From Lachnospiraceae bacterium (GTDB lineage Bacteria; Bacillota; Clostridia; Lachnospirales; Lachnospiraceae), in NCBI GenBank assembly GCA_910575005.1, contig CAJTCL010000014.1:1-64000 (forward strand): a stretch of 64,000 nt of DNA, in the 5' to 3' direction. Shown piece by piece: positions 1 to 64,000 of the stretch. The number at the start of each line of letters is the position of its first letter. The first letter of the stretch is position 1. The notes below the pieces were generated by a model, which was not told where the DNA came from, ran no database searches, and saw only the letters and a list, made by a program, of their open reading frames with translations. Made by a program: the position numbers and the translations under genes.

Positions 1-194
1 TACGCAGCGTACCAAACGTCAAACCGCCTAAATACAGGCGTGGCAGGAGAAAATCTATGCTCCTGCCGATACATATCTATTTTTTATCCCTATCTGGTTT
101 AACCCATCTTTGATAAAAACACAAAATTATCATGGCATTGTAGAATTGATCTATGAACGAAGGCTTGCTTAAAACTATAACAATACTTGTTTGA

Positions 195-390
195 TGTCAA
201 CTACCCACAACCTAAAGGTCATGGGCTTGTAACTGCCCAGTCGTGCTAACAGCTTATGCCTCCGACCTTTAACCCCGATAGGTATTACAACCTAAAGTGG
301 CGTTACATCATAGGGTGGTTGACAGTACCCTTTACGACAAAGTCTACTCTGCCGTAACTGTACATGGTACTTGGCTATCTGCAAGATAGT
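195..390 (-). ncRNA. Candidate omega (guide) RNA and right end of a decayed IS1341-type element
   Basis: This non-coding stretch follows the tnpB remnant and is closely similar to the stretch after the intact tnpB at 35748-35935. Both share the terminal hairpin (CCCA..ACCT-aa-AGGT..TGGG) and end at GTTGAC in the minus direction. In IS200/IS605 TnpB systems the right end encodes the omega RNA, and the flank just outside the end acts as guide. By that rule the guide here would read from position 194 leftwards. The RNA is inferred by family knowledge and copy-to-copy conservation; its 5' end is unknown. Confidence 0.5.
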
Positions 391-976
391 TGATTCCCAT
401 ACGATACAGATTCATTGCTCCAATACGGTCATCATTAGACTTATATTTGCAGTTCTTACAAGTAAACAAATATATCCTCTTATTACGGTTCGATGTTTCG
501 ATATGTCCACAAATAGGACAACACTGACTCGTATAACGAGGGTCTACCTTTATTACGCAAGATTGGTTCTGTTTCGCCTTGTACATAAGTTTCTGCTCAA
601 GGCCATAGAACGACCATGATACACAAATAGAACGATCTTTTGTTTTGACACGCTCTGTAACATTGCGAATACCTGACAAGTCTTCTAAAACAAAAAGTGT
701 ATGCTTCGGGTTAGATTCAATGAGTGCCTTTGATACTTGATGGTTCATCTCCTGCATCCAACGGTTTTCTCGTTGACCGACAGCTTTGAGCCTTCGTCTT
801 GAAGATGGGGTACTGCGCATTTGGAGTTCTTTGCGAAGTTTGGAATAGTTGGCACGTTTCTGCTTTATAGCTTTACCACTAACAAATTCAGACTTATGTA
901 TTGACCAGAAGAATACAATCATCCAAAATCGGATGCATGAAACATTCGTACTTAACTTTTTTAAATTTAGAAACAT
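344..976 (-). pseudogene. tnpB: 5'-truncated TnpB (IS200/IS605, IS1341 group) remnant
   Basis: The last ~184 codons match the C-terminal half of the intact TnpB at 35896-37035. They include the RuvC-II Glu (FVLEDLSG), the zinc ribbon (CPICGH...CKNCKY) and RuvC-III (NDDRIGAMNL). Homology starts near position 898. The first ~26 codons upstream of HKSEFVSGK are unrelated sequence, so the N-terminal RNA-binding part and RuvC-I Asp (VGIDRG in the intact copy) are gone. The left end of the insertion sequence is also missing. The protein cannot be an active nuclease. The second copy differs at many residues, so this is an older, separate insertion. Confidence 0.85.
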
Positions 977-1052
977 TTTTTTAAAAAATTTGTCATATTT
1001 TCTGCTGCTAAATTGTTTCTATTAATGAGGATTAAGGAGTATTTTTTATAAT

Positions 1053-1114
1053 AGATTAAGTGGCAGAAGTTTACATTTACTCACTAGCAAAATGAAACTT
1101 TTGCCACCTAATCT
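1053..1114. repeat. Long inverted repeat in a gene-free stretch
   Basis: The arms AGATTAaGTGGCAgAAGTTT and the complement of AAACTTtTGCCACcTAATCT pair over about 20 bp with few mismatches around a ~20-nt loop. No T-run follows on either strand, so it is not a standard terminator. It sits between the tnpB remnant and the anti-sigma gene, a 317-bp stretch (977-1293) in which I see no gene. It may be a remnant mobile-element hairpin or an RNA stability element. Confidence 0.5.
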
Positions 1115-1293
1115 TATATTAGACTGAATATATCTTTCGCCTCCATAAGCATTAAATTACAAATCTATATCAGTAGGACATTCTATTGAGAAAGCCTTCG
1201 GCACTCTTATGGTAGAATATAGATTATTTTTTAAAAAATTCTTTGTGTCCCCGCAGAATACCGAAGGCATTCTACCTTCTATCTTCTTGCACT

Positions 1294-2727
1294 TTATTTC
1301 TGGCGTACATCCACATATCCTATTTCAAGAGCAGAATCACTGAACTCATAGGCACCGCCATAAGTATCAAGGTTTATATAGAGGTTTCCAAGTTCTTCTT
1401 CTGTCACCACCCATGCCATATGCACGGTTTTTGTCTCACCTGGTTTTATGTTGGCAATATAGTTATTGCCGCGCTCTCCTCCATGAACATCATAATATGG
1501 CATTTCCATATATGAGGATAATCCTTTATTGACTGCCATCTCCCATTCAGCGCCATCTTCCGGCTCTTCATAAGTCCAACCTGACATCATCTTCATCTCT
1601 GTTCCGTCTTCAAAAATACGTGCCAAACCACCCATAAACAATACATCTGATAATTCTTTATCGCCTGTATTGGTATATTCTACCGTTGCATAGACCAGTT
1701 TCTGTGGTACTTCTCTTGATTTTATCACCTCACTCAAGGAATCCACATCACCATTCTTTACATACTGAATAGTCGCCGGACGAAGTTTTCCATTCTCATC
1801 TGTCTCTTTCTTAAAATCTTCATCAATCAATGTAGGATCCAAGAGGCTTAGATCATCTGAAACCTGTATATCAGAAACCTTGGCTGTCAGTCCTTCACTT
1901 ATGGAAAAACTCTCGCCAATGGCATGTGTATGTTTCATCTCTTCCTTAGCAACGGCCACTTCTGCTGAGATCTCTTCCTGCTGTTGGCTCTCTTTTTGAC
2001 CTTTCTGGTAATCACTCCAATTTTGTGCCACAACAAACTCTTCTTCGCTCTTATCTTCTGTGGGAACTAGACTGATATTCTTAGCAATTTTCAGCGCATC
2101 CTCTTTAGATACGTCAGAACCAACAAACATTTCCATCACATAATGTGTATCTGTAAATGCTACATAAATTCGTTGATTAAAGGTGATCTCATCTTCCGAA
2201 AGATGCGGATATTCCAAATAGACACCTTTGTATCCATTTGCCGAAAAATCTTCGCTTGAGAGCACATCACCATGCTGCATTTTAAACTGATCATCCCCTT
2301 GATCCATTCGGAAAAATGTCATAGAAACGCCGCCCTGATACAATGCATTCTCAAAACTATATTTTCCCCGCTCTGTCTTCACCATACCTTCTGGCAAATA
2401 GCCAACTTCCATTTTAACATCTGGAATTACAAGCGGCTGCTCTGACTTTGCCCCTTCTGTTGTCTCATTCCCTGATACGCTGACATTGACGCCATAGTTT
2501 CCCACTTTCTCCTGCTGCATTCGGTAGATACTAACACCTGCAACTGCGGTTGAACCTAACAGCATTACTGCTGCAATCGATGCGGCAACCGTCTTTCCCA
2601 CAGCCCTCTTACCTTTTCCAAACTGTGGTCGTTCTGTTTTTACCTGCTTTGTCACTTCTCTTTCAATCATAGTTCTCATCTCCTCCGGCATTTTTGGAAA
2701 ATCATATTTCATATCTTCTAATCTCAT
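1294..2727 (-). CDS. Membrane anti-sigma factor-like protein (DUF4367/DUF4179 type)
   Basis: This is a 477-residue protein with a ~42-residue charged cytoplasmic N-terminus and one membrane segment at about residues 43-68. A large extracellular part follows. Its first half (about 95-215) looks like the DUF4367-type domain common in Firmicutes anti-sigma factors; its second half (about 270-475) is a beta-rich domain I cannot name. It lies 38 bp downstream of an ECF sigma gene on the same strand, the usual sigma/anti-sigma order. The inferred role is to hold that sigma factor at the membrane until an envelope signal arrives. The domain assignment rests on pattern and context only. Confidence 0.75.
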   Translation of the reverse strand: MRLEDMKYDFPKMPEEMRTMIEREVTKQVKTERPQFGKGKRAVGKTVAASIAAVMLLGSTAVAGVSIYRMQQEKVGNYGVNVSVSGNETTEGAKSEQPLVIPDVKMEVGYLPEGMVKTERGKYSFENALYQGGVSMTFFRMDQGDDQFKMQHGDVLSSEDFSANGYKGVYLEYPHLSEDEITFNQRIYVAFTDTHYVMEMFVGSDVSKEDALKIAKNISLVPTEDKSEEEFVVAQNWSDYQKGQKESQQQEEISAEVAVAKEEMKHTHAIGESFSISEGLTAKVSDIQVSDDLSLLDPTLIDEDFKKETDENGKLRPATIQYVKNGDVDSLSEVIKSREVPQKLVYATVEYTNTGDKELSDVLFMGGLARIFEDGTEMKMMSGWTYEEPEDGAEWEMAVNKGLSSYMEMPYYDVHGGERGNNYIANIKPGETKTVHMAWVVTEEELGNLYINLDTYGGAYEFSDSALEIGYVDVRQK

Positions 2728-2765
2728 ATTCCCGCCTCCATTTTCTATATTAAAAATTTCACCCT

Positions 2766-3239
2766 CTATGTCACTGCCTGCTCTAAGTCAAGGCGCATTT
2801 TCGCTCGTGCCCTTGCCAGACGATTCTTTACTGCACTTTCCGTAATCTCAAGTAACTTTGCAGTCTCCTTGACACTGTAGCCTTCCAGATAATAGAGCGT
2901 GACGCAAATTCTAATCTCTTGTGGCAACCGTCTTACTGCCTCATATAAATCAGAATAATCTTCTTGCTCTGCGGCTGTCTCCTCACATTGGTAATCTTCC
3001 AGTGATACAATACGTTTTTCCCTGCGCATAATGGCGTAACATTCATTGATCAGTATTCTCACCAGCCAGGTTTTTGCATGGGAATCTACCCGCAGAGTGT
3101 GTATATTTGTAAATGCTTTCACAATTGCTTCCTGTATCGCGTCTGCACAATCCGCATCATTATAGAGCAGTGTTTTCGCTACATGATACAATGTATCTTC
3201 AGACGCGATAATTAGTTGTCCTAACTGTTCTTTTTTCAT
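2766..3239 (-). CDS. ECF-type RNA polymerase sigma factor
   Basis: The 157-residue protein has a sigma region 2 (DAIQEAIVKAF, then HAKTWLVRILINECY for -10 recognition) and a C-terminal region 4 helix-turn-helix (GYSVKETAKLLEITESAVKNRL). Length and arrangement are typical of SigW/SigV-like ECF factors. The start follows a clear AAAGGA site. It is first in a two-gene unit with the anti-sigma gene. The target regulon cannot be told from the sequence. The 288 bp upstream (3240-3527) hold only the promoter area and the terminator of the next gene. Confidence 0.9.
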   Translation of the reverse strand: MKKEQLGQLIIASEDTLYHVAKTLLYNDADCADAIQEAIVKAFTNIHTLRVDSHAKTWLVRILINECYAIMRREKRIVSLEDYQCEETAAEQEDYSDLYEAVRRLPQEIRICVTLYYLEGYSVKETAKLLEITESAVKNRLARARAKMRLDLEQAVT

Positions 3240-3483
3240 AATGTCCTTTCTGCTGGCCAGCTTTTTTGTATTTACATTAATTAGATGTCCAAGACTGGCA
3301 AATGGTCTCTAAAAATTTATTTAAAATTTCGTCTTATAGAACAACGTGGCAAAGCCATATCCACTGCCCCTCATGAATGAGAGGAGTGCACACTTGTTAA
3401 GCAACGACCGAAACGAAATGAAGAAAGACCCTGCGATCATTGTTTTTCATCTTTAGGAAATCCGAAGGAATTTCCTATTACAT

Positions 3484-3519
3484 AAAAAATATACCCCCGA
3501 ATGATTCCGAGGGTATACC
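3484..3519 (-). terminator. Rho-independent terminator of the HAD phosphatase gene
   Basis: In the minus direction GTATACCCTCGGAAT pairs with ATTCGGGGGTATA and is followed by TTTTTTA. It lies directly after the stop codon at 3528. Confidence 0.85.
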
Positions 3520-3527
3520 AAAGTTAT

Positions 3528-4304
3528 TTATTTTTTCATAGAATATTGTAACACTTGTTCTAAAAGCACCTCAGAAAACACTCTCTTTTCATCCAACACT
3601 ATAGTGTTCCCTGGCAGTTGGTATGTATATTCCAAAGCAGTAGGTGCAAATGCAACTTTTGCCTGCTTTAACATGGCAATATCAAAATTACTGTCTCCGG
3701 CTGCAATCACAGGTTCTTCCTCTCTTCCCTCCACACACAATCTTTTTAAAAACCGTCTCACAGCTGTTCCCTTATTTAGTTTTCTGGGAACCACATAAAC
3801 TTTAACACCATTTTGAAATACTTCCACAAGATCCTGATTTGTATGCTGTGCCAGATATTCTACAGACTGCCCTGGTTCACTGCTCTTGGTAAATAGAAAC
3901 AAATCTCTAATATTGCGCACCTCAAAACTGCGGTTCGGATCAGATTCCATCAAAGCTTGTGCCTCTTTTAATTCCTGACTGCATTCTGCTATCAAAGTTA
4001 ATGATTCCTCATACCAAGCTTTATCCTCAATCCCCTGCACCAGCAGCACTCCTCCATTGCAGGTCAGCGCATACTCTGGTGTTCCTATTTTTAAATCTAT
4101 TCTGTGATACTGTTCCTGTGTCCGTGTAGTCACTGGAATAATTAGCACTTGCTTTTTTACTTGCTGCAGCAGCTCCCAGGTTCTCTTGGTGATAAAAGAT
4201 ACCTCCCGTCCCTGATAAAGTTCCACGCACATCTTCTCTCTGCCAATCTCATGGCGATAAGAATAAATAAGTGTATTATCCAGATCTGTAAAAAATACTG
4301 CCAT
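3528..4304 (-). CDS. HAD-superfamily (Cof/SPP-like) phosphatase
   Basis: The motif I pattern FFTDLDNTL supplies the two catalytic Asp residues. Motif II is VTTRT, followed by a cap region and then the K...GDSNFDIAML motif III/IV cluster near the C-terminus. This is a class II HAD hydrolase, probably acting on sugar or other small phosphates in the cytoplasm. The ATG at 4304 (MAVFFTD) is chosen because GGGAGG lies 4 nt before it; an upstream ATG at 4319 overlaps that site. The gene stands alone with its own terminator. The substrate is unknown. Confidence 0.85.
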   Translation of the reverse strand: MAVFFTDLDNTLIYSYRHEIGREKMCVELYQGREVSFITKRTWELLQQVKKQVLIIPVTTRTQEQYHRIDLKIGTPEYALTCNGGVLLVQGIEDKAWYEESLTLIAECSQELKEAQALMESDPNRSFEVRNIRDLFLFTKSSEPGQSVEYLAQHTNQDLVEVFQNGVKVYVVPRKLNKGTAVRRFLKRLCVEGREEEPVIAAGDSNFDIAMLKQAKVAFAPTALEYTYQLPGNTIVLDEKRVFSEVLLEQVLQYSMKK

Positions 4305-4494
4305 TTTTCCTCCCTGCATCAGGTGGGAGATTTAATCCCACCACTAGATTACCAGCAAGTAACTCATAGCTTAATAGCAGGAGTCATCCCCTTCCGATAT
4401 ATGTGATTTTCTGGATTAACATATCCAAAATCTCTGTTGCTTTTCACTTAACAGTATAGATTGTTCTACTTTTTCTGTCTACACTTATTTACAA

Positions 4495-4689
4495 TTTGAG
4501 TTTCCCGATTTTGCAATTCATAGTACCAAAAGGTTTCCATCACAAAATGATGGAAACACTTTGCACATAAAAGCGCTATGGAAAGCTAGCTTTCCAGACG
4601 CTTTTTGTGCAAGATGTCTATGCTGCCAAAGGCAGCAAGACCTTTTGGCACTATAAGATCGGCTGTCATAAAAAATGGGGAAACTCAAA
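4495..4689. mobile_element. MITE-like element, copy 1, with perfect 10-bp target duplication
   Basis: This 195-bp element is bounded by TTTGAGTTTCCC and its exact inverse GGGAAACTCAAA. TTATTTACAA is repeated directly on each side (4485-4494 and 4690-4699). Inside are three hairpins: TTTCCATC/GATGGAAA, a long TTGCACA...TGTGCAA arm containing GAAAGCTAGCTTTC, and CTGCC/GGCAG. A closing stem ACCAAAAGGT/ACCTTTTGG surrounds them. There is no coding capacity. Related copies lie at 14637-14800 and 24693-24886. The terminal repeats plus target duplication show that it moved by a transposase in trans. Confidence 0.85.
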
Positions 4690-4730
4690 TTATTTACAAA
4701 TACCACCCTATTCTTTTCATACAACCATAA

Positions 4731-5576
4731 CTATTTTTTTGTCACAGGTATCCATACCTCATATTGTGCATTTTGTGGGTCTGGATTTAAATAGACCTCA
4801 ATATCGGCAGCATTGCCATACTCATATCCTGACGTCGGAAGCCATTCTGTTACAATACGCTGCTCCAATTCCTGAATAGACTCATTTGTACCCTGACCGG
4901 AAAATATTGCCCAAGTAGCCGCTGGTACAATATATTCTTCCAGGCCTTCCTCTGTTTGAGAAGTAGCTACAGCAATATAATATCTCCACTGTTCTGTATC
5001 ACTACAGGTACTAACCCCAAGCACTCCCATAGGCGGTTTGTCCATCATGCCAATCAATTTCTGCAATATTCCGTTCTCGGATATTTCCTGCCACTTTGGG
5101 GGAATGATTGCAAAATTCTTCTCAATCTCCTTATACAATGGCACAGATACCCCTACAATACGAAACGCTTCTTTTGTCTCAATCCGATAATTCATTTCAT
5201 CCACTCCTTTGACTGTGATTTTAAAAGTAATAGGCGGAAAAGATTTTACAGATATGCCCTCCTCCTTTACAGCAGACGGGGCAATCCCATGAACAGACTG
5301 AAAAGCTCTATTAAAAGCGGTTGGCGAATTATAACCATATTTACCTGCAACATCAATAATTTTCATCTTCTTGCCCTGCAAGTCTACAGCAGCAAGCGAC
5401 ATTCTTCTTCTGCGGATATACTCGGACAACGGAATGCCAGCCATATAAGCAAACATTCTCTGAAAGTGATAGGATGAACAACAAGCAATGCGTCCAAGCT
5501 GCTCATAATCAATTTCATCTGTCAAATGTTGTTCCATATATCTGATTGCATCATTTAATCTTTCCATCCATTCCAT
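4731..5576 (-). CDS. AraC-family regulator with GyrI-like effector domain
   Basis: The ATG at 5576 is preceded by AGGAGG at 9 nt; the reading frame is open further upstream but lacks a better site. The 281-residue product has two AraC helix-turn-helix motifs at about residues 8-105 (YEQLGRIACCSSYHFQRMF and the second around IIDVAGKYGYNSPTAFNRAF). A C-terminal GyrI-like ligand-binding domain (about 125-281) ends in EVWIPV. This layout is that of the Rob/BmrR-like multidrug or metabolite-sensing regulators. No obvious target gene sits beside it. Ligand and regulon are unknown. Confidence 0.88.
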   Translation of the reverse strand: MEWMERLNDAIRYMEQHLTDEIDYEQLGRIACCSSYHFQRMFAYMAGIPLSEYIRRRRMSLAAVDLQGKKMKIIDVAGKYGYNSPTAFNRAFQSVHGIAPSAVKEEGISVKSFPPITFKITVKGVDEMNYRIETKEAFRIVGVSVPLYKEIEKNFAIIPPKWQEISENGILQKLIGMMDKPPMGVLGVSTCSDTEQWRYYIAVATSQTEEGLEEYIVPAATWAIFSGQGTNESIQELEQRIVTEWLPTSGYEYGNAADIEVYLNPDPQNAQYEVWIPVTKK

Positions 5577-5720
5577 GATATAAATCCTCCTAGACGAATT
5601 ATAGTATATATGATCTTTTTTATTTTCTCCTCTTAATTTTTGCACAAAAAAGAGAGCTATATTCTGTTTCAAACTCAACAACTGCTTTTCTTCCTGACTA
5701 CATAAATTCCAGACAACAAG

Positions 5721-5745
5721 AAAAAATCTCGCAAAGCGAGATTTT
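5721..5745 (-). terminator. Terminator downstream of the Ca2+-ATPase / Ter operon
   Basis: AAAATCTCGC-TTT-GCGAGATTTTTT in the minus direction forms a 10-bp stem with a T6 tail, about 150 bp after the ATPase stop. It is the first good terminator after the long minus-strand operon. Confidence 0.7.
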
Positions 5746-5803
5746 ACGCGCGTGAGCGGGCTACACCGCAGCAACTTCCACTCCGCGAGCTGTGCATAAT
5801 ATT

Positions 5804-5844
5804 TTATATATTAGGGAAGTTCATAGAATTTTCCTAATATATAA
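5804..5844. repeat. Short AT-rich palindrome family, copy 1
   Basis: TTATATATTAGGgAA pairs with TTCCTAATATATAA around a 12-nt loop. Upstream it shares CATAATATTTTATATAT with copies at 26555-26599 and 29080-29127. The 316-bp gap 5577-5892 holds only this palindrome and the terminator at 5721. Confidence 0.65.
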
Positions 5845-5892
5845 GACAAAAGGGAAACAACTTCTTACGAAGCGTCTCCCTTGCCAAATATT

Positions 5893-8550
5893 TTATTCTC
5901 TTCCAACTACAAGTTTTCGCACCAGATCCACCGGAATCATCGTTACAGACAACAGCACCACTGCAATCCAACCCTGGATGCCAAATGGTGTACAGCTAAA
6001 CATATTTCCAATCCAGGTAAACAGTGGGAATGGAACCAAAGCTGCATTGACAATCATAGCCTGCACCAAAATAATAAGGAAAAATACTTTCAAAAAGCCT
6101 GTATTTTCATTCAGCCCTCTAAAGATCCCAAAACCATCATCACGGACATTAAAACCATTAAACAAAGCTGACACAATAAACAGTACAAAATAACCAGTCA
6201 AATGTTGTTCCTCTGTTGCGAACAAATCTCGGAACAACGGCAGCTTCAGATAGACAAAACTGACAACAGTAAGCCAGGCACCCATCGTCAAGATCTGCGC
6301 CATCATCTTCTTGCTGATAATGCTCTCATCTCTTCTCCTTGGTTTCTCATTCATATACTTTTCCAGCGCTGGCTCATTGCCGAGCATAATTGCTCCCAAA
6401 CCATCCATTACCAAATTGACAAATAGAAGATGTGTTACCTTCAAAGGTTCCTCCACCCCGAAAAATGGAGCAATCGCACTGACTACAACTGCCGCCACAT
6501 TGATCACAAGCTGGAACTTACAGAATTTCAAGATATTGTGATAGATCGTTCTTCCATACCAGATGGCGTCCTTGATCGACTTGAAATTATCATCCAAAAT
6601 TACAATTTTTCCAGCTTCCTTTGCTGCTTCTGTACCGCTTCCCATAGCAAAGCCCACATCTGCACGCTTTAAGGCCGGAGAGTCATTCACTCCATCACCG
6701 GTCATACCAACCACTAAATTCATCTCCTGACAGAGACGTACCATCCTGGATTTATCGGTAGGCAGCGCACGCGCAATCACACGGATATAAGGAATAATCT
6801 TCTTCACTTCCTCATCAGACATCTCATTTAACTGCGCAGAAGATAGGGCACGATCTGATTGTTCTCTAAGAAGACCAGCATCCTTGGCAATGGCAACCGC
6901 TGTTTCCAGACGGTCTCCTGTAATCATAACCACTTGAATGCCTGCCTCCTGTACTTGTTCAATGGCTTCTCTGGCTTCTGGTCTGACATCATCACGAATG
7001 CCGACTAATCCGATAATCACCACATCATCCTGGATTGCATTTTCGATCAATGTTTTTTCAGAATAGCCAAATGCCAGGACACGCATTGCTTTAGAAGCAA
7101 GCTCATCAATCTTTTTATCTAACGCTGCTTTGTCAATATCACGAATATTTCCGTCGGCGTCTAAATATTGCTTTGCCGCTGCCAGAAGCTTTTCTGGCGC
7201 CCCTTTATAGAACGTCTTGCCGAGACTATCAATCCTTGCCTGGCTAAATTTGTTGGCAGAATTAAATCCTTGGCTTGCAGTGACAACGCACGCTTTATCC
7301 GCCTCCAATGCATGGAAGGTCTCTTCACCGATAAATTTCATCATTGCCTGATCAGTGGCATTTCCGCCAATCACCTGATGATGATCGTCAAACATAGATT
7401 GTGTATTCTTGCCGATTGCCAGATCCACCAATCCTTTGACTTTACTGTGTTTGCTCAAATCTGGAATTTCAATGGATTTGCCGTCTGCGGTGAAGAAATC
7501 CACAACCTCCAGTCTGCCCTTGGTGATCGTTCCTGTCTTATCACTAAATAAAATATTCAAAGAACCAGCGGTCTCAATTCCCTCTGCCTTACGCACCAAT
7601 ACATTATGATCTAACATTTTGCTGGTATTTTGCATCAATACCAGGGAAATCATCAGCGGCAGTCCTTCTGGTACTGCACAGACAATGATCACCACTGCCA
7701 GGGAAACTGCTGATATAATTCTCTGAATTACCTCCTGTATACCAAGGCCAAAAAACGCTGACACTCCGCCGGCATTCATAATGAAATACCCCAGATATAA
7801 AACAGCAATTACAATCGCTCCAATATATCCAAACGTGGAAATCTGCTTTGCCAAAATTGACAATTTTACTTTCAATGGAGAATCTGGCTCATCCTCCTGC
7901 ATTTCCTCCGCCATTTTCCCCATCATGGTCTTTAGGCCTACCTTGCGGACATCTAAAATACCTTCGCCGTCAAACACTACCGCACCTCGAAACAGAGAAT
8001 GGGCGTCCACAAATGTGTCTCCTGTAATCTCATCCGCAAGCTGAAATCCTTCATCGGCTGCATGCTTCTTACACTCCTCCGCTTCCCCATTCAATGCAGA
8101 ATTATCCACTCTCAGAGAACCAGATACCAGAACACCGTCTGCTGGTATTTTATCTCCCGATTGAAGCAGGATCTTATCTCCCACCACCACATCATCCACA
8201 TCAATTACTGTCACTAGGCCATTGCGGTGCACTTTACATTGGTCTTTCTTGGTGTTATCTTTAAGCTCTCGGTACTTGGTGTCGCTGGCCACACCTGTCT
8301 TCGCTGAGACAAATGCCACAATCAGCACGGCCACAATCGTTCCCAAAGGCTCATAAATTTCTGCATAGCCAAAGAAAAACATCACAATCATCAATACCGC
8401 AATTGCCAGCAATATCTTGATCATGGGATCTCCAAAAGTTTCCTTAAACTCCTGCCAAAATGTGGTAGGTTCTGAGTCTGGAATCTCATTGGAACCATAT
8501 TGCCGTCTGGAATCTTCCACCTCTTTGTCGGTCAGTCCATTAAAATTCAT
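5893..8550 (-). CDS. P-type Ca2+-transporting ATPase (PMCA/SERCA-like)
   Basis: The 885-residue product has the full P2-type plan: N-terminal cation ATPase domain and actuator domain, then PEGLP in M4 (residues 294-298). The phosphorylation motif DKTGT follows (Asp337), then the hinge TGDGVNDSPAL and four to six C-terminal membrane helices. PEGLP and NMxGD-type helices point to Ca2+. The actuator loop reads LNGEA where the family usually has LTGES: the catalytic Glu is kept but its neighbours differ. It lies 28 bp after the last terD gene and is the final gene of the Ter operon, so Ca2+ export and Ca2+-binding TerD proteins are probably co-produced. Confidence 0.92.
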   Translation of the reverse strand: MNFNGLTDKEVEDSRRQYGSNEIPDSEPTTFWQEFKETFGDPMIKILLAIAVLMIVMFFFGYAEIYEPLGTIVAVLIVAFVSAKTGVASDTKYRELKDNTKKDQCKVHRNGLVTVIDVDDVVVGDKILLQSGDKIPADGVLVSGSLRVDNSALNGEAEECKKHAADEGFQLADEITGDTFVDAHSLFRGAVVFDGEGILDVRKVGLKTMMGKMAEEMQEDEPDSPLKVKLSILAKQISTFGYIGAIVIAVLYLGYFIMNAGGVSAFFGLGIQEVIQRIISAVSLAVVIIVCAVPEGLPLMISLVLMQNTSKMLDHNVLVRKAEGIETAGSLNILFSDKTGTITKGRLEVVDFFTADGKSIEIPDLSKHSKVKGLVDLAIGKNTQSMFDDHHQVIGGNATDQAMMKFIGEETFHALEADKACVVTASQGFNSANKFSQARIDSLGKTFYKGAPEKLLAAAKQYLDADGNIRDIDKAALDKKIDELASKAMRVLAFGYSEKTLIENAIQDDVVIIGLVGIRDDVRPEAREAIEQVQEAGIQVVMITGDRLETAVAIAKDAGLLREQSDRALSSAQLNEMSDEEVKKIIPYIRVIARALPTDKSRMVRLCQEMNLVVGMTGDGVNDSPALKRADVGFAMGSGTEAAKEAGKIVILDDNFKSIKDAIWYGRTIYHNILKFCKFQLVINVAAVVVSAIAPFFGVEEPLKVTHLLFVNLVMDGLGAIMLGNEPALEKYMNEKPRRRDESIISKKMMAQILTMGAWLTVVSFVYLKLPLFRDLFATEEQHLTGYFVLFIVSALFNGFNVRDDGFGIFRGLNENTGFLKVFFLIILVQAMIVNAALVPFPLFTWIGNMFSCTPFGIQGWIAVVLLSVTMIPVDLVRKLVVGRE

Positions 8551-8578
8551 TCAAAAAGTTCCTCCTTAATCTGGTTAG

Positions 8579-9169
8579 TTAAATATAACGATTGGCAAGT
8601 TCACCAAGACCTGGATCATTTGTTCCCTGCCCAATGGCATTAAATTTCCATTCGCCATTGTGTCGGTACACTTCGCCAAAAATCATTGCTGTCATACCAG
8701 AATAATTCTCTGTCAAGTTGTATCTGCACATTTCATTATTGTTCCTGCCATCCACCAAACGGATAAAAGCATTCTCCACCATACCAAAATGCTGGTTTCT
8801 CTGTACTGCCTGATAGATATTGACTACCAGCACAATACGGTCATATTCTGCAGGGACATTGGCAAGATCCACCATAATCTGCTCGTCATCGCCCTCTCCT
8901 GCACCAGTAAGGTTATCTCCCATATGCTGGATTGTCCCTGATTTATGGCGCAGATTTCCAAAATAAATAATATCTTCCTTGTTGGTCAGCCTGCCATTGA
9001 TCAACAGCAAAGCTGAAGCATCACAGTCAATGGGCTTTGGTTTCTTTGCAAAAAAACCACCTTTAGCTTTTTGTACCTCATCCCATCCAAGTCCAATCAC
9101 TACTTTGGAAAGTCCTGCATTTTCTTTGGACAGACTTACCTTCTGCCCTTTCTGTAAACTGATTGACAT
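8579..9169 (-). CDS. TerD-family stress protein (TerZ-like paralogue)
   Basis: The 196-residue protein starts [12 protein letters not shown] and carries the TerD core [15 protein letters not shown], which binds Ca2+ in studied members. It keeps a DCDAS acidic motif but has an insertion (FFAKKPKP) before it, unlike its two neighbours, and lacks the FDLDAAAF form. It is the most divergent of the three paralogues. It is the third terD in a same-strand run and is followed by the Ca2+-ATPase. TerD proteins belong to tellurite/metal and phage stress systems; the exact job here is unknown. Confidence 0.9.
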   Translation of the reverse strand: MSISLQKGQKVSLSKENAGLSKVVIGLGWDEVQKAKGGFFAKKPKPIDCDASALLLINGRLTNKEDIIYFGNLRHKSGTIQHMGDNLTGAGEGDDEQIMVDLANVPAEYDRIVLVVNIYQAVQRNQHFGMVENAFIRLVDGRNNNEMCRYNLTENYSGMTAMIFGEVYRHNGEWKFNAIGQGTNDPGLGELANRYI

Positions 9170-9243
9170 ATTGTCCTCCTTCTATGCTCATAACGGAATA
9201 CACACTAGTTCTCTCTTACTGAAATCTAGTAAGATGCCAGGTT

Positions 9244-9825
9244 TTATCCCACCTCTACGCCATAATTGGCACACAGTGCAGCGAGACCGCCCTGATATCC
9301 GCAGCCAATGGCATTAAATTTCCACTCATTGCCATTCTTGTACAATTCACCAAACACAACGGCTGTCTCAATAGAGAAATCTTCCCCTAAATCATAGCGA
9401 ACTAACTCTTCGCCATTCTCTTCATTGTAAATGCGGATAAAGGCATTGCTCACCTGTCCAAAATTTTGCCGCCGCTGTTCCGCCTCATAGATCGTCACAG
9501 TAAATGCAATTTTGGTAATATCAGCAGGAACTTTGGACAAATCAACCTTGATCTGTTCATCATCTCCATCTCCCGCACCAGTGAGGTTATCTCCGATATG
9601 CTGTGCACATCCCGTTGGATGCATCAAATTCCCGTAAAACACAAAATCCTCTGACATAGACGCTTTTCCATTGTCTCCCAAAAGAAACGCTGCCGCGTCC
9701 AGATCAAAAGCTCCACCTGTATCAAATTGGTTTACATCCCATCCCAATCCTACGACAACCTTTGACAAACCCGGATTTCCTTTGGTCAGGCTTACCTTCT
9801 GCCCTTTTTGTAAATTTACCGGCAT
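9244..9825 (-). CDS. TerD-family stress protein
   Basis: The start ATG at 9825 (MPVNLQKG) follows GGAAGGAG by 7-8 nt; the open frame upstream of it has no support. The protein contains GLGWDVNQF, the acidic [11 protein letters not shown] motif and [15 protein letters not shown], the Ca2+-ligating features of TerD/TerE. It is very similar to the neighbour at 9935-10516, evidently a tandem duplication. It acts in the cytoplasm, probably as part of a membrane-associated Ter complex with TelA and YceG homologues of the same operon. Confidence 0.92.
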
Positions 9826-9934
9826 CTTCAATCTCCTTCCTATTTTAAACAATTCTCACTATTATAATACCAGTTAATATGCCCTCTATGATACGCTGCC
9901 ATACACATGACGCGCCAATTCCTGCATTCTGGTA

Positions 9935-10516
9935 TTAAGCCACTTCTATTCCATAATGCCCGCAAAGTGCTGCAAGGCCGCCCTGGAAACCGCTTCCAAT
10001 CGCATTAAATTTCCATTCTCCGTTATGACGATACAATTCGCCTACCACAACGGCTGTCTCAATGGAGAAATCCTCTCCCAAATCATAACGAATCAGCTCT
10101 GTTCCACTTGATTCATCTACAATACGGATAAACGCATTGCTTACCTGCCCAAAATTCTGGCGTCTGGTTTCCGCCTCATAGATCGTACAGGTAAATGCCA
10201 CCTTGGAGATATTTGCTGGAATCTTAGTGAGATCCACTTCAATCTGCTCATCATCTCCCTCACCCTCTCCAGTAAGGTTATCTCCCATATGTTTAATGGC
10301 ACCGCTGGTATGCTCCAGATTGCCATAGAAAATGAATTCCTTCTCGGTGGGACATTTCCCATTATCTCCAACCATAAATGCTGCCGCATCCAAGTCAAAA
10401 TCAGCACCAGAATCAAAGGCATTTACATCCCATCCCAGGCCTACCATAATATTTTTCAATCCTGGATTTCCTTTTGTGAGGTCAACTTTCTGTCCTTTTG
10501 ATAAGTTAATTGGCAT
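9935..10516 (-). CDS. TerD-family stress protein
   Basis: This 193-residue TerD protein has [23 protein letters not shown] and [15 protein letters not shown]. It is the paralogue nearest the operon's telA, 30 bp downstream of it. The start is supported by an AAGGAGG site. Identity with 9244-9825 is high along the whole length, including GEWKFNAIG and GGLAALC near the C-terminus. Inferred role: Ca2+-dependent stress sensing within the Ter operon. Confidence 0.93.
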
Positions 10517-10546
10517 ATTCCTTTCCTCCTTAATAATTGCTTATAA

Positions 10547-11695
10547 CTATTGTTTATTTGGCATATGATACATCCTGTTGAACTCTGTCTTAATATTTTC
10601 AAGCCTTGCCTGATCCTCCACACGCTTCTTTCTAGCATTTTCCTGAATCTGTTTTGTCTCATCAATACCATTTACAATTGTTCTCCAGGTTGTTTCCAGT
10701 GTCTCTATCTTAATGGAGCTTCCTGATGCCAGTCTTGCCGTCATCTTAGACTGCTCCGCAGTATTTCTCGCATTCTTAATTAACATTTCATTGGTCTTTT
10801 CATCCAATGCTGACATTGCCTCCGCCTGGATGCGCTGACGCTTGAGCATAATCGCCTGTGCCAAGGCCTGTTTAAACACTGGCAATGTGACAATAAATGC
10901 TGAATTAATCTTGCGCACCAGATTCATGTTGCTAAATTCCATTGTCTTAATCATTGGAATAGACTGCATTGCCACATTTTCTGCAGTTCGAAGATCCTGC
11001 GTGCGCTGCTCTAACATCATCAATGCCTGCTGCAAGCTTTGAATCTCAAACTGAATGGAATTATCTCCAGTGGCATCCATATCTGCCTGGCGCTGTGCGA
11101 TATAATCTTCAATTTCCTTACATCCCTGCTCGCCGGCAAGAATATATTTTACTAATTCATGGTAATAATTGACATTGGCCTCAAACATTTGGTTTAATCT
11201 GCGGTTGGACTGTTTAATCTCTGATTCATACTGCTTTAACTGCACATAGATCTTGTCAACCTCCTCACCCATCGTATGATATTTTGCCAAAATCTTATCT
11301 AACTGCTTTCTCAGATTGCCAAACAGTTTCCCAAACAACCCTGGATTATCCTTGATTTCCTCAATATCAAACTTGGACATAATCTTTGCCAGTGTATTCA
11401 GCATAGCGCTGGAATCGTCCAACTGAGACATATTCATGCTGTTTAAGACCACATCTGAGGCTTTGGATATCTCCTCTGCTGCCTCTGCCCCAAAAGAAAC
11501 AATTGTTTCCAAATCATTGACTGCAATTGTACTGGTCAAGGCATCCACCTCTGGAGAATTGACCCATTTCTGGTTTAATTGCTCTCTGTCTGCAACAATA
11601 TCATACTGTTCTACCACTTCAATTTCGTTTTTTGTGTCCGGCGCTGTGGCCATCTGCTGTGTTGTAGTTTTACTAAAATCCAATGCCATACTCAT
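10547..11695 (-). CDS. TelA/KlaA-family toxic anion resistance protein
   Basis: The 382-residue, largely helical protein matches the TelA family in length and pattern: helical N-terminus, the GLFGKLFGNLRKQLDKI segment, a long coiled coil (about 130-260), and the LPVFKQALAQAIMLKRQ and ETLETTWRTIVNGI blocks near the C-terminus. Its ATG overlaps the stop of the yceG homologue by 4 bp (ATGA), so the two are translationally coupled. In Firmicutes this pair corresponds to B. subtilis yceH-yceG, linked to Ter-type stress resistance. The biochemical function is not established. Confidence 0.9.
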   Translation of the reverse strand: MSMALDFSKTTTQQMATAPDTKNEIEVVEQYDIVADREQLNQKWVNSPEVDALTSTIAVNDLETIVSFGAEAAEEISKASDVVLNSMNMSQLDDSSAMLNTLAKIMSKFDIEEIKDNPGLFGKLFGNLRKQLDKILAKYHTMGEEVDKIYVQLKQYESEIKQSNRRLNQMFEANVNYYHELVKYILAGEQGCKEIEDYIAQRQADMDATGDNSIQFEIQSLQQALMMLEQRTQDLRTAENVAMQSIPMIKTMEFSNMNLVRKINSAFIVTLPVFKQALAQAIMLKRQRIQAEAMSALDEKTNEMLIKNARNTAEQSKMTARLASGSSIKIETLETTWRTIVNGIDETKQIQENARKKRVEDQARLENIKTEFNRMYHMPNKQ

Positions 11696-13971
11696 GTACC
11701 TCTCTTAAATATTCTTTCCCGCCAAGACTGACGTGTGCTGTTATTAGATGAATTGGAAACAAATCTTGGAATCTGCAGATCATAAAGATATTCCCCGATC
11801 TGATGTTCTTCTATAAGTCTGTTCAAAAAATGCTGTTCGACGCTCTGATAACCTGTCGGCACGAAAAAGATAATATCGAAACCTATCAGATTTAGAAAAG
11901 CAATCGTGATCGAATCCTCCAAAGAAATCGGCTTCTCTGTCGAATTGATAAATACAATCTTGGGATTTTTCTTGGTAAAATCAAATTTTTGAATTAAATG
12001 CAAAATCTCTTTTTTTAAATTCAGCACAGTCGCGACAATCGTATACTCTGTGCCATTTTCAAATGTGCCCCGAATCGTGCGCTGATCAATTAAGAGCTGA
12101 AGCTTTTCAAAAATATGTTCCTGTACTTCTTCCCGCAGTACACCATATGAATAAGCCGAATGCGCCCGAATCTTTGCTTTCTGCACTTTGCCATTCTTAA
12201 AAAATTCAGCGGCATACGCTTTCATAGGATTGGGATCTGTCGAATTGATATAGGGCACTTGTTTGATCAATAAAGTATCACTTGTAATCAGAGCCCGAAT
12301 TGCTGACCAATATGCGGACAAATTGGCATCTTTGACTCCTGAGACTTTGGCAAATATCACAGGCATGGTCACAGTATCTTCCACTGTACTGAAATTAGGA
12401 CGGTACTTTAACTCTTGATCCCACAAAAGCTCAATCTCCTCATACATCGTGCGCAAAGTAACAGAAATGGCTTTCTGATATTGCTGATTTCGGTACATAC
12501 CAGAATCCTGATACATCAAATCATCTAGTTCACGCTCTGCATGATAAGCCGCGGTTCCAATCTGTATCTCTCCGCTTTCCTTGGGATATTTGGATATATT
12601 TAAAGATTCTGTATAATTGATCTCATACAACAGCGGATCTTCTAACACACACTTTGTATTGCGGTTAGGAACCAAAATCAGTACATCAATGGGAAGTCTT
12701 GCCAGAAATCTCAAAAACATGGCTTCATTCTCGTCTTTGCAGCCCCCCAGGTAAATCAGGGCACTGATCTCGGGCAGCTTCCAATTATAAAATAATTCTG
12801 ACTGATAACGCTTCAGCCAGCACAACAGATAAATTGCCTTATTGGTAAGCCGATTGAGATTCATATCTGCTGCCTGCCCCTCTTGCAAGAGGATATCTAG
12901 AAAAGCTTTATTCATCAGTCTTTGCAGCTCTATATTTGCAGTATACTGAATCTTTGCTGCGAGATCAAATAACATCTGTTCTTCATTACTATAATTTTTG
13001 CGGTTTATTGCCCCAATTTCTTCCATTGTCGGCTTGGGAATAGCGCCTTCTAAAATTACCACTCTGCGCTTCTTATTCTTAAGTTCTAACTGAAACTGAT
13101 ACAATTCATTTTGATATGTGATCTTATCTTCCACGCCGTGGATACGCATAAAACAGTTATAAAACAGATTTGGATCCTCTCCTCTGTTAAGAATATCTGT
13201 CTGGATATCCACAAGCCCTTTGCCCTCAATCCAGGCATTAGTGCAGTTCTGGCTCTGTGGTGGTATGCCATAGAGTCTCTCATTATTTTGCTGTCTCTGT
13301 ATCTCTTTGAGCACCCATTTTAGACTGAAAAACTCTGGAAAAGTACTCAATCCTGGGATTGCTAGCTCCTCTGAGAGTTGAGCCTGTGGATCCAACTTGC
13401 GATAGCTCTGATCTCCCCTGTATTGAAGCAGCACCACATCACAACCTGCATGAGACAAAATTGATATCAACATCAGCTCATAATTGCTGACTTCACCCTC
13501 ATAAAGAATCTTGGGTACTTTATTTTCACCCAACTGACTGACAATTCGTTCAAATTTATAATACAGCCAACACATAAACTTAATGTATGCGTTCTTTAAC
13601 ATATTTTGATTCTTTCCAGATTTTTGCATCTCATCCAGAGAATCATAAATGGACGCTGCCACGGTATCTCTCTGATACGCATTCATTCTTGGCAGCCATT
13701 TTTTTAGGCTTGCTGTCAGAAATCCCATATTCATCTGAAAATCCATTCCCATTATCTCACCATAATAGGCAAGATTTTTCTCATCTGGATTAGGAATCTT
13801 CCCTTCAATCACTACACCAGACTGTCTCGCTGCCCGATAGTATTTGAGAACAAATTCTTTTACCTGTTCATTATATCCATTGATCCGATAGAAATAGACA
13901 CCCTGAACTCTCCGGTTCTTTTGCTCAATGAAAAAATCCTCCAGCCCCTGTATCTTCTTATGTTCAAACAT
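11692..13971 (-). CDS. YceG-like Ter-operon component with three internal repeats
   Basis: The 759-residue cytoplasmic protein is recognisable as the YceG-type partner of TelA. It contains three copies of one unit: a hydrophobic strand, an acidic helix and a second strand ending in (I/V)D(V/I)(L/V). These lie near residues 153-186 (PKILYEGEVSNYE...GCDVVLL), 400-435 (PEISALIYLGG...PIDVLILV) and 669-707 (PKIVFINSTEK...GFDIIFFV). The pattern suggests repeated Rossmann-like units. A fourth copy occurs in the protease encoded at 14809-16422. Anantharaman, Iyer and Aravind placed such proteins in Ter-linked biosynthetic modules; the reaction is unknown. B. subtilis YceG is shorter (about 540 residues). 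Confidence 0.8.
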   Translation of the reverse strand: MFEHKKIQGLEDFFIEQKNRRVQGVYFYRINGYNEQVKEFVLKYYRAARQSGVVIEGKIPNPDEKNLAYYGEIMGMDFQMNMGFLTASLKKWLPRMNAYQRDTVAASIYDSLDEMQKSGKNQNMLKNAYIKFMCWLYYKFERIVSQLGENKVPKILYEGEVSNYELMLISILSHAGCDVVLLQYRGDQSYRKLDPQAQLSEELAIPGLSTFPEFFSLKWVLKEIQRQQNNERLYGIPPQSQNCTNAWIEGKGLVDIQTDILNRGEDPNLFYNCFMRIHGVEDKITYQNELYQFQLELKNKKRRVVILEGAIPKPTMEEIGAINRKNYSNEEQMLFDLAAKIQYTANIELQRLMNKAFLDILLQEGQAADMNLNRLTNKAIYLLCWLKRYQSELFYNWKLPEISALIYLGGCKDENEAMFLRFLARLPIDVLILVPNRNTKCVLEDPLLYEINYTESLNISKYPKESGEIQIGTAAYHAERELDDLMYQDSGMYRNQQYQKAISVTLRTMYEEIELLWDQELKYRPNFSTVEDTVTMPVIFAKVSGVKDANLSAYWSAIRALITSDTLLIKQVPYINSTDPNPMKAYAAEFFKNGKVQKAKIRAHSAYSYGVLREEVQEHIFEKLQLLIDQRTIRGTFENGTEYTIVATVLNLKKEILHLIQKFDFTKKNPKIVFINSTEKPISLEDSITIAFLNLIGFDIIFFVPTGYQSVEQHFLNRLIEEHQIGEYLYDLQIPRFVSNSSNNSTRQSWRERIFKRGT

Positions 13972-13983
13972 GAATTTTCACCT

Positions 13984-14568
13984 TCAATAGTTGTTCCATT
14001 TATTTTTATTTAAGGCATAACCCAATCCGGCTCCCACAAGGCCTCCAAGAATATGTGTCAGATTAGAGACATTGTTATTGACAAATATTCCCTCATAAAC
14101 CTGCTGCCCGATATAGAGCACTGCCACCAGAATAAAAGTCAGCGGAATACTGCCTTCCTTCATACTAGTAAAAGAGGACAAGAGAATCAAAGCAAACACC
14201 ACGCCGCTAGCGCCCAACAGACGCACATGGGGAAACAATGCAAAATTTACAATCCCTGTCACCAATGCTGTGGCAAGAATTACAAACAGCATATTGGAAG
14301 AGCCATATTTCTCCTCCAACAATGGTCCTACTACTAAAATCAGCATAATATTGCCTAGAAAATGCTCCCATCCTGCATGACCAAAAATATGTCCTATAAA
14401 CCGAATATATGTCAAGGGATTCAATAAGGACGATCGATAAACGCTAAAAAACATAACATCTGTCCTGCCCCTTGTCATCGTTCCCAATATCAATGCTGCC
14501 AAGCAAATCAGAGCAAAGCCCAGAATCACCGGCGAATTAAAAGAAACTTTAAATTTCTGTTCCCTCAT
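13984..14568 (-). CDS. Rhomboid-family intramembrane serine protease
   Basis: The start at 14568 follows GGAGG by 6 nt. The 194-residue product has six or so membrane helices, the GHAGWEHFLGN motif in helix 2, the catalytic Ser in LLGASGVVF and the catalytic His in LTHILGG. These are the Ser-His dyad and oxyanion residues of rhomboid proteases. It ends 12 bp before yceG in the Ter operon. Together with the upstream trypsin-like gene it gives this operon two serine proteases, which suggests regulated proteolysis at the membrane. Substrates are unknown. Confidence 0.9.
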   Translation of the reverse strand: MREQKFKVSFNSPVILGFALICLAALILGTMTRGRTDVMFFSVYRSSLLNPLTYIRFIGHIFGHAGWEHFLGNIMLILVVGPLLEEKYGSSNMLFVILATALVTGIVNFALFPHVRLLGASGVVFALILLSSFTSMKEGSIPLTFILVAVLYIGQQVYEGIFVNNNVSNLTHILGGLVGAGLGYALNKNKWNNY

Positions 14569-14636
14569 TCTACACCTCCAACTCTTCCCTTCTGCAATTA
14601 TAACGCATTTCCAAAATTTTGTACATGAAAATTTGT

Positions 14637-14800
14637 TTTGAGTTTCCTCATTATGTAATTCACTACACCAGAAGGTTTTCATCATAAAATGATGGAAACA
14701 CTTTGCACATAAAAGCGCTAGGAAAAGCTAGCTTTCCAGACGCTTTTTGTGCAAGATGTCTATACTGCCAAAGGCAGCAGAGCTTCTAGTACTAAAACAT
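14637..14800. mobile_element. MITE-like element, copy 2 (right end degenerate)
   Basis: It starts TTTGAGTTTCCTCATT and has the same three internal hairpins as copy 1, including GAAAGCTAGCTTTCC flanked by TTGCACA/TGTGCAA. The right terminal repeat is missing: the sequence runs into the 3' end of the protease gene 8 bp later. It separates two genes of the Ter operon, so it is probably transcribed and folded in the mRNA. Confidence 0.75.
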
Positions 14801-14808
14801 TTGTATCC

Positions 14809-16422
14809 TCAACAGATAAATCCCTGCACAAACATTCTGATACATTCGTAACCTATCGCTAAATTGATATTCTGTCCTTCATCGATCCCTGCTGTGCTAA
14901 TCCCGATTACCTCCCCATACATATTAAGCAGTGCACCGCCGGAACTTCCGTGGGATATCGGCGCTGTGAACTGTATCATATCCACATCATTGATCACACG
15001 AAAACCAGAGATAATCCCATCAGAAACTGAATTGAACAATCCCAAGGGACTTCCAATTGCCACCACACGCTGGCCTCGCACCAGCTTCTTAGTACCAGAA
15101 TAGATAGGCAGCGGCTGCAATACGCGGTCAATGCGCAAAACTGCTAAATCCAACAACGGATTGTACTTTATGACTTCCTCTGTCTCATAGACAGTCTGCT
15201 CCTCCTCAATGCGCACTGTATAAAAACATCCACCGCTGGCCACGTGATTATTAGTGAGAATATATCCCTTGGTGCCAATCATTATTCCAGATCCGGTGCC
15301 GATCATCTCTCCGCGATTGTTATGGATTCCCACCAACACCACAGAAGAGGCAAGCTGTGCTAACTCCTCAAACGTTTTTTCCTGACGAACTGGCATAGAA
15401 GATGAATTCGTATCTGCTCGGTTATGCTGTGGAAAAGACGAATTCATATCTACTCTGCTGCGCTGCGGAGGACTGATTTTTACCGATGCATTGGCTGGCT
15501 GTGGCTGCGAACTCACAGACCTGCGATTTCGTTCTGGCAGATGAATTTTTACTGGGTTACTGGAAACCTGCTGCTCTTTATGATCCACACTGCCAGAGTG
15601 CTGTGATTTTGATTTTACCGGCCTTCGATTGCGTTCTGGCAGATGAACTTTAACCGTGCCACCTGATTCTTGAATGTTGGAAACGCCTTGAGAAATATTC
15701 TCAGTTCCTTGCATTGCTTTATATTCTTCAAAATGATATTCTGGTATCTCATTTGTTGTCCATTCTCCCAATCTCTGTTTGCAGGATAATCCCAAACACT
15801 CCATTTCCTGCCCTATATCCTGACCACTTTGAAGCAGCAATACATCCATACCCAAACAAGTTAAAAAATAAAAAAAACAATATTCCTGTCCACGGGTAAT
15901 GTTATGGGAAACTATTTTTATTACACCGCTCTGCTCCCATTTTCGTGGAAAATCTTTTAATAGTTGATCTAGCCAAAACAGAAGCTTGACCACAAAATTT
16001 TTTTCAATAGAAGCATTCAAGGATTTTTTACTGTCTGACAAAACTTGTACCGTCTTTTGACATGCCTGCGCCAAAATTTCTGGGAAAATCCCCATTTTCT
16101 TACTCTGTTCTGTTTCTATGGTCAGCCCCCCACGCTGTTTCCAATTCTGATAACAGTCTGAATAATATGCAACTTCCTGCTGCGCTGATAATCCCGGAAG
16201 CTTTGCGATACGCTGATAAATACAGTTCCCCTCTGCCATTGCTGCGCTTAAATGGGCATCCATCTGCTGAACCTCTCGCTGCAAGGTTCCAGGATCTCCC
16301 AATAATCGTATAAAATTTATATCCTTGGTATTCTGCCTTATCCCGCCTTTGCTCTGTGCAAACTCCATCACAGAAACAATATGGACAGGATTATACCGGA
16401 TTCTCAATTCACTATCCATCAT
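14809..16422 (-). CDS. Fusion of a YceG-like domain with a trypsin-like (HtrA-type) serine protease
   Basis: With the ATG at 16422 (site AAGGTG 6 nt before it) the protein has 537 residues. Residues about 146-221 resemble the repeat unit of the operon's YceG (KNFVVKLLFWL..., VIKIVSHNITRGQEY..., GMDVLLLQ). A polar linker (about 242-350) carries two copies of VK(V/I)HLPERNRR. The C-terminal domain is a chymotrypsin-fold protease with His393 (TNNHVA), Asp425 (LLDLAVL) and Ser494 (HGSSGGAL). There is no signal peptide and no PDZ domain, so it probably works in the cytoplasm. It is the first gene of the Ter operon. Confidence 0.85.
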   Translation of the reverse strand: MMDSELRIRYNPVHIVSVMEFAQSKGGIRQNTKDINFIRLLGDPGTLQREVQQMDAHLSAAMAEGNCIYQRIAKLPGLSAQQEVAYYSDCYQNWKQRGGLTIETEQSKKMGIFPEILAQACQKTVQVLSDSKKSLNASIEKNFVVKLLFWLDQLLKDFPRKWEQSGVIKIVSHNITRGQEYCFFYFLTCLGMDVLLLQSGQDIGQEMECLGLSCKQRLGEWTTNEIPEYHFEEYKAMQGTENISQGVSNIQESGGTVKVHLPERNRRPVKSKSQHSGSVDHKEQQVSSNPVKIHLPERNRRSVSSQPQPANASVKISPPQRSRVDMNSSFPQHNRADTNSSSMPVRQEKTFEELAQLASSVVLVGIHNNRGEMIGTGSGIMIGTKGYILTNNHVASGGCFYTVRIEEEQTVYETEEVIKYNPLLDLAVLRIDRVLQPLPIYSGTKKLVRGQRVVAIGSPLGLFNSVSDGIISGFRVINDVDMIQFTAPISHGSSGGALLNMYGEVIGISTAGIDEGQNINLAIGYECIRMFVQGFIC

Positions 16423-16523
16423 AAACCACACCTTACATTTTTTCTGTAATTTTGATTTTACCACATAATCAATTTTTTTTCTATCATTTGCCCTTATTAT
16501 TGTAACTTTCTGTCATCAGATTG

Positions 16524-16753
16524 TTAGATACGCAAATACCATTTGCTCAGCCAATTGGGGCATGAAACTCTCTGGCCATCACAATACTGTGTAAGAATTG
16601 GCTGACGCACATTAGGCCTGGAAAGGAAATTGGAGAACATCTCATCCACTACTCTGGAAATGCTGCTGAAATAATTTCTTCCATAGACCCATTTATGGTC
16701 ATATGCTGTGGAAGATGTGATTGTAAAATCATAGCCTTTGTTTCGGTACCACT
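16524..16753 (-). CDS. Middle segment of an interrupted SleC-like spore cortex-lytic gene
   Basis: From the TGG codon at 16751 this frame reads W-YRNKGYDFTITSSTAYDHKW and on to CPNWLSKW. It continues, without loss of a residue, the segment that stops at 25601 (...LNRVYTEW). The same run is found in SleC-type SpoIID-related cortex enzymes. The apparent ATG at 16763 lies in the inserted element and is not a real start. After LSKW the family continues with GSK, but here YLRI and a stop follow, so the segment is cut a second time at about 16538. The frame is intact throughout, which argues against simple decay. The remaining C-terminal piece is not in the window. Confidence 0.85.
16527..16545. 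other. Putative attachment junction of a second element in the sleC-like gene
   Basis: The plus strand reads AGATACG-CAAA-TACCA here. The proven-looking junction at 25592-25608 reads AGATACG-AAGT-TACCA. Both lie right where a TGG (Trp) codon of the same gene meets foreign sequence. This suggests a second insertion by a related recombinase, with its other end left of the window. Confidence 0.55.
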
Positions 16754-18507
16754 TCGTAACCATTGATTCGGGATTTGGCTAGACTTTCATCCTGACTAAC
16801 GCTCAAACGAATCACTACTCTCTCCTTGGTGACGTCGATACGTTCCGTTAATTTATTTATCAGCACCCGTTTTGTAGAGATATCCGCAGACAAAAATATC
16901 TCACGCCATGTAGGTATTTTTCTTATATTCTGTGAAATTACCACATCGCTATTATCATGTACTCCAGATACTAATTTCTGCCATCCCTTTGCTCTATCAA
17001 AACAGTCCTGTAACATAATTTCTTTTTCATACAACAATGCCAGTTGTTTTTGCTCTTTTTCTTTTTGTGTATGGATGTTATGGACCAAATCTTCTAGGGT
17101 AAGGGCATATGCTCCAGTGATAGCTTCTGGTATTTTCTCTTCCATCACACAAATACCTGATCTGATTTTTTCAAGTTCTCTTTGTACTTTCTCTAACTCC
17201 TGTTCCTTTTTTTGTATTTCCTGCTTGTGATATTCTAAAATCAGTTCTATAACGTTATCATTTTTCTGTAGTTTGCTGATATATTCAGCTAATATCTCAT
17301 AAATAATCGGCTCTATCTCATCTGCCCGAAACTGCTTTGTCTTATTATGTGGAACCCCCTGCGCTGCATTTTGGCATTTATAAATCGTGGTCTTGCTGGT
17401 TTTTCGTTCTTTCGTATCTTTGATTGTCCAATAATTATATTTACTGCCGTTTACCATCTTGCTGCCGCAATAACCACAGTACAAAACATCTGCCAAAGAC
17501 AACATGCCGTTATTTCTCTTCATGACTGTGAAATCTTGATTTTTCTGTGATTTTGTGTATTGATGGTTGCGTCTCTCCCGTTTCTTCTGTACCTCTTTCC
17601 AAGTATTTTCCTCAATAATTATAATATCTGGATTTGCTTCTCTGGATAATACCCATTCCTCACTGTTTAGACTGCGATGCCTGCCGTTTAGACTTTCCCT
17701 GCGGTTGTAGGCCGTATAGCCTGCATAAATTGGATTTGTCAAAATACTGGTAATCGTTCCGCTTTTCCAGACATCATTGGGCGCCAGTTCTCTGTATCTA
17801 TCATCCTGATTCAATGTTTTTGCAATTTTAACAGAACCATATTCTTTCTCTAAGGATAATTGATAGATATATTTTACTGCCTCTGCCTGTTCTTTCTGTA
17901 TTACTAAATGCTTTAATGCCCGACCATGCTTGCTGATCTCACCTGAATGTTCCAACAGATAACCATAAGGCGCTTTGCCTCCCATAAATCTTCCCGCCTG
18001 CACTAACTTTTGGGCAGTATCTTTGACTCTCATTCCTGTATCTGCACTGCTTTTTTGTGCATTTCCATATCTTAGCGCCAGCATCATCTGCCCCATAATG
18101 TCATTGTCCTCTGGAGAAATACAGCCATCTTTTACTGTATAGATATCCACGCCAAGACTTTTTAAGGACATGATATACCCGCCGATTTCCCACATTCTGC
18201 GGCCAATTCGGTCATCCTTATATACAACTAAAATCTCATATTCATGATTCTTGGCATCCCGATAAGCTTCCTGCAAAATCTCTCTGTTTGCAACAGAATT
18301 TTTATAGCCGCTGTTACTTCCCTCAAAATATTCCTTTTCATCTAATATCCATTGGGAATGCCTTTGTATATAATCTAAGACAAGCTGTCTTTGCACATTC
18401 AAATCCCCATCCGATTCTAACTGCTGATCAGAGCTGACGCGCAGTAACATTCTCACTCGTTTCTTCTCTGTTTCTACACTCGTAAATAATTCTTTTCTCA
18501 CATTCAT
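16729..18507 (-). CDS. Large serine recombinase of the sleC-interrupting element
   Basis: The 592-residue protein has an N-terminal resolvase domain with catalytic Ser25 (LRVSSDQQ) and the DDRIGRR helix. A recombinase domain (GGKAPYGY...) follows, then a zinc ribbon starting CGYCGSKM whose last ligand appears to be His (VPHNK). A coiled coil (about 430-470) and C-terminal domain complete it. This is the SpoIVCA/SprA/TnpX class that makes unidirectional recombination at short cores. Its 3' end runs through the att core: the last codons lie in sleC sequence, so excision would change its tail. It lies at the element boundary in the same orientation as the interrupted gene. Confidence 0.93.
   Translation of the reverse strand: MNVRKELFTSVETEKKRVRMLLRVSSDQQLESDGDLNVQRQLVLDYIQRHSQWILDEKEYFEGSNSGYKNSVANREILQEAYRDAKNHEYEILVVYKDDRIGRRMWEIGGYIMSLKSLGVDIYTVKDGCISPEDNDIMGQMMLALRYGNAQKSSADTGMRVKDTAQKLVQAGRFMGGKAPYGYLLEHSGEISKHGRALKHLVIQKEQAEAVKYIYQLSLEKEYGSVKIAKTLNQDDRYRELAPNDVWKSGTITSILTNPIYAGYTAYNRRESLNGRHRSLNSEEWVLSREANPDIIIIEENTWKEVQKKRERRNHQYTKSQKNQDFTVMKRNNGMLSLADVLYCGYCGSKMVNGSKYNYWTIKDTKERKTSKTTIYKCQNAAQGVPHNKTKQFRADEIEPIIYEILAEYISKLQKNDNVIELILEYHKQEIQKKEQELEKVQRELEKIRSGICVMEEKIPEAITGAYALTLEDLVHNIHTQKEKEQKQLALLYEKEIMLQDCFDRAKGWQKLVSGVHDNSDVVISQNIRKIPTWREIFLSADISTKRVLINKLTERIDVTKERVVIRLSVSQDESLAKSRINGYEVVPKQRL
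16747..16753. other. att core at the recombinase-side end of the sleC-interrupting element
   Basis: The 7-bp core TACCACT is repeated in the same orientation at 25602-25608, 8855 bp away. Outside (left) lies the sleC middle segment; inside (right) lies the recombinase gene. Direct repetition predicts excision as a circle. Confidence 0.85.
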
Positions 18508-18580
18508 AATATGATGTTTCCTTTTTACGGAATCGTTACGACAAATTTTAGAGATGAAAATTTAAAAAAAACGTTGATTG

Positions 18581-18754
18581 TTAATCACTGGAGTAATAAA
18601 AGTTCTTTGTTAATTGCTCTTGAAGAATATGAAAGAGCATTTCTTTCACTTCTCTTTTTATTTTTTCGTCATTCCCCGATTCTGTTGGAAATTCCAGTAC
18701 TACCTGCATACCATTCTGTTCCAACTCTAATCGTTGATATTCTTCTTGTTTCAT
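18581..18754 (-). CDS. 57-residue protein upstream of the recombinase; candidate directionality factor
   Basis: A small gene with a good site (GGGAAGG, 4 nt before ATG at 18754) encodes MKQEEYQRLELEQNG... ending in FYYSSD. It has a short beta-rich N-terminal half (MQVVLEFPTES) and a charged helix (DEKIKREVKEMLFHILQEQL). It ends 74 bp before the recombinase start, same strand, so both are likely co-transcribed. A SigmaA-like TTGGCT-16-TATAAT lies upstream at about 18830-18857. SprB, the excision factor of the SP-beta recombinase SprA, has a similar size (58 residues); no sequence match to it is claimed. The function is an inference from size and position. Confidence 0.6.
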   Translation of the reverse strand: MKQEEYQRLELEQNGMQVVLEFPTESGNDEKIKREVKEMLFHILQEQLTKNFYYSSD

Positions 18755-18938
18755 GAAACCTTCCCTGCTGCATTTGCTTATTCTATTATTATTTTAAAAT
18801 AGCTTGTTACATGCTGGGAAGTTTCCATATAATATTATATTCTTACTTGTCCGGCAGCCAACCATCATCTAGACAGCACAAATAATTTCAGCTATTATCA
18901 TATTTCATTTTTATACTTTTACATACTGCCATAACTTT

Positions 18939-19460
18939 TTATAATTGTATTTCAATCTCTTCCACAGCTTCTCTGAATACAGAATAGAATTGCTGATTTC
19001 CAGATAAACTGTGCCTTCCTGAAATCTTCCACAACTTAGCAGCCGCTACCATTTGCTCCGTGTAGACCGAAGATAAAACTTCATCTTCCATGCCCAAAAT
19101 CATGTAAACTGGCTGGGGATTACTGGCATATTGAGCCATTAAACTGACAAGCTGATCTGTAAATGCATATTCTTCCACCAGAGACGAAATATATCTGTCT
19201 GGCGGAATACATGGGTTCACAAGTATGCACGGAAGACTGCACATATTACTTAAAATATATGCAAAAAATCCGCCAAATGAACTCCCCACAATATAATCAA
19301 TCTTCTTATACTTCTGTAAATCCTTTAAAATCTGCTCTGGTGAAGTCACTGCATAGTCAATTTGCGGTGATATCAGAGAATCTTCTGCATACAGTTCCAA
19401 CAATAATTTATAGTTTGTATTATGTGCACTTCCATTTAGTCCATGTAAATTTAGAATCAT
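18939..19460 (-). CDS. YqiA/UPF0227-like alpha/beta-hydrolase esterase
   Basis: The ATG at 19460 is chosen because AGGAG lies 8 nt before it. The 173-residue protein begins MILNLHGLNGS (oxyanion strand) and has the nucleophile elbow GSSFGGFF, an acidic residue in GMEDEVL and the His in GRHSLSG. These give the order Ser-Asp-His of the YqiA-type small esterases. It is cytoplasmic and probably acts on acyl esters; the substrate is unknown. It is carried inside the 8.86-kb element that splits the sleC-like gene. Confidence 0.8.
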   Translation of the reverse strand: MILNLHGLNGSAHNTNYKLLLELYAEDSLISPQIDYAVTSPEQILKDLQKYKKIDYIVGSSFGGFFAYILSNMCSLPCILVNPCIPPDRYISSLVEEYAFTDQLVSLMAQYASNPQPVYMILGMEDEVLSSVYTEQMVAAAKLWKISGRHSLSGNQQFYSVFREAVEEIEIQL

Positions 19461-19524
19461 GATTTCCACTCCTATATCTCATATTTTTCTGGCTTTTTAT
19501 TATAACATATTTTGAGGAAACTTC

Positions 19525-19553
19525 TTGAGTAACTTTTTTTTGTATGCTATATT
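19525..19553 (+). promoter_or_regulatory. SigmaA-type promoter of rarA
   Basis: TTGAGT, 17 bp, TATATT. Transcription would start near 19560, about 97 nt before the rarA ATG. Confidence 0.6.
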
Positions 19554-19656
19554 ATAAACATTATGAAATAGAGACTATGACAATCCAGTATCTTTTTAAA
19601 ATCAGACAATTTTTATTGTATTTTTAAAGCGTTTAAACAAATAGAGGTAACAGAGT

Positions 19657-20994
19657 ATGGAACAGCTAAGCCTATTTGACAATCGAGAGACAACGGCGCC
19701 TCTCGCAAGCCGCCTGCGGCCAGACAGCCTGGAAAACTATGTTGGGCAGAAACATCTGATTGGGGAAGGGAAAATCCTACGGCGGCTGATTGAGAACGAC
19801 CAGATTTCTTCTATGATATTTTGGGGACCTCCTGGAGTGGGCAAAACTACATTGGCAAGAATTATTGCTGAAAAAACCAGGTCAGAATTTGTGGAGTACA
19901 GTGCCGTCAACAGCACCATCAAAGAGATTAAGGAAGTCATGACGCGGGCAGAGGACAACCGTCGCATGGGGATCCGTACTCTGCTTTTTGCAGACGAGAT
20001 TCACCGTTTTAATAAAGCACAGCAAGATGCATTTCTGCCATTTGTGGAAAAGGGCAGCATTATCTTAATAGGAGCAACCACAGAGAATCCTTCTTTTGAG
20101 ATTAATTCCGCTTTACTCTCTCGCTGTAAAGTATTCATTCTAAAAGCTTTGCAAGAAGACGATTTAACAGAACTATTACACAATGCGTTAAAGAGTCCAA
20201 AAGGACTTGGAAATATGAAGATCTTTATCGAAGATGCCCATTTATCTGCCATTGCCCGTTTTGCCAATGGAGATGCAAGGACGGCATTGAACACTCTGGA
20301 GATGGCAGTATTTAACGGCAGGATGAATGAGAAAGCAATTCTGTGTGTGGATGAGGAAGTGCTCGCGCAATGCATGAACCGTCGATCGCTATTATATGAT
20401 AAGAATGGTGAGGAACATTACAATCTCATTTCTGCACTGCACAAATCTATGCGCAACAGTGATCCAGACGCTGCAGTATACTGGATGTGCCGTATGTTAG
20501 ACGGCGGCGAAGACCCTCTCTATATCGCCAGACGGCTAGTGCGTTTTGCCAGTGAAGATGTGGGGATGGCGGATCCTGAGGCCTTACAGATCACAGTGGC
20601 AGCCTATCAAGCTTGCCATTTTCTGGGGATGCCTGAATGCGATGTGCATCTGACACATGCGGTTGTCTATCTCTCTATGGCGCCAAAATCTAATGCACTC
20701 TATATGGCATGTGAGAACTGCAAACAAGACATCCGCAAATCTCCAGCAGAACCAGTGCCCTTGCAGATTTGTAATGCGCCAACTAATTTAATGAAAGAGC
20801 TTAACTATGGGAAAAATTATATTTATGCCCATGATACAGAAGAAAAATTGTCTAAAATGCAATGCCTTCCAGATTCTTTATCAGACCGAAGATATTATCA
20901 ACCTACCGAGCAAGGACAAGAGAAACAAGTCAAAAAACGACTGGAAGAAATCTTAGAATGGAAGTATGGTAATTCAGAATCAAAAATCCCATAA
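19657..20994 (+). CDS. rarA: Replication-associated recombination protein A (RarA/MgsA AAA+ ATPase)
   Basis: The 445-residue protein opens with LASRLRPDSLENYVGQKHL, then Walker A GPPGVGKTT, Walker B LLFADEIHRF and sensor/lid segments. It ends with the MgsA tetramerisation domain (DVGMADPEAL, APKSNALY). RarA acts at stalled replication forks and is normally a core chromosomal gene. Here it sits inside the recombinase-flanked element interrupting the sleC-like gene, which is odd for cargo. If the element is lost only in the mother cell during sporulation, the germ line keeps rarA. Confidence 0.95.
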   Translation: MEQLSLFDNRETTAPLASRLRPDSLENYVGQKHLIGEGKILRRLIENDQISSMIFWGPPGVGKTTLARIIAEKTRSEFVEYSAVNSTIKEIKEVMTRAEDNRRMGIRTLLFADEIHRFNKAQQDAFLPFVEKGSIILIGATTENPSFEINSALLSRCKVFILKALQEDDLTELLHNALKSPKGLGNMKIFIEDAHLSAIARFANGDARTALNTLEMAVFNGRMNEKAILCVDEEVLAQCMNRRSLLYDKNGEEHYNLISALHKSMRNSDPDAAVYWMCRMLDGGEDPLYIARRLVRFASEDVGMADPEALQITVAAYQACHFLGMPECDVHLTHAVVYLSMAPKSNALYMACENCKQDIRKSPAEPVPLQICNAPTNLMKELNYGKNYIYAHDTEEKLSKMQCLPDSLSDRRYYQPTEQGQEKQVKKRLEEILEWKYGNSESKIP

Positions 20995-21106
20995 CAAAGG
21001 ATATCAAACCCGCAGGAAAAATTATATAAAAATACTGCCCATAAATTTTAATCTATCTCCCTGGACATCCCAATATGGCCATACGGCCTTTTCTTCAATA
21101 TAATTT

Positions 21107-21143
21107 AAGGTACTGCAATTCCCAAAAGGAATCACAGTACCTT
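21107..21143. terminator. Hairpin between the convergent rarA and FliD-like genes
   Basis: AAGGTACTG-ca-ATTCC pairs with GGAAT-ca-CAGTACCTT. It sits between converging genes and may stop both, but no T-run follows on either strand. Confidence 0.45.
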
Positions 21144-21257
21144 ACATATTCTTAGACTAATTTCATATATTTTAAACAGTTGTGACTGTCTTAAGAGTCT
21201 TTATGTTTTCTCTCTCTATTTACCCGTAAGCGTTCTTTCTCGCTATCAAAACACAGA

Positions 21258-22427
21258 TTATATGAAATCAGCAAAACGGGAACTTCCCTGTACATTATAT
21301 GCACCTGCAGCGGTATAACCATTGGTAGCATTTGCTTTTGTAGTTGTATAATAATCTACCAGTGATGCATTGGTAGCAATAGAAGAACCATAATCTTTGA
21401 AGAATTTCTGTACTTCGGACATATCTGATTTCTTAAATTTGTCCTCATCAATCTTCAATTTGCCCTTCTCATCTACACTAATTCCAAACTGCTCAAGCAT
21501 ATCCTTATTTTGCGCTGTTTTTTCCCTGATTTGAGCCAAATTCGATATTACGCCAGAATTTGTGCTGGATTTAGCTGCATCAAACATATTGTTATAATTA
21601 GTCACAAAACTCTTAGCAGTGGAAAAGATCTTGTCAATATCATATGACTCATTTCCATCCTTATCCTTAATTTTTTGATATAACTTATCAGATGCAAGCG
21701 CTTCACCGTCTGCCTTCAAGGAAGCAGCACTGGTACCTGCGGTATTGTTCTTATCTTCACTTACACCACCAGCAATGCCAGCGAATTGAAGACGAGACAG
21801 AACGGTAGAACCATAGCTCATGTTATCGTCTGGTGAAAACAACTCCTGAACTTTAGAGAGCTCTACTGACTGAAGCTTACTCTCATTAAATTGAAGTGTT
21901 CCATTATCATTGATTGTAACACCAATTTCTGAAAGCTTATCCGCATTTGCAGCTGTGGCTTTCATCATATTTGCCACATATGCTGTTTTGTTTGTCAATG
22001 TGGACTGCTTTGATGCATTGACAACATCATTATACTGTGACACGAAATTCTTCATTGCAGAAGATACCTTTGCTGTTGCACTCTGGCCATTTTCTGTGTC
22101 TGTGAAAGTATTGCTGTTCTGTAATGTTGATACAGAACTCTTCAGAGTGGAAATTCCTGTCACCAGATTAGCATTCGCTTCTTTTACCTCCTCGGAAACC
22201 TTTGGATTTCTCCTCTCTTCGAGAATTCTTTCAAGAACATTACTTGTACTGCTTGATGAACCACTTGCTGTTGTACTCGAATTCTGCCCTCTGCCATAGT
22301 AAGCTTTCATAAGCCTGCCATAACTACCGCTTTTAATGCTGGCATAATCTGAGAGATAATTCATATTTCCCGATCCACTGCTGGATGAAAGACCTTGGAA
22401 AAAAGAAAAACCTTGATTCATACTCAT
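21258..22427 (-). CDS. FliD-like helical repeat protein of unknown role
   Basis: The ATG at 22427 follows AAGGAG by 8 nt. The 389-residue product has a Ser/Gly-rich N-terminus (about 10-70) and no signal peptide. Two related blocks follow: helices with NANKxxxLSEIG(V/I), then an acidic DNGTLQFNESKL or EKGKLKIDEDKF turn, then VQ(E/K)(L/F)F. This pattern resembles the FliD (flagellar hook-associated protein 2) C-terminal region. No flagellar genes lie nearby, and the protein lacks the rest of FliD. It may be an extracellular or adhesive repeat protein; I cannot assign a function. It is carried by the 8.86-kb element. Confidence 0.6.
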   Translation of the reverse strand: MSMNQGFSFFQGLSSSSGSGNMNYLSDYASIKSGSYGRLMKAYYGRGQNSSTTASGSSSSTSNVLERILEERRNPKVSEEVKEANANLVTGISTLKSSVSTLQNSNTFTDTENGQSATAKVSSAMKNFVSQYNDVVNASKQSTLTNKTAYVANMMKATAANADKLSEIGVTINDNGTLQFNESKLQSVELSKVQELFSPDDNMSYGSTVLSRLQFAGIAGGVSEDKNNTAGTSAASLKADGEALASDKLYQKIKDKDGNESYDIDKIFSTAKSFVTNYNNMFDAAKSSTNSGVISNLAQIREKTAQNKDMLEQFGISVDEKGKLKIDEDKFKKSDMSEVQKFFKDYGSSIATNASLVDYYTTTKANATNGYTAAGAYNVQGSSRFADFI

Positions 22428-22592
22428 TATCATCACTCCTTTGAATAAAAATATGGACATCCATATCCCAATGTTTGACATATTATATATCGGCGTAAAA
22501 CCTTATAGTTATTAGTTAATATAACACATAGATTTGAATATTACAAGATTCTGGAAAAAGGTCTTTGCTCTTGAGATTACATTTCTATGTAA

Positions 22593-23299
22593 TTACACCA
22601 ATTTCTCTAAACTTGTCAATGCATCTCTTTTCTTCTGAAAACGCATTTCGATTTTATCACCATTTGAATATTTTACAATGATCTCATATCCTCGAAACAT
22701 ATTTTTCTTAACAGCAATCTCTTTTTGATCAGAAGCAATATAATCACAGGCATCTTGAATATTACAAAATTCTTTTTCTGCCCCAAATAGGGAGATAATA
22801 TAAATACTCTCTATCGTTCTCTTCAATGCATTCTGTAAACATTGCAAAAAAATCTCCCATTGTTCTTTATGATTTGACATTAGATGATCGCCAATCAATT
22901 GTTGTTCTCTTTTAGACAACCTTTCAAATTGATCCACTTTTTCTTGTAACTCTTTTTCTGAAGTATCTTCTTCCCAGTGTATATAGATATTCTGTGAAGC
23001 AAAAGCCTCTTCAATTGCTTTCATAGAAAAATATAAAACCTTAAACCCTTCCGATTCCATCTGATTTAAAGAATTATTAGTAAATTTTCCTGCCAACACT
23101 ACTCCATAAAATGGATGAAACTCACTATAACGATAAACTAATGGCTTAATAGCGGCTGATATTTCTTGTGCTTTGTTTTTGGAATGTTTTGTATATCTAC
23201 GCCATGCAATTTCTATAAATGCTTTGGGTTTTCCTTTATACTATCCTCCAGTAAATTCCCAATAATTTGCCCAAAACGATGTGCAGGTGATTTTGCCAT
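22593..23299 (-). pseudogene. Broken type II restriction endonuclease gene next to its methyltransferase
   Basis: The start ATG at 23299 (AAGGGGG site 8 nt before) reads MAKSPAHRFGQIIGNLLED. After that the frame ends at a TAG within ten codons. In another frame the sequence resumes as GKPKAFIEIAWRRYTKHSKNK and stays open to 22593. The join is a deletion with frameshift that removed the expected middle of the enzyme. The surviving C-terminal part reads AGKFTNNSLNQMES...VLYF. The gene follows the methyltransferase by 5 bp, the standard R-M order. Restriction activity is almost certainly lost. Confidence 0.75.
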
Positions 23300-23304
23300 C
23301 TCAA

Positions 23305-24576
23305 TTACCCCCTTATCCATAATCGTCCTTCTTTCAGAGGAACTCTGTGCTTTCTGTTTTTCCATTTTATGTTTCGATCTCTTGTTTTTTCAAAATAAAA
23401 TTCTTTAAACCCTGCGGCAACCGCCAATCGTCCCAACCATTCATCCACAGGAACATACACTCCATATGGTGCAGAATCCCCGATTACAAAACAGACAGTA
23501 CCCCCTTCTTTACAAACATATCTTAAATGCTGCCATACTTTCGCTAAATCCAAGAAATATAAGGCAATCATAGTATGATAGTTTTTCTTACCGCCATGAT
23601 TTTCTTTTTCCAAATCTAACTTTGTACACACCTCTAAAATTTCATTATACATTGGTTGAAGAAGAGGATCTTGTAAATAATGAAAAGTATCTTTTCTCTG
23701 TTTTGAAACCATCTGCGTACAGGACCGCACCAATCCTGGCCTGATCTTACTCTGTAATTCTCCCCAGGAATTTATCTCTCCCAATACTGATAATTCCAAT
23801 CTTGTTGCATCTGCATAATCATAATTATTTGCGTAAGGCGGTGATGTTACTACAAGATCAATACTATTTCTTTCTATTGGTGATTGTTCTCTAGCATCAT
23901 GTTTTATCAATTTAGAGCCGGGCTTTGCTTCACTTTCCTGATATATTTTCAAATCTTCATACATCATAGCAACTTGCCTGGAAAATGCATCAAATGCAGT
24001 CAATACTTTTGCTTTTTTCTTATTAGGTAAGATATATTGCCATGTTGCAGTTCCAGCATGAGAAGAAGCTCGTAACATGGAAACAAAAGCCAACCACGAC
24101 AATTGATAACCTGGTGAGAAACTATCGCCATAAGAAATTAATGCTCTTTTTAAACGATCAATCTCTGCCAAATTTTTTTCATCATAACATTTTAAAACAA
24201 TATTAGGATATTCATCACTTTTCATATGATCATTTTGGGCAAGCATCAAAACCTGATTAGCAATTTCTAAAAATTCATCTGCATCTGTTGACCAAAGTAA
24301 TTTTCTCTCCGCAATTTTATATACAAGTGGATGTGACTCATAACCATAAGACTTAACACCTAGCTTATCACAGGATAACAATGTTGTACCCGAACCAGCA
24401 AAAGGATCCAGAACTTTTATTGTATTATTTTTCGACAACTGGGATTGATAAGTTAGAATAGTCTCTTCTACCCACTGGGCGGAGAAACCAGCCGAATATC
24501 GAAACCATCTGTGAATTGGCAACGACATATTATCTACAAATGTAGAACTGTTATCCGTTTGTAAAAACATATCCAT
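23305..24576 (-). CDS. DNA methyltransferase (amino-MTase, TSPPY type), probably orphan
   Basis: The 423-residue protein has S-adenosylmethionine motif I DPFAGSGTT (about residue 57) before the catalytic motif IV TSPPYANNYDYAD (about residue 245). This is the order of N4-cytosine or beta-class N6-adenine enzymes. It lies upstream of the broken restriction gene in the same unit and is intact, so it now acts as a solitary methyltransferase. The recognition sequence cannot be told from the protein. It is cargo of the element that splits the sleC-like gene. Confidence 0.88.
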   Translation of the reverse strand: MDMFLQTDNSSTFVDNMSLPIHRWFRYSAGFSAQWVEETILTYQSQLSKNNTIKVLDPFAGSGTTLLSCDKLGVKSYGYESHPLVYKIAERKLLWSTDADEFLEIANQVLMLAQNDHMKSDEYPNIVLKCYDEKNLAEIDRLKRALISYGDSFSPGYQLSWLAFVSMLRASSHAGTATWQYILPNKKKAKVLTAFDAFSRQVAMMYEDLKIYQESEAKPGSKLIKHDAREQSPIERNSIDLVVTSPPYANNYDYADATRLELSVLGEINSWGELQSKIRPGLVRSCTQMVSKQRKDTFHYLQDPLLQPMYNEILEVCTKLDLEKENHGGKKNYHTMIALYFLDLAKVWQHLRYVCKEGGTVCFVIGDSAPYGVYVPVDEWLGRLAVAAGFKEFYFEKTRDRNIKWKNRKHRVPLKEGRLWIRG

Positions 24577-24692
24577 ATAATAAATTTCCCTTCTATAAAC
24601 ACCTTAATTTGCTTAACGTTCTAACAATTTTTGAAAAGTTCGAGAGCTTTTATTATATTATACTTTACCCAACATTACAATTTGAAAATTTT

Positions 24693-24886
24693 TTTGAGAT
24701 CCCATATTTTGTAATTCATAGTCTCAAAAGGTTTCCATTGCTTTGCGATGGAAACACTTTGCACATAAAAACGCTATGGGAAGCTAGCTTTCCATAGCGT
24801 TTTTTGTGCAAGATGTCTATGCTGCCAAAGGCAGCAAGACCTTTTGGGACTAAAATCTCAGTTATTATAAAAATGGAACACTCAAA
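24693..24886. mobile_element. MITE-like element, copy 3
   Basis: The 194-bp element has TTTGAG...CTCAAA ends, the three internal hairpins and a closing stem AGTCtCAAAAGGT/ACCTTTTGGGACT. Where copy 1 has AGCG paired with CGCT, this copy has AACG paired with CGTT, a compensatory change. The AAAATTTT flanks could be a target duplication but are too AT-rich to be sure. It lies in the 431-bp gap between the methyltransferase and the membrane-protein gene. Confidence 0.85.
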
Positions 24887-25008
24887 AAAATTTTTAAATT
24901 TTTTATTTTACAATTATTATCCCATAACCTAATACTTATGTTATAATTCATGATAAAGTTTCTGCCATTACATGGCTTGTACAAATAATGGTTATTGGGG
25001 GATTATCT

Positions 25009-25554
25009 ATGAAAAAAATTGTTGCCATAGGAAATACTGTTTTTATCTATCTGATTGCTATATTGCCAGTGATGCTGATTGCCAGCGATAAAAGTGAAAT
25101 CATTACATGGATATGGAAACATCTCTTTCACAATTCTGTGTTTGTTCCACTGATTTTGTTGTTGTTATTCGGTGCAGTCATGTATATCTTAAATATCATT
25201 TTTATGATTCAGACCAGAAATGACTGTTTTCATGCCACAGATCTTGCCCGCACCAATATGATTGTAAAACTCATCCAAATACCAGCGTATATCTTTATCT
25301 TTATTATTGGAATACTTTGTATGGTTATGATATTCACAATCGGCATTTCTTTCGTGTTAATGCTGCTGGATGCTTTGAGTATTGGTCTTACTGGCTTATT
25401 TTCCATTGCAGCTTTTCAGAACTTAAATCGTGAGGGAATGATAACGAAAAAAGCCCAATTCATCTATTCCATAGCTTCTTTTCTATTTTGTGTTGACGTT
25501 ATTATTGCCATCATCGGATATCGCAAAAGCTTGTCTGTAACCACTTTATCCTGA
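25009..25554 (+). CDS. Uncharacterised four-helix membrane protein
   Basis: The ATG at 25009 follows GGGGGAT by 5 nt. The 181-residue protein has membrane segments at about 5-25, 44-67, 85-125 (one or two helices) and 145-168, separated by short charged loops. I recognise no family. It is the last gene inside the 8.86-kb element and converges on the interrupted sleC-like gene, ending 47 bp before the att core. Confidence 0.7.
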   Translation: MKKIVAIGNTVFIYLIAILPVMLIASDKSEIITWIWKHLFHNSVFVPLILLLLFGAVMYILNIIFMIQTRNDCFHATDLARTNMIVKLIQIPAYIFIFIIGILCMVMIFTIGISFVLMLLDALSIGLTGLFSIAAFQNLNREGMITKKAQFIYSIASFLFCVDVIIAIIGYRKSLSVTTLS

Positions 25555-25600
25555 TTTATGTTATTTCAAAGCCTCTAACCCAAAATCACAAGATACGAAG

Positions 25601-26284
25601 TTACCACTCTGTATATACACGATTGAGCGTAAATGACATAATGGCAAGGATATTAGCCCGAATCGTGCTGTCTGGCCAGGTGGCATAGATTTCACTGGAG
25701 GCAACATTTTTGATATAATCTTTGTATCTTACATAGTAATCACCTGCTGTGGAATCTCCTGGCGTCCCATCATGTACCACCACATATTCTGGCACCACAA
25801 CCCTACTTAAGACAATCTCTCCACTCTCATCTACAGGCTTAATCTCTGCCTCCGCAATCTTGGGCGGAAAATTTCCAAACAATGTATTCGCCGGAATCAC
25901 AATATTCTTCAGATCCTCTGACACCTCCAGAGGTTCCATCCGTACATTCTGCAAAGAAAGCTCACCGGAAAATACATCTACTCCCTCAATATTCACTGGA
26001 CGATAGCCCTCAGCCTCCACCTCCACCGTATACTCTGCATATGGCTGTGACTGTTCCGGCTCCATACTGTATTCCAATGGCGGCGCCGCCAATTCCACTG
26101 TCTCTGTCTGTCCTTCTGTATTGGTATTGAGCTGTTCTAAAGTATTCTGCGGATCTCCAGTATAAGAAATCGTAATTCTTGCATTTTCCACTGGAACCAT
26201 TCCTATGGTGGAAGTTACCTCCACTTTTAAGGTACCTTGATCTACATGATTCACCTGCGCTGCCCGTAATTTCTGATTCTGCAT
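25601..26284 (-). CDS. 5' segment of an interrupted SleC-like spore cortex-lytic gene
   Basis: The ATG at 26284 follows AGAGGTG closely. The 227 residues comprise an N-terminal carboxypeptidase-regulatory-like beta domain (LKVEVTS...ARITISY), a second linker region, and the beginning of the SleC core (EVVLS-type strand, then SSEIYATWPDSTIRANI and LNRVYTEW). SleC is a germination lytic transglycosylase stored in the spore and activated by Csp proteases. The stop codon TAA is created by the att junction: TGG-TA|A. The continuation lies at 16753-16524. The SigmaK-like promoter just upstream fits mother-cell expression. Confidence 0.85.
   Translation of the reverse strand: MQNQKLRAAQVNHVDQGTLKVEVTSTIGMVPVENARITISYTGDPQNTLEQLNTNTEGQTETVELAAPPLEYSMEPEQSQPYAEYTVEVEAEGYRPVNIEGVDVFSGELSLQNVRMEPLEVSEDLKNIVIPANTLFGNFPPKIAEAEIKPVDESGEIVLSRVVVPEYVVVHDGTPGDSTAGDYYVRYKDYIKNVASSEIYATWPDSTIRANILAIMSFTLNRVYTEW
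25602..25608. other. att core at the distal end of the sleC-interrupting element
   Basis: This is the second TACCACT core. Inside (left) the flank is CAAGATACGAAGT; outside (right) is CTGTATATACAC of the sleC 5' part. Joined to the inner flank of the other end (TCGTAACC), it makes TACGAAGT-TACC-ACTTCGTA, an 8-bp perfect dyad. Confidence 0.85.
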
Positions 26285-26313
26285 AAACACCTCTAAATTT
26301 CTACACTTATTGA

Positions 26314-26341
26314 TAGTTTATGCCGCATCATCTCAAAGGGT
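26314..26341 (-). promoter_or_regulatory. SigmaK-type promoter of the sleC-like gene
   Basis: In the minus direction AC, 17 bp, CATAAACTA matches the SigmaK consensus AC-N16/17-CATAnnnTA. The predicted transcription start lies about 20 nt before the start codon at 26284. Confidence 0.55.
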
Positions 26342-26554
26342 GCCGTCATTCTCGCATTGGAGACCGCAAAATCAAACGAATTTATCATTAATTTATTGTG
26401 ATACAATATAGATTCTGTTATATTGAATATAGAAACAACTCAGAATTTATTACAATCTGTAATTGTTCAGAAAGGTATGCCATATATGCGGCTTGGAAGT
26501 GCTGGACAGTTACAATAAATTTACTTTGTTGGTGCATACTCCTGTACATAATAT

Positions 26555-26599
26555 TTTTATATATCAGGAATGTTCGAAAAATTTTCCTGATATATAAAA
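26555..26599. repeat. Short AT-rich palindrome family, copy 2
   Basis: TTTTATATATCAGGAA pairs with TTCCTGATATATAAAA. Relative to copy 1, TAGG/CCTA is replaced by CAGG/CCTG, a paired change. It directly follows the terminator of the small membrane-protein gene, between that gene and the sleC 5' segment. Confidence 0.65.
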
Positions 26600-26619
26600 A
26601 TCCCGCTTCCGCGGGATTT
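26598..26619 (-). terminator. Terminator of the small membrane-protein gene
   Basis: In the minus direction ATCCCGC-ggaa-GCGGGAT is followed by TTTTATAT. Confidence 0.8.
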
Positions 26620-26626
26620 GTCTTAC

Positions 26627-26815
26627 CTATGCCAAAGCCTCTGTGTGAATGCTGTGATCTTCATACTGGCTGATATATTTTTGATCCATCTGTAATTTTC
26701 TTGCACACAGTGCGCCACTGATACAGATTGCCAACACTGCTATGGCCAGTATAATCATATTGCCACGACTTTTCTCTCCGTTGACACATGCAAATTTATC
26801 TCTCTTTTTCCTCAT
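26627..26815 (-). CDS. Small single-pass membrane protein, possibly a truncated DivIC/FtsB-like protein
   Basis: With the ATG at 26815 the product has 62 residues: a basic N-terminus (RKKRDKFACVN...), one membrane helix (MIILAIAVLAICISGAL) and a short tail KLQMDQKYISQYEDHS. Basic end, helix and start of a coiled coil recall DivIC/FtsB septum proteins, which would continue for another 50 residues. It has its own terminator. Whether it is complete is unclear. Confidence 0.5.
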   Translation of the reverse strand: MRKKRDKFACVNGEKSRGNMIILAIAVLAICISGALCARKLQMDQKYISQYEDHSIHTEALA

Positions 26816-26983
26816 AGACCTCACTCTTTCTAATCATTAATTATCCTGTGCAAACAACAGGTTATTTCAATCTTATGTCTTTCACAAACATATATTAACA
26901 TTAGTTTTTGAAAAAATCTTTAATTTCATTCTACTTCTTTCTTAAATATTTATAAAAAATTCGTAGAAATTCCCTAAATAATT

Positions 26984-27030
26984 AAAAAAGACTAACTGTA
27001 CCAAATTGATCATTGATACAGCCGTCTTTT
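26984..27030 (-). terminator. Terminator of ilvE
   Basis: In the minus direction AAAAGAC..CTGTA pairs with TACAG..GTCTTTTTT about 65 bp after the ilvE stop. Confidence 0.65.
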
Positions 27031-27093
27031 CTTCATTTAATACTCTGATTTTAAATAATCACAATTATTCAATATAATATTACTTTTTAATAT

Positions 27094-28158
27094 CTATTTT
27101 ACTTCTCTTGTCCATCCATACTTATCTTCTATATTTCCCCACTGAATCCCTGTCAGATAATCATATAACTTCTGTGTCAGTTCTCCAATCTTAAAATCAT
27201 TTACTGTCACAACATCATCTTTGTATCTAAATTCTCCTACTGGGGAAATGACTGCTGCAGTTCCGGTTCCAAAAGCTTCCTCTAAAGTCCCGTCATGTCC
27301 AGCCTTCATCAAATCATCCACAGACAGATGTGTCTCATTTACCTGATAGCCCCAATCTTTTAAAATATGGATAATGGAGTCTCTGGTAACGCCTGGAAGT
27401 ACTGTTCCTTCTGTGGGTGCCGTATAGATCTCACCATTGATTTTAAACATAATATTCATGGTGCCCACCTCTTCCACATACTTTCTGTGCACGCCATCCA
27501 GCCACAGTACCTGGGTGCAGCCCTTTTCTTCTGCTCTTACCTGTCCCAAAATAGAAGCTGCATAATTGCCGCCGCATTTGGTATCTCCTGTTCCGCCCTT
27601 TACGGCACGCACCAATTCATCTTCCACTAAAATCTTTACTGGATTGATACCCTCTGGATAATATGCGCCTACTGGACAACAGATGACCATAAATTTATAG
27701 GAAATTGCCATATGTACACCTAGGGCAGATTCTGTGGCAAATACAAAGGGACGAATATAAAGAGAAGTTCCCGGCTCAGAAGGAATCCAATCTCTCTCCA
27801 CCTTTACCAATTCTTCAATCGCTTCCACAAACATATCTTCTGGAAATCCTGGCATACATAGTCTAGTGTTAGAATTAATCATTCTTTTAGCATTCATCTC
27901 TGGACGAAACAATAAAATCTTATCTTCCTTGGTGCGATATGCCTTTAATCCCTCAAATGTTTCCTGGGCATAATGTAATGTCACACAGGAAGGACTGATT
28001 TCAACTGGACCATAAGGCTCAATCCTCGCATCATGCCAGCCAATGCCCTTGTCCCAATCCATCACAAACATATAGTCTGTCATATACTTGCCAAATCCTA
28101 GATTTTTCTGATCTGGTTTGTCTTTTAATTGATCTCTTTTTACAAATTTGATTTCCAT
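27094..28158 (-). CDS. ilvE: Branched-chain amino acid aminotransferase (class IV PLP enzyme)
   Basis: The 354-residue protein is the long form of IlvE. It begins FVKRDQLKDKPD and has the GGTGDTKCGGNYAAS segment with the PLP-binding lysine, EEVGTMNIMF, and the C-terminal LTGIQWG. It transfers the amino group between glutamate and the 2-oxo acids of leucine, isoleucine and valine in the cytoplasm. It stands apart from ilvB/ilvN, with three kb and a divergent gene between. No T-box leader is seen upstream. Confidence 0.95.
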   Translation of the reverse strand: MEIKFVKRDQLKDKPDQKNLGFGKYMTDYMFVMDWDKGIGWHDARIEPYGPVEISPSCVTLHYAQETFEGLKAYRTKEDKILLFRPEMNAKRMINSNTRLCMPGFPEDMFVEAIEELVKVERDWIPSEPGTSLYIRPFVFATESALGVHMAISYKFMVICCPVGAYYPEGINPVKILVEDELVRAVKGGTGDTKCGGNYAASILGQVRAEEKGCTQVLWLDGVHRKYVEEVGTMNIMFKINGEIYTAPTEGTVLPGVTRDSIIHILKDWGYQVNETHLSVDDLMKAGHDGTLEEAFGTGTAAVISPVGEFRYKDDVVTVNDFKIGELTQKLYDYLTGIQWGNIEDKYGWTREVK

Positions 28159-28242
28159 AATGTCTCCTCCATCCTAATTTTCCTGCAGTCCCACTCTATC
28201 ATTTTCAAAGCTGCCTGCCTCGTCTCAAAATACTTTTTTTCA

Positions 28243-28271
28243 ATTATTATACTTTTTAGCAAACCTGTCAA
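28243..28271 (-). promoter_or_regulatory. Putative SigmaA promoter of ilvE
   Basis: In the minus direction TTGACA, 17 bp, AATAAT, about 90 bp before the ilvE start. The rest of the 388-bp divergent gap 28159-28546 shows no gene, riboswitch or repeat that I can support. Confidence 0.5.
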
Positions 28272-28546
28272 GATTATTCTTAAGACTTATACTTTCCATA
28301 ACCTTACTTTATAGGATAAAATAAAACATCATGCATAACCAAAAAACATGTCCCTCTGAGACGTAGCACCATTCCCTTCCACAACACAAATGAAATGGAG
28401 AAAACACCATGCAAACATGTGATTTTCTTCATTTTGGCTGACAAATGAACTATAACAATCAAGTTGTTTTTTCATATTTCAGTAGGCAAATTTCATAAAA
28501 TGATGTATACTGATACTATATAATTATTCAATAAAGGAGAGATAAT

Positions 28547-29062
28547 ATGCATCAGTTTCAACCATACCCGATCGAATTGTTAGAACTTAATCCTTTTACC
28601 AAGATATCCAGCGAGTGGATGCTGATTGCCGCAGGTGGTAAGGAAAAGACAAATGCCATGACTGCAAGCTGGGGTGGATTAGGTGTTCTCTGGGGAAAAA
28701 ATGTTGCCTTTATCTTTGTGCGCGAAAACCGCTATACCAAAGAATTTATAGACAAAGAGGAATATTTTTCCTGTAATTTTTTTGAGAAAAAATATTTAAA
28801 TGACTTAAAATATTTTGGAGTTGTCTCTGGCAGACTGGAAGACAAATTTAAAACTTCTGGTCTTAACGTGGATTACAAAGAAAATATTCCTTATGTTGAT
28901 GAGAGCAACTTTATTTTTCTCTGCAAGAAAATGGCCGCTGTACCCATCACAGAAGCACATTTTCTGCTCCCTGAAATCAAAGAAAAATGGTATTCTGGCA
29001 AAGATGATGGCAACCTGCATACACTCTATGTAGGAGAAATCACAGACGTCCTAGCAAGATAA
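28547..29062 (+). CDS. Flavin reductase-like FMN-binding protein
   Basis: The 171-residue protein has the split-barrel pattern of the flavin reductase-like family: WMLIAAGGKEKTNAMTASWGG near the N-terminus (FMN phosphate binding), then NVAFIFVRENRYTKEFI and FSCNFFEKKY. An AAAGGAGAG site precedes the ATG. It is cytoplasmic and probably binds FMN. It could be a small NAD(P)H:FMN reductase or an oxygen-protection protein. It is monocistronic and diverges from ilvE. Confidence 0.85.
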   Translation: MHQFQPYPIELLELNPFTKISSEWMLIAAGGKEKTNAMTASWGGLGVLWGKNVAFIFVRENRYTKEFIDKEEYFSCNFFEKKYLNDLKYFGVVSGRLEDKFKTSGLNVDYKENIPYVDESNFIFLCKKMAAVPITEAHFLLPEIKEKWYSGKDDGNLHTLYVGEITDVLAR

Positions 29063-29079
29063 TTTTTTTTCGACACATA

Positions 29080-29127
29080 ATATTTTATATATTAGGATTG
29101 AAGTGTCAAAAGCGCCAATCCTATTAG
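29080..29127. repeat. Short AT-rich palindrome family, copy 3 (right arm degenerate)
   Basis: It shares CATAATATTTTATATATTAG with copy 1, then TTAGGATTG pairs with CAATCCTa, with the outer right arm lost. It lies 15 bp after the flavin reductase stop, behind a T8 run, and might serve as its terminator. The 250-bp gap 29063-29314 holds nothing else I can support. Confidence 0.55.
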
Positions 29128-29314
29128 AAAAACTCAGAGATTTTTTCTATACTTTTAAAAATACCTCCAACAGATTATAGAGACACAGATTGGCCTTACA
29201 TGTCCTTTCTGTATCTCTGTAATCCATCGAAGGCTTTTCTCTCATACTTCTGATATAAATTTGTTTGCTGCTTGCAAAAATGCAAATCAACTCCGATCTT
29301 TCTTAAATACCCTC

Positions 29315-29836
29315 TTACGCAATCTCTATCTGACACATTTTCATCGTCAGCAATGCAGCTTGATGAGATTTTGGTGTCACTCCAGCACAACACAATGGAT
29401 CCACCCGAATAGTAATCTCTGGCATTGCCGCCTTAAGCAGCATCGCATTGGACACCACACAGATATCCGTACACAGGCCCACCAACTCTATTTCCAAAGA
29501 TTCCTTCTCGTTCTCCTGCCGCAGCAATTCCATCAATTCCAGTGAACCAAAAGTTGGCTTATCCAGGATATGGGAAGGTCCGGTGAGCGCTTCAATCTCT
29601 GGATGAAGCTGCCATCCCTTTGTCCCACGGACACAATGGACAACCGGAAGTTTCTTCCCCTCAGCAGTTTCCAAATAATTTTCACTGTGTGTATCGCGAG
29701 TCACATAGATATCAGGTCTGTCATAGCGTTTCATTTTCTCGATCACAGGCTCTACAATCTTCTGAGCTTCTGCTGTTCCCAAAGCTCCATCAATAAAGTC
29801 CTTCTGCATATCCACAACAACTAAAATCTTCCGCAT
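29315..29836 (-). CDS. Nicotinamidase/isochorismatase-family cysteine hydrolase
   Basis: The ATG at 29836 (MRKILVVVDMQ) is supported by AGGTGG. The 173-residue protein has the catalytic triad of the family: Asp in VVVDMQKDF, Lys in ILDKPTFGS and Cys in VGLCTDICV. The metal-site residues DTHSENY fit PncA-type nicotinamidases, which turn nicotinamide into nicotinate for NAD salvage. The exact substrate is not proven by sequence. Confidence 0.88.
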   Translation of the reverse strand: MRKILVVVDMQKDFIDGALGTAEAQKIVEPVIEKMKRYDRPDIYVTRDTHSENYLETAEGKKLPVVHCVRGTKGWQLHPEIEALTGPSHILDKPTFGSLELMELLRQENEKESLEIELVGLCTDICVVSNAMLLKAAMPEITIRVDPLCCAGVTPKSHQAALLTMKMCQIEIA

Positions 29837-29959
29837 ACCTACCACCTTTCCATTTGCTCTAGGGGCAAATAACCCTTCTGCAATCACTTTGGTCTCCACT
29901 GAAATCAACATGCGCATATAATTCTACACATTTAAAACTAGTATGGAAACAATGTCATA

Positions 29960-30481
29960 TTATTTCCAAAAATACTCTGCCCTTCCACCACAGGAAGTAC
30001 TGATGGATTCAATCGCCACCGCTCCTCCCCGCACAATCTCAATATGCTTGAACTTACTCCGCAAAAGATCAATCAACTCATTGTTACGCCGTTCTGTCAT
30101 CTTACATTCTAAAAGCACACTGTCCTTGCCGATATCAGATACCTCCACATGAAATACTTGGGCAATCTGAAAAAGTTCTGCCTTATCCGCAACAGTACAG
30201 TCTTTCACTTTTGCAAATAGAATTTCCTTCATATGAATAGGCATATCGGTAAGATCAATCACCTTGATTACCTCCACCATACGATTTAACTGCTTTTTAA
30301 TCTGTTCAAAGGTAATATCATCACTGGTAACACAGATCGTCATGCGGGACACGGTCTCATCTTCTGTAGTTCCCACCGTAAGGCTCTGCAAATTATAAGC
30401 TTTTCCAGAAAAAAGACCAGAAACTTTCGCTAAGACACCTACCTGATTTTCCACATATAATGCAATCCACCTGTTTTTCAT
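29960..30481 (-). CDS. ilvN: Acetolactate synthase small (regulatory) subunit
   Basis: The 173-residue protein has an N-terminal ACT domain (ALYVENQVGVLAKVSGLFSGKAYNLQSL) that binds valine for feedback control, and a C-terminal ALS_ss_C domain (VLLECKMTERRNNELIDLL). It begins 21 bp after ilvB on the same strand, so the two subunits are co-expressed in the usual ilvBN order. It regulates the first common step of branched-chain amino acid synthesis. Confidence 0.95.
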   Translation of the reverse strand: MKNRWIALYVENQVGVLAKVSGLFSGKAYNLQSLTVGTTEDETVSRMTICVTSDDITFEQIKKQLNRMVEVIKVIDLTDMPIHMKEILFAKVKDCTVADKAELFQIAQVFHVEVSDIGKDSVLLECKMTERRNNELIDLLRSKFKHIEIVRGGAVAIESISTSCGGRAEYFWK

Positions 30482-30502
30482 CTCTGTTCCTGCCTCCTTT
30501 CC

Positions 30503-32227
30503 CTACTTTAAAATCATTTCCGTCATTGGATTACCGCCTTTCACCATCGGAAGCACAATCTCCTCTGTGGCAATCAAAAATTCAATCAATACAGGCGTCT
30601 TGCACTGTTTCGCCTTTTCCAAAGCAGGGACAATCTCTTCTTCTTTGGTAACACGGATTCCACAGGCTCCATAACTCTCTGCCAACTTAACAAAATCTGG
30701 TTCATATGGAGGGCAGGCAGTTCCAGGCCCTTTACAATCCTTTGGACAGCCTTTCCTGCGCCTAAGACATGTTGCCTCATAACGTTTTCCATAGAAAAGC
30801 TGCTGCATCTGGCGCACCATTCCCAAATAGTAATTATTAAAAATGCAGACGATCACATTGGCCTCCTGCGCCATCGCCGTGGCTAACTCCTGGATATTCA
30901 TCTGCATACCGCCATCTCCGCTGATACAGATTACTGATTGATCTGGGCATCCAATCTTGGCACCAATTGCGGCTGGAAATCCAAAGCCCATTGTTCCCAA
31001 TCCTCCAGAAGTAATAAATTGTTTGTCAGCATTCAGCTCTATGTATTGAGTAGCCCACATCTGATGCTGGCCGACATCCGTAACAATAATCCCTTCTGAA
31101 AATTGCTGGTTAATCTGTTCTAAGATCATCTGCGGCGTCATGCCCTTGTCTCTGCGCATCTCCAACGGATTTTTCTGATTCCACTCCTGAATCTGCTCCA
31201 GCCATTCTTCTGTCTTTTGGGGTTCCGCCCACTCCAACAGCTTATCCAACGCTAAATTTGCATCAGCCACAATCGGTACATCCACCACCACATTTCTTGA
31301 TATGGAAGCGGTATCTATATCGACATGAATAATCTGTGCATTCGGCGCAAACTCATTCAGATCTCCAGTGATACGGTCGTTAAACCTTGTCCCAATCGAA
31401 AACAGCACATCACATTGTCCTACGGCTATATTTGCCGCATAACGGCCATGCATACCACTGTTTCCAATATAATAAGGGTTGTCATCAGGAATCGCACCTT
31501 TTCCCATCACAGTTGTGACTACAGGAATCTTTGTTCTTTCCACTAATTGCAGCAACTTATCATTCGCCTTGGCAATATTGACACCGCCGCCAACTAAAAA
31601 TAATGGTTTCTTTGCTGATTTCAATAACTTATAGCCCTTTTTCAACTGTCCGATATGGACACTCTCATTCGGTTTATAACCACGAATGAAAACAGACTGC
31701 GGATATTCCCCAGGCCCTGATGCTGTCTGGATATCCTTTGGCAAATCAATCAATACCGGCCCTGGTCTTCCTGTTCTGGCAATATGAAATGCCATTTTTA
31801 AGATCTTGCCAAGATCTTTGCGATCTTGGACAGTGACACCATACTTGGTAATGCTTCTGGTCATTCCGACAATATCCACTTCCTGGAAGGCATCATTGCC
31901 AATTAGATTTAAGGGCACCTGTCCTGTAATACATACCAGCGGAATACTGTCATAATGGGCATCTGCAAGCCCTGTTATAATATTTGTAGCGCCTGGGCCG
32001 CTGGTGACAATACAGACTCCCACCTTCCCAGTGGCGCGGGAATACCCTTCTGCCTCATGAATCAGCCCCTGTTCATGCCTTGGCAGAACAAGCTCTATCT
32101 CCTCGTGTTTATATAATTCATCCAGGATATCTGTGACCATTCCGCCCGGATAGGCAAACACAGTGTCCACCTGCTCCTCCAACAATGCTTTTACAAATAA
32201 TTTTCTTCCTGTCATATCCATTGCCAT
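30503..32227 (-). CDS. ilvB: Acetolactate synthase large (catalytic) subunit
   Basis: The 574-residue thiamine diphosphate enzyme condenses pyruvate with pyruvate or 2-oxobutyrate. It shows the catalytic Glu region (FAYPGGMVTDI...RHEQG), the FAD-binding middle domain and the ThDP motif GDGGMQMNIQEL...NNYYLGMV. Between FYGKRYEAT and PDFVKLAESYG it carries an insertion with four cysteines (CLRRRKGCPKDCKGPGTACPPY), absent from E. coli IlvB. I recall similar insertions in other Clostridia. The upstream region holds the tandem repeat at 32321-32462. Confidence 0.95.
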   Translation of the reverse strand: MAMDMTGRKLFVKALLEEQVDTVFAYPGGMVTDILDELYKHEEIELVLPRHEQGLIHEAEGYSRATGKVGVCIVTSGPGATNIITGLADAHYDSIPLVCITGQVPLNLIGNDAFQEVDIVGMTRSITKYGVTVQDRKDLGKILKMAFHIARTGRPGPVLIDLPKDIQTASGPGEYPQSVFIRGYKPNESVHIGQLKKGYKLLKSAKKPLFLVGGGVNIAKANDKLLQLVERTKIPVVTTVMGKGAIPDDNPYYIGNSGMHGRYAANIAVGQCDVLFSIGTRFNDRITGDLNEFAPNAQIIHVDIDTASISRNVVVDVPIVADANLALDKLLEWAEPQKTEEWLEQIQEWNQKNPLEMRRDKGMTPQMILEQINQQFSEGIIVTDVGQHQMWATQYIELNADKQFITSGGLGTMGFGFPAAIGAKIGCPDQSVICISGDGGMQMNIQELATAMAQEANVIVCIFNNYYLGMVRQMQQLFYGKRYEATCLRRRKGCPKDCKGPGTACPPYEPDFVKLAESYGACGIRVTKEEEIVPALEKAKQCKTPVLIEFLIATEEIVLPMVKGGNPMTEMILK

Positions 32228-32320
32228 TATTTTTCACCTCTTACTTTTCCATCTGTCTCAATGGTTTTCCTGTTATTGTAACAGATAACCTTCATTTGGG
32301 AAAGTACTTTTTTATGATAT

Positions 32321-32462
32321 CATGAATTGCTGCGCAATGACATGGTTGTCCATGCGCACTCCGGCGCGTATAATATCTAGCGATATTATACCATGAATTG
32401 CTGCGCAATGACATGGTTGTCCATGCGCACTCCGGCGCGTATAATATCTAGCGATATTATAC
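32321..32462. repeat. Perfect 71-bp direct repeat (two units) upstream of ilvB
   Basis: Two identical 71-bp units follow each other without spacer. Each contains the palindrome GTATAATATC-TAGC-GATATTATAC and a hairpin CATGG-acaa-CCATG (minus direction). Each also holds a TATAAT box with a weak -35 (TGTCAT) 17 bp before it. It lies between the AEC transporter stop and ilvB, about 95 bp before the ilvB start. Confidence 0.85.
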
Positions 32463-32488
32463 CATAAAAGTTCTCCGACCTTTTTTAT

Positions 32489-33448
32489 TTAGATCAATCC
32501 CACGGTCTTTAACAGAAAAATCCACCCTGTCAAGGTAAAGGAAGCCAACAATGTCGTCATCACCACAATACTTGCTGTCAACGTCCCATCATTTTTCATG
32601 TTTTTTGCCATAATATAACAGCTCGGCGTTGTCGGCGAGGCCAACATAATTAAAATGCCTATCATTTTTTCCCCAGTAAATCCCAGCAACGCTGCCACTG
32701 GAAGCAAAAAAGCTGGCTGTAAAACCAGTTTAATCAAAGAAGCAGCCAGTGTGGGCTTTATTTTTGCCAATGCCTTTCTGCCCTCATAACCAGCTCCCAG
32801 TGTCACCAGCGCTAACGGCGTTGCGATCTGTGCGATGCTTTCCACCGTTTTATCCATCAGCACTGGAAAATCCAGATCGCACAGAGAAACTGCAAGCCCC
32901 AGAAAAATACTGATGATAATGGGATTCTTCAAAATATTTATAAATGCCTCACGAATCTTGCCTGACTGTTCGTTGTCTGTCTGCCCCTGCCCTTCAAAGG
33001 TCAACACAATCACAGAATAAATGTTATAGAGGGGGACAGCTCCAACAATCATTAATGGCCCCATCGCCGATTTGCCATAAAGATTCTCAATAAATGCCAG
33101 TCCCATCACAGCCGCACTGCTGCGAAAAGATGCCTGCACAAAAGCTCCTCTCATATACTGATCTTTTAAAAACAGTTTTGTGCCGCCCCAGATCGCCCAA
33201 AAACACACAGTACTTGCCAGTGCACAAAACATTACATAATTCAGATCGAACACTGCTTTGATATCCACAGAAGAAATATTGCGAAACAGCATAACCGGCA
33301 GCGTCACCTCAAAATTAAATTTATTTGCTGTGGTCACAAAATTGTCATTCAATATGCCAATCTGCTTTAATCCCCAGCCAATCACCATCACTAAAAAAAT
33401 CGGTACTGTCACATTGATGCTAAAAATAAAATTTTCCATAGTTTCCAC
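32489..33448 (-). CDS. AEC (auxin efflux carrier) family transporter
   Basis: The 319-residue protein has about ten membrane helices in two halves. The N-terminal half reads VPIFLVMVIGWGLKQIGILND; the C-terminal half includes ATPLALVTLGAGYEG and the helix LLGFTGEKMIGILIMLASPTTPSCYIMAKNM. This is the typical bacterial AEC layout; members export malate, malonate or other carboxylates, or take part in amino-acid transport. It is cytoplasmic-membrane bound. The substrate is unknown. It is upstream of ilvB on the same strand with 261 bp between. Confidence 0.88.
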   Translation of the reverse strand: METMENFIFSINVTVPIFLVMVIGWGLKQIGILNDNFVTTANKFNFEVTLPVMLFRNISSVDIKAVFDLNYVMFCALASTVCFWAIWGGTKLFLKDQYMRGAFVQASFRSSAAVMGLAFIENLYGKSAMGPLMIVGAVPLYNIYSVIVLTFEGQGQTDNEQSGKIREAFINILKNPIIISIFLGLAVSLCDLDFPVLMDKTVESIAQIATPLALVTLGAGYEGRKALAKIKPTLAASLIKLVLQPAFLLPVAALLGFTGEKMIGILIMLASPTTPSCYIMAKNMKNDGTLTASIVVMTTLLASFTLTGWIFLLKTVGLI

Positions 33449-33553
33449 TTCTTTTCTTAATTCATAACTATTTTAACCCCATGAAAATAGAACTTTAGAC
33501 CTTTCAAACTTATATAAAATGAGCCATTCCAAATAAATTTGAATAGTCTGATT

Positions 33554-34063
33554 TTATGTTTCTGAAGGTTTCTGAACAGCTATTTGATATTTTAAAAAGT
33601 AATATTCTAAATCAAAATAGGTCTGTTCTTCGCTCTCCTCGATAAGCTCCCACTGCTCTAATTCGTCTAAATTAGGAAACCAGACATCTGCCTGATATTC
33701 ATAGTCAATTTTTGTGATATATGCTGTCTCACACTGGTCTAGTAACTGACGATAAATACTCTCGCCGCCAATCACAAAAATATCTTCCTGCTTATATTTT
33801 TTCAGCTCTGCAAAAAGTTCTTCCATATCATGTACAATAACAGCATTCTTCACTTGATAATCGTTATCTTTTGTCAACACAATATTGGTGCGGTCGTTTA
33901 AGGGCTGACCACCTGGAAAACTCTCCAATGTTTTTCTTCCCATAACCACTACTTTACCGATAGTCATATTCCGAAAACGCTTCATGTCCTCTGGAATACG
34001 CACCAACAATTGATTTTTTAATCCTATGCCCCAATTTTTGTCTACTGCTGCAATTAAATTCAT
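33554..34063 (-). CDS. folA: Dihydrofolate reductase
   Basis: The 169-residue enzyme begins MNLIAAVDKNWGIG and has the substrate-binding PEDMKRFRNMT and the NADPH-binding VVVMGRKTLESFP and VIGGESIYRQLL. It reduces dihydrofolate to tetrahydrofolate. It begins 17 bp after thyA on the same strand; thymidylate synthase produces the dihydrofolate that this enzyme recycles, so the operon closes the cycle. Confidence 0.97.
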   Translation of the reverse strand: MNLIAAVDKNWGIGLKNQLLVRIPEDMKRFRNMTIGKVVVMGRKTLESFPGGQPLNDRTNIVLTKDNDYQVKNAVIVHDMEELFAELKKYKQEDIFVIGGESIYRQLLDQCETAYITKIDYEYQADVWFPNLDELEQWELIEESEEQTYFDLEYYFLKYQIAVQKPSET

Positions 34064-34080
34064 AATCGTCCCTCCTACTT

Positions 34081-34929
34081 CTACACCGCCACGGGAATAT
34101 TCCTAATCTGCGGTCCTGTCACATAATTCTCTAATTTTACATCCTCCGCCGTAAATGCATAGAAATCTTTAATCTCTGGATTAAGCCAAAACGTTGGCGT
34201 TGGATGTATTTCTCTCTGAATCAGCTCCTCCACCAGCGGAATATGACGGTCATAAATATGGGCATCCGCAATCACATGCACCAATTCTCCCACCTCCATA
34301 TCACAGACTTGCGCTAACATATGCATCAACACTGCATACTGACATACATTCCAGTTATTGGCAGTCAATATATCCTGAGATCGTTGATTCAAAACGGCAT
34401 TTAAAACTAGCTGTTCTTGTCCTTTCTTCTGAGTGACATTAAAAGTCATACTGTAGGCACAGGGATAGAGATTCATCTCGCTTAAATCCTGATGCACATA
34501 CATGTTTGTCATGATGCGGCGGCTGAAAGGATTGTGCTTTAAATCATAGAGAACACGATCTACCTGATCCATCATCCCTTCTTTATATGAATGCTTTACC
34601 CCCATCTGATACCCATATGCTTTGCCAATAGAACCTGTCTCGTCTGCCCATTGATCCCAGATATGACTGTTTAAATCATGAATATTGTTTGATTTTCGCT
34701 GCCAAATCCAGAGTATTTCATCAGTGCAGCTCTTAATAGCTGTCTTTCGCAGGGTAATCGCTGGAAATTCCTTTGCCAAATTATAACGGTTGACCACGCC
34801 AAATTTTTTGATCGTATAAGCTCTGCTGCCATCTTCCCAGTGCGGACGCACCTTCTCTCCTTCTGTACTAACACCATTTTTTAAAATATCTTCACACATA
34901 TTGATAAAAATATGATCTGCCAGGCTCAT
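34081..34929 (-). CDS. thyA: Thymidylate synthase
   Basis: The 282-residue ThyA methylates dUMP with methylene-tetrahydrofolate. It shows the catalytic cysteine in LYPCAYSMTF, the phosphate-binding arginine in NQRSQD, and HIYDRHIPLVEELI near the C-terminus. It is first of the thyA-folA pair. The 478-bp gap upstream (34930-35407) is divergent with a small membrane-protein gene and holds the palindromic block at 35141-35304. Confidence 0.97.
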   Translation of the reverse strand: MSLADHIFINMCEDILKNGVSTEGEKVRPHWEDGSRAYTIKKFGVVNRYNLAKEFPAITLRKTAIKSCTDEILWIWQRKSNNIHDLNSHIWDQWADETGSIGKAYGYQMGVKHSYKEGMMDQVDRVLYDLKHNPFSRRIMTNMYVHQDLSEMNLYPCAYSMTFNVTQKKGQEQLVLNAVLNQRSQDILTANNWNVCQYAVLMHMLAQVCDMEVGELVHVIADAHIYDRHIPLVEELIQREIHPTPTFWLNPEIKDFYAFTAEDVKLENYVTGPQIRNIPVAV

Positions 34930-35140
34930 AATTCACACCAAGCCTCAAACAAAAATGCTTGTAATTTCATTTGAGGCGCAAACACAAAGGGTGAAAGATG
35001 TGTGTTTGCATTTTATCCTTTCTTCTTTTTTCTTTCACTCTTTCCTACTTTTCGTGTATCAGTTGTTTTACATAGATGATATAAAAAATGAGAAAACTCA
35101 AAATTCTTATAAATTGACATTTACACATAATTATTTATCT

Positions 35141-35304
35141 GTTACAGTTCACTCGTCAGCCAATATGGAGACAATCACATGCTTGCATGATGATTTCTCC
35201 ATTTGTGCTGACGAAGGGAACGCCGGTTTATGAGCAAAGTTAGCTGCAACGCAGCGGGAAAGCGCTGTAAGCGCCTTTGCGAATGGCGTGGAGTGAACAG
35301 TAAC
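35141..35304. repeat. Nested palindromic block (164 bp) in the thyA upstream gap
   Basis: The ends GTTACaGTTCACTC and GAGTGAACaGTAAC are inverted repeats of 14 bp. Inside, GTCAGC...GGAGA..AATCA..ATGC pairs with GCAT..GATT..TCTCC...GCTGAC. A second branch holds AGCGCTgtaAGCGCC. It is non-coding and GC-richer than its AT-rich surroundings, so it is either a mobile intergenic element or a structured RNA. Confidence 0.65.
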
Positions 35305-35407
35305 ATTTATTTTACCACATTCTCAAAATTTTTTCAAAAATTCAAGACTTTTTCACAAAATTGGTGTATACTTAGTAAAGAAAAATTATGAACGAAGGAG
35401 AATTACC

Positions 35408-35674
35408 ATGAGTCAGGCAAAAGTAGACCGTTATAAAGCGGAAAAAGCAAACCGCAAAAAGACCATGAAAAAAGAAAAAATCAAAAGCGCCATTGCCGCA
35501 GCCTGTGGAACTGTAGTGTGTATCGCAGTAATTGGCTGGGTAGGCTATTCTGCTTACGGATATTTTCACACCCAGCAAAAAAGCAGTACACCCACACAGA
35601 CTGAGGTAAACTTAAATGCACTGAGTGATTATCTGAATACCCTGCAGACAGCAGACAGTGCAGTGGAAGAGTAA
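35408..35674 (+). CDS. Uncharacterised small membrane protein
   Basis: The 88-residue product has a very basic N-terminus (about 1-27, Lys/Arg rich), one membrane helix (AIAAACGTVVCIAVIGWVGYSAY) and an acidic, polar extracellular tail. A GAAGGAG site lies 7 nt before the ATG and a terminator follows the gene, so it is probably a real single-gene unit. No family recognised. Confidence 0.75.
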   Translation: MSQAKVDRYKAEKANRKKTMKKEKIKSAIAAACGTVVCIAVIGWVGYSAYGYFHTQQKSSTPTQTEVNLNALSDYLNTLQTADSAVEE

Positions 35675-35705
35675 AAATACACTAGAACTCAAAATAACAT
35701 TATAG

Positions 35706-35739
35706 AAAGCTCCCAGCTATGGACAAGTTGGGGGCTTTT
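35706..35739 (+). terminator. Terminator of the small membrane-protein gene
   Basis: AAAGCTCCCAgC pairs with GTTGGGgGCTTTT. It ends 8 bp before the right end of the IS1341-type element. Confidence 0.75.
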
Positions 35740-35747
35740 GGTACTTT

Positions 35748-35935
35748 GTCAACTACCCATCACCTAAAGGTAATGGGCTTGTAACTGCCCAGTCGTGCTA
35801 ACGGCTTACGCCTCCGACCTTTATCCCCGATAAGTATTGCTACCTAAAGTGACGTTACATCATAGGGTGATTGACAGCACCCTTTATAGCAGAGTTTACT
35901 CTGCTACAACTGTATTAGGTACTTGACTATCAGCA
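35748..35935 (-). ncRNA. Candidate omega RNA at the tnpB 3' end
   Basis: It is the homologue of the 195-390 region, and conservation continues past the tnpB stop to the element end. The terminal hairpin CCCATcACCTaaAGGTaATGGG is intact. The guide would be read from the flank left of 35748, which is the terminator of the neighbouring gene. Boundaries are approximate. Confidence 0.55.
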
Positions 35936-37035
35936 AGATAGTTGATTCCCATACGATACAGATTCATAGCTCCAATACGGTCATCATTTGATTTGTAGCC
36001 ACAGTTCTTACAAGTAAACAGATGTATCTTCTTATTACGATTAGCTTTTTCAGTATGTCCACATATAGGACAGCACTGGCTCGTATAACGAGGGTCTACC
36101 TTAATTACTGAAGACAGATTCTGTTTCGCTTTGTAGATAAGTTTTTGTTCAAAGTCATAAAACGACCATGATACAGAAACATAGCGGTCTTTCGTTCTAA
36201 CACATTCTGCAGCATTACGAATGCCCGACAAATCTTCTAACACAAAGAGCGTATGCTTTGGATTATTCTCAACGAGTGCCTTCGATACCTGATGGTTCAT
36301 ATCCTGCATCCAACGGTTTTCTCGTTGACCAATAGTTTTCATTCTTCTTCGAGAAGATGGAGTCTGACGCATTTGGAGTTCTTTACGAAGTTTGGAATAG
36401 TTAGCTCGTTTCTGTTTCATGGATTTACCACTAACAAATCCAGACTTGTGATTACTGTTATAGGTTGCAACAACAAAGTTAATACCTCTGTCAATACCTA
36501 CAACATTGCAGATGTCTGAAATGTTATTTTCTTCAACATCATATGTTACTGGTATGTGAAGATAATACTTGCCATGTTTGTTTACAAGTTTAGCAGTACC
36601 GAACTTGTATACCGTATGGTCAAAATATTTGGACATACCTTCCGTAAAATATGGCAGCTTCACACGACCGTTAAGAGTATTCACTGAAAAACAGTTTTGG
36701 GTTAAGGAATAATCTCTATTCCAAACCAAATCATACTGAGGCTTTTTAAACGATGGTTTCATCCACTCATTCTGATTTTCAAGAATGGTTTTATATCTTG
36801 CAATAACTGTCTTAAATACAGACTGAGTCATTTGAGACTTAAGACCAAACATTTCTCGGAGAGTAGCGTACAAAACCTTGTTCAGTGAAAACTGTTTTAG
36901 GTCGTGTGTACGGAATACATAGTCAGAAACATAATTGCAGGCATCACGATAAACAGACATAGTTTCATTAAGCAAAACTTTATCTGTATCCGATACGACT
37001 ATTTGAACTTTTGCAGTTATAGTCATCTGTTCCAT
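35896..37035 (-). CDS. tnpB: TnpB RNA-guided nuclease of an IS1341-type element
   Basis: The ATG at 37035 (MEQMTITAKV) follows GGAAGGAG by 8 nt; the frame is open for 44 more codons upstream, but these lie in the left end. The 379-residue protein has the N-terminal OrfB helix-turn-helix/WED part, RuvC-I Asp in VVGIDRGINF, RuvC-II Glu in FVLEDLSGI, zinc ribbon CPICGH...CKNCGY and RuvC-III Asp in NDDRIGAMNL. All catalytic residues are present, so it is likely an active guided DNA nuclease that favours retention of its element. Confidence 0.92.
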   Translation of the reverse strand: MEQMTITAKVQIVVSDTDKVLLNETMSVYRDACNYVSDYVFRTHDLKQFSLNKVLYATLREMFGLKSQMTQSVFKTVIARYKTILENQNEWMKPSFKKPQYDLVWNRDYSLTQNCFSVNTLNGRVKLPYFTEGMSKYFDHTVYKFGTAKLVNKHGKYYLHIPVTYDVEENNISDICNVVGIDRGINFVVATYNSNHKSGFVSGKSMKQKRANYSKLRKELQMRQTPSSRRRMKTIGQRENRWMQDMNHQVSKALVENNPKHTLFVLEDLSGIRNAAECVRTKDRYVSVSWSFYDFEQKLIYKAKQNLSSVIKVDPRYTSQCCPICGHTEKANRNKKIHLFTCKNCGYKSNDDRIGAMNLYRMGINYLADSQVPNTVVAE

Positions 37036-37108
37036 AAGATGTACTCCTTCCCTTAATGTTTCACTAAAAATAATATATAATAAGAAATAGTGAAAGTCAA
37101 TGTTTTGA

Positions 37109-37456
37109 GGTGGATTATGGACAATAGATATAGTAGTCATAACAGACGTAAATACAGTTTCCGACAAGATACGGGAAAAAGGCTTTATCTATAACGGCAC
37201 ACCAGGCAGAATCACAGCCTATCTTCACTCTTCCCAGGATAAGCTTGGAATACCTCGATTTTCTATACATAAGCTGAGGCATTATTTTGCTTCCAAAATG
37301 AGCGCTTTAAATGTCCCTGATGCGGACATTATAAAGATGGGCGGATGGGAAATAGATCATATTATGAAATCTGTGTACCGACACTCCACAATAGACAAAG
37401 AAGAAAATGCAAAAAGAGAGGCTTCCGAAAAACTACGGAATGCTATTTTTTCTTAA
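37109..37456 (+). pseudogene. C-terminal stump of a tyrosine recombinase (integrase)
   Basis: The open frame has no start codon of its own and begins at the left end of the tnpB element. It reads GIPRFSIHKLRHYFASKM (HxLR box), then GGWEIDH, then the catalytic Tyr in SVYRHST, and ends KLRNAIFS. The first catalytic Arg and the N-terminal domains are missing. It ends 145 bp before the 3' end of tRNA-Gly, the usual place for the integrase of an element inserted in a tRNA. It is the remnant of a lost prophage or integrative element. Confidence 0.85.
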
Positions 37457-37533
37457 ATATCCATGACAAAATTCATGACAAAAAATTTTATTATTCTCAG
37501 TAATATGGTATTACTATACATAATAAAATAGGA

Positions 37534-37588
37534 CACAAAAAAAGCCGCAAACCCTTGATTTTACTAAGAAAATCTTAAATTTACGGCT
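37534..37588 (-). terminator. Terminator of tRNA-Gly
   Basis: In the minus direction AGCCG-t-AAA...GATTTT pairs with AAAATC...TTT-g-CGGCT and is followed by TTTTTT. Confidence 0.75.
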
Positions 37589-37600
37589 CTTATTCTGTAG

Positions 37601-37673
37601 AGCGATAGACGGGGCTCGAACCCGCGGTCTCGACCTTGGCAAGGTCGCGCGTTACCAACTACGCCACTATCGC
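37601..37673 (-). tRNA. tRNA-Gly (anticodon GCC)
   Basis: The 73-nt gene has acceptor stem GCGATAG/CTATCGC, D-loop AGTTGGTAA, anticodon arm CGACC-TTGCCAA-GGTCG and T-arm GCGGG-TTCGAGC-CCCGT with discriminator T. CCA is not encoded. It is flanked by an integrase stump, so its 3' end was probably an attB site. Confidence 0.95.
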
Positions 37674-37704
37674 ATATATTTTATATCTCTCAAACACAAG
37701 TAAT

Positions 37705-37733
37705 ATTCTACTACAAGTTAATTTATTTGTCAA
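37705..37733 (-). promoter_or_regulatory. SigmaA promoter of tRNA-Gly
   Basis: In the minus direction TTGACA, 17 bp, TAGAAT, about 30 bp before the mature tRNA 5' end. Confidence 0.8.
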
Positions 37734-37792
37734 TAGCATATTCTAACTTTTTTTTCATATATTAGAACAAAGAGAATTTAAGGAGGAGTCCT

Positions 37793-38233
37793 GTGAGTTC
37801 CAAAACAAAAATTGTTGTCCTGCACTTAAAAGAACTGATCTATACAGCAATCTTTGCAGTACTGGGGATTCTGCTGATTTTACTGCTGGTGTTTATGTTC
37901 CTGCCAGACAGCAAAAACAAAAGCACTAAAGAGACCATGAAATATACGGCGGGAGTATACACTTCCTCCATACAGTTAAATGATAATGCCATTGATGTGG
38001 AAGTGATGGTGGATGACAATAACATCAATTCCATCAGCCTGGTAAATTTAGACGAAACTACTGCTGCTATGTACCCGCTGATGCAGCCAGCACTGGATAA
38101 TCTAAGCCAGCAGATTTATGAAAAACAGTCACTGGAAAATATCTCCTATGAGGACGACAACCAGTACACCTCCATGGTGCTGTTAAATGCAATCCAATCC
38201 GCATTGGATAAAGCTGTCTACACAGAAGAATAA
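37793..38233 (+). CDS. Uncharacterised membrane-anchored protein with FMN_bind-like domain
   Basis: A GTG start at 37793 follows AAGGAGG by 6 nt; no ATG fits. The 146 residues comprise a membrane helix (about 15-36) and an extracellular domain: AGVYTSSIQLNDNAIDVEVMVDDN, SISLVNLDE, then an acidic helix and YTSMVLLNAIQSALDKA. The strand pattern resembles FMN-binding (FMN_bind/RnfG-like) domains, but I cannot see a flavinylation Thr signature with certainty. Function unknown. Confidence 0.7.
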   Translation: MSSKTKIVVLHLKELIYTAIFAVLGILLILLLVFMFLPDSKNKSTKETMKYTAGVYTSSIQLNDNAIDVEVMVDDNNINSISLVNLDETTAAMYPLMQPALDNLSQQIYEKQSLENISYEDDNQYTSMVLLNAIQSALDKAVYTEE

Positions 38234-38312
38234 TGCATGGTATCTGTCTTTGGCACACCTAAATATTATATGTTCCCCGCCAGAATATTGTTACATATCA
38301 CACCAGCAACCT

Positions 38313-38354
38313 CAAACAGCCGCAGCAATCTTTTATAATTGCTGCGGCTGTTTG
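38313..38354. terminator. Bidirectional terminator between convergent genes
   Basis: AAACAGCCGCAGCAAT pairs perfectly with ATTGCTGCGGCTGTTT around an 8-nt loop, between the genes ending at 38233 (+) and 38383 (-). Confidence 0.85.
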
Positions 38355-38382
38355 TCAACCAAAAACATAACAATCCAGTACT

Positions 38383-39222
38383 CTAAACCGCCATTATAAT
38401 ACCGCCATCACTGGCATACATACTGCTAATTCCTGCGGTATCCATAATAAATATCTCCTTAAAATTGCCAATTTCCTGTACTTTCTTTGCCGCTTCCAGT
38501 GCCCGCTTTGGCGCATTGCAATGAGAAATTGCAAAAATTTTCTCCTGCGGATTTTTAGTCTTTTGCAAAAGATCAGCAATCATCTTATCCACCGCATGAG
38601 CCATGCCTCTTGCCTGACCAAGCTGACAGATTGTTCCCTCTGGTGTCGCTCCCATCACTGGTTTGATATTTAAAGCGCCCGCTACAAAGGCCTTGATATT
38701 ACTTAACCTGCCATTCTTACGAAGTGTCTCCAAGGTCTCCAAAACAAAAGAAGTATTCATATCCTCAATAAATGCTTCCACTTTAGCGATAATCTCCTCA
38801 AAGGCAGCTCCCTGCTCTTCATATTCCTGAATCTTCATGGCAATTAACGTCTGACCAATGGACGCTGACCGAGAATCAAACACATAAATCTGCTTTGGGC
38901 CTTTCTCTTCTAGATACAATTTTTTCCCAAGCTGGGCACTGTTACAGGAACCACTCAGCTGGGAAGAAAGTGTCACAGCATATACATGCTCTGCTTCACA
39001 ATCATAGGCATTGACATACTGTTCTGGAGATGGACAGGTAGATTTGGGACAATTTGGACTCTCCCGCACTCTCCGTAAAAACTCAGCCTGGTCAAATGTC
39101 TCATCATCCACAATATGATAATCATCTACAAAAATCTCCAAAGACACTGTCTCAAAATGTCCATCCTTTTTTAACTGTTCTGGCAGTTCACCACAACTAT
39201 CCACGATAATTTTATAGCTCAT
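38383..39222 (-). CDS. DegV-family fatty-acid-binding protein
   Basis: The ATG at 39222 follows AGGAGG by 6 nt. The 279-residue protein has the DegV signature VDSCGELP, the lipid-headgroup loop TLSSQLSGSCNSA, and the C-terminal domain with LRKNGRLSNIKAFVAGALNIKPV. DegV/FakB proteins bind fatty acids for phosphorylation by FakA; no fakA is nearby. The final segment DTAGISSMYASDGGI replaces the usual TGPGT..H-G. Its start overlaps a short reading frame (39212-39313). Confidence 0.92.
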   Translation of the reverse strand: MSYKIIVDSCGELPEQLKKDGHFETVSLEIFVDDYHIVDDETFDQAEFLRRVRESPNCPKSTCPSPEQYVNAYDCEAEHVYAVTLSSQLSGSCNSAQLGKKLYLEEKGPKQIYVFDSRSASIGQTLIAMKIQEYEEQGAAFEEIIAKVEAFIEDMNTSFVLETLETLRKNGRLSNIKAFVAGALNIKPVMGATPEGTICQLGQARGMAHAVDKMIADLLQKTKNPQEKIFAISHCNAPKRALEAAKKVQEIGNFKEIFIMDTAGISSMYASDGGIIMAV

Positions 39223-39313
39223 GTCCTTCCTCCTGAATATCCATGCAATACGCAAATTTTGGCAATACTTCCTTTGCCATTTTCTGTATTGTCTTCTCAT
39301 CCTCTTCATACAT
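39212..39313 (-). CDS. Possible 33-codon leader frame coupled to the DegV gene
   Basis: ATG at 39313 opens MYEEDEKTIQKMAKEVLPKF..., ending HEL with its stop inside codons 3-4 of the DegV gene (ATGAGCTATAA). The amino-acid make-up looks like real protein and the overlap suggests translational coupling, but the ribosome binding site is weak. It may be the decayed tail of a larger gene. Confidence 0.3.
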   Translation of the reverse strand: MYEEDEKTIQKMAKEVLPKFAYCMDIQEEGHEL

Positions 39314-39524
39314 ACTTATGATATTCTATACCTTATGACACGCCAAATGGCACATGTGCCCGAAAGGATATCATGGGATACCCTTGGGTATGTATTTTGA
39401 GTTGTCGTATTCTTCCCAAGTAGATTTGATTTTAAAAATAACTTTTCAAATCATTCTCATGACTTAATGTAGTTTTTAATACTACTTAATATTAACATAA
39501 ATATTCAAGTTTGAAAAGCCCATT

Positions 39525-40856
39525 TTACTGCCGATTAAAACAAAAACTAATTTCATTCCACTGGCTGTCTTCAATATAATTGATCTGTGTAATCTGGCTG
39601 CAGTAATCTGCTATATGCGCTTCCTGGATAAAATATTGAAATGCCTGCACTCTGAGATTTTCATCACAAAATTTCAGCGTAAGTACTTTTCGCTCTTCCC
39701 AGGCAGGCGCAAGCATAGCTCCAATTTTATCTGGATCCCATGTTTCAATATAGTATCCTTCTTTGATATAGTAATTATTCTGCACGGCTGTACATTCTGG
39801 CAACACAATTTCTCCGTTTGGCTCATGCCCCATCTGCATTTGGGCAGTAGTCATTGCCATATAATTGTAATCAATAAAAGAGGTTTCCACACCTTCCTTA
39901 TCCCGATAACCATTATTTCCCCAAGTAGCATCCATATAATAATATTCCCCATCCAGACAAATTAAATTCCAAGCATGTGGTTCTCCCATTGCCTTTCCAG
40001 ACACAATCATACTCTGTATTCCAAGTTGGTTAAACAAATACTGCACTGCGCTGGCATATCCCTGACATACCGTCTGTTTGTGAAGAAATACACTGATAAT
40101 ATTTTGACTATCCTTGGCACCTTCAACATATTCTGTATTTAAGGCCAGAATCTCATAGACATATTTTGCCTTCTGATAGTCTGTATCATTAAAGGAAACT
40201 CCTGCAAGCCATGCATCCACCATTTCATCAATCTGCTTCTGAAGTTCCTGGCGTTCTTCCTTCTCCATCGTATATTTTGGAGAAAATTCCAGACTCACCA
40301 GTTCCTCTCCTTTTGTATATTTGGTAAATACATAACCTTCTACCCAAAACAATCCGCCATAGTCACTGCTGATTGCCGTATATGCACGCTGCATGACCTC
40401 GGAATCAATCGTGGAAAGATGTACCGTTTTTTCATGATTTAAAATCGTCTCTAACATCTCATCATAGACCAGCTTTTCTTCTTCCTGAAGCTGCTCATAT
40501 GCATATTTTCCCACCGAAATCCGATCTGGTCCTTCCACATCTTTACTCTTTGCCTCCAGCTCCTGCGTTCCCTGCTGGCTGGAACTGTTTTTTGTCTGTT
40601 TCGTTTGATTCTGTTGTTGATTAGATTTATCTTTTGTCTGTCCTGCCTTTGTCTGTCTGTCTGTGCCTTTCCCTTGCTGACTAGATACATGCTGCTCTGT
40701 GCTTTTTTGCTCCTGATCTGACTGGCTGGCGTCCTGTTCTGATTGCTGGCGCTGTTGTATCATTTCATATATTTTCTCTGGTGCACATCCTGTCACACTG
40801 CTAGATAACAGCACGCACGCCAACAACAACGCCAAGATTCTCTTACTCTTTTCCAT
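39525..40856 (-). CDS. Lipoprotein with transglutaminase-like domain
   Basis: The N-terminal signal peptide ends in a lipobox (SSVTGC, Cys at about 24). A Gln/Ser/Lys-rich linker (about 30-105) follows. The core holds the transglutaminase-like triad: Cys in TVCQGYASAVQYL, His in GEPHAWNLI, Asp in YYMDATWG. It is anchored outside the cell membrane; such proteins act as cysteine proteases or peptidoglycan-related enzymes. Length 443 residues. The start has a GAGGAAGGG site. No partner gene is evident. Confidence 0.88.
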   Translation of the reverse strand: MEKSKRILALLLACVLLSSSVTGCAPEKIYEMIQQRQQSEQDASQSDQEQKSTEQHVSSQQGKGTDRQTKAGQTKDKSNQQQNQTKQTKNSSSQQGTQELEAKSKDVEGPDRISVGKYAYEQLQEEEKLVYDEMLETILNHEKTVHLSTIDSEVMQRAYTAISSDYGGLFWVEGYVFTKYTKGEELVSLEFSPKYTMEKEERQELQKQIDEMVDAWLAGVSFNDTDYQKAKYVYEILALNTEYVEGAKDSQNIISVFLHKQTVCQGYASAVQYLFNQLGIQSMIVSGKAMGEPHAWNLICLDGEYYYMDATWGNNGYRDKEGVETSFIDYNYMAMTTAQMQMGHEPNGEIVLPECTAVQNNYYIKEGYYIETWDPDKIGAMLAPAWEERKVLTLKFCDENLRVQAFQYFIQEAHIADYCSQITQINYIEDSQWNEISFCFNRQ

Positions 40857-40906
40857 TGGTTCCCTTCCTCGTCTTTCCTAAATCCAAAAACCGGTACTAC
40901 TCTGCT

Positions 40907-42190
40907 CTATACCACATAAAAAGCTCGTATCAAATCTGTCAATGCTTTCATATCTAAAACCCCCATTGTCTCCACTGCCGAATGCATAGCCAGAAGTGGA
41001 ACACCAATATCGACGGTTTTCACTGGCAGAAAACTAGATGCCACAGAGCCCAATGTGCCTCCTCCTGGTATATCGGAACGGTTTACATATTTCTGATAAG
41101 GAATGTCTTCTTTCCTACAAATCTGCTCCACCACAGCCACCGCCTCACAATCCGTAGCATAGGACTGTGAACTGGCTTCCTTAATACACAAACCTTTTCC
41201 CAAAATGGGCTTATTTGTGAGATCCGTTTTTCCCATCTGATTTGGATGCATCCCATGTGCCACATCAACCGATAGAAAAAATGCATCATAAAGGCTTGCC
41301 GCTGCTTGGGCAGGCGTTCTCCCCAAACTGTCTAAAATTCGTTCCAGCAAATTATTTAAGAGTATAGAGCCCGCTCCCTGTTTGGTACGGCTGCCTACCT
41401 CCTCATGATCAAACAAGGCCACTACATTGATTCCCTCCTGCCTTTCGCTCTCTATGATTCCGGTCAGCAATGCCTGCACAGAGGTGAGATTATCCAGCCT
41501 GGGAGATAGAATCAATTCCTCATGTAATCCTGCATATTGAGGTTTCTCTCTGCAATATACCCAGAGTTCATAATCTAAAATCTCTTCTGGCTTCACACTC
41601 AGTTCTTCTGCCAAAAACGCAAGAAACGCATATTCCTCTCCTTCTTTTGCAAAGCCCAAAATTGGCAGCAAATCTGTCTGCTTGTTCAGTTCTTTCCCTT
41701 TGTTGACTTGTCTGTCCATGTGAATGGCAAGATTGGGAATTACTCCTAAGGTTCGTTCTACCGAAAGATTTCGCATCCTAGGATGCATCACATCTTCACT
41801 TGACAATGCCACACGACCAGAAATACTTAACGGACGATCCAGCCAAGTATTTAAGATAGCACCACCATAAACTTCTACATTGACCTGGGCATATCCGCCC
41901 ACTGCCAAATCTGGATTTGGTTTCAGCCTTAGACAAGGAAAATCTGTATGAGCCGCCCCAATCCGTATCGTATCGTCATATGAAAGCTTCTCCCCAATTG
42001 TAAACGCAAATAATGTGGTATCATGATGTTTTACATAATATTTTCCCTTCCCCTGTAATCCCCAGATCTGCTGAAATGTCAATTCCTCAAATCCTGCTGC
42101 ATCCAGCCGTGCCTGAGCTTCTTGTACTACCATAACCCCACTAGTCCCTTTTTCCAACAGTTGAAACAATTCTTGTTCTGAACGGTCCAT
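40907..42190 (-). CDS. M18-family aminopeptidase
   Basis: The 427-residue metalloenzyme has the M18 metal-ligand blocks HTDFPCLRLKP, LSPRLDNLTSVQALL, LFDHEEVGSRT, SVDVAHGMHPN and the final AMHSAVETMGVLD. These bind two zinc ions. M18 enzymes remove N-terminal acidic or hydrophobic residues from peptides in the cytoplasm. It lies downstream of nothing obvious on its strand; a divergent promoter region separates it from the gene at 42371. Confidence 0.95.
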   Translation of the reverse strand: MDRSEQELFQLLEKGTSGVMVVQEAQARLDAAGFEELTFQQIWGLQGKGKYYVKHHDTTLFAFTIGEKLSYDDTIRIGAAHTDFPCLRLKPNPDLAVGGYAQVNVEVYGGAILNTWLDRPLSISGRVALSSEDVMHPRMRNLSVERTLGVIPNLAIHMDRQVNKGKELNKQTDLLPILGFAKEGEEYAFLAFLAEELSVKPEEILDYELWVYCREKPQYAGLHEELILSPRLDNLTSVQALLTGIIESERQEGINVVALFDHEEVGSRTKQGAGSILLNNLLERILDSLGRTPAQAAASLYDAFFLSVDVAHGMHPNQMGKTDLTNKPILGKGLCIKEASSQSYATDCEAVAVVEQICRKEDIPYQKYVNRSDIPGGGTLGSVASSFLPVKTVDIGVPLLAMHSAVETMGVLDMKALTDLIRAFYVV

Positions 42191-42263
42191 ATTCTGCCTC
42201 CTGTCTCCCTATTATCTCACATTACTATACTATAATTACAAAAGTTTTACCAGCAGAATTACT

Positions 42264-42292
42264 TTGATTTCTCTAAATGATTATGCTATACT
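42264..42292 (+). promoter_or_regulatory. SigmaA promoter of the gene at 42371
   Basis: TTGATT, 17 bp, TATACT. Confidence 0.7.
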
Positions 42293-42370
42293 CATGTAAG
42301 ATGCCTTCAAAATATACTGTATACTGTAATTTACAGTGTGATAATTATTTTTTACAATGGGGAGGTTCCA

Positions 42371-42877
42371 ATGGTTGCACTATCCATTCTAAATATCAAA
42401 GAATTTATGAATATACTTTTGCGCAGCGAAACCTTTGACAGTTTTTTGTTATCCGAAGGTTCCATTACTACATATATGACATTTCTGCTGGAAGGACGTC
42501 CTAACACTGATTTTTTCAGTCCAGAAGATGAGCCATACCATCAGCTCCTACAGGAAGCCTATGTACCCTTTTCTTTCGTGCGTCCTACCTGTTTTGATCT
42601 GATCAAAGGCAAACGCACTCCAACTTCATTTAAATTCGTTTTTCAGCTCTCCAGCGAAAATCAGGCGCGAACCCTCTCTTCCATAGGCGGTTCATTATCC
42701 CCAGAAGATATCCAAGGCATGTACTTGAATCTGAACTATCAAAATCAACAGCTCACCTGCACTACTGGCGTATCTTGTCGTGTCTTTTCTATGGATAAAT
42801 CTCTGGAACATGCTTGGGATGAAATGGTCAAACGGTTCCTCAAAAATCATAAAATCCCTTTTGAATCTTTGGTTTAG
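42371..42877 (+). CDS. Uncharacterised conserved protein (DUF5721-like)
   Basis: The ATG at 42371 has GGGGAGG 5 nt before it. The 168-residue cytoplasmic protein starts VALSILNIKEFMNILLRSETFDSFLL and contains FKFVFQLS and LNLNYQNQQLTCTTGVS. I recall similar Lachnospiraceae proteins grouped as DUF5721. No catalytic motif can be seen. It is a single-gene unit with its own promoter. Confidence 0.7.
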   Translation: MVALSILNIKEFMNILLRSETFDSFLLSEGSITTYMTFLLEGRPNTDFFSPEDEPYHQLLQEAYVPFSFVRPTCFDLIKGKRTPTSFKFVFQLSSENQARTLSSIGGSLSPEDIQGMYLNLNYQNQQLTCTTGVSCRVFSMDKSLEHAWDEMVKRFLKNHKIPFESLV

Positions 42878-42897
42878 ATATAAATCTAAAATATTGC

Positions 42898-42926
42898 TTT
42901 ACTTTTCAATTATAATGTGCTATTCT
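42898..42926 (+). promoter_or_regulatory. Putative promoter of the cold-shock gene
   Basis: TTTACT, 17 bp, TATTCT, giving a 5' leader of about 40 nt before the csp start. Confidence 0.5.
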
Positions 42927-42974
42927 AAACCTATGTCGTAGGAATGGCATATATTATTTATTGGAGGTACTGAC

Positions 42975-43175
42975 ATGCAAGGTACAGTAAAGTGGTTTAA
43001 TAACCAAAAGGGATATGGTTTCATCTCTGATGAAGCTGGAAACGACGTATTTGTTCATTATTCTGGATTGAATATGGAAGGTTTCAAATCCTTAGAAGAG
43101 GGAGCTGCTGTTGAGTTTGACGTGACTGAAGGTTCTAAAGGACCTCAGGCTGTTAATGTAACTGTAGTCCGCTAA
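42975..43175 (+). CDS. CspA-family cold-shock protein
   Basis: The 66-residue OB-fold protein has RNP1 (KGYGFI) and RNP2 (VFVHYS) nucleic-acid-binding motifs and starts [11 protein letters not shown]. It binds single-stranded RNA/DNA as a chaperone. A TGGAGG site precedes the ATG and a strong terminator follows at 43267. Confidence 0.97.
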
Positions 43176-43266
43176 TTTCATCAGGTTCTCATTGTGCCTT
43201 TGTCTGAATATAGAATTTTGGTTTTTTATATAAGATATAAGATATTGATGAAACACAGGTGATATA

Positions 43267-43313
43267 AAAACGGCAAGGAATGCTTTTGATCAAAGCTTTC
43301 CCTGCCGTTTTTA
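43267..43313 (+). terminator. Terminator of the cold-shock gene
   Basis: AACGGCA-a-GGAA..GCTTT pairs with AAAGC..TTCC-c-TGCCGTT followed by TTT. Confidence 0.8.
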
Positions 43314-43383
43314 CATTACCAAAAAAATCTTTCCCATCAGAAAACTTACCTGTCAGAAAGTCATTATATGCCTTTATCCACAC

Positions 43384-43412
43384 TTGATTCTTCACATAAA
43401 AAGCTGTAAAAT
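43384..43412 (+). promoter_or_regulatory. SigmaA promoter of the hemerythrin gene
   Basis: TTGATT, 17 bp, TAAAAT, about 70 bp before the start codon. Confidence 0.6.
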
Positions 43413-43486
43413 AGTAAAGGAATGTATATTCACTCCCCGAACTAAGCGGCAGGGAAATACATAGTTTAACACAAGGAGGATTTCAT

Positions 43487-43891
43487 ATGATGTTTGAAAT
43501 GAAACCAGAATATTATACTGGAATAGACTTCATTGACCAGGAGCACGCAAGACTGTTTGAATTGGCACAGGAAACACATGATCTACTCAACAACGATATT
43601 TTACAGAACAAAGCTGACAGCCTGGTACATCTGATTTCTGAACTGATCAATTATACGCGGACACATTTTTCCCATGAGGAAGAATATCAGGAAAGTATTG
43701 GCTATGAACGTCTACCAGAACACGCTGCACAACACCGCAAATTTGAGGACAAATTGATGGAATTTGATTTGGACAGCATTGAAAATGATTTTGAAAGCCA
43801 AAATGAGACAGTGGAAGAACTTCTCGGTTTTTTGGTAAATTGGCTGATCAACCATATCCTGAAAGTAGATATGCTGTATGTAAATCAGTAA
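43487..43891 (+). CDS. Bacteriohemerythrin
   Basis: The 134-residue four-helix protein carries the di-iron ligands of hemerythrin: His in IDQEHARLF, HFSHEEEY, HAAQHRKF and the C-terminal NHILKVD. It binds O2 reversibly and in anaerobes probably acts in oxygen or nitric oxide scavenging. AAGGAGG lies 7 nt before the ATG. It is a single-gene unit. Confidence 0.93.
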   Translation: MMFEMKPEYYTGIDFIDQEHARLFELAQETHDLLNNDILQNKADSLVHLISELINYTRTHFSHEEEYQESIGYERLPEHAAQHRKFEDKLMEFDLDSIENDFESQNETVEELLGFLVNWLINHILKVDMLYVNQ

Positions 43892-44001
43892 TTGTTATTT
43901 TCATACATATCTTGAGAGGGGCTGCTGCATCAACATATTGACTCATTCAAAAGCTTTGCTTTGTAAATATATAAGCTGACCGCCCCACTTGTTATTTCGT
44001 G

Positions 44002-44053
44002 CACTAGAGCCCTTACAACAAATAGTTTGTCATTTGTTGTAAGGGCTTTAGTG
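44002..44053. terminator. Very long perfect hairpin between hemerythrin and mnmA
   Basis: CACTAgAGCCCTTACAACAAAT pairs with ATTTGTTGTAAGGGCTtTAGTG, 22 bp with one mismatch and an 8-nt loop. It lies between convergent genes and probably stops both, although T-runs are weak. Confidence 0.6.
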
Positions 44054-44094
44054 TTCCTCTCTGTAAAAATAACTATTCTTTGAGACAAGATTCC

Positions 44095-45174
44095 TTATAA
44101 AATTGTTCCTCCGCCAACCACAATATCCTCGTGATAAAAGACAACTGCCTGTCCTGGCGTAATAGCTCGTACTGGTTCCTGAAATTCACAGAACACCCTG
44201 TCCTCTCCTGCTCTATGAATCATACAGGGCGCCCCTTTATGACTGTAGCGAATCTTTGCTGTCACTTCCATCTCTCCAACCAAATCCGAAATAGACATAA
44301 AATTTAAGCGATCTGCACAAAGTGACTTGCCAAAGACATCCTCATTCGCACCCAAGACAACCTCATTCGTCTCTGGCCGTATCTCAGTGACAAAGACAGG
44401 TGTTCCCATCGCAATACCAAGTCCTTTGCGCTGTCCAATCGTATAATGTATAATCCCCTTGTGCTGTCCTAGCACTTTGCCTTCTTTTGTCACAAAATTT
44501 CCCACAGAAGGCGTCTGTTCACCAGCTTCCCGTTCAATAAATCCTGCATAATCATTGTCTGGGATAAAGCAAATCTCCTGGCTGTCTGGTTTATTGGCTG
44601 TCCGCAGACCAATCTTTTGTGCCATTGTGCGGATCTCTTCTTTCGTATAAGCTCCCACCGGCATCAATGTATGTGCAAGCTGATCTTGTGTCAAATTATA
44701 AAGTGCATAGGTCTGATCTTTAGCACTGGTCACAGATTTCTGTATTGCAAACCTGCCATTTTCCAGTTCTGTAATCTGTGCATAATGGCCAGTGGCAATA
44801 TAGTCTGCTCCGATATCTAGACTGCGCTTTAACAGAGATTCCCATTTGACATAGCGGTTACAAGCAATACAGGGATTGGGGGTATGCCCTCTTAAGTACT
44901 CCGCCACAAAATAATCCATTACATGGCGCTTAAACTCTGTTTTAAAATTCATTACATAATAGGGGATATCCAACATTGCTGCCACCCGCCTGGCATCCTC
45001 CACCGCAGACAACCCACAACAGCCTCCATTTTCCTGCTGTTGTGCTTCTTCTTGATCCTGCCATATCTGCATGGTAACACCAATCACCTCATAGCCCTGC
45101 TCTTTTAACAGCCATGCTGCCACTGAGGAATCCACGCCGCCAGACATCCCTACTACTACTTTCTTTTTCTTCAT
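44095..45174 (-). CDS. mnmA: tRNA-specific 2-thiouridylase MnmA
   Basis: The protein uses sulfur from IscS to make 2-thiouridine at tRNA wobble position 34. It has the PP-loop [15 protein letters not shown], the catalytic cysteines in [12 protein letters not shown] and SQEICFIPD, and the C-terminal beta domain. The ATG at 45174 ([13 protein letters not shown]) has an AGGA site and gives the family's usual start; an in-frame ATG at 45204 is also possible. It is last in iscR-iscS-iscU-mnmA, next to its sulfur donor. Confidence 0.95.
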
Positions 45175-45219
45175 AGACATTTCCTGCTGTTTCTTAACAT
45201 TCACGGCCTGCCATCTGGC

Positions 45220-45657
45220 TTAATAATCCTCTTCTTCCTCTTCCTCGCTGATATCATTTTTAGGCTTTTCCAGCCCTTCAATCTGAATACCATTTTTCTC
45301 TGCATAATCCCAGAGAGCCGCATGAATGGCTTCCTCTGCCAGCAAAGAACAATGTACCTTCACTGGAGGCAAACCATCTAAGGCCTCCATCACTGCTTTG
45401 TTTGTCACCTGCAATGCTTCTTGTATCGTTTTCCCTTTTACCAGTTCAGTGGCCATAGAGCTGGTAGCCACGGCTGCACCACAGCCAAATGTCTTAAACT
45501 TTACATCCTGAATAATTCCATCTTCATCTATATCCAGAAAAATACGCATAATATCGCCGCATTTAGCATTTCCTACTGTACCAACGCCACTGGCATTTTC
45601 AATTTCTCCTACATTCCTTGGATTTTTAAAATGATCCATTACCTTTTCACTGTACAT
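45220..45657 (-). CDS. iscU: IscU/NifU-type Fe-S cluster scaffold
   Basis: The 145-residue protein begins MYSEKVMDHFKNPRNVG and has the three cluster cysteines in NAKCGD, FGCGAAVATSS and KVHCSLLAEEA. It assembles Fe-S clusters from sulfur delivered by IscS, encoded 19 bp upstream. The acidic tail (EEEEEEDY) after residue 135 is an extension relative to E. coli IscU and follows the NifU-like pattern of Clostridia. Confidence 0.95.
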   Translation of the reverse strand: MYSEKVMDHFKNPRNVGEIENASGVGTVGNAKCGDIMRIFLDIDEDGIIQDVKFKTFGCGAAVATSSMATELVKGKTIQEALQVTNKAVMEALDGLPPVKVHCSLLAEEAIHAALWDYAEKNGIQIEGLEKPKNDISEEEEEEDY

Positions 45658-45676
45658 TTGTTTTCCTCCAAATTTT

Positions 45677-46858
45677 TCAAAAATTCTTCTTCATGTAGTC
45701 CTCATACAAAGGGGACATTTCCCGCAATTGTGTCACAATCTCTTTCATGGCCTCCACCACAGTATCCATATCTTCCCTGGTAGTATCACTTCCCAGCGTC
45801 AGTCTCAGAGAACCGTGGGCAATCTCATGAGGCAGTCCAATGGCAAGCAGCACATGGGAAGGATCTAGGGAGCCAGAAGTACATGCAGAGCCAGAAGACC
45901 CACAGATTCCTTTCATATCCAACATAATCAACAAGGATTCTCCCTCCACAAACTGGAAGCAGAGATTTACATTGTTGGGCAAACGATTTGTCCTGTCCCC
46001 GTTGACTCTTGTAAATGGAATCTCCCTTAATACCCGCTCCATCAGATAATCCCTCAACTCACACTCTTTTTGGGTACGTTCCTGCATACTGGCAAGTGCA
46101 AGCTCCACTGCTTTTCCAAATCCTACAATTCCCGGAACGTTTTCCGTCCCCGCACGGCGTTTGCGCTCCTGCGCACCTCCATGCACAAAAGAGCGAATCT
46201 TAATCCCCTTGCGGATATATAGTAATCCAACTCCCTTTGGACCATTTAATTTATGGGCGCTGGCGCTCAGCATATCAATATTTAGCTCATCCACCTGAAT
46301 CGGAACCTGGCCAAATGCCTGCACCGCATCTGTATGAAACAAAATTCCATGTTCCTTGGCAATTTTCCCAATCTCTGCCACTGGTTCAATGGTTCCAATT
46401 TCATTATTGGCAAACATAATGGATATCAATATAGTATCTGGCCGAATCGCCTTTTTTAATTCTTCCAGTTTCACCACACCAAACTCATCTACATCCAGAT
46501 ATGTTACCTCAAAACCATTCTGCTCCAGCCACTCACAGGTATGCAAAATAGCATGATGCTCAATTTTACTGGTGATAATATGCCTGCCCTTACTCTTATA
46601 GGCCTCGGCAGTAGCCTTCAATGCCCAGTTATCCGATTCGCTCCCTCCGCCAGTAAAATAAATCTCATTTTCTTTTGCACCAATGGCACCTGCAATTGTC
46701 TCACGTGCCTTAGAAATTGCCTCCTTGCTCTTTTGGCCAAACTCGTACACCGTGGAGGCGTTGCCGTAGAATTCACTAAAATACGGAAGCATCGTCTCCA
46801 CAACTTCGGGCGCTGTGCGGGTTGTGGCCGCATTATCCAAATAAATCATTTTCTTCAT
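45677..46858 (-). CDS. iscS: Cysteine desulfurase (IscS/NifS)
   Basis: The 393-residue PLP enzyme takes sulfur from cysteine. It shows YLDNAATTRT at the N-terminus, HTDAVQAFGQVP, the PLP lysine in SASAHKLNGPKG and the catalytic cysteine in GSSGSACTSGSLDPSHVL. It stands between the iscR regulator (57 bp upstream) and iscU (19 bp downstream) and supplies both IscU and MnmA. Confidence 0.96.
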   Translation of the reverse strand: MKKMIYLDNAATTRTAPEVVETMLPYFSEFYGNASTVYEFGQKSKEAISKARETIAGAIGAKENEIYFTGGGSESDNWALKATAEAYKSKGRHIITSKIEHHAILHTCEWLEQNGFEVTYLDVDEFGVVKLEELKKAIRPDTILISIMFANNEIGTIEPVAEIGKIAKEHGILFHTDAVQAFGQVPIQVDELNIDMLSASAHKLNGPKGVGLLYIRKGIKIRSFVHGGAQERKRRAGTENVPGIVGFGKAVELALASMQERTQKECELRDYLMERVLREIPFTRVNGDRTNRLPNNVNLCFQFVEGESLLIMLDMKGICGSSGSACTSGSLDPSHVLLAIGLPHEIAHGSLRLTLGSDTTREDMDTVVEAMKEIVTQLREMSPLYEDYMKKNF

Positions 46859-46915
46859 ATCCTTACACCTCTATCTATTTCTCTTAAACTTCTTACTTGC
46901 TGCTAGATATTTATT

Positions 46916-47344
46916 TTATTTACCGTTTTTGCTCTCCCTCACCAGCTCTCCAATATTAATACTATCCACAGTCTCATTGATGCAGTCATTGATTCGTTTC
47001 CAGACAATCTTACTGACGCATTGAGAGGAACCGCTGCAATGGGTCTCCCCGCTCTCATCAATTCCTGCACATTCCACAGGAACTAAATCACCCTCCAATG
47101 CCCGTAAGACATCGCCCACAGAAATTTCCTCTGCTGGCATGGCAATAGTATAACCGCCATTGACGCCGCGGACACTTTTTACAAGCCCTGCTCTTTTTAA
47201 TTTTGCCATAAGCTGTTCTAGATAGCTGATGGAAATTCCCTGACGCTCAGCGACACTGGCAAGCGATACTGGCTGGCTCTCACCGCAGACTGCCAAATCA
47301 ATAAAAGCGCGCAGCCCATACTTTCCTTTTGTAGATAATTTCAA
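46916..47344 (-). CDS. iscR: Rrf2-family regulator (IscR-like)
   Basis: A TTG at 47344 (KLSTKGKYGLRAFIDLAV) is the likely start, with AAGGTGAT just before it; upstream codons have no site. The 142-residue protein has the Rrf2 winged helix (ISISYLEQLMAKLKRAGLVKSVRGVNGGY) and three cysteines (VECAG, THCSG, QCVS) at spacing typical for a [2Fe-2S] ligand set. It probably senses cluster status and represses the isc operon that it heads. Confidence 0.92.
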   Translation of the reverse strand: MKLSTKGKYGLRAFIDLAVCGESQPVSLASVAERQGISISYLEQLMAKLKRAGLVKSVRGVNGGYTIAMPAEEISVGDVLRALEGDLVPVECAGIDESGETHCSGSSQCVSKIVWKRINDCINETVDSINIGELVRESKNGK

Positions 47345-47430
47345 CTTATCACCTTCTATCTGCTCCATGTGTACCCTAAAAATGACCATTTAGATACACA
47401 ACCATTATGGGATTTCTCCCATTCTGTCTA

Positions 47431-47455
47431 AATTCCGAGTGTTTTAGTCGGAATT
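47431..47455. promoter_or_regulatory. Putative Rrf2/IscR operator of the isc operon
   Basis: The near-perfect palindrome AATTCCGA-n9-TCGGAATT lies just downstream of the predicted transcription start. A bound repressor would block initiation or elongation. Its form resembles CCGAC-type sites known for clostridial Rrf2 regulators. Confidence 0.65.
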
Positions 47456-47467
47456 TATTACAATCGC

Positions 47468-47496
47468 ATAGTATCATGGTTTTATTCTGCTGTCAA
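47468..47496 (-). promoter_or_regulatory. SigmaA promoter of the isc operon
   Basis: In the minus direction consensus TTGACA, 17 bp, TACTAT, about 124 bp upstream of the iscR start. Confidence 0.8.
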
Positions 47497-47573
47497 GTTT
47501 ATTTTTTTATGCATTGCCGCTTTTTTTTCCACATACATTTTAAGTAAACCTTTGATTATATTTGGGAGCTATT

Positions 47574-48992
47574 ATGAAATCTGATTCACTGCGCAACCAT
47601 CCACTGATTACTGGCACACTTCTTTTAACTCTTGCAGGACTGCTTTCTCGGGTCATCGGCTTTTTCTATAGAATATTCCTCTCTCAGACAATTGGTGCCG
47701 AGGCAATGGGAATTTACCAACTTACCATCCCCATACATATTCTAACCATATCTCTGACCTCCTCCGCAATACAAACCGCGATCTCTCGGTTTGTAGCTCA
47801 AGCTGCTGTGAACTCTGCTGGAACAACTGGACATCTCAATCAAAACAGCGCTCCTGGCAAGCTGTTTTCCTTGCGTGGACGTAGCCAAAATACACTTTGC
47901 AATGAAAGCTGCTATCTGTCCGCTGGACTGATACTCTCTCTGTCTCTGGCCTTCTTCTGTACTGTGTTTTTATATCAGCTCTCAGAGCCGATTGCTGTCC
48001 ATTTCTTAGAAGAGCCAAGATGCACACCACTACTTCAAATTATGGCATTTACCATTCCCTGTGGGGCAGTTCACGCCTGTATCAATGGATATTTCTATGG
48101 TCTGAAAAAAACATTTGTCCCTGCAACCTCTCAATTATTGGAACAACTGGTGCGTGTATTGAGTGTCTGGCTATTTTTTGAAATCTCACTGGAAAAGCAC
48201 AATGCTATTTCCCTAAATCTAGTTGTGTGGGGTATGGTAGCTGGAGAGATTGCTGCTATGTTGTTTTCTATCAGCTTTCTTAGACACAAAAAAAGCCGCG
48301 GCAGCCGATTCCATGCCGTAGAACAAATATTTTTTATGGCGATGCCCTTAAGTGCTAACCGTGTGCTGGTCAATCTTTTGCAAAGTATGGAAGCGGTGAT
48401 GCTCCCTGGACAACTGAGATTATACGGCTATTCCAATACCGAAGCTTTGAGTGTCTATGGCATCCTCACTGGAATGGCCCTGCCAATGGTTCTGTTTCCA
48501 TCGGTTCTAACAAATTCTGTCTCTGTTATGTTACTCCCTTTAATTGCAGAAGCTCAGGAAAAACAAGAACAGCGCTACATCATCAACGCTGTAAAAAAAA
48601 CCTGCTTCTACAGCCTTCTTCTTGGATTTGGATGTACACTAATGTTTCTGCTTTTGGGAAAATGGATGGGAGAAGTACTATTCTCCAATACGCTTGCGGG
48701 TACTTTTATTGTCACCTTAGGATGGATTTGTCCTTTCTTGTATCTATCCACGACACTACACAGTATTTTAAATGGACTGGGTAAGACCACACATACTTTT
48801 TTCTTAAACATCCTCGGACTTGGAATCCGCATTTGCTTTGTCTTGTTTGTGATTCCACTGACTGGAATTAAGGGATATCTATGGGGAACCTTACTCAGTC
48901 AGATCACGATGGCAGTTGGCGCACTGTTAATGCTCTTATTGCATTGTCCTAATGGTGTCAAGAAATCTAAACAAAAATTAGATTATCTATGA
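47574..48992 (+). CDS. spoVB: SpoVB-like polysaccharide flippase (MOP/MATE superfamily)
   Basis: The ATG at 47574 follows GGGAGC. The 472-residue protein has about 12-14 membrane helices and begins HPLITGTLLLTLAGLLSRVIGFFYRIFLS, the usual SpoVB start, with GAEAMGIYQL. SpoVB flips lipid-linked peptidoglycan precursors during spore cortex synthesis. A CATACATT at 47532 matches the SigmaE -10 consensus CATAcAnT, in line with mother-cell expression, though no clear -35 is seen. It diverges from the isc operon. Confidence 0.88.
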   Translation: MKSDSLRNHPLITGTLLLTLAGLLSRVIGFFYRIFLSQTIGAEAMGIYQLTIPIHILTISLTSSAIQTAISRFVAQAAVNSAGTTGHLNQNSAPGKLFSLRGRSQNTLCNESCYLSAGLILSLSLAFFCTVFLYQLSEPIAVHFLEEPRCTPLLQIMAFTIPCGAVHACINGYFYGLKKTFVPATSQLLEQLVRVLSVWLFFEISLEKHNAISLNLVVWGMVAGEIAAMLFSISFLRHKKSRGSRFHAVEQIFFMAMPLSANRVLVNLLQSMEAVMLPGQLRLYGYSNTEALSVYGILTGMALPMVLFPSVLTNSVSVMLLPLIAEAQEKQEQRYIINAVKKTCFYSLLLGFGCTLMFLLLGKWMGEVLFSNTLAGTFIVTLGWICPFLYLSTTLHSILNGLGKTTHTFFLNILGLGIRICFVLFVIPLTGIKGYLWGTLLSQITMAVGALLMLLLHCPNGVKKSKQKLDYL

Positions 48993-49048
48993 CTAGTCAG
49001 AAAATCCAATATTCAAATAAGGCAAATCCCTTTCTTTTGGGCTTTGCC

Positions 49049-49275
49049 TTATCTCTCTTTATTTTTCATTCTGTACTCTAGCGGTGTTATCAACATCTTC
49101 TCTTTAAAGTGGCTATCAAAATAACTTGCTGTAGAAAATCCAGACAAAAGAGCAATCTCAGTTATACTTTTGTCAGTATCATCCAACATAAAAAGTGCCT
49201 GAGATAATCGGTATTCCGTGATGTAATCAGATATTGACATATTCATCATTTTTTTGAAATATCGACAACATTTTT
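49049..49275 (-). pseudogene. AraC-type helix-turn-helix fragment
   Basis: The frame reads CCRYFKKMMNMSISDYITEYRLSQALFMLDD, then TEIALLSGFSTASYFDSHFKE. This is the DNA-binding domain of an AraC regulator. Homology starts abruptly at about 49275, so the sensor domain and first part of the first helix-turn-helix are gone. It is a relic. Confidence 0.75.
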
Positions 49276-49294
49276 TGTAAAATGATCTCCAACA

Positions 49295-49363
49295 TTACGT
49301 GCAAAAGGATATGGTTATAACAAACCGATAACCATTGGCAAAAATGTATGGATTGCTTCAAAT
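49295..49363 (+). pseudogene. Hexapeptide acetyltransferase (Maa/LacA-like) fragment
   Basis: Twenty-three codons read LRAKGYGYNKPITIGKNVW and IASN, matching the stretch before the catalytic loop of maltose/galactoside O-acetyltransferases (KPITIGDNVWIG). Both sides break off at once. Together with the AraC fragment it marks this gap as a scrap of deleted genes. Confidence 0.6.
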
Positions 49364-49392
49364 TTAAGAAAATATCGTGTAACCAGAAGGCT

Positions 49393-49424
49393 GTCAAAAC
49401 GCCGATGGCGTTTTGACTTTTTTT
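49393..49424 (+). terminator. Hairpin with T7 tail (plus strand)
   Basis: GTCAAAACGCC-gat-GGCGTTTTGAC followed by TTTTTTT. It overlaps the last codons of the convergent cyclase gene (KTPSAF), an unusual place. It probably ended a gene now reduced to the fragment at 49295. Confidence 0.7.
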
Positions 49425-51742
49425 ACACTCTTTCTGCGTACAGCTTTTGCCTGATACAACAATTCGTCTGATTTCTGAATTAACTCATTTAAATCGATCT
49501 GGGAATCACAGCAAAACTCATAGATCCCCACAGAAATCTCCACATAATAAGGCTTCTCACTGCGCTTATTAAAGCTCTCTCCAATTTTATGTAAATGCCC
49601 CATCACCACTTCTTTAAAATTCGGTTTTTCAGAAAGTGCCAAGGCCATAAACTCATCTCCGCCAATCCGCGCTGTAATCGCCTCCGATGGCAGCGCTTCT
49701 TGCAGATACTTGGCCGCATTGCTGATAGCAAAATCACCGGCAGCATGTCCAAAACAATCGTTGATCTCTTTTAAATGATCGAGATCTCCAAAGATCAGAT
49801 ATGCCTTTTTCCCTTCACTCTGCTGACAGCATCGGATCGCTCGTTCCATAAATCCACGGCGATTTAAAAGATGGGTCAATTCATCATATTCTGAGACAAA
49901 ACTTAAAATATGATTCTGTTCCTGAATCGTGCGCAGAGACTTCTGCAGCTCCCTTTGGGATTCCCGTTCCATCTGGTTTAGCTCCAAAAAACGCAGCAGC
50001 GAACCAAATTGCAGACTGCAGATCTGCAAAAAGGCAATATCTTTCTGATTGACCTCGCACAACATCATTCCATACTGTTTTACCCCTGAAAACAACACAA
50101 ATGTTGTCAATATATTAGAAGCACCAGGCCTAATAAAAGAGGAAAATCCATTTTCTACCGTCACAAGCGGACGCTCTTCTCTCTGGTAACAGACCATCTC
50201 CTCCTCTGAAAACCAGGCATTTAAGTACATTTCCTTGGGGAATTTGGGATTCATACCACTTTCATGTATCACTGGTGTATCAAACAGATAAATATAGCAG
50301 CTTTTCACCTTCATCATTTGAAAACGGTTCATGATGTGCAATAGAGCCTTCGACAATCCCTCTCCTGCCGCTATTGTGGTCAAATCTCGAATAAATGATG
50401 GCACAAACCAACTTTTACGATTGGATTCCATGACCTCTTGTTCCAATTTAGAAACATTAGTAAAATGAATGTATTGTTCTGTAGCATTGAGTACTTCCAT
50501 AAGCTGTTCCTGCTCTCTGGCAGTATCTGCATTGGAAGAAAGCACCTGCAGCACATTAGAAAAATACTCTAAAAGCAGCGAAATCGGCATATGGTTATAT
50601 GCAGTAAGTTCCTTTAAAATCTTAATTAAATACTCCATATCAAGCTCTTTGCCATTGGAATTACAAATATTCTGGTAAACATGATGAAAATAATCCAAAA
50701 TCAGTCCAGAATAATGATTGCGCTCCTTCTGATAAGGAATCACGGACAGAAGTTCCCGCGCCACATTTCCTACTGTCTGAACCACATACTGCTCTTTCTC
50801 TTCATGATTGGTAAAGATACAAGAATGCATCTGTCCATAATTGCACCCGCAGGACTCTCTCTTATGAAGCGCCACTGGCATCCTGTGAGCAAATGCAGTC
50901 TTATTTTCACACAAGGCAATCGCATTGCGCAAAGCCACATAACTAAACTGAAAGCTATTTTGTGAAACACTGGTCAGCAATGGATCCATTGTCCGTGCAA
51001 GCTCCACATCATCAAAACCAGTAATCGCGATATCAGTGCCTACCCGCAAGTTTCTTGCAGCACAGACACGATAGCAGCACTTTGCCATGTTGTCATTGGC
51101 ACAGGCAATCGCTTCGAGCCCTGGATTGCGGTCTAACAGCTCTTCTACCTGCTCTTTCACCTGCTCTGTATAATTTCCATGAGCAACCATTGTCGGAATT
51201 ACTGGGAACCCATGCTCCCTCATCACATCCAAATAAGCCTGCAGGCGCTCATTGGCATCCAGATTATACTCTGGCCCACTCAAAAAAGCAATCTTCCGAT
51301 AACCATGATCCAATGCCAAATGTTCGATACAGGCACGCATTCCCTTATAATTATCCGCCATCATATAGGGCAGGCTGGAATCCTCCGGCGTCTCTCCCAA
51401 TAACAAATAGGGAATATCTGCATACTTATCTAAAAAACGCTTCTTCTCCCAGCGGTCTTTAAAATAGGCGAGCGCTGCATATGTAATAATCATAGCATCT
51501 GGCTTTGTAAAATGTGCATAAGAATATACAGTATCAAACTGATAGTTATAGTCCCCCTCGGTCTCCCCTGAAAATACATCCATACAATACTGGGGAATTT
51601 GAGGGCCCATCAGAAATACAATATTCACATCTTCTTTTTGGGCACAAGTATAAAATCCTTGTAATAATTCTTCGGCATAGTCAGACTGCATATCACCCAA
51701 CATTATGGCAATCGTATATCGCCGTTCCTGATTTTCCCTCAT
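49394..51742 (-). CDS. Diguanylate cyclase with LacI/ribose-binding-type sensor domain
   Basis: The ATG at 51742 follows AAAGGA by 7 nt. Of the 782 residues, about 10-290 form a periplasmic-binding-like fold of the LacI/GalR type (YTIAIMLGDMQSDYAEELLQG, IAFLSGPEYNLDANERLQAY, ITGFDDVELARTMDPLLTSV) without a DNA-binding domain or signal peptide. A helical middle part follows, then a GAF-like region (about 440-600). The C-terminal GGDEF domain is intact (HLLNRRGF, ARIGGDEFMAL). It should make cyclic-di-GMP in response to a cytoplasmic ligand, perhaps a sugar. Its C-terminus overlaps a terminator hairpin. Confidence 0.9.
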   Translation of the reverse strand: MRENQERRYTIAIMLGDMQSDYAEELLQGFYTCAQKEDVNIVFLMGPQIPQYCMDVFSGETEGDYNYQFDTVYSYAHFTKPDAMIITYAALAYFKDRWEKKRFLDKYADIPYLLLGETPEDSSLPYMMADNYKGMRACIEHLALDHGYRKIAFLSGPEYNLDANERLQAYLDVMREHGFPVIPTMVAHGNYTEQVKEQVEELLDRNPGLEAIACANDNMAKCCYRVCAARNLRVGTDIAITGFDDVELARTMDPLLTSVSQNSFQFSYVALRNAIALCENKTAFAHRMPVALHKRESCGCNYGQMHSCIFTNHEEKEQYVVQTVGNVARELLSVIPYQKERNHYSGLILDYFHHVYQNICNSNGKELDMEYLIKILKELTAYNHMPISLLLEYFSNVLQVLSSNADTAREQEQLMEVLNATEQYIHFTNVSKLEQEVMESNRKSWFVPSFIRDLTTIAAGEGLSKALLHIMNRFQMMKVKSCYIYLFDTPVIHESGMNPKFPKEMYLNAWFSEEEMVCYQREERPLVTVENGFSSFIRPGASNILTTFVLFSGVKQYGMMLCEVNQKDIAFLQICSLQFGSLLRFLELNQMERESQRELQKSLRTIQEQNHILSFVSEYDELTHLLNRRGFMERAIRCCQQSEGKKAYLIFGDLDHLKEINDCFGHAAGDFAISNAAKYLQEALPSEAITARIGGDEFMALALSEKPNFKEVVMGHLHKIGESFNKRSEKPYYVEISVGIYEFCCDSQIDLNELIQKSDELLYQAKAVRRKSVKKVKTPSAF

Positions 51743-51943
51743 AAAAAATTCCTTTCCCAACTACAAAATACCATCTGAAACATATTACCTTAATCTTATA
51801 CTTATTTCCATTTGTTTACAAGTTGTTCTTAATATATAATATTTACAAAAAAAACCACAAAAAAATAGTAATATTTACCAATAGTTTTAAAATATACTCC
51901 AAATGACAATCCCACTTGACTTTTTAGTTTTCCCATTTTTTAT

Positions 51944-51972
51944 TTGCTTCTGATTCCATTTCGGACTATAAT
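51944..51972 (+). promoter_or_regulatory. SigmaA promoter of the phosphatase gene
   Basis: TTGCTT, 17 bp, TATAAT, about 60 bp before the ATG at 52038. Confidence 0.65.
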
Positions 51973-52037
51973 ATGGAATAACTACTGGCTTATATAGATA
52001 TAAGAATTATTAACTTGATGATTAAAAGGAGATACCA

Positions 52038-52754
52038 ATGAAACTGATTTTTATTCGACATGGAGAACCAGATTATGAGAAAGATTCTTTAACGGAAAAA
52101 GGATGGCGAGAGGCCGAGATTTTGGCTGACAGAACTGCCCTTTGGAATGTAACTGATTTCTACTGTTCCCCTCTGGGACGTGCCAGGGACACTGCGAGCT
52201 GTACGCTAAAAAGAATTGGACGCACAGCCCAAACGCTGGAATGGCTGCGGGAATTTAACGCTCCCATCTGGGATCAAATGATGGAAAGACGCAAAGTTCC
52301 CTGGGATTTCTATCCAGAATTTCTCGCAGATCATAGAGAATTGTTTGATCTTCACAACTGGATGACTAATGATGTCATGGCAGAAGGACATGTGGGAGAA
52401 GAATACCATCGTGTCTGCACAGAATTTGACAAGCTCCTGGCCCATTATGGTTATGTAAGAGATGGATATCGCTATCGCACAGATAAAACTACCAGACAGG
52501 AGGCTGTCGTGGTCTGTTTTTGCCATTTGGGTATTACCTGTGCTTTGCTCTCTCACTTAATCAATACTACCCCCAGTCAGCTCTGGCAAGGTTTTTTCTT
52601 GGCACCAACTTCTGTGACTGTGATAGGCACAGAAGAACGCACTGCCAACGAAGCTTATTTTCGCTGCCAGGTAATGGGAGATACCTCGCATCTGCTGCTC
52701 GCAGGTGAACCTATTTCCTATTATGGTTCTTTCTACGAACCTTTTCAGGGCTGA
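52038..52754 (+). CDS. Histidine phosphatase-superfamily protein
   Basis: The 238-residue protein has the catalytic RHGEPDYE motif at residues 7-14, YCSPLGRARDTA, and the second histidine in VVCFCHLGI. These mark the phosphoglycerate-mutase-like phosphatases. The middle is longer than in CobC types, and the C-terminus ends in LLAGEPISYYGSF. Substrate unknown. It is a single-gene unit. Confidence 0.9.
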   Translation: MKLIFIRHGEPDYEKDSLTEKGWREAEILADRTALWNVTDFYCSPLGRARDTASCTLKRIGRTAQTLEWLREFNAPIWDQMMERRKVPWDFYPEFLADHRELFDLHNWMTNDVMAEGHVGEEYHRVCTEFDKLLAHYGYVRDGYRYRTDKTTRQEAVVVCFCHLGITCALLSHLINTTPSQLWQGFFLAPTSVTVIGTEERTANEAYFRCQVMGDTSHLLLAGEPISYYGSFYEPFQG

Positions 52755-52817
52755 TACATCCGGTTTCTGATTTTAAAGCCCAGTGCTGCCGGTATTCCTA
52801 TCACCGTGCATAGATTA

Positions 52818-53939
52818 TTAAAATTTACGAAACTCATTGATATCTGTGATCAATTCCCGAACACAGCGGATCTGATTATCAAACACGCCTGCCTTGTATA
52901 GATTAATTAAAATCATGCCCACAGGCACAGCGATAATCATCCCTATAATACTACTGACTTTATAACCGATGTACATAAAAAACAATGTCGCCAGAGGATT
53001 CATGCCGATGGTATCGCCGACGATCTTCGGCTGAATCACCTGCCGCACAATCTGAGTCACTGCGTAGAGAATAATCAGACCCACTGCCAGCCTATAATCA
53101 GAGGACAAAATCTTAATCACTGCCCAGGGACCCAGCACTGTACCTGTTCCAAAAAATGGCAGCATATCCAAAAATGCAATCACAAAGGCCACCAATAACA
53201 CATAATTTACCCGCAGAATAAATAATCCCACTACCAGAATCACATAGACCACGCCCATAATCTTAAACTGTGCCTTAAAATATCCGCCAACGACATGTTT
53301 CAGATCACCAATTACCCTGGACACCTGATCCCAGATTCCGGCTGGCATATGTTCATTTAATCCATTTAAAATCCGATCGCGCTCTGCAGTAAAAAAGTAA
53401 GCTGACAAAAGACACATAATAATGGCAATCAACGTTCCAGGCACATTTTTTGCAAAATTACCTGCTGCCTCAAAGGTAGGTTCCCCAACTGCTTGGACTA
53501 GTCCCCCTAGATAGCCAGTTAAATTGGCACCAATATTCTCAAGATTTTCCTGAATATTTGCAGGAAGCCGATTATAAAACACCTCTAGATTCCGGCCAAT
53601 CTCCTCAAAATCTTCCTGCCAGCCAGCATAAATCTGCGGCAAACTAGAAATCATAGTTCCGGCCTCCACCACAAGTCTGGAAACAGCCAGATAACCAAGA
53701 CCAATGACCAGAGCCAGAACCCCAATAATAATCATCATCGAACTATGCTTTCTGACAATTTTAACTCTTCTCTCCAGAAAGCGTACTAAGGGATTGGCAA
53801 TCATGGCAATGATCCAGCCGATCACAAACGGCATAAAAAATACAATAATTTTGGGAAAAATAAAACATAGAAATACGATGGTAAACACTGCAACCATCAG
53901 ATTTACCAATATCTTCAAATACTTGGTAGACTGTTTCAT
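52818..53939 (-). CDS. AI-2E/YtvI-like integral membrane protein
   Basis: The start at 53939 follows AGAGGTGAT. The 373-residue protein has membrane segments near the N-terminus (two pairs), a central soluble loop (about 110-165), and four to five helices in the C-terminal half including ILRVNYVLLVAFVIAFLDMLPFFGTGTVLGPWA. The layout is that of the AI-2E transporter family. Similarity to the YtvI subgroup suggests a sporulation role, which would fit other genes here. The substrate is unknown. Confidence 0.82.
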   Translation of the reverse strand: MKQSTKYLKILVNLMVAVFTIVFLCFIFPKIIVFFMPFVIGWIIAMIANPLVRFLERRVKIVRKHSSMMIIIGVLALVIGLGYLAVSRLVVEAGTMISSLPQIYAGWQEDFEEIGRNLEVFYNRLPANIQENLENIGANLTGYLGGLVQAVGEPTFEAAGNFAKNVPGTLIAIIMCLLSAYFFTAERDRILNGLNEHMPAGIWDQVSRVIGDLKHVVGGYFKAQFKIMGVVYVILVVGLFILRVNYVLLVAFVIAFLDMLPFFGTGTVLGPWAVIKILSSDYRLAVGLIILYAVTQIVRQVIQPKIVGDTIGMNPLATLFFMYIGYKVSSIIGMIIAVPVGMILINLYKAGVFDNQIRCVRELITDINEFRKF

Positions 53940-54011
53940 GTTATCACCTCTTTCATTCTTTGAATTCACAATTCCAATCACATACCAAATACAGATATTT
54001 CTTCATTTAAT

Positions 54012-56234
54012 TCAATCTATATATAGTACCATTTCATTGTCTGTCATTTTGTCTTTATAAAACAATCTTCTCAGAGTGCAAATATCTCTTGGAACACGAT
54101 CTATATCTCCTACATTATGCAGCATTTTTACCCACGCATAAAATTCATTTGCAGTTGAAGTAGTCAATGCTGACGTCTTTTTCATATAGCCCTTATTTAA
54201 CGTTTCATGTGCTACAGCTCTCATAAACTTCCAAAAATGATAATAGGCAAGTTTCAGCTTTACCATATACCCCGCACTGTCCTCAATGACAAATCCTTCA
54301 ATATGATTTCCTTTATACTGATAATCTTCTTTTAAAACATTGTAATACCAATCATAAAACTCCTGCCAATTGGCGATCTCATATGCCTTTTCTTTATGAG
54401 ATAATCCAAACTGATTTGCTACATGACACATTTTATCATATTCATACTTTGCATAGTCCATTTGATTATAAACAATATCAAGCAGCACTAACTTGTTCTC
54501 TGAATATTCAATGATATGTGGATCATGTTTCATATCAATACACTCAAATACAAATGATACATTATGCTCTCTGATATATTCTTTCATTTTAAGAATATTA
54601 TCGGAAGAAACTCTCTCATTCAACATATCCTTTAGCCAATTAACATACTCACTTTCAATCATGGATTTACTGCAAATAAATAGACTATCTTTGTATTCAT
54701 CATAGCTGACAATTCCTAAGAATCCATTTTCTTTTACATATGCTGTCACAGGGAATTGTAAGTTGTACTGTAACATATCAAATTTTGTGTCATGATGTTC
54801 ATTCACATTAAAAAACTTATCATACGCCCGTGCCACAACCTTACCTTTTACTGTATCAAGATATAATCCTCTCGCTTTCATCGTCTGCTTATCCCAGACA
54901 CCACCATAGAATGCTTTACGTGTAAAATTAAAGGATGAAATATCTCCAAACTTTTTCTCTTGGATATATCTGCTCGACCGCAAAGCGGTAATTATATCTG
55001 CCACTGAGCTACCTGCCGCGGTCTGCTCTTTTTGTATTTTCAGAGTCTTGAATACATTATTTTTTGTTTCAATGATATGAATGCCATCCTTATCCACCTG
55101 AACACATCTCAGACAACCGCCAAATTCAACATTTCCCTGCAGATTAAATACCCTGTCATTTACCATAGTAGGCATCTGTTTTGTATTTCTGTGTCCATGA
55201 ATTTGATAATAATTATCTGGCGTAGTATAATAAAATGTTTCTGCTATTTTTTCAAAATCGTTATAGCCTCCAACCCCTTTGATCATTTGATCCGTTGCTA
55301 CAAATGATAGATTGTGTGGAATGGTACTAAGTCCAGCATGTGTCACAAGATAAACATTCGCTCCATATTTATAAAAAGCACACTGTCCAAATTTCTTGTA
55401 CAACTTCCTTATTTCCTTTTTATTGATCTGGGCTTCATCCAGAGCTGGCTTTGTGATCGTTTCAAATTCCTTAGAATTTCCAGAACAATCATTTGCATAG
55501 AGCCACAGCCATCTCTCATGATTTCCTTCCAACATAAGAACATTCTTTTTATCCTTCATGGAGATCAAAAATTTCACAACCTCTGCATTTTCAATACCCC
55601 GATCAATATAATCACCGACAAAGATATAAAATTCGTCATCTTTGATGCCGCCATGATCTGACAGATAGCTCTGTAAAACAGTATTACACCCGTGAATATC
55701 TCCAATATGATGAATTTTTTTATATTCAGATAAATCAATCATTTTCATCCAAATCATATCTAATTCATCTGGTTTGATTACTTTGATGCCAGAAGGAATT
55801 TTCTGCGAAGCAAATCTCGCATACATCTTATCAATTACTTTTTCTGGTACTCTTTTTAATACCTCTCTGCCTGCATTTCTTCTCTTAACTTCCTCAATCG
55901 GAATATCTGCAAAATCAACACAATAAATTCTGTATCTATATGTATTACACAATTCCCTATATCCATTCATTTCAGAAGTTTTAGAGTTGGTGGCATCAAT
56001 TACAGTAAATTCACCCTTCTGCATCCTGACTTCCAATAGATCAAACAATGTCTTCCAGGTAACACGATCATTTTCCTGACTAATCCCCTCTGTTCCATCC
56101 ACCTGCATAATAGGACTTTGGCAGAGCAGTCTGATATTGTCAGCCGATAATGTGTATGGTTTTAATCCGTTCTTTTCAATCCATGTAGATTTACCGCAGC
56201 CAGGAGCTCCTCTCAACAAAAGTAAAATTCTCAT
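54012..56234 (-). CDS. Three-domain RNA repair enzyme: kinase, phosphatase, T4 Rnl1-like ligase
   Basis: The 740-residue protein joins three activities. Residues 1-165 form a polynucleotide 5' kinase (P-loop GAPGCGKST at 9-17). Residues 170-395 form a calcineurin-like phosphoesterase (GDIHG 178-182, GDYIDRG 207-213, GNHE 237-240, HGHRNTK). Residues about 420-740 form an RNA ligase with nucleotidyl-lysine motif KENG (Lys501) and the ARAYDKFFN element typical of T4 Rnl1-like ligases. It resembles the Pnkp plan, but its ligase belongs to another subgroup and no Hen1 methyltransferase gene is beside it. It could mend tRNAs cut by anticodon nucleases. Confidence 0.88.
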   Translation of the reverse strand: MRILLLLRGAPGCGKSTWIEKNGLKPYTLSADNIRLLCQSPIMQVDGTEGISQENDRVTWKTLFDLLEVRMQKGEFTVIDATNSKTSEMNGYRELCNTYRYRIYCVDFADIPIEEVKRRNAGREVLKRVPEKVIDKMYARFASQKIPSGIKVIKPDELDMIWMKMIDLSEYKKIHHIGDIHGCNTVLQSYLSDHGGIKDDEFYIFVGDYIDRGIENAEVVKFLISMKDKKNVLMLEGNHERWLWLYANDCSGNSKEFETITKPALDEAQINKKEIRKLYKKFGQCAFYKYGANVYLVTHAGLSTIPHNLSFVATDQMIKGVGGYNDFEKIAETFYYTTPDNYYQIHGHRNTKQMPTMVNDRVFNLQGNVEFGGCLRCVQVDKDGIHIIETKNNVFKTLKIQKEQTAAGSSVADIITALRSSRYIQEKKFGDISSFNFTRKAFYGGVWDKQTMKARGLYLDTVKGKVVARAYDKFFNVNEHHDTKFDMLQYNLQFPVTAYVKENGFLGIVSYDEYKDSLFICSKSMIESEYVNWLKDMLNERVSSDNILKMKEYIREHNVSFVFECIDMKHDPHIIEYSENKLVLLDIVYNQMDYAKYEYDKMCHVANQFGLSHKEKAYEIANWQEFYDWYYNVLKEDYQYKGNHIEGFVIEDSAGYMVKLKLAYYHFWKFMRAVAHETLNKGYMKKTSALTTSTANEFYAWVKMLHNVGDIDRVPRDICTLRRLFYKDKMTDNEMVLYID

Positions 56235-56276
56235 CCAATTCCTCCCGTCTAACTTTTTATCCAGCTATCAGGTACA

Positions 56277-56534
56277 TCAGCTATTTAATTTCATTTTTAA
56301 AAAATCCATAATCATTTGATAATTCCTTGGATCATGAGGAAGCGTACAGCCGCTGCAATCTTTCACAACTTTGCCATTGGAACGCTTAAAATACCTTGGT
56401 TTTCCCAGACAATCCTGATAAGGATTCATGGGACAATAACAAAACAGACAGTTAAACTCCTCCCCCTCCATGCCCTGATGACAAGGAAAATATTTGCAAG
56501 CTTGATTCTTAAAATACTGATGGCTATGTTCCAT
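56277..56534 (-). CDS. Cysteine-rich small domain protein (probable zinc binder)
   Basis: The 85-residue protein holds at least eight cysteines: NQACKYFPCHQG, NCLFCYCPM, DCLGKP, DCSGCTLPH. This is the cysteine-rich small domain pattern (PF04071) thought to bind metal. It begins 19 bp after the zinc permease gene on the same strand, which suits a zinc-linked function; the role is unproven. Confidence 0.85.
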   Translation of the reverse strand: MEHSHQYFKNQACKYFPCHQGMEGEEFNCLFCYCPMNPYQDCLGKPRYFKRSNGKVVKDCSGCTLPHDPRNYQMIMDFLKMKLNS

Positions 56535-56553
56535 ATTACCTCCCCTGCACCTT

Positions 56554-57366
56554 CTAAATATGATTGTGTCTGCCCCACCAATAAGTAATAAAATAAATGA
56601 TGGAAGCTAGAATTACAATTGTAGGGCCAGTGGCCACATTTACATAATAAGAAATAATCAGTCCTAAGTTACCAGAAAACATAGAAAACAAAATGGAAAA
56701 GAAATGATATTCCCGCATATTTTCGGAAATATTGCGTGCTGCCGCCGCTGGAAGAATTAATAAGGCATTGATAATCAAAATCCCCACCCATTTAATGGAT
56801 AGCATCACAATCAAAGCAGTCAAGACTGCAAATAAATTTTCCATCCACGCCACAGAAATGTGACGGCTTTTGGCCAAGGTGCGATTTAGACTGACTGCCA
56901 AAAGCTTATTAAAACCAAACAGCCAAAAGAGCACTGTCACCAATAAAATCACCAACAAATACCAAAGTTCTAGTGGTGTGATACTCAAAATATCTCCCAC
57001 TAAAATACTGGAATATTTACTGAAATTTCCTCCTTTTGACAAAATCGCGAGCCCTATGGCAATACTAAAGGAAGAAAATACTGAGATTACAGTATCGGTG
57101 GAAGCTGCGACCCTGCTGCTAATCTGATTTAAGAGTAACGCAAATACGATCGCAAACACTACCATCGAAATATTGGTATCGTTGACACCAAATACTACAC
57201 CGACGGCAATCCCTGTCAAAGCAGAATGGCCAAGGGCATCCGAAAAGAATGCCATTTTATTATTGACAATCATTGTTCCCATCAATCCAAACAATGGCGT
57301 GATAATTAAAATGGCCAGAAAAGCATATTTCATAAAATCATAGGACAGCCAGGAGAACATACTCAT
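56554..57366 (-). CDS. znuB: Zinc/manganese ABC transporter permease (ZnuB-like)
   Basis: The 270-residue protein has seven to eight membrane helices of the ABC-3 metal permease family. Landmarks are GTMIVNNKMAFFSDALGHSALTGIAVG near the N-terminus and LLILPAAAARNIS late. Its start touches the stop of znuC, so both are translated together. It forms the membrane channel of the metal importer with znuC and znuA. Confidence 0.92.
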   Translation of the reverse strand: MSMFSWLSYDFMKYAFLAILIITPLFGLMGTMIVNNKMAFFSDALGHSALTGIAVGVVFGVNDTNISMVVFAIVFALLLNQISSRVAASTDTVISVFSSFSIAIGLAILSKGGNFSKYSSILVGDILSITPLELWYLLVILLVTVLFWLFGFNKLLAVSLNRTLAKSRHISVAWMENLFAVLTALIVMLSIKWVGILIINALLILPAAAARNISENMREYHFFSILFSMFSGNLGLIISYYVNVATGPTIVILASIIYFITYWWGRHNHI

Positions 57367-58113
57367 TTATGCTTCCCCCTTTCCATACTGGAATACCTGT
57401 GCAAATTCCTGACTGCCAAACACTTCCTTGACACTGCCCTGCTTTAACACAGTTTTATCAATCAATACAGCCTTATCTGCATATCGGCGCACATAATCAA
57501 GATCATGGGAGATTAAGATTACCGCAAGATCATAATTCTCTTTCAAATGATATATCGTTTTGTAAAACAAATCCATGCCATTCTGGTCAATTCCAGAAAC
57601 AGGCTCATCCAACAATAGTAAATTAGGCGAATCCATCAGAGCCATAGACAGCAACACTCTTTGCTGCTCGCCGCCAGAAAGATTGCAGACCTGCTTATCA
57701 ATCAAGTAATCTGCCTCAAATATTCTTAGGTGTTCCAAAATCTTTTGGCGTATCTTTGGCCCCCGCATGAAAAATACTGGAACACTGCTCTGATAAGCCG
57801 CGATCATATCATAGACACTGACGGGGGTCTGCTTTTCCACATTCATAGACTGAGGCACATAACCCATTTTCAATTTCTGAATACGTCCATTCTCCCGATC
57901 CTTAAATTCAATATTTCCTGTATGGGGAATATCATTTAAAATAGCCCGAATCAATGTTGATTTTCCAGCACCATTGCGTCCAATCACAGCATTCAGACTT
58001 CCACAGTGAATATGCAGATTGATATCCTTTAAGATTTCTTGTCCTCCCAGGGTTACACCAAGATGATTGATTTTTATACAGTGCAGCCCACAGGGTCTGA
58101 TCATTTTTCGCAA
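57367..58113 (-). CDS. znuC: Zinc/manganese ABC transporter ATP-binding protein (ZnuC-like)
   Basis: The 248-residue ATPase has Walker A GRNGAGKST, Q-loop VPQSMNVE, signature LSGGEQQRVL, Walker B LLLLDEPVSG and the switch His in VILISHD. A TTG start at 58113 is likely because AAGGAGG lies 6 nt before it; the ATG three codons later lacks that spacing. It lies 11 bp after znuA and adjoins znuB without a gap. Confidence 0.93.
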   Translation of the reverse strand: MRKMIRPCGLHCIKINHLGVTLGGQEILKDINLHIHCGSLNAVIGRNGAGKSTLIRAILNDIPHTGNIEFKDRENGRIQKLKMGYVPQSMNVEKQTPVSVYDMIAAYQSSVPVFFMRGPKIRQKILEHLRIFEADYLIDKQVCNLSGGEQQRVLLSMALMDSPNLLLLDEPVSGIDQNGMDLFYKTIYHLKENYDLAVILISHDLDYVRRYADKAVLIDKTVLKQGSVKEVFGSQEFAQVFQYGKGEA

Positions 58114-58124
58114 AAAGAACCTCC

Positions 58125-59072
58125 TTATTTTTTCTTAAATGCCTGTTTTAAGAGATCAATATTCTTCTGTACCATGTTAAGATAACTGTCTGCCTTGTAA
58201 TCTCCCCGCACCAGGGTATCAAGGTAATAGACTTTTGCATCTGTCTCTTCCTCAACTGTATTGCCCAGATCCTTTCCATAGAGCTCCTCCGCAAACACAA
58301 TCGAAATCTGATGTTCTGTGATCTCCTCCAACACATCTGCTGTCTCCTTGGCACTGATCTGACGCTCTTCATCTAGATTTAGACAATAAATGGTCTGCAT
58401 TCCAAGTTCCTCTGCCAAATACGCATAGGCCTCATGGAAAATTACTGCTGGCTGACCAGCCGTCCGCTCTTTCAGTTCTGCAAGCTGAACGGTCAAATCT
58501 TCTATTTGATCACAGTATTGATCTGCATTTTTCTTATAAACTGTTTGATTGGCAGGGTCGGCCTCCATCAGTGCAGTGGCAATATTCTGCACCATCTTTG
58601 CATAGAGCCTTGTATCAATCCAGGCATGGGCATTTTCCTCTGAGTGGTTATGCTGCTCCTCATCATGCCCGTGACTGTCTCCCTCTGCCAACAATTCCAG
58701 TCCCTCTGCTGCTTGACAGACAGTAAGAGATGGATATGCCTCGCTTACCTCTGTGAGAAAGTTCTCAATTCCACCGCCATTTACGAGAAATAAATCTGCC
58801 CCAGACAACAGGATCATATCCTTAGGTGTAAGCTGATAATCATGCATACACCCTGTCTGAGGCTCACTTAAATTCTCTAATTCCACATCAGTGTTGTCTC
58901 CTACCACATTAAGAGCTGCGATATAGACTGGATAAAAGGAAGTCACTACATGTAACTTTTCCTCCCCCTCCTGTCTATCCTCCAAGCGGATATATGCTCC
59001 TGTAAAAATACCGCCTGCCACGGTAATGGCAAGCAGCATACAAAACACAAACAGATATTTACGCTTTCTCAT
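58125..59072 (-). CDS. znuA: Zinc ABC transporter substrate-binding protein (ZnuA-like)
   Basis: The ATG at 59072 follows GGGAGGG. The 315-residue protein has an N-terminal membrane anchor/signal ([19 protein letters not shown]) without a lipobox Cys. It has metal-ligand residues in GCMHDYQL, in HAWIDTRLYA and in FHEAYAYLAEELG. A His-rich loop (SHGHDEEQHNHSEENAH), the zinc-acquiring feature of ZnuA, lies at about 130-146. It binds zinc outside the membrane. It overlaps the end of engB by 14 bp. Confidence 0.92.
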   Translation of the reverse strand: MRKRKYLFVFCMLLAITVAGGIFTGAYIRLEDRQEGEEKLHVVTSFYPVYIAALNVVGDNTDVELENLSEPQTGCMHDYQLTPKDMILLSGADLFLVNGGGIENFLTEVSEAYPSLTVCQAAEGLELLAEGDSHGHDEEQHNHSEENAHAWIDTRLYAKMVQNIATALMEADPANQTVYKKNADQYCDQIEDLTVQLAELKERTAGQPAVIFHEAYAYLAEELGMQTIYCLNLDEERQISAKETADVLEEITEHQISIVFAEELYGKDLGNTVEEETDAKVYYLDTLVRGDYKADSYLNMVQKNIDLLKQAFKKK

Positions 59073-59703
59073 TGGTCCCTCCCTGTAAGGAAGGCTGTGT
59101 CCCCTCCTCAGTTGGAGAACTGTCCAAAAGTTCATCAATCAGATTCCAAATTTCCTCCCTGCCCTGTTTGGTCAGCGCGGAATAAGGCAGAATCGGTGTA
59201 TCTGGTTTGACATTCAGTCCCGTTTTAATCATTTTCACATGCTTTTGTATCTGACTGCGCTTAATCTTGTCAAGCTTTGTGGCAATAATAATTGGATTAT
59301 AACCTTGATAGACCACCCACTCATACATCTGTTTGTCATTGGCAGAAGGCTCATGACGAATATCAATCAACAGAAATACCGCTTTTAGCTGCTTGGAAGT
59401 ATGGAGGTAATTTTCAACCATCTTTCCCCATTTTTCTTTTTCCTTGGGAGATACCTTGGCATAACCATAACCTGGAAGATCGACCAAATACATGGATTTA
59501 TTAATATTATAATAATTGATAGTCTGTGTCTTTCCAGGCTGTGAAGAAGTCCTCGCCAATGATTTTCGATTCATCAGCCCATTGATCAGAGAAGATTTCC
59601 CCACATTAGATTTTCCTGCAAACGCCATTTCTGGTTTATCTGTATCTGGAAGCTTGCTGGTAACACCACATACAATCTCTAATTCAACTGACTTGATTAT
59701 CAT
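59059..59703 (-). CDS. engB: Ribosome biogenesis GTPase EngB (YsxC)
   Basis: The 214-residue GTPase has G1 [11 protein letters not shown]2 in [10 protein letters not shown]3 DLPGYGYA, G4 TKLDK and G5 YSALT. EngB assists 50S subunit assembly. It is 14 bp downstream of lon. Here it is followed, with overlap, by the zinc transporter genes. The C-terminal tail after residue 195 ([12 protein letters not shown]) is longer than in B. subtilis and reaches over the znuA start. Confidence 0.95.
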
Positions 59704-59717
59704 ATCTGTCTCCTTGT

Positions 59718-62075
59718 CTATTTCACTAATGCAGTCTTAAGCACCTGTCCCATATTTTCTACAAATACAAGTTCCAGCCCTCTTTTAATCTCCTGCGTAA
59801 TCTCCGCAACATCTGGCTCATTCTTCTTAGGGATACAGATTGTCTTAATTCCAGCATTTTTGGCAGCTAAAATCTTTTCTTTTAATCCGCCGATCGGCAA
59901 AACTCTTCCCCGCAAAGTAATCTCTCCCGTCATGGCCACATCTTTTCGCACCTTGCGTTTGGTGATTGCAGAAAGCATCGCTGTCGCCATTGTGATACCT
60001 GCTGAGGGACCATCCTTGGGTACAGCTCCCTCTGGAATATGAATATGGATATCATATTCTTTAAAAAATTCTTTGTCAATCTGATATTGTTCACTGACGG
60101 AACGAATATAACTAATGCCTGCCTGTGCAGACTCTTTCATCACGTCTCCAAGCTGCCCAGTAAGCTGAAACTCGCCTTTACCAGGCATAATATTGACTTC
60201 GATCTGCAGCGTATCTCCGCCAACGCTGGTCCAGGCAAGCCCGCGCACAATACCGACCTCATCACTCTCATTGATCAAATCATAATTGTATTTTTCTTTG
60301 CCAAGCAGCTTTTCTAGATTATTTTCTGTGACCTTTACAGATTTCTTGCCCGGTTTTTCAGAAGATTTCTTGCTGCCCTTCTTTTGTGGAAATTCATCCC
60401 GATAAAGTTCCCTGGCTGCCTTGCGGCAGATTTCGCCAAGCTTTCGCTCTAGATTACGAACTCCTGCTTCTCTGGTATAACCGCGAATCAGTTTCTCCAA
60501 TGCATGGTCACTGATAGAGAGCTGCCCTTCCTTCAGACCATTTTTTTCCATCTGCTTGGCAATCAGATGCTCTCTGGCAATATGTGCTTTCTCATTTTCT
60601 GTATAACTGCTGACTTCAATAATCTCCATACGATCCAAAAGAGGTCTTTGAATATCCTGCAGAGAATTTGCTGTGGCGATAAACAACACCTCTGACAAAT
60701 CAATGGGAAGCTCCACATAATGATCTCGGAAGCGGCTGTTTTGTTCGCTGTCCAACACCTCCAGCAATGCTGAGGCCGTGTCACCTTTGTAATCACTGCT
60801 GATCTTATCAATCTCATCCAAGAGCATCAGCGGATTTTTTACCCCAGCATTTTTAAGGCCATTGGCAATCCGTCCCGGCATAGCTCCCACATAGGTTTTC
60901 CGATGACCACGGATCTCTGCCTCATCCCGCACGCCGCCAAGACTAATGCGAACATATTTTTTATCTAACGCACGAGCCACAGAACGGGCAATACTAGTCT
61001 TACCTGTACCTGGAGGACCAACGAGACAAATAATTGGGCTGTCACCCTTGGCAGTAAGATTGCGCACTGCCAAAAATTCCAACATACGCTCCTTTACTTT
61101 CTCCATTCCATAATGATCTTCATCCAGAATACGTTCCGCATCTCCAAGATTTCTATTATCCTTGGAAGCTTTATTCCACGGTAGTTCCAGCAATGTTTCT
61201 ATATATCCTCGAATCACAGCACTTTCTGAGGAATTGGTGGAGACATTTTTAAAACGTTCAATCTCTTTTTTGAGCTTTTCTTTGACCTCATCCTCTGCAT
61301 CAAGTTTCTTTGTCTCCTCCAGAAAATGATCTGCCTCTGATACCGTATTATCTTCTCCCAGCTCTTCTCGAATCAAACGCATCTGCTCACGCAAAATATA
61401 CTCTTTCTGATTCTTATCCACCTTTTCTTTGACCTTACTTTGAAATTCTGTCTTGATCTGGATAATATTGATTTCATTCAGAAGTATAATCATCAATGCC
61501 TCATAACGTTCCTCTAATGTATTGGCATCTAAGATCTCTTGTTTTTCTTCATAACCCACTGGAAGATTATTGCCGATATAGTCTAAAAGTTTTGATAATT
61601 CTTTAAAATCTAAAATCTGCTTGGCAAGTTCTTTGCCTGGTTTCGGATTTAAACGGCAATAACGCCCAAAAGTCTCTTGTACCCCTCGCAGCATAGCCTC
61701 CTGGATTGCCTCAGACACCTCTTCTTCCCCCTGGTCTAAGACTTCAATCTCAGCCATCAGACAATCTGCTGATGTCAATGTAACGAGGCGAGCTCTTTTC
61801 TCCCCCTCAATCAACACCCGAACAATTTCATTCTGCAGCTTGATTACCTGCTTGATCACAGCAAGAACTCCTATATCATATAAATCATCCTTTTCTGGAT
61901 CTTCCTTCTCAATCTCCTTCTGTGTCACCAGAAAAACTACTTGATCTTCCACCATAGCATTTTCCACAGCCTTAATGGATCTGTTTCTGCTCACATCAAA
62001 ATGTGCCACCATACCGGGGAGAATTGTCATTCCCCGAAGTGCCACTGCTGGAACCGTTCTGTATTCTTCAGCCAT
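59718..62075 (-). CDS. lon: ATP-dependent protease Lon
   Basis: The 785-residue protease has the N-terminal substrate-binding domain ([22 protein letters not shown]). Its AAA+ domain carries GPPGTGKTS and DEIDKI, and the C-terminal S16 protease has catalytic Ser in KDGPSAGIT and Lys in [10 protein letters not shown]. It degrades damaged and regulatory proteins. It lies 11 bp after clpX, in the clpP-clpX-lon-engB order common in Clostridia and bacilli. Confidence 0.97.
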
Positions 62076-62086
62076 TTGCTCTCTCC

Positions 62087-63352
62087 TCAGGCAGATTTGC
62101 TCTCTCTGCCGTATTCAATCTCTACTTCTTTCTCTTCTTCTACTGCTGCCCTTGTGATTCTGCAGCTTGTAATTGTCTCATCAGAAGGAACGCGATACAT
62201 CAAATCCATCAGCACCTTTTCAACAATCGCCCGCAGTCCCCTAGCTCCTGTTTTGCGCTTCACAGACTTTTCTGCAATTGCTTCCACTGCGTCATCATCA
62301 AAAGTCAGCTCCACACCGTCTAGCTCAAACAACGCCACATATTGGCGAATCAAAGAATTTCTTGGCTCCTTGAGAATGCGCACCAGAGCATCCTTATCCA
62401 GAGAATCCAGAGAAACCGTTACTGGTACACGCCCCACAAACTCGGGAATCAATCCAAATTTTACCAAATCCTGAGGCAGCACCTTTTTCAATATCAAACC
62501 TACATTTTTTTCCCGTTTGTCTGCAATCTCCGCATTAAATCCCATAGACTTGCGGTCCATTCTGGTTTCCACAATTTTATCCAGTCCCTCAAAAGCTCCG
62601 CCGCAGATAAACAAAATATTCGTGGTATCAATCTGAATCAGTTCCTGCTGAGGATGCTTTCTGCCACCCTGCGGCGGAACACTCGCCACGGTACCCTCTA
62701 AAATTTTCAACAATGCCTGCTGTACACCCTCACCAGACACATCTCTGGTGATCGAAGGATTTTCTGATTTTCGCGTGATCTTGTCAATCTCATCCACATA
62801 AATAATCCCTCTCTGTGCACGCTCTATATCATAATCTGCCGCCTGAATAATTTTCAACAGAATATTTTCCACATCCTCACCTACATAGCCAGCCTCAGTC
62901 AACGCTGTGGCATCAGCGATAGCAAACGGCACATTTAAAACTCTTGCTAATGTCTGTGCCAACAGTGTCTTACCACAGCCTGTGGGACCTAGCATAAGAA
63001 TGTTGCTCTTTTGTAATTCCACGCCCATATTATCAGGCGCTAAAATTCTTTTATAATGATTGTAGACTGCAACAGAAAGTACTTTTTTTGCTTCCTCCTG
63101 TCCAATCACATATTCATCCAGAAACGCTTTCAGCTCCACCGGCTTTAACAGGTTAATTTCCTCGACAACCTCCGGCTGTTCCACCATCTGCTGTTGTTCT
63201 TCTTCTAATTCTTCTTCAATAATCTCTGCACAGATGTCCACACATTCATCACAAATATACGCACCGTTTGGTCCGGCAATCATTTTGCGTACCTGAACAT
63301 CAGTCTTCCCGCAAAAGGAGCAGCGTATTCTTTCCTCAAATCTTCCAGCCAT
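62087..63352 (-). CDS. clpX: ATP-dependent Clp protease ATPase subunit ClpX
   Basis: The 421-residue unfoldase has the N-terminal zinc finger ([11 protein letters not shown]...CDECVDIC), Walker A GPTGCGKT, Walker B YVDEIDKI, the LGF-type loop region and the R..G pore segments ([16 protein letters not shown]). It delivers substrates to ClpP, encoded just upstream. The zinc finger is notable given the zinc importer in the same gene run. Confidence 0.97.
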
Positions 63353-63419
63353 ATCTTCACCCCATTTATTTATGATTCCTTAAAAGGGACAGAAGCATAC
63401 GCTCGCTGTCCCCCTCTTT

Positions 63420-64000
63420 TTACTTTCTATTTGTAATGACACCATCAATCAAGCCATATTCTTTCGCTTCCTGCGCTGACATATAGTTGTCACGCTCTGT
63501 ATCTGCTGCAATCACCTCATAAGGTTTTCCTGTGTTCTCTGCTAAAATCGTATTCAACTGTTTCTTTGTCTTTAAAATATTATCTGCAACAATCTGAATG
63601 TCTGTCGCCTGGCCTTTTGCTCCACCAGAGGGCTGATGAATCATAATCTCAGCGTTAGGAAGCGCAAAACGCTTTCCTTTTGTTCCGCCTGCCAGGAGAA
63701 ATGCTCCCATACTTGCAGCAAGCCCAATACAGATTGTCTCTACATCGCATTTAATATAGTTCATAGTATCGTAAATTGCCAGACCCGCTGTCACAACACC
63801 CCCTGGGGAGTTAATATATAAATGAATGTCTTTGCCTGGATCTTCTGATTCCAGAAAGAGAAGCTGCGCAGTCACAAGCCCTGCTGTAGTCTCATTTACT
63901 TCCTCACCCAGAAAAATAATCCTGTCCTTCAGCAATCTGGAAAAAATATCATAAGAGCGCTCTCCTCTGCTGGTCTGCTCAACGACATAAGGTACTAAAC
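63420..64000 (-). CDS. clpP: ATP-dependent Clp protease proteolytic subunit ClpP (start cut by window edge)
   Basis: The frame stays open to position 64000, where it reads [21 protein letters not shown], so only about two N-terminal codons are missing. The catalytic triad is visible: Ser in [11 protein letters not shown], His in MIHQPSGG and Asp in TERDNYM. It forms the two-ring peptidase chamber used by ClpX. It heads the clpP-clpX-lon-engB run. Confidence 0.97.

Follow-up and report, generated by a model that had tools for sequence, protein, structure and literature searches.

A sleC gene in three pieces in a Lachnospiraceae genome, probably stitched together by DNA excision in spore-making cells

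Background

In the window (the whole stretch of 64,000 nucleotides analysed here), the 5' part of a SleC-like germination gene stops at 25601, and its continuation is found 8.86 kb away. The question raised by this locus is whether the gene has been destroyed by an insertion or is restored by DNA excision during sporulation, as a first-pass annotation had proposed by analogy with the skin element. The interrupted sporulation genes named in the excerpts of PMC10747680 and PMC4191935 are sigK, spsM, spoVFB, spoVR, gerE and yabG; sleC is not among them, in keeping with the annotation's impression that a cortex-lytic gene was an undescribed target.

Results

Identity and arrangement of the interrupted gene

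By structure match, the interrupted gene is sleC: an intact relative matches the solved structure 9h68, 'Spore cortex-lytic enzyme pre-pro-form' (residues 14-423, E 2.4e-128), as the initial assignment to the SleC type implied. In the window genome it consists of three pieces, the fragment at 16.5 kb being itself cut again after 72 codons. The pieces and the putative promoter are listed below.

26314..26341, minus strand: sigma-K-like promoter of sleC, AC-N17-CATAAACTA
25601..26290, minus strand: sleC fragment 1, 229 aa, ending RVYTEW, with a stop codon (TAA) supplied by the element
16533..16748, minus strand: sleC fragment 2, 72 codons, YRNKGYDF...WLSKW
G000:C8:118130-118612, minus strand: sleC fragment 3, the last 123 codons, on another contig, outside the window

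Across the 28 other genomes of the genus, the N part of sleC shows 79-98% identity with fragment 1. The continuation ORF (16524-16763, minus strand) reads YRNKGYDF and terminates as ...WLSKW-YLRI-stop; it had been taken for the rest of the gene, which holds for 72 codons but not for the last 123, located on contig C8. When joined by script, the three pieces produce an ORF of 423 aa, versus 424 aa in the intact relative, with 382/423 identical positions and one gap. A close intact copy of sleC was found neither in the window genome (88 contigs, completeness 99.45%) nor in any of the 21 named genomes whose sleC is split; two of the latter (G433 and G435) carry a long paralog, 40% identical. Unbroken copies, sought in related genomes as had been suggested, are present in 14 of the 29 genomes of the genus.

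The element at site 1

The split between fragments 1 and 2 is real, and the segment separating them, 8,855 bp long, carries a large serine recombinase (LSR1) at one end. Its features are the following.

25580..25628, minus strand: attL of site 1, core TACCACT at 25602-25608, element half-site at 25580-25603
24988..25554, plus strand: cargo protein of membrane type, 188 aa, without match in Pfam or PHROG
23305..24576, minus strand: N6/N4 DNA methylase-like cargo protein (PF01555)
22593..23099, minus strand: cargo protein, 168 aa, uncharacterised ORF
21258..22481, minus strand: cargo protein with FliD_C domain (PF07195)
19657..20994, plus strand: RarA/MgsA-like AAA ATPase, cargo, with a 47% identical paralog elsewhere in the genome
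18939..19469, minus strand: UPF0227 esterase-like cargo protein (PF05728)
18581..18754, minus strand: small ORF, 57 aa, upstream of LSR1, candidate directionality factor
16729..18507, minus strand: LSR1, 592 aa, with Resolvase, Recombinase and Zn-ribbon domains
16725..16772, minus strand: attR of site 1, core TACCACT at 16747-16753, element half-site at 16749-16772

As first noticed, the core TACCACT lies in direct orientation at both breakpoints, and recombination at the cores precisely restores the reading frame, YRNKGYDF following RVYTEW. The element ends, once joined, give TACGAAGT-GGTA-ACTTCGTA, which is the attP-like dyad described earlier, read on the opposite strand. A motif symmetric about the junction repeats at fixed spacing across related loci: a CCYGAAT-like half-site lies to the left of the centre, at a distance of 24 nt, in 9/9 two-ended loci, 8 of them scoring at least 5/7, and ATTCRGG, at +18 to +24, reaches a score of 5 or more in 17/21, against a background of 2.5%. 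Large serine recombinases use an attP of about 50 bp with inverted ZD motifs; in the excerpt of PMC3783163, the ZD motif is placed at 16-24. The three domains and the half-site motifs at 18-24 nt identify LSR1 as a large serine recombinase, encoded within the element in the same orientation as sleC. Precise site restoration is expected from any conservative site-specific integration, and is alone no demonstration of function.

The 3' end of LSR1 overlaps the junction, so that its last codons fall within sleC. LSR1 and the small ORF are the only real genes common to all 11 site-1 elements compared; the small ORF, which has no Pfam or PHROG match, also lies upstream of LSR1 in 4/4 further elements. 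An argument from the presence of a core gene (rarA) as element cargo was dropped, since a paralog exists elsewhere in the genome.

Recurrence of the split

Among 29 genomes (species) of the genus, sleC is split at the same codon in 14, continuous in 14 and undetermined in 1; 20 of 80 related named loci are interrupted at this Trp|Tyr junction as well, a recurrence that speaks against a chance arrangement. LSR1, scored as present at E 1e-40 or better, was detected in 12/14 split versus 0/14 continuous genomes (Fisher p 6e-6), and all 12 genes are located beside or between the sleC pieces. Of the 20 named genomes with a site-1 split, 18 also have the recombinase; the remaining two are cut by contig ends. 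In a wider sample of the Lachnospiraceae, sleC is split in 37 or more of the 263 genomes that have it, at several sites and with different LSR families, each main split site having its own family adjoining the junction.

The second site

The cut after fragment 2 has the following junction.

16525..16560, minus strand: site-2 junction, inner sequence TTGGCTGAGCAAATGG, arm TTTGCGTATCTA at 16525-16536

Both splits are shared by a sister species, where fragment 3 is 61.5 kb away. The interposed DNA includes aspS, gatA and gatB and is ordinary chromosome; its interpretation as a mobile element was rejected on account of this content. An early attribution of nrdG/nrdD to the 61.5 kb was wrong, the gene tested being that of pyruvate formate-lyase activating protein. 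When the flanks of 13 continuous and 4 split loci of the genus were compared with the sister region, the genes upstream of sleC matched in most loci; no gene from the 61.5 kb was detected in these flanks.

In both species site 2 has perfect LSR-type 12-bp arms, 13-24 nt from the centre. A tyrosine recombinase, suspected from the dyad, was rejected as the origin of the site because the arms are at LSR spacing; in addition, related site-2 junctions carry LSR2 genes, and no tyrosine recombinase gene is present in the sister's 61.5 kb. Neither does this segment contain any gene of the LSR1 or LSR2 families and, by this measure, it does not encode its own recombinase. An orphan LSR2 of the matching family adjoins smpB, away from site 2. 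Its closest relative is the site-2 LSR of locus L230 (96/88), whose arm matches that of the window at 11/12 positions, followed by the site-2 LSR of L095 (100/100), with 8/12. A distant serine recombinase beyond fragment 3 in the window genome (C8:142053-143216, 26% identical) could also be relevant; it has no counterpart in the sister's 61.5 kb.

A model for the reconstruction of sleC, and its alternatives

These observations are best explained, with good though not full confidence, by a skin-like excision restoring sleC in the sporulating mother cell; the pieces are thus probably stitched together at the DNA level in spore-making cells. From the anatomy of the locus we infer the following course of events. 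The gene for a cortex-lytic germination enzyme, presumably made in the mother cell, carries between the codons of a conserved Trp-Tyr pair an element, with LSR1, the small ORF and the cargo, that would descend from a phage-type integration; 72 codons downstream it is cut again at an LSR2-type site. In the mother cell, LSR1 would remove the 8.86-kb element through a crossover of attL with attR centred on GT, with the small ORF probably acting as its directionality factor, and an LSR2-type recombinase, most likely the one encoded beside smpB, would join the second site in trans. Full-length sleC would then be expressed from the sigma-K-like promoter and its product packed into the spore, whose chromosome would retain the split gene. 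The skin-like reading put forward by the first-pass annotation is thus favoured by the absence of an intact copy, by purifying selection and by a recombinase that tracks the split; it has to be extended by a second joining, and the excision that it places in the mother cell is putative.

The sigma-K-like pattern upstream of sleC occurs at 21/24 loci of the genus (shuffled mean 0.04) and at 14/21 split loci, and sleC is listed among sigma-K targets in C. difficile in the excerpt of PMC5025042. Structure match and promoter pattern together suggest that a mother-cell sporulation gene is interrupted. No mother-cell promoter was recognised in convincing, shared form upstream of LSR1 or LSR2. Read by eye, a conserved box upstream of LSR1 proved in most members to belong to the coding part of a longer small ORF, and no LSR1 promoter is therefore claimed.

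That no mother-cell promoter was recognised on LSR1 would suit a reversible or occasional excision in growing cells, a prophage-like phase variation in which only the subpopulation with an intact sleC makes germinable spores. In agreement with this, LSR1 belongs to a phage integrase family, members of which lie beside phage tail or appendage genes in IMG/VR contigs of 68 and 145 kb, and in the case of yin the unbroken yabG was detected at every time point, according to the excerpt of PMC10747680. We consider it unlikely, however, as phage structural genes are absent from the window's site-1 element, the same codon is hit in many species, and site 2 spans aspS, gatA and gatB, whose loss a growing cell should not tolerate.

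More improbable still is that the insertions permanently inactivate sleC, another cortex hydrolase serving germination. Splits are common, a few genomes have other SleC-like paralogs, and in one locus (L104) LSR1 looks damaged, its frame being divided into 432+122 aa. Nevertheless, between the two doubly split sister species the three pieces differ by 67 synonymous and only 4 non-synonymous changes (fragment 1, 4N/36S, dN/dS 0.027; fragment 2, 0N/5S, and fragment 3, 0N/26S, both with dN/dS 0), hence they are not decaying: they are under strong purifying selection. The outcome feared at the start, an intact sleC elsewhere with the window copy degenerating, was looked for and not found. Median dN/dS is 0.051 for split-split versus 0.043 for unsplit pairs, based on those with dS <1.5 (10/66 and 18/78, respectively). 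Constraint is weaker on LSR1 (dN/dS 0.188) and on the orphan LSR2 (0.307; 16N, 14S) than on sleC. The att arms of site 2 are likewise conserved, despite a right flank of which the next 60 nt match at only 17/60 between the two species.

Separate translation of the pieces into a split enzyme, assembling without DNA joining, is hardly credible: purifying selection alone is equally compatible with it, but the sole promoter recognised, in a search covering the region upstream of fragment 1, precedes that fragment, the first possible start codon of the sister's fragment 3 is a TTG that already lies within the conserved region, and the breakpoints lie at several places within the conserved core.

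A bolder form of excision in the mother cell would make sleC a three-piece gene rebuilt by two serine recombinases, with a housekeeping segment of the chromosome, no less than about 61 kb long, excised by the LSR encoded beside smpB and lost programmatically in the terminal mother cell and, more widely, several LSR families having separately joined the sporulation programme at Lachnospiraceae sleC. It is strengthened by the link between the orphan LSR2 and a site-2 LSR whose arms are almost identical; we regard it as evenly poised between acceptance and rejection. If such a chromosomal segment is truly excised, this would count as extreme among programmed DNA losses in bacteria.

Comparison with known intervening elements

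The phenomenon appears to be of a known kind, represented by skin, SP-beta, gin and yin, whereas the sleC target, the recurrence, the three-piece genes and the likely trans arrangement appear to be new. The comparisons below are drawn from excerpts of the cited papers. Skin, in sigK of B. subtilis and C. difficile (PMC5025042), similarly has an LSR within the element and a mother-cell gene restored; in C. difficile the LSR directly precedes the 3' part of the gene, an arrangement shared with the sleC element. The latter is not a skin element proper, its target being sleC and not sigK, and its directionality factor is a candidate, whereas that of C. difficile is under sigma-E/SpoIIID. SP-beta in spsM (PMC4191935) is also a site-specific phage integration reversed during sporulation with restoration of the gene; it differs in being an active large prophage in a spore envelope gene.

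Gin, which interrupts gerE in Bacillus cereus ATCC10987 (PMC5595907), resembles the sleC element in the lack of phage genes, in the inverted repeats at its att sites and in interrupting a sporulation gene. Like that element it encodes a serine recombinase, GirC, assisted by an additional directionality factor, GirX, of which the small ORF is only a candidate counterpart. Gin differs in having a regulator as target, one site and three recombinase genes, and its excision was demonstrated, where that of the sleC element is proposed. Yin, in yabG of Clostridium botulinum (PMC10747680), is likewise an LSR element, sitting in a gene under sigma-K control in a clostridial spore former; in C. difficile it is YabG that processes pre-pro-SleC (PMC10747680). 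Yin is prophage-like, while the case of sleC involves several sites, many genera and three-piece genes.

Intervening elements are known from a handful of sporulation genes, and sleC alone is split in the Lachnospiraceae proportion given above. Its recurrence, at several sites and with separate LSR families, makes the reason for which such elements settle in mother-cell genes directly testable by comparison. If the model is true, what is annotated in gut commensals as truncated sleC may well be functional, and DNA excision would be required for germination of many gut spore formers.

Exceptional loci and viral relatives

Some loci depart from the common arrangement. G383 breaks about 13 codons beyond site 1 and was counted apart from it; in L084/G429 the order is reversed, with the C part placed upstream of the N part, an arrangement for which simple excision of an element gives no explanation. 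In the family set, a distant full-length SleC relative is present in G045 (45%) and G318 (40%), and pieces of one in G291.

A search of public virus contigs for the exact attP pattern expected of excised circles gave no match; a single-protein scan for LSR1 gave no contig and an alignment scan gave 4. Distant LSR matches were obtained in 257 records of named phages, all below 60% identity, one of them covering at least 80% of the query.

The sleC gene in three pieces

The window covers the opening 64 kb of contig C14. In the window genome (4.29 Mb; nearest named relatives are gut Lachnospiraceae, e.g. Petralouisia muris, Eubacterium sp. 14-2 and Lachnospiraceae bacterium C77), the sleC gene is in three pieces:

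26290 to 25601, minus strand: fragment 1, 229 codons to ...RVYTEW, then a stop from foreign DNA
resuming at 16748, minus strand: fragment 2, YRNKGYDF..., 72 sleC codons, then ...WLSKW-YLRI*
contig C8, 118130-118612, minus strand: fragment 3, the remaining 123 codons

The first-pass annotation had proposed a SleC-type gene broken at 25601 and continued at 16753, with a direct TACCACT core at both breakpoints. The frame does end at ...RVYTEW and resume with YRNKGYDF at 16748 (site 1), and the two breakpoints, 8,855 bp from each other, both have TACCACT in direct orientation. The continuation is true sleC sequence but not the whole remainder, as after 72 codons a second break follows (site 2). 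The proposed identity holds, because an unbroken SleC from a relative matches, over residues 14-423, the structure of a spore cortex-lytic enzyme in its pre-pro-form, 9h68 (E 2.4e-128). Joining the three pieces in silico produced a 423-aa ORF, identical at 382/423 positions to an intact 424-aa relative. The sister species, G015 (Lachnospiraceae bacterium C77, locus L060), has all three pieces on a single contig, where they point the same way (103275-103961, 112731-112949 and 174466-174870).

Frequency of split sleC genes

Within the genus, the N part of sleC is present in 29/29 genomes and the C part in 27. The frame stops at one shared codon in 14 genomes and runs to full length in another 14, i.e. 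unbroken copies exist in related genomes; in the last one (G022) the gene is cut by the contig end. The best 80 of 358 named relatives include 20 with a site-1 split and one (L095) with a site-2 split only; in L100 and L125 sleC passes site 1 yet ends early, and L111, ending at a contig edge, is not assignable at site 1.

Across the family, 396 genomes were sampled; a sleC match at E <= 1e-10 was present in 263, and 52 of these, picked mainly for weak best scores, were re-examined. Counting only cases where both sides of the break were found, sleC is split in at least 37 of the 263 genomes, from 35 genera by database genus labels; this lower bound leaves out one-sided cases (G061, G150, G089, G218, G069) and uncertain separate-contig cases (G188, G109, G140). 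At least 14 genomes, window genome included, are split at site 1, four of them (G366, G184, G318, G360) by search matches alone, and at least 20 at site 2 only, after about residue 300, all 20 breaks being inspected in sequence. The single-contig genomes G294 (site 1) and G371 (site 2) carry their splits without assembly gaps. Extra breaks were observed near residue 243 in at least one genome (G383; L212/L213) and near residue 170 in at least two (G402, L187; G266, L188), each of which has the two parts on the same contig.

Recombinases and element content

Genes of the site-1 large serine recombinase (LSR) family, LSR1 (E <= 1e-40), were found in 12 of the 29 genus genomes; sleC is split in all 12, and each gene adjoins, or lies between, sleC pieces. 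In G010 and G027, where sleC is split and LSR1 was not found, the loci end at contig edges. With G022 excluded, LSR1 accompanies 12/14 split and 0/14 continuous genes (Fisher p 6e-6). Of the 20 named genomes with a site-1 split, 18 also yielded LSR1, the missing two (L070, L076) being the contig-edge cases G010 and G027.

All 11 site-1 elements compared share LSR1 and a small upstream ORF only, their cargo being otherwise not shared; the other gene clusters in this comparison only mirror the LSR gene, antisense or out of frame. The small ORF also occurs in 4/4 additional site-1 elements, and was not seen in three phage-type contigs (L209-L211). In several elements the ORF has a longer N-terminal part (window 18581-18860; L060, L069, L072), and in four it is cut to a short protein by an in-frame stop at one shared codon (DKLF*N-like, by eye).

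Three of the eight window-element proteins matched PHROGs (integrase, clamp loader, DNA methyltransferase); no phage structural protein was found among the eight. Two IMG/VR contigs (68 and 145 kb) hold LSR1-type integrases adjoining phage genes, a pre-neck appendage in one, minor tail and Dit in the other, and sleC was not found in the stretch examined of either. L209 has LSR1 on one side of sleC fragment 2 and phage portal and tail genes on the other. LSR1 is therefore an integrase family of phage type; the bacterial site-1 elements look like reduced descendants. Outside the window element, a remnant phage-type tyrosine integrase (115-aa open frame) was noticed at 37217-37390.

At site 2, a distinct family, LSR2, adjoins the junction. 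It was found in 10/10 genomes examined whole for site 2 (one gene is only 285 aa), and also beside site 2 in L092, L095, L230 and L208, the last a doubly split locus carrying both LSR types. A tree of 31 LSRs, L230 not among them, sets the two families apart with full support; the two loci split near residue 170 have other, unrelated serine recombinases alongside.

In both sister genomes an orphan LSR2 of 504 aa stands alone beside smpB and rnr (G000:C3, G015:C18). In a tree of 24 LSRs it is closest to the site-2 LSR of L230 (96/88), and next to that of L095 (100/100). The site-2 arm of L230 is identical to that of the window genome at 11/12 positions, those of L095 and L180 at 8/12, and those of ten other loci at 2 to 7 of 12 (L208, whose anchor is not specific, was left out). 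Since phylogeny and arm sequence indicate the same partner, L230, we infer that the orphan LSR2 probably works in trans on site 2, for the second joining.

Attachment sites

A CCYGAAT-like motif begins 24 nt left of G|T in 9/9 two-ended site-1 loci, scoring at least 5/7 in eight. Its inverse at +18 to +24 scores at least 5 in 17 of 21 split loci (random positions, 2.5%), and 4 or less in L113, L116, L120 and L134. The ZD motif of LSR attP sites is placed at positions 16-24 in PMC3783163; the site-1 spacing has this attP geometry, and GT is the likely crossover dinucleotide. The 8-bp dyad of the first-pass annotation is an inner repeat that just two of the nine two-ended loci, the window and L060, have.

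The ends of site 2 combine to TAGATACGCAAA-N24-TTTGCGTATCTA; both sister species have perfect 12-bp arms there, placed 13-24 nt from the centre. The next 60 nt are identical between sisters at 17/60 positions on the right and 38/60 on the left; because the arms are perfect while these flanks differ, the arms are being kept.

Selection on the sleC pieces

No decay of the split copy, a possibility raised by the first-pass annotation, was found. Between the sister species, which have both splits in common, non-synonymous and synonymous changes number 4 and 36 in fragment 1, 0 and 5 in fragment 2, and 0 and 26 in fragment 3.

Table. dN/dS of other genes in the sister comparison (orf168 and rhomboid: too few changes)
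ilvH: 0.015
smpB: 0.017
rarA-like: 0.025
ilvE: 0.026
enolase: 0.046
membrane protein 293: 0.091
FliD-like: 0.098
small ORF: 0.156
LSR1: 0.188
trypsin-like: 0.222
orphan LSR2: 0.307 (16 non-synonymous, 14 synonymous)
membrane protein 188: 0.374
methylase: 1.045, too few changes to weigh

By this comparison the sleC pieces are under the constraint usual for core genes, which is weaker on the recombinases; the pieces are not pseudogenes. Across the genus, median dN/dS of the N part is 0.051 for split-split versus 0.043 for unsplit pairs, from pairs with dS below 1.5 (10/66 and 18/78, respectively). It is well supported that the pieces are functional and that LSR sites bound them.

Rhomboid, orf168 and methylase (window 13984-14685, 22593-24576) are near-identical to the sister copies (dS 0 to 0.013; neighbours ~0.09-0.37), patches read here as apparent recent gene exchange.

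The segment between fragments 2 and 3

In G015, 61.5 kb of chromosomal genes separate pieces 2 and 3. Out of seven proteins tested, aspS, gatA, gatB and the pyruvate formate-lyase activating protein scored above NCBIfam cut-offs, an lspA-like one just under, and two (BioY- and TerD-like by eye) had no match at 1e-10. Neither an LSR1- or LSR2-family gene nor a tyrosine recombinase was found within the 61.5 kb. The equivalent stretch of the window genome is divided between contigs C14 and C8. A protein cluster at window 8579-11695, between pieces 2 and 3, is TerD-like by eye, the tested sister copy having no NCBIfam match at 1e-10. One distant serine recombinase of neither family (574 aa; L231, G000:C8:138000-148000) lies on C8 of the window genome, about 23 kb from fragment 3.

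Promoters and known systems

The pattern AC-N16/17-CATANNNTA, which we take to be sigma-K-like, lies upstream of sleC in 21/24 genus loci (shuffled mean 0.04), in 44/81 loci overall and in 14/21 split loci. Regions upstream of LSR1 and LSR2 gave scattered -10-like matches only. PMC5025042 names C. difficile sleC as a sigma-K target. Joining of the sleC pieces is predicted, as the best inference, to occur in the mother cell.

Intervening elements are described for sigK, spsM, spoVFB, spoVR, gerE and yabG (PMC10747680, PMC4191935), as is a prophage in sigK of C. tetani (PMC5553647). The closest known case is the gin element (PMC5595907), which is without phage genes and carries an additional factor besides its serine recombinase. 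No report of a split sleC was found in titles and abstracts on sleC, cortex-lytic enzymes and sporulation recombination, a search mostly outside subscription papers and preprints, and sleC is absent from the main text of the LSR discovery paper PMC10083194. As the first-pass annotation had suggested, this is a skin-like system in a new gene, sleC. The comparison adds recurrent invasion, three-piece genes and a likely trans arrangement.

Other arrangements

In L104 (Eubacterium plexicaudatum ASF492, 11660-13584) sleC is in three pieces with the second break slightly shifted (YLGD|), and LSR1 is in two frames (432+122 aa), by sequencing error or decay. In L084 (G429:C3; L083-L085), known from one MAG contig, the C part and an adjoining LSR1 share the strand of the N part but lie 43 kb upstream of it (57043-57636, 100154-100855), and housekeeping-type genes soon follow the N part; recombination would here rebuild sleC on a 43-kb circle. 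G196 has a continuous sleC and an additional 3' fragment starting from the site-2 boundary (C207:7071-7451), possibly carried by an element.
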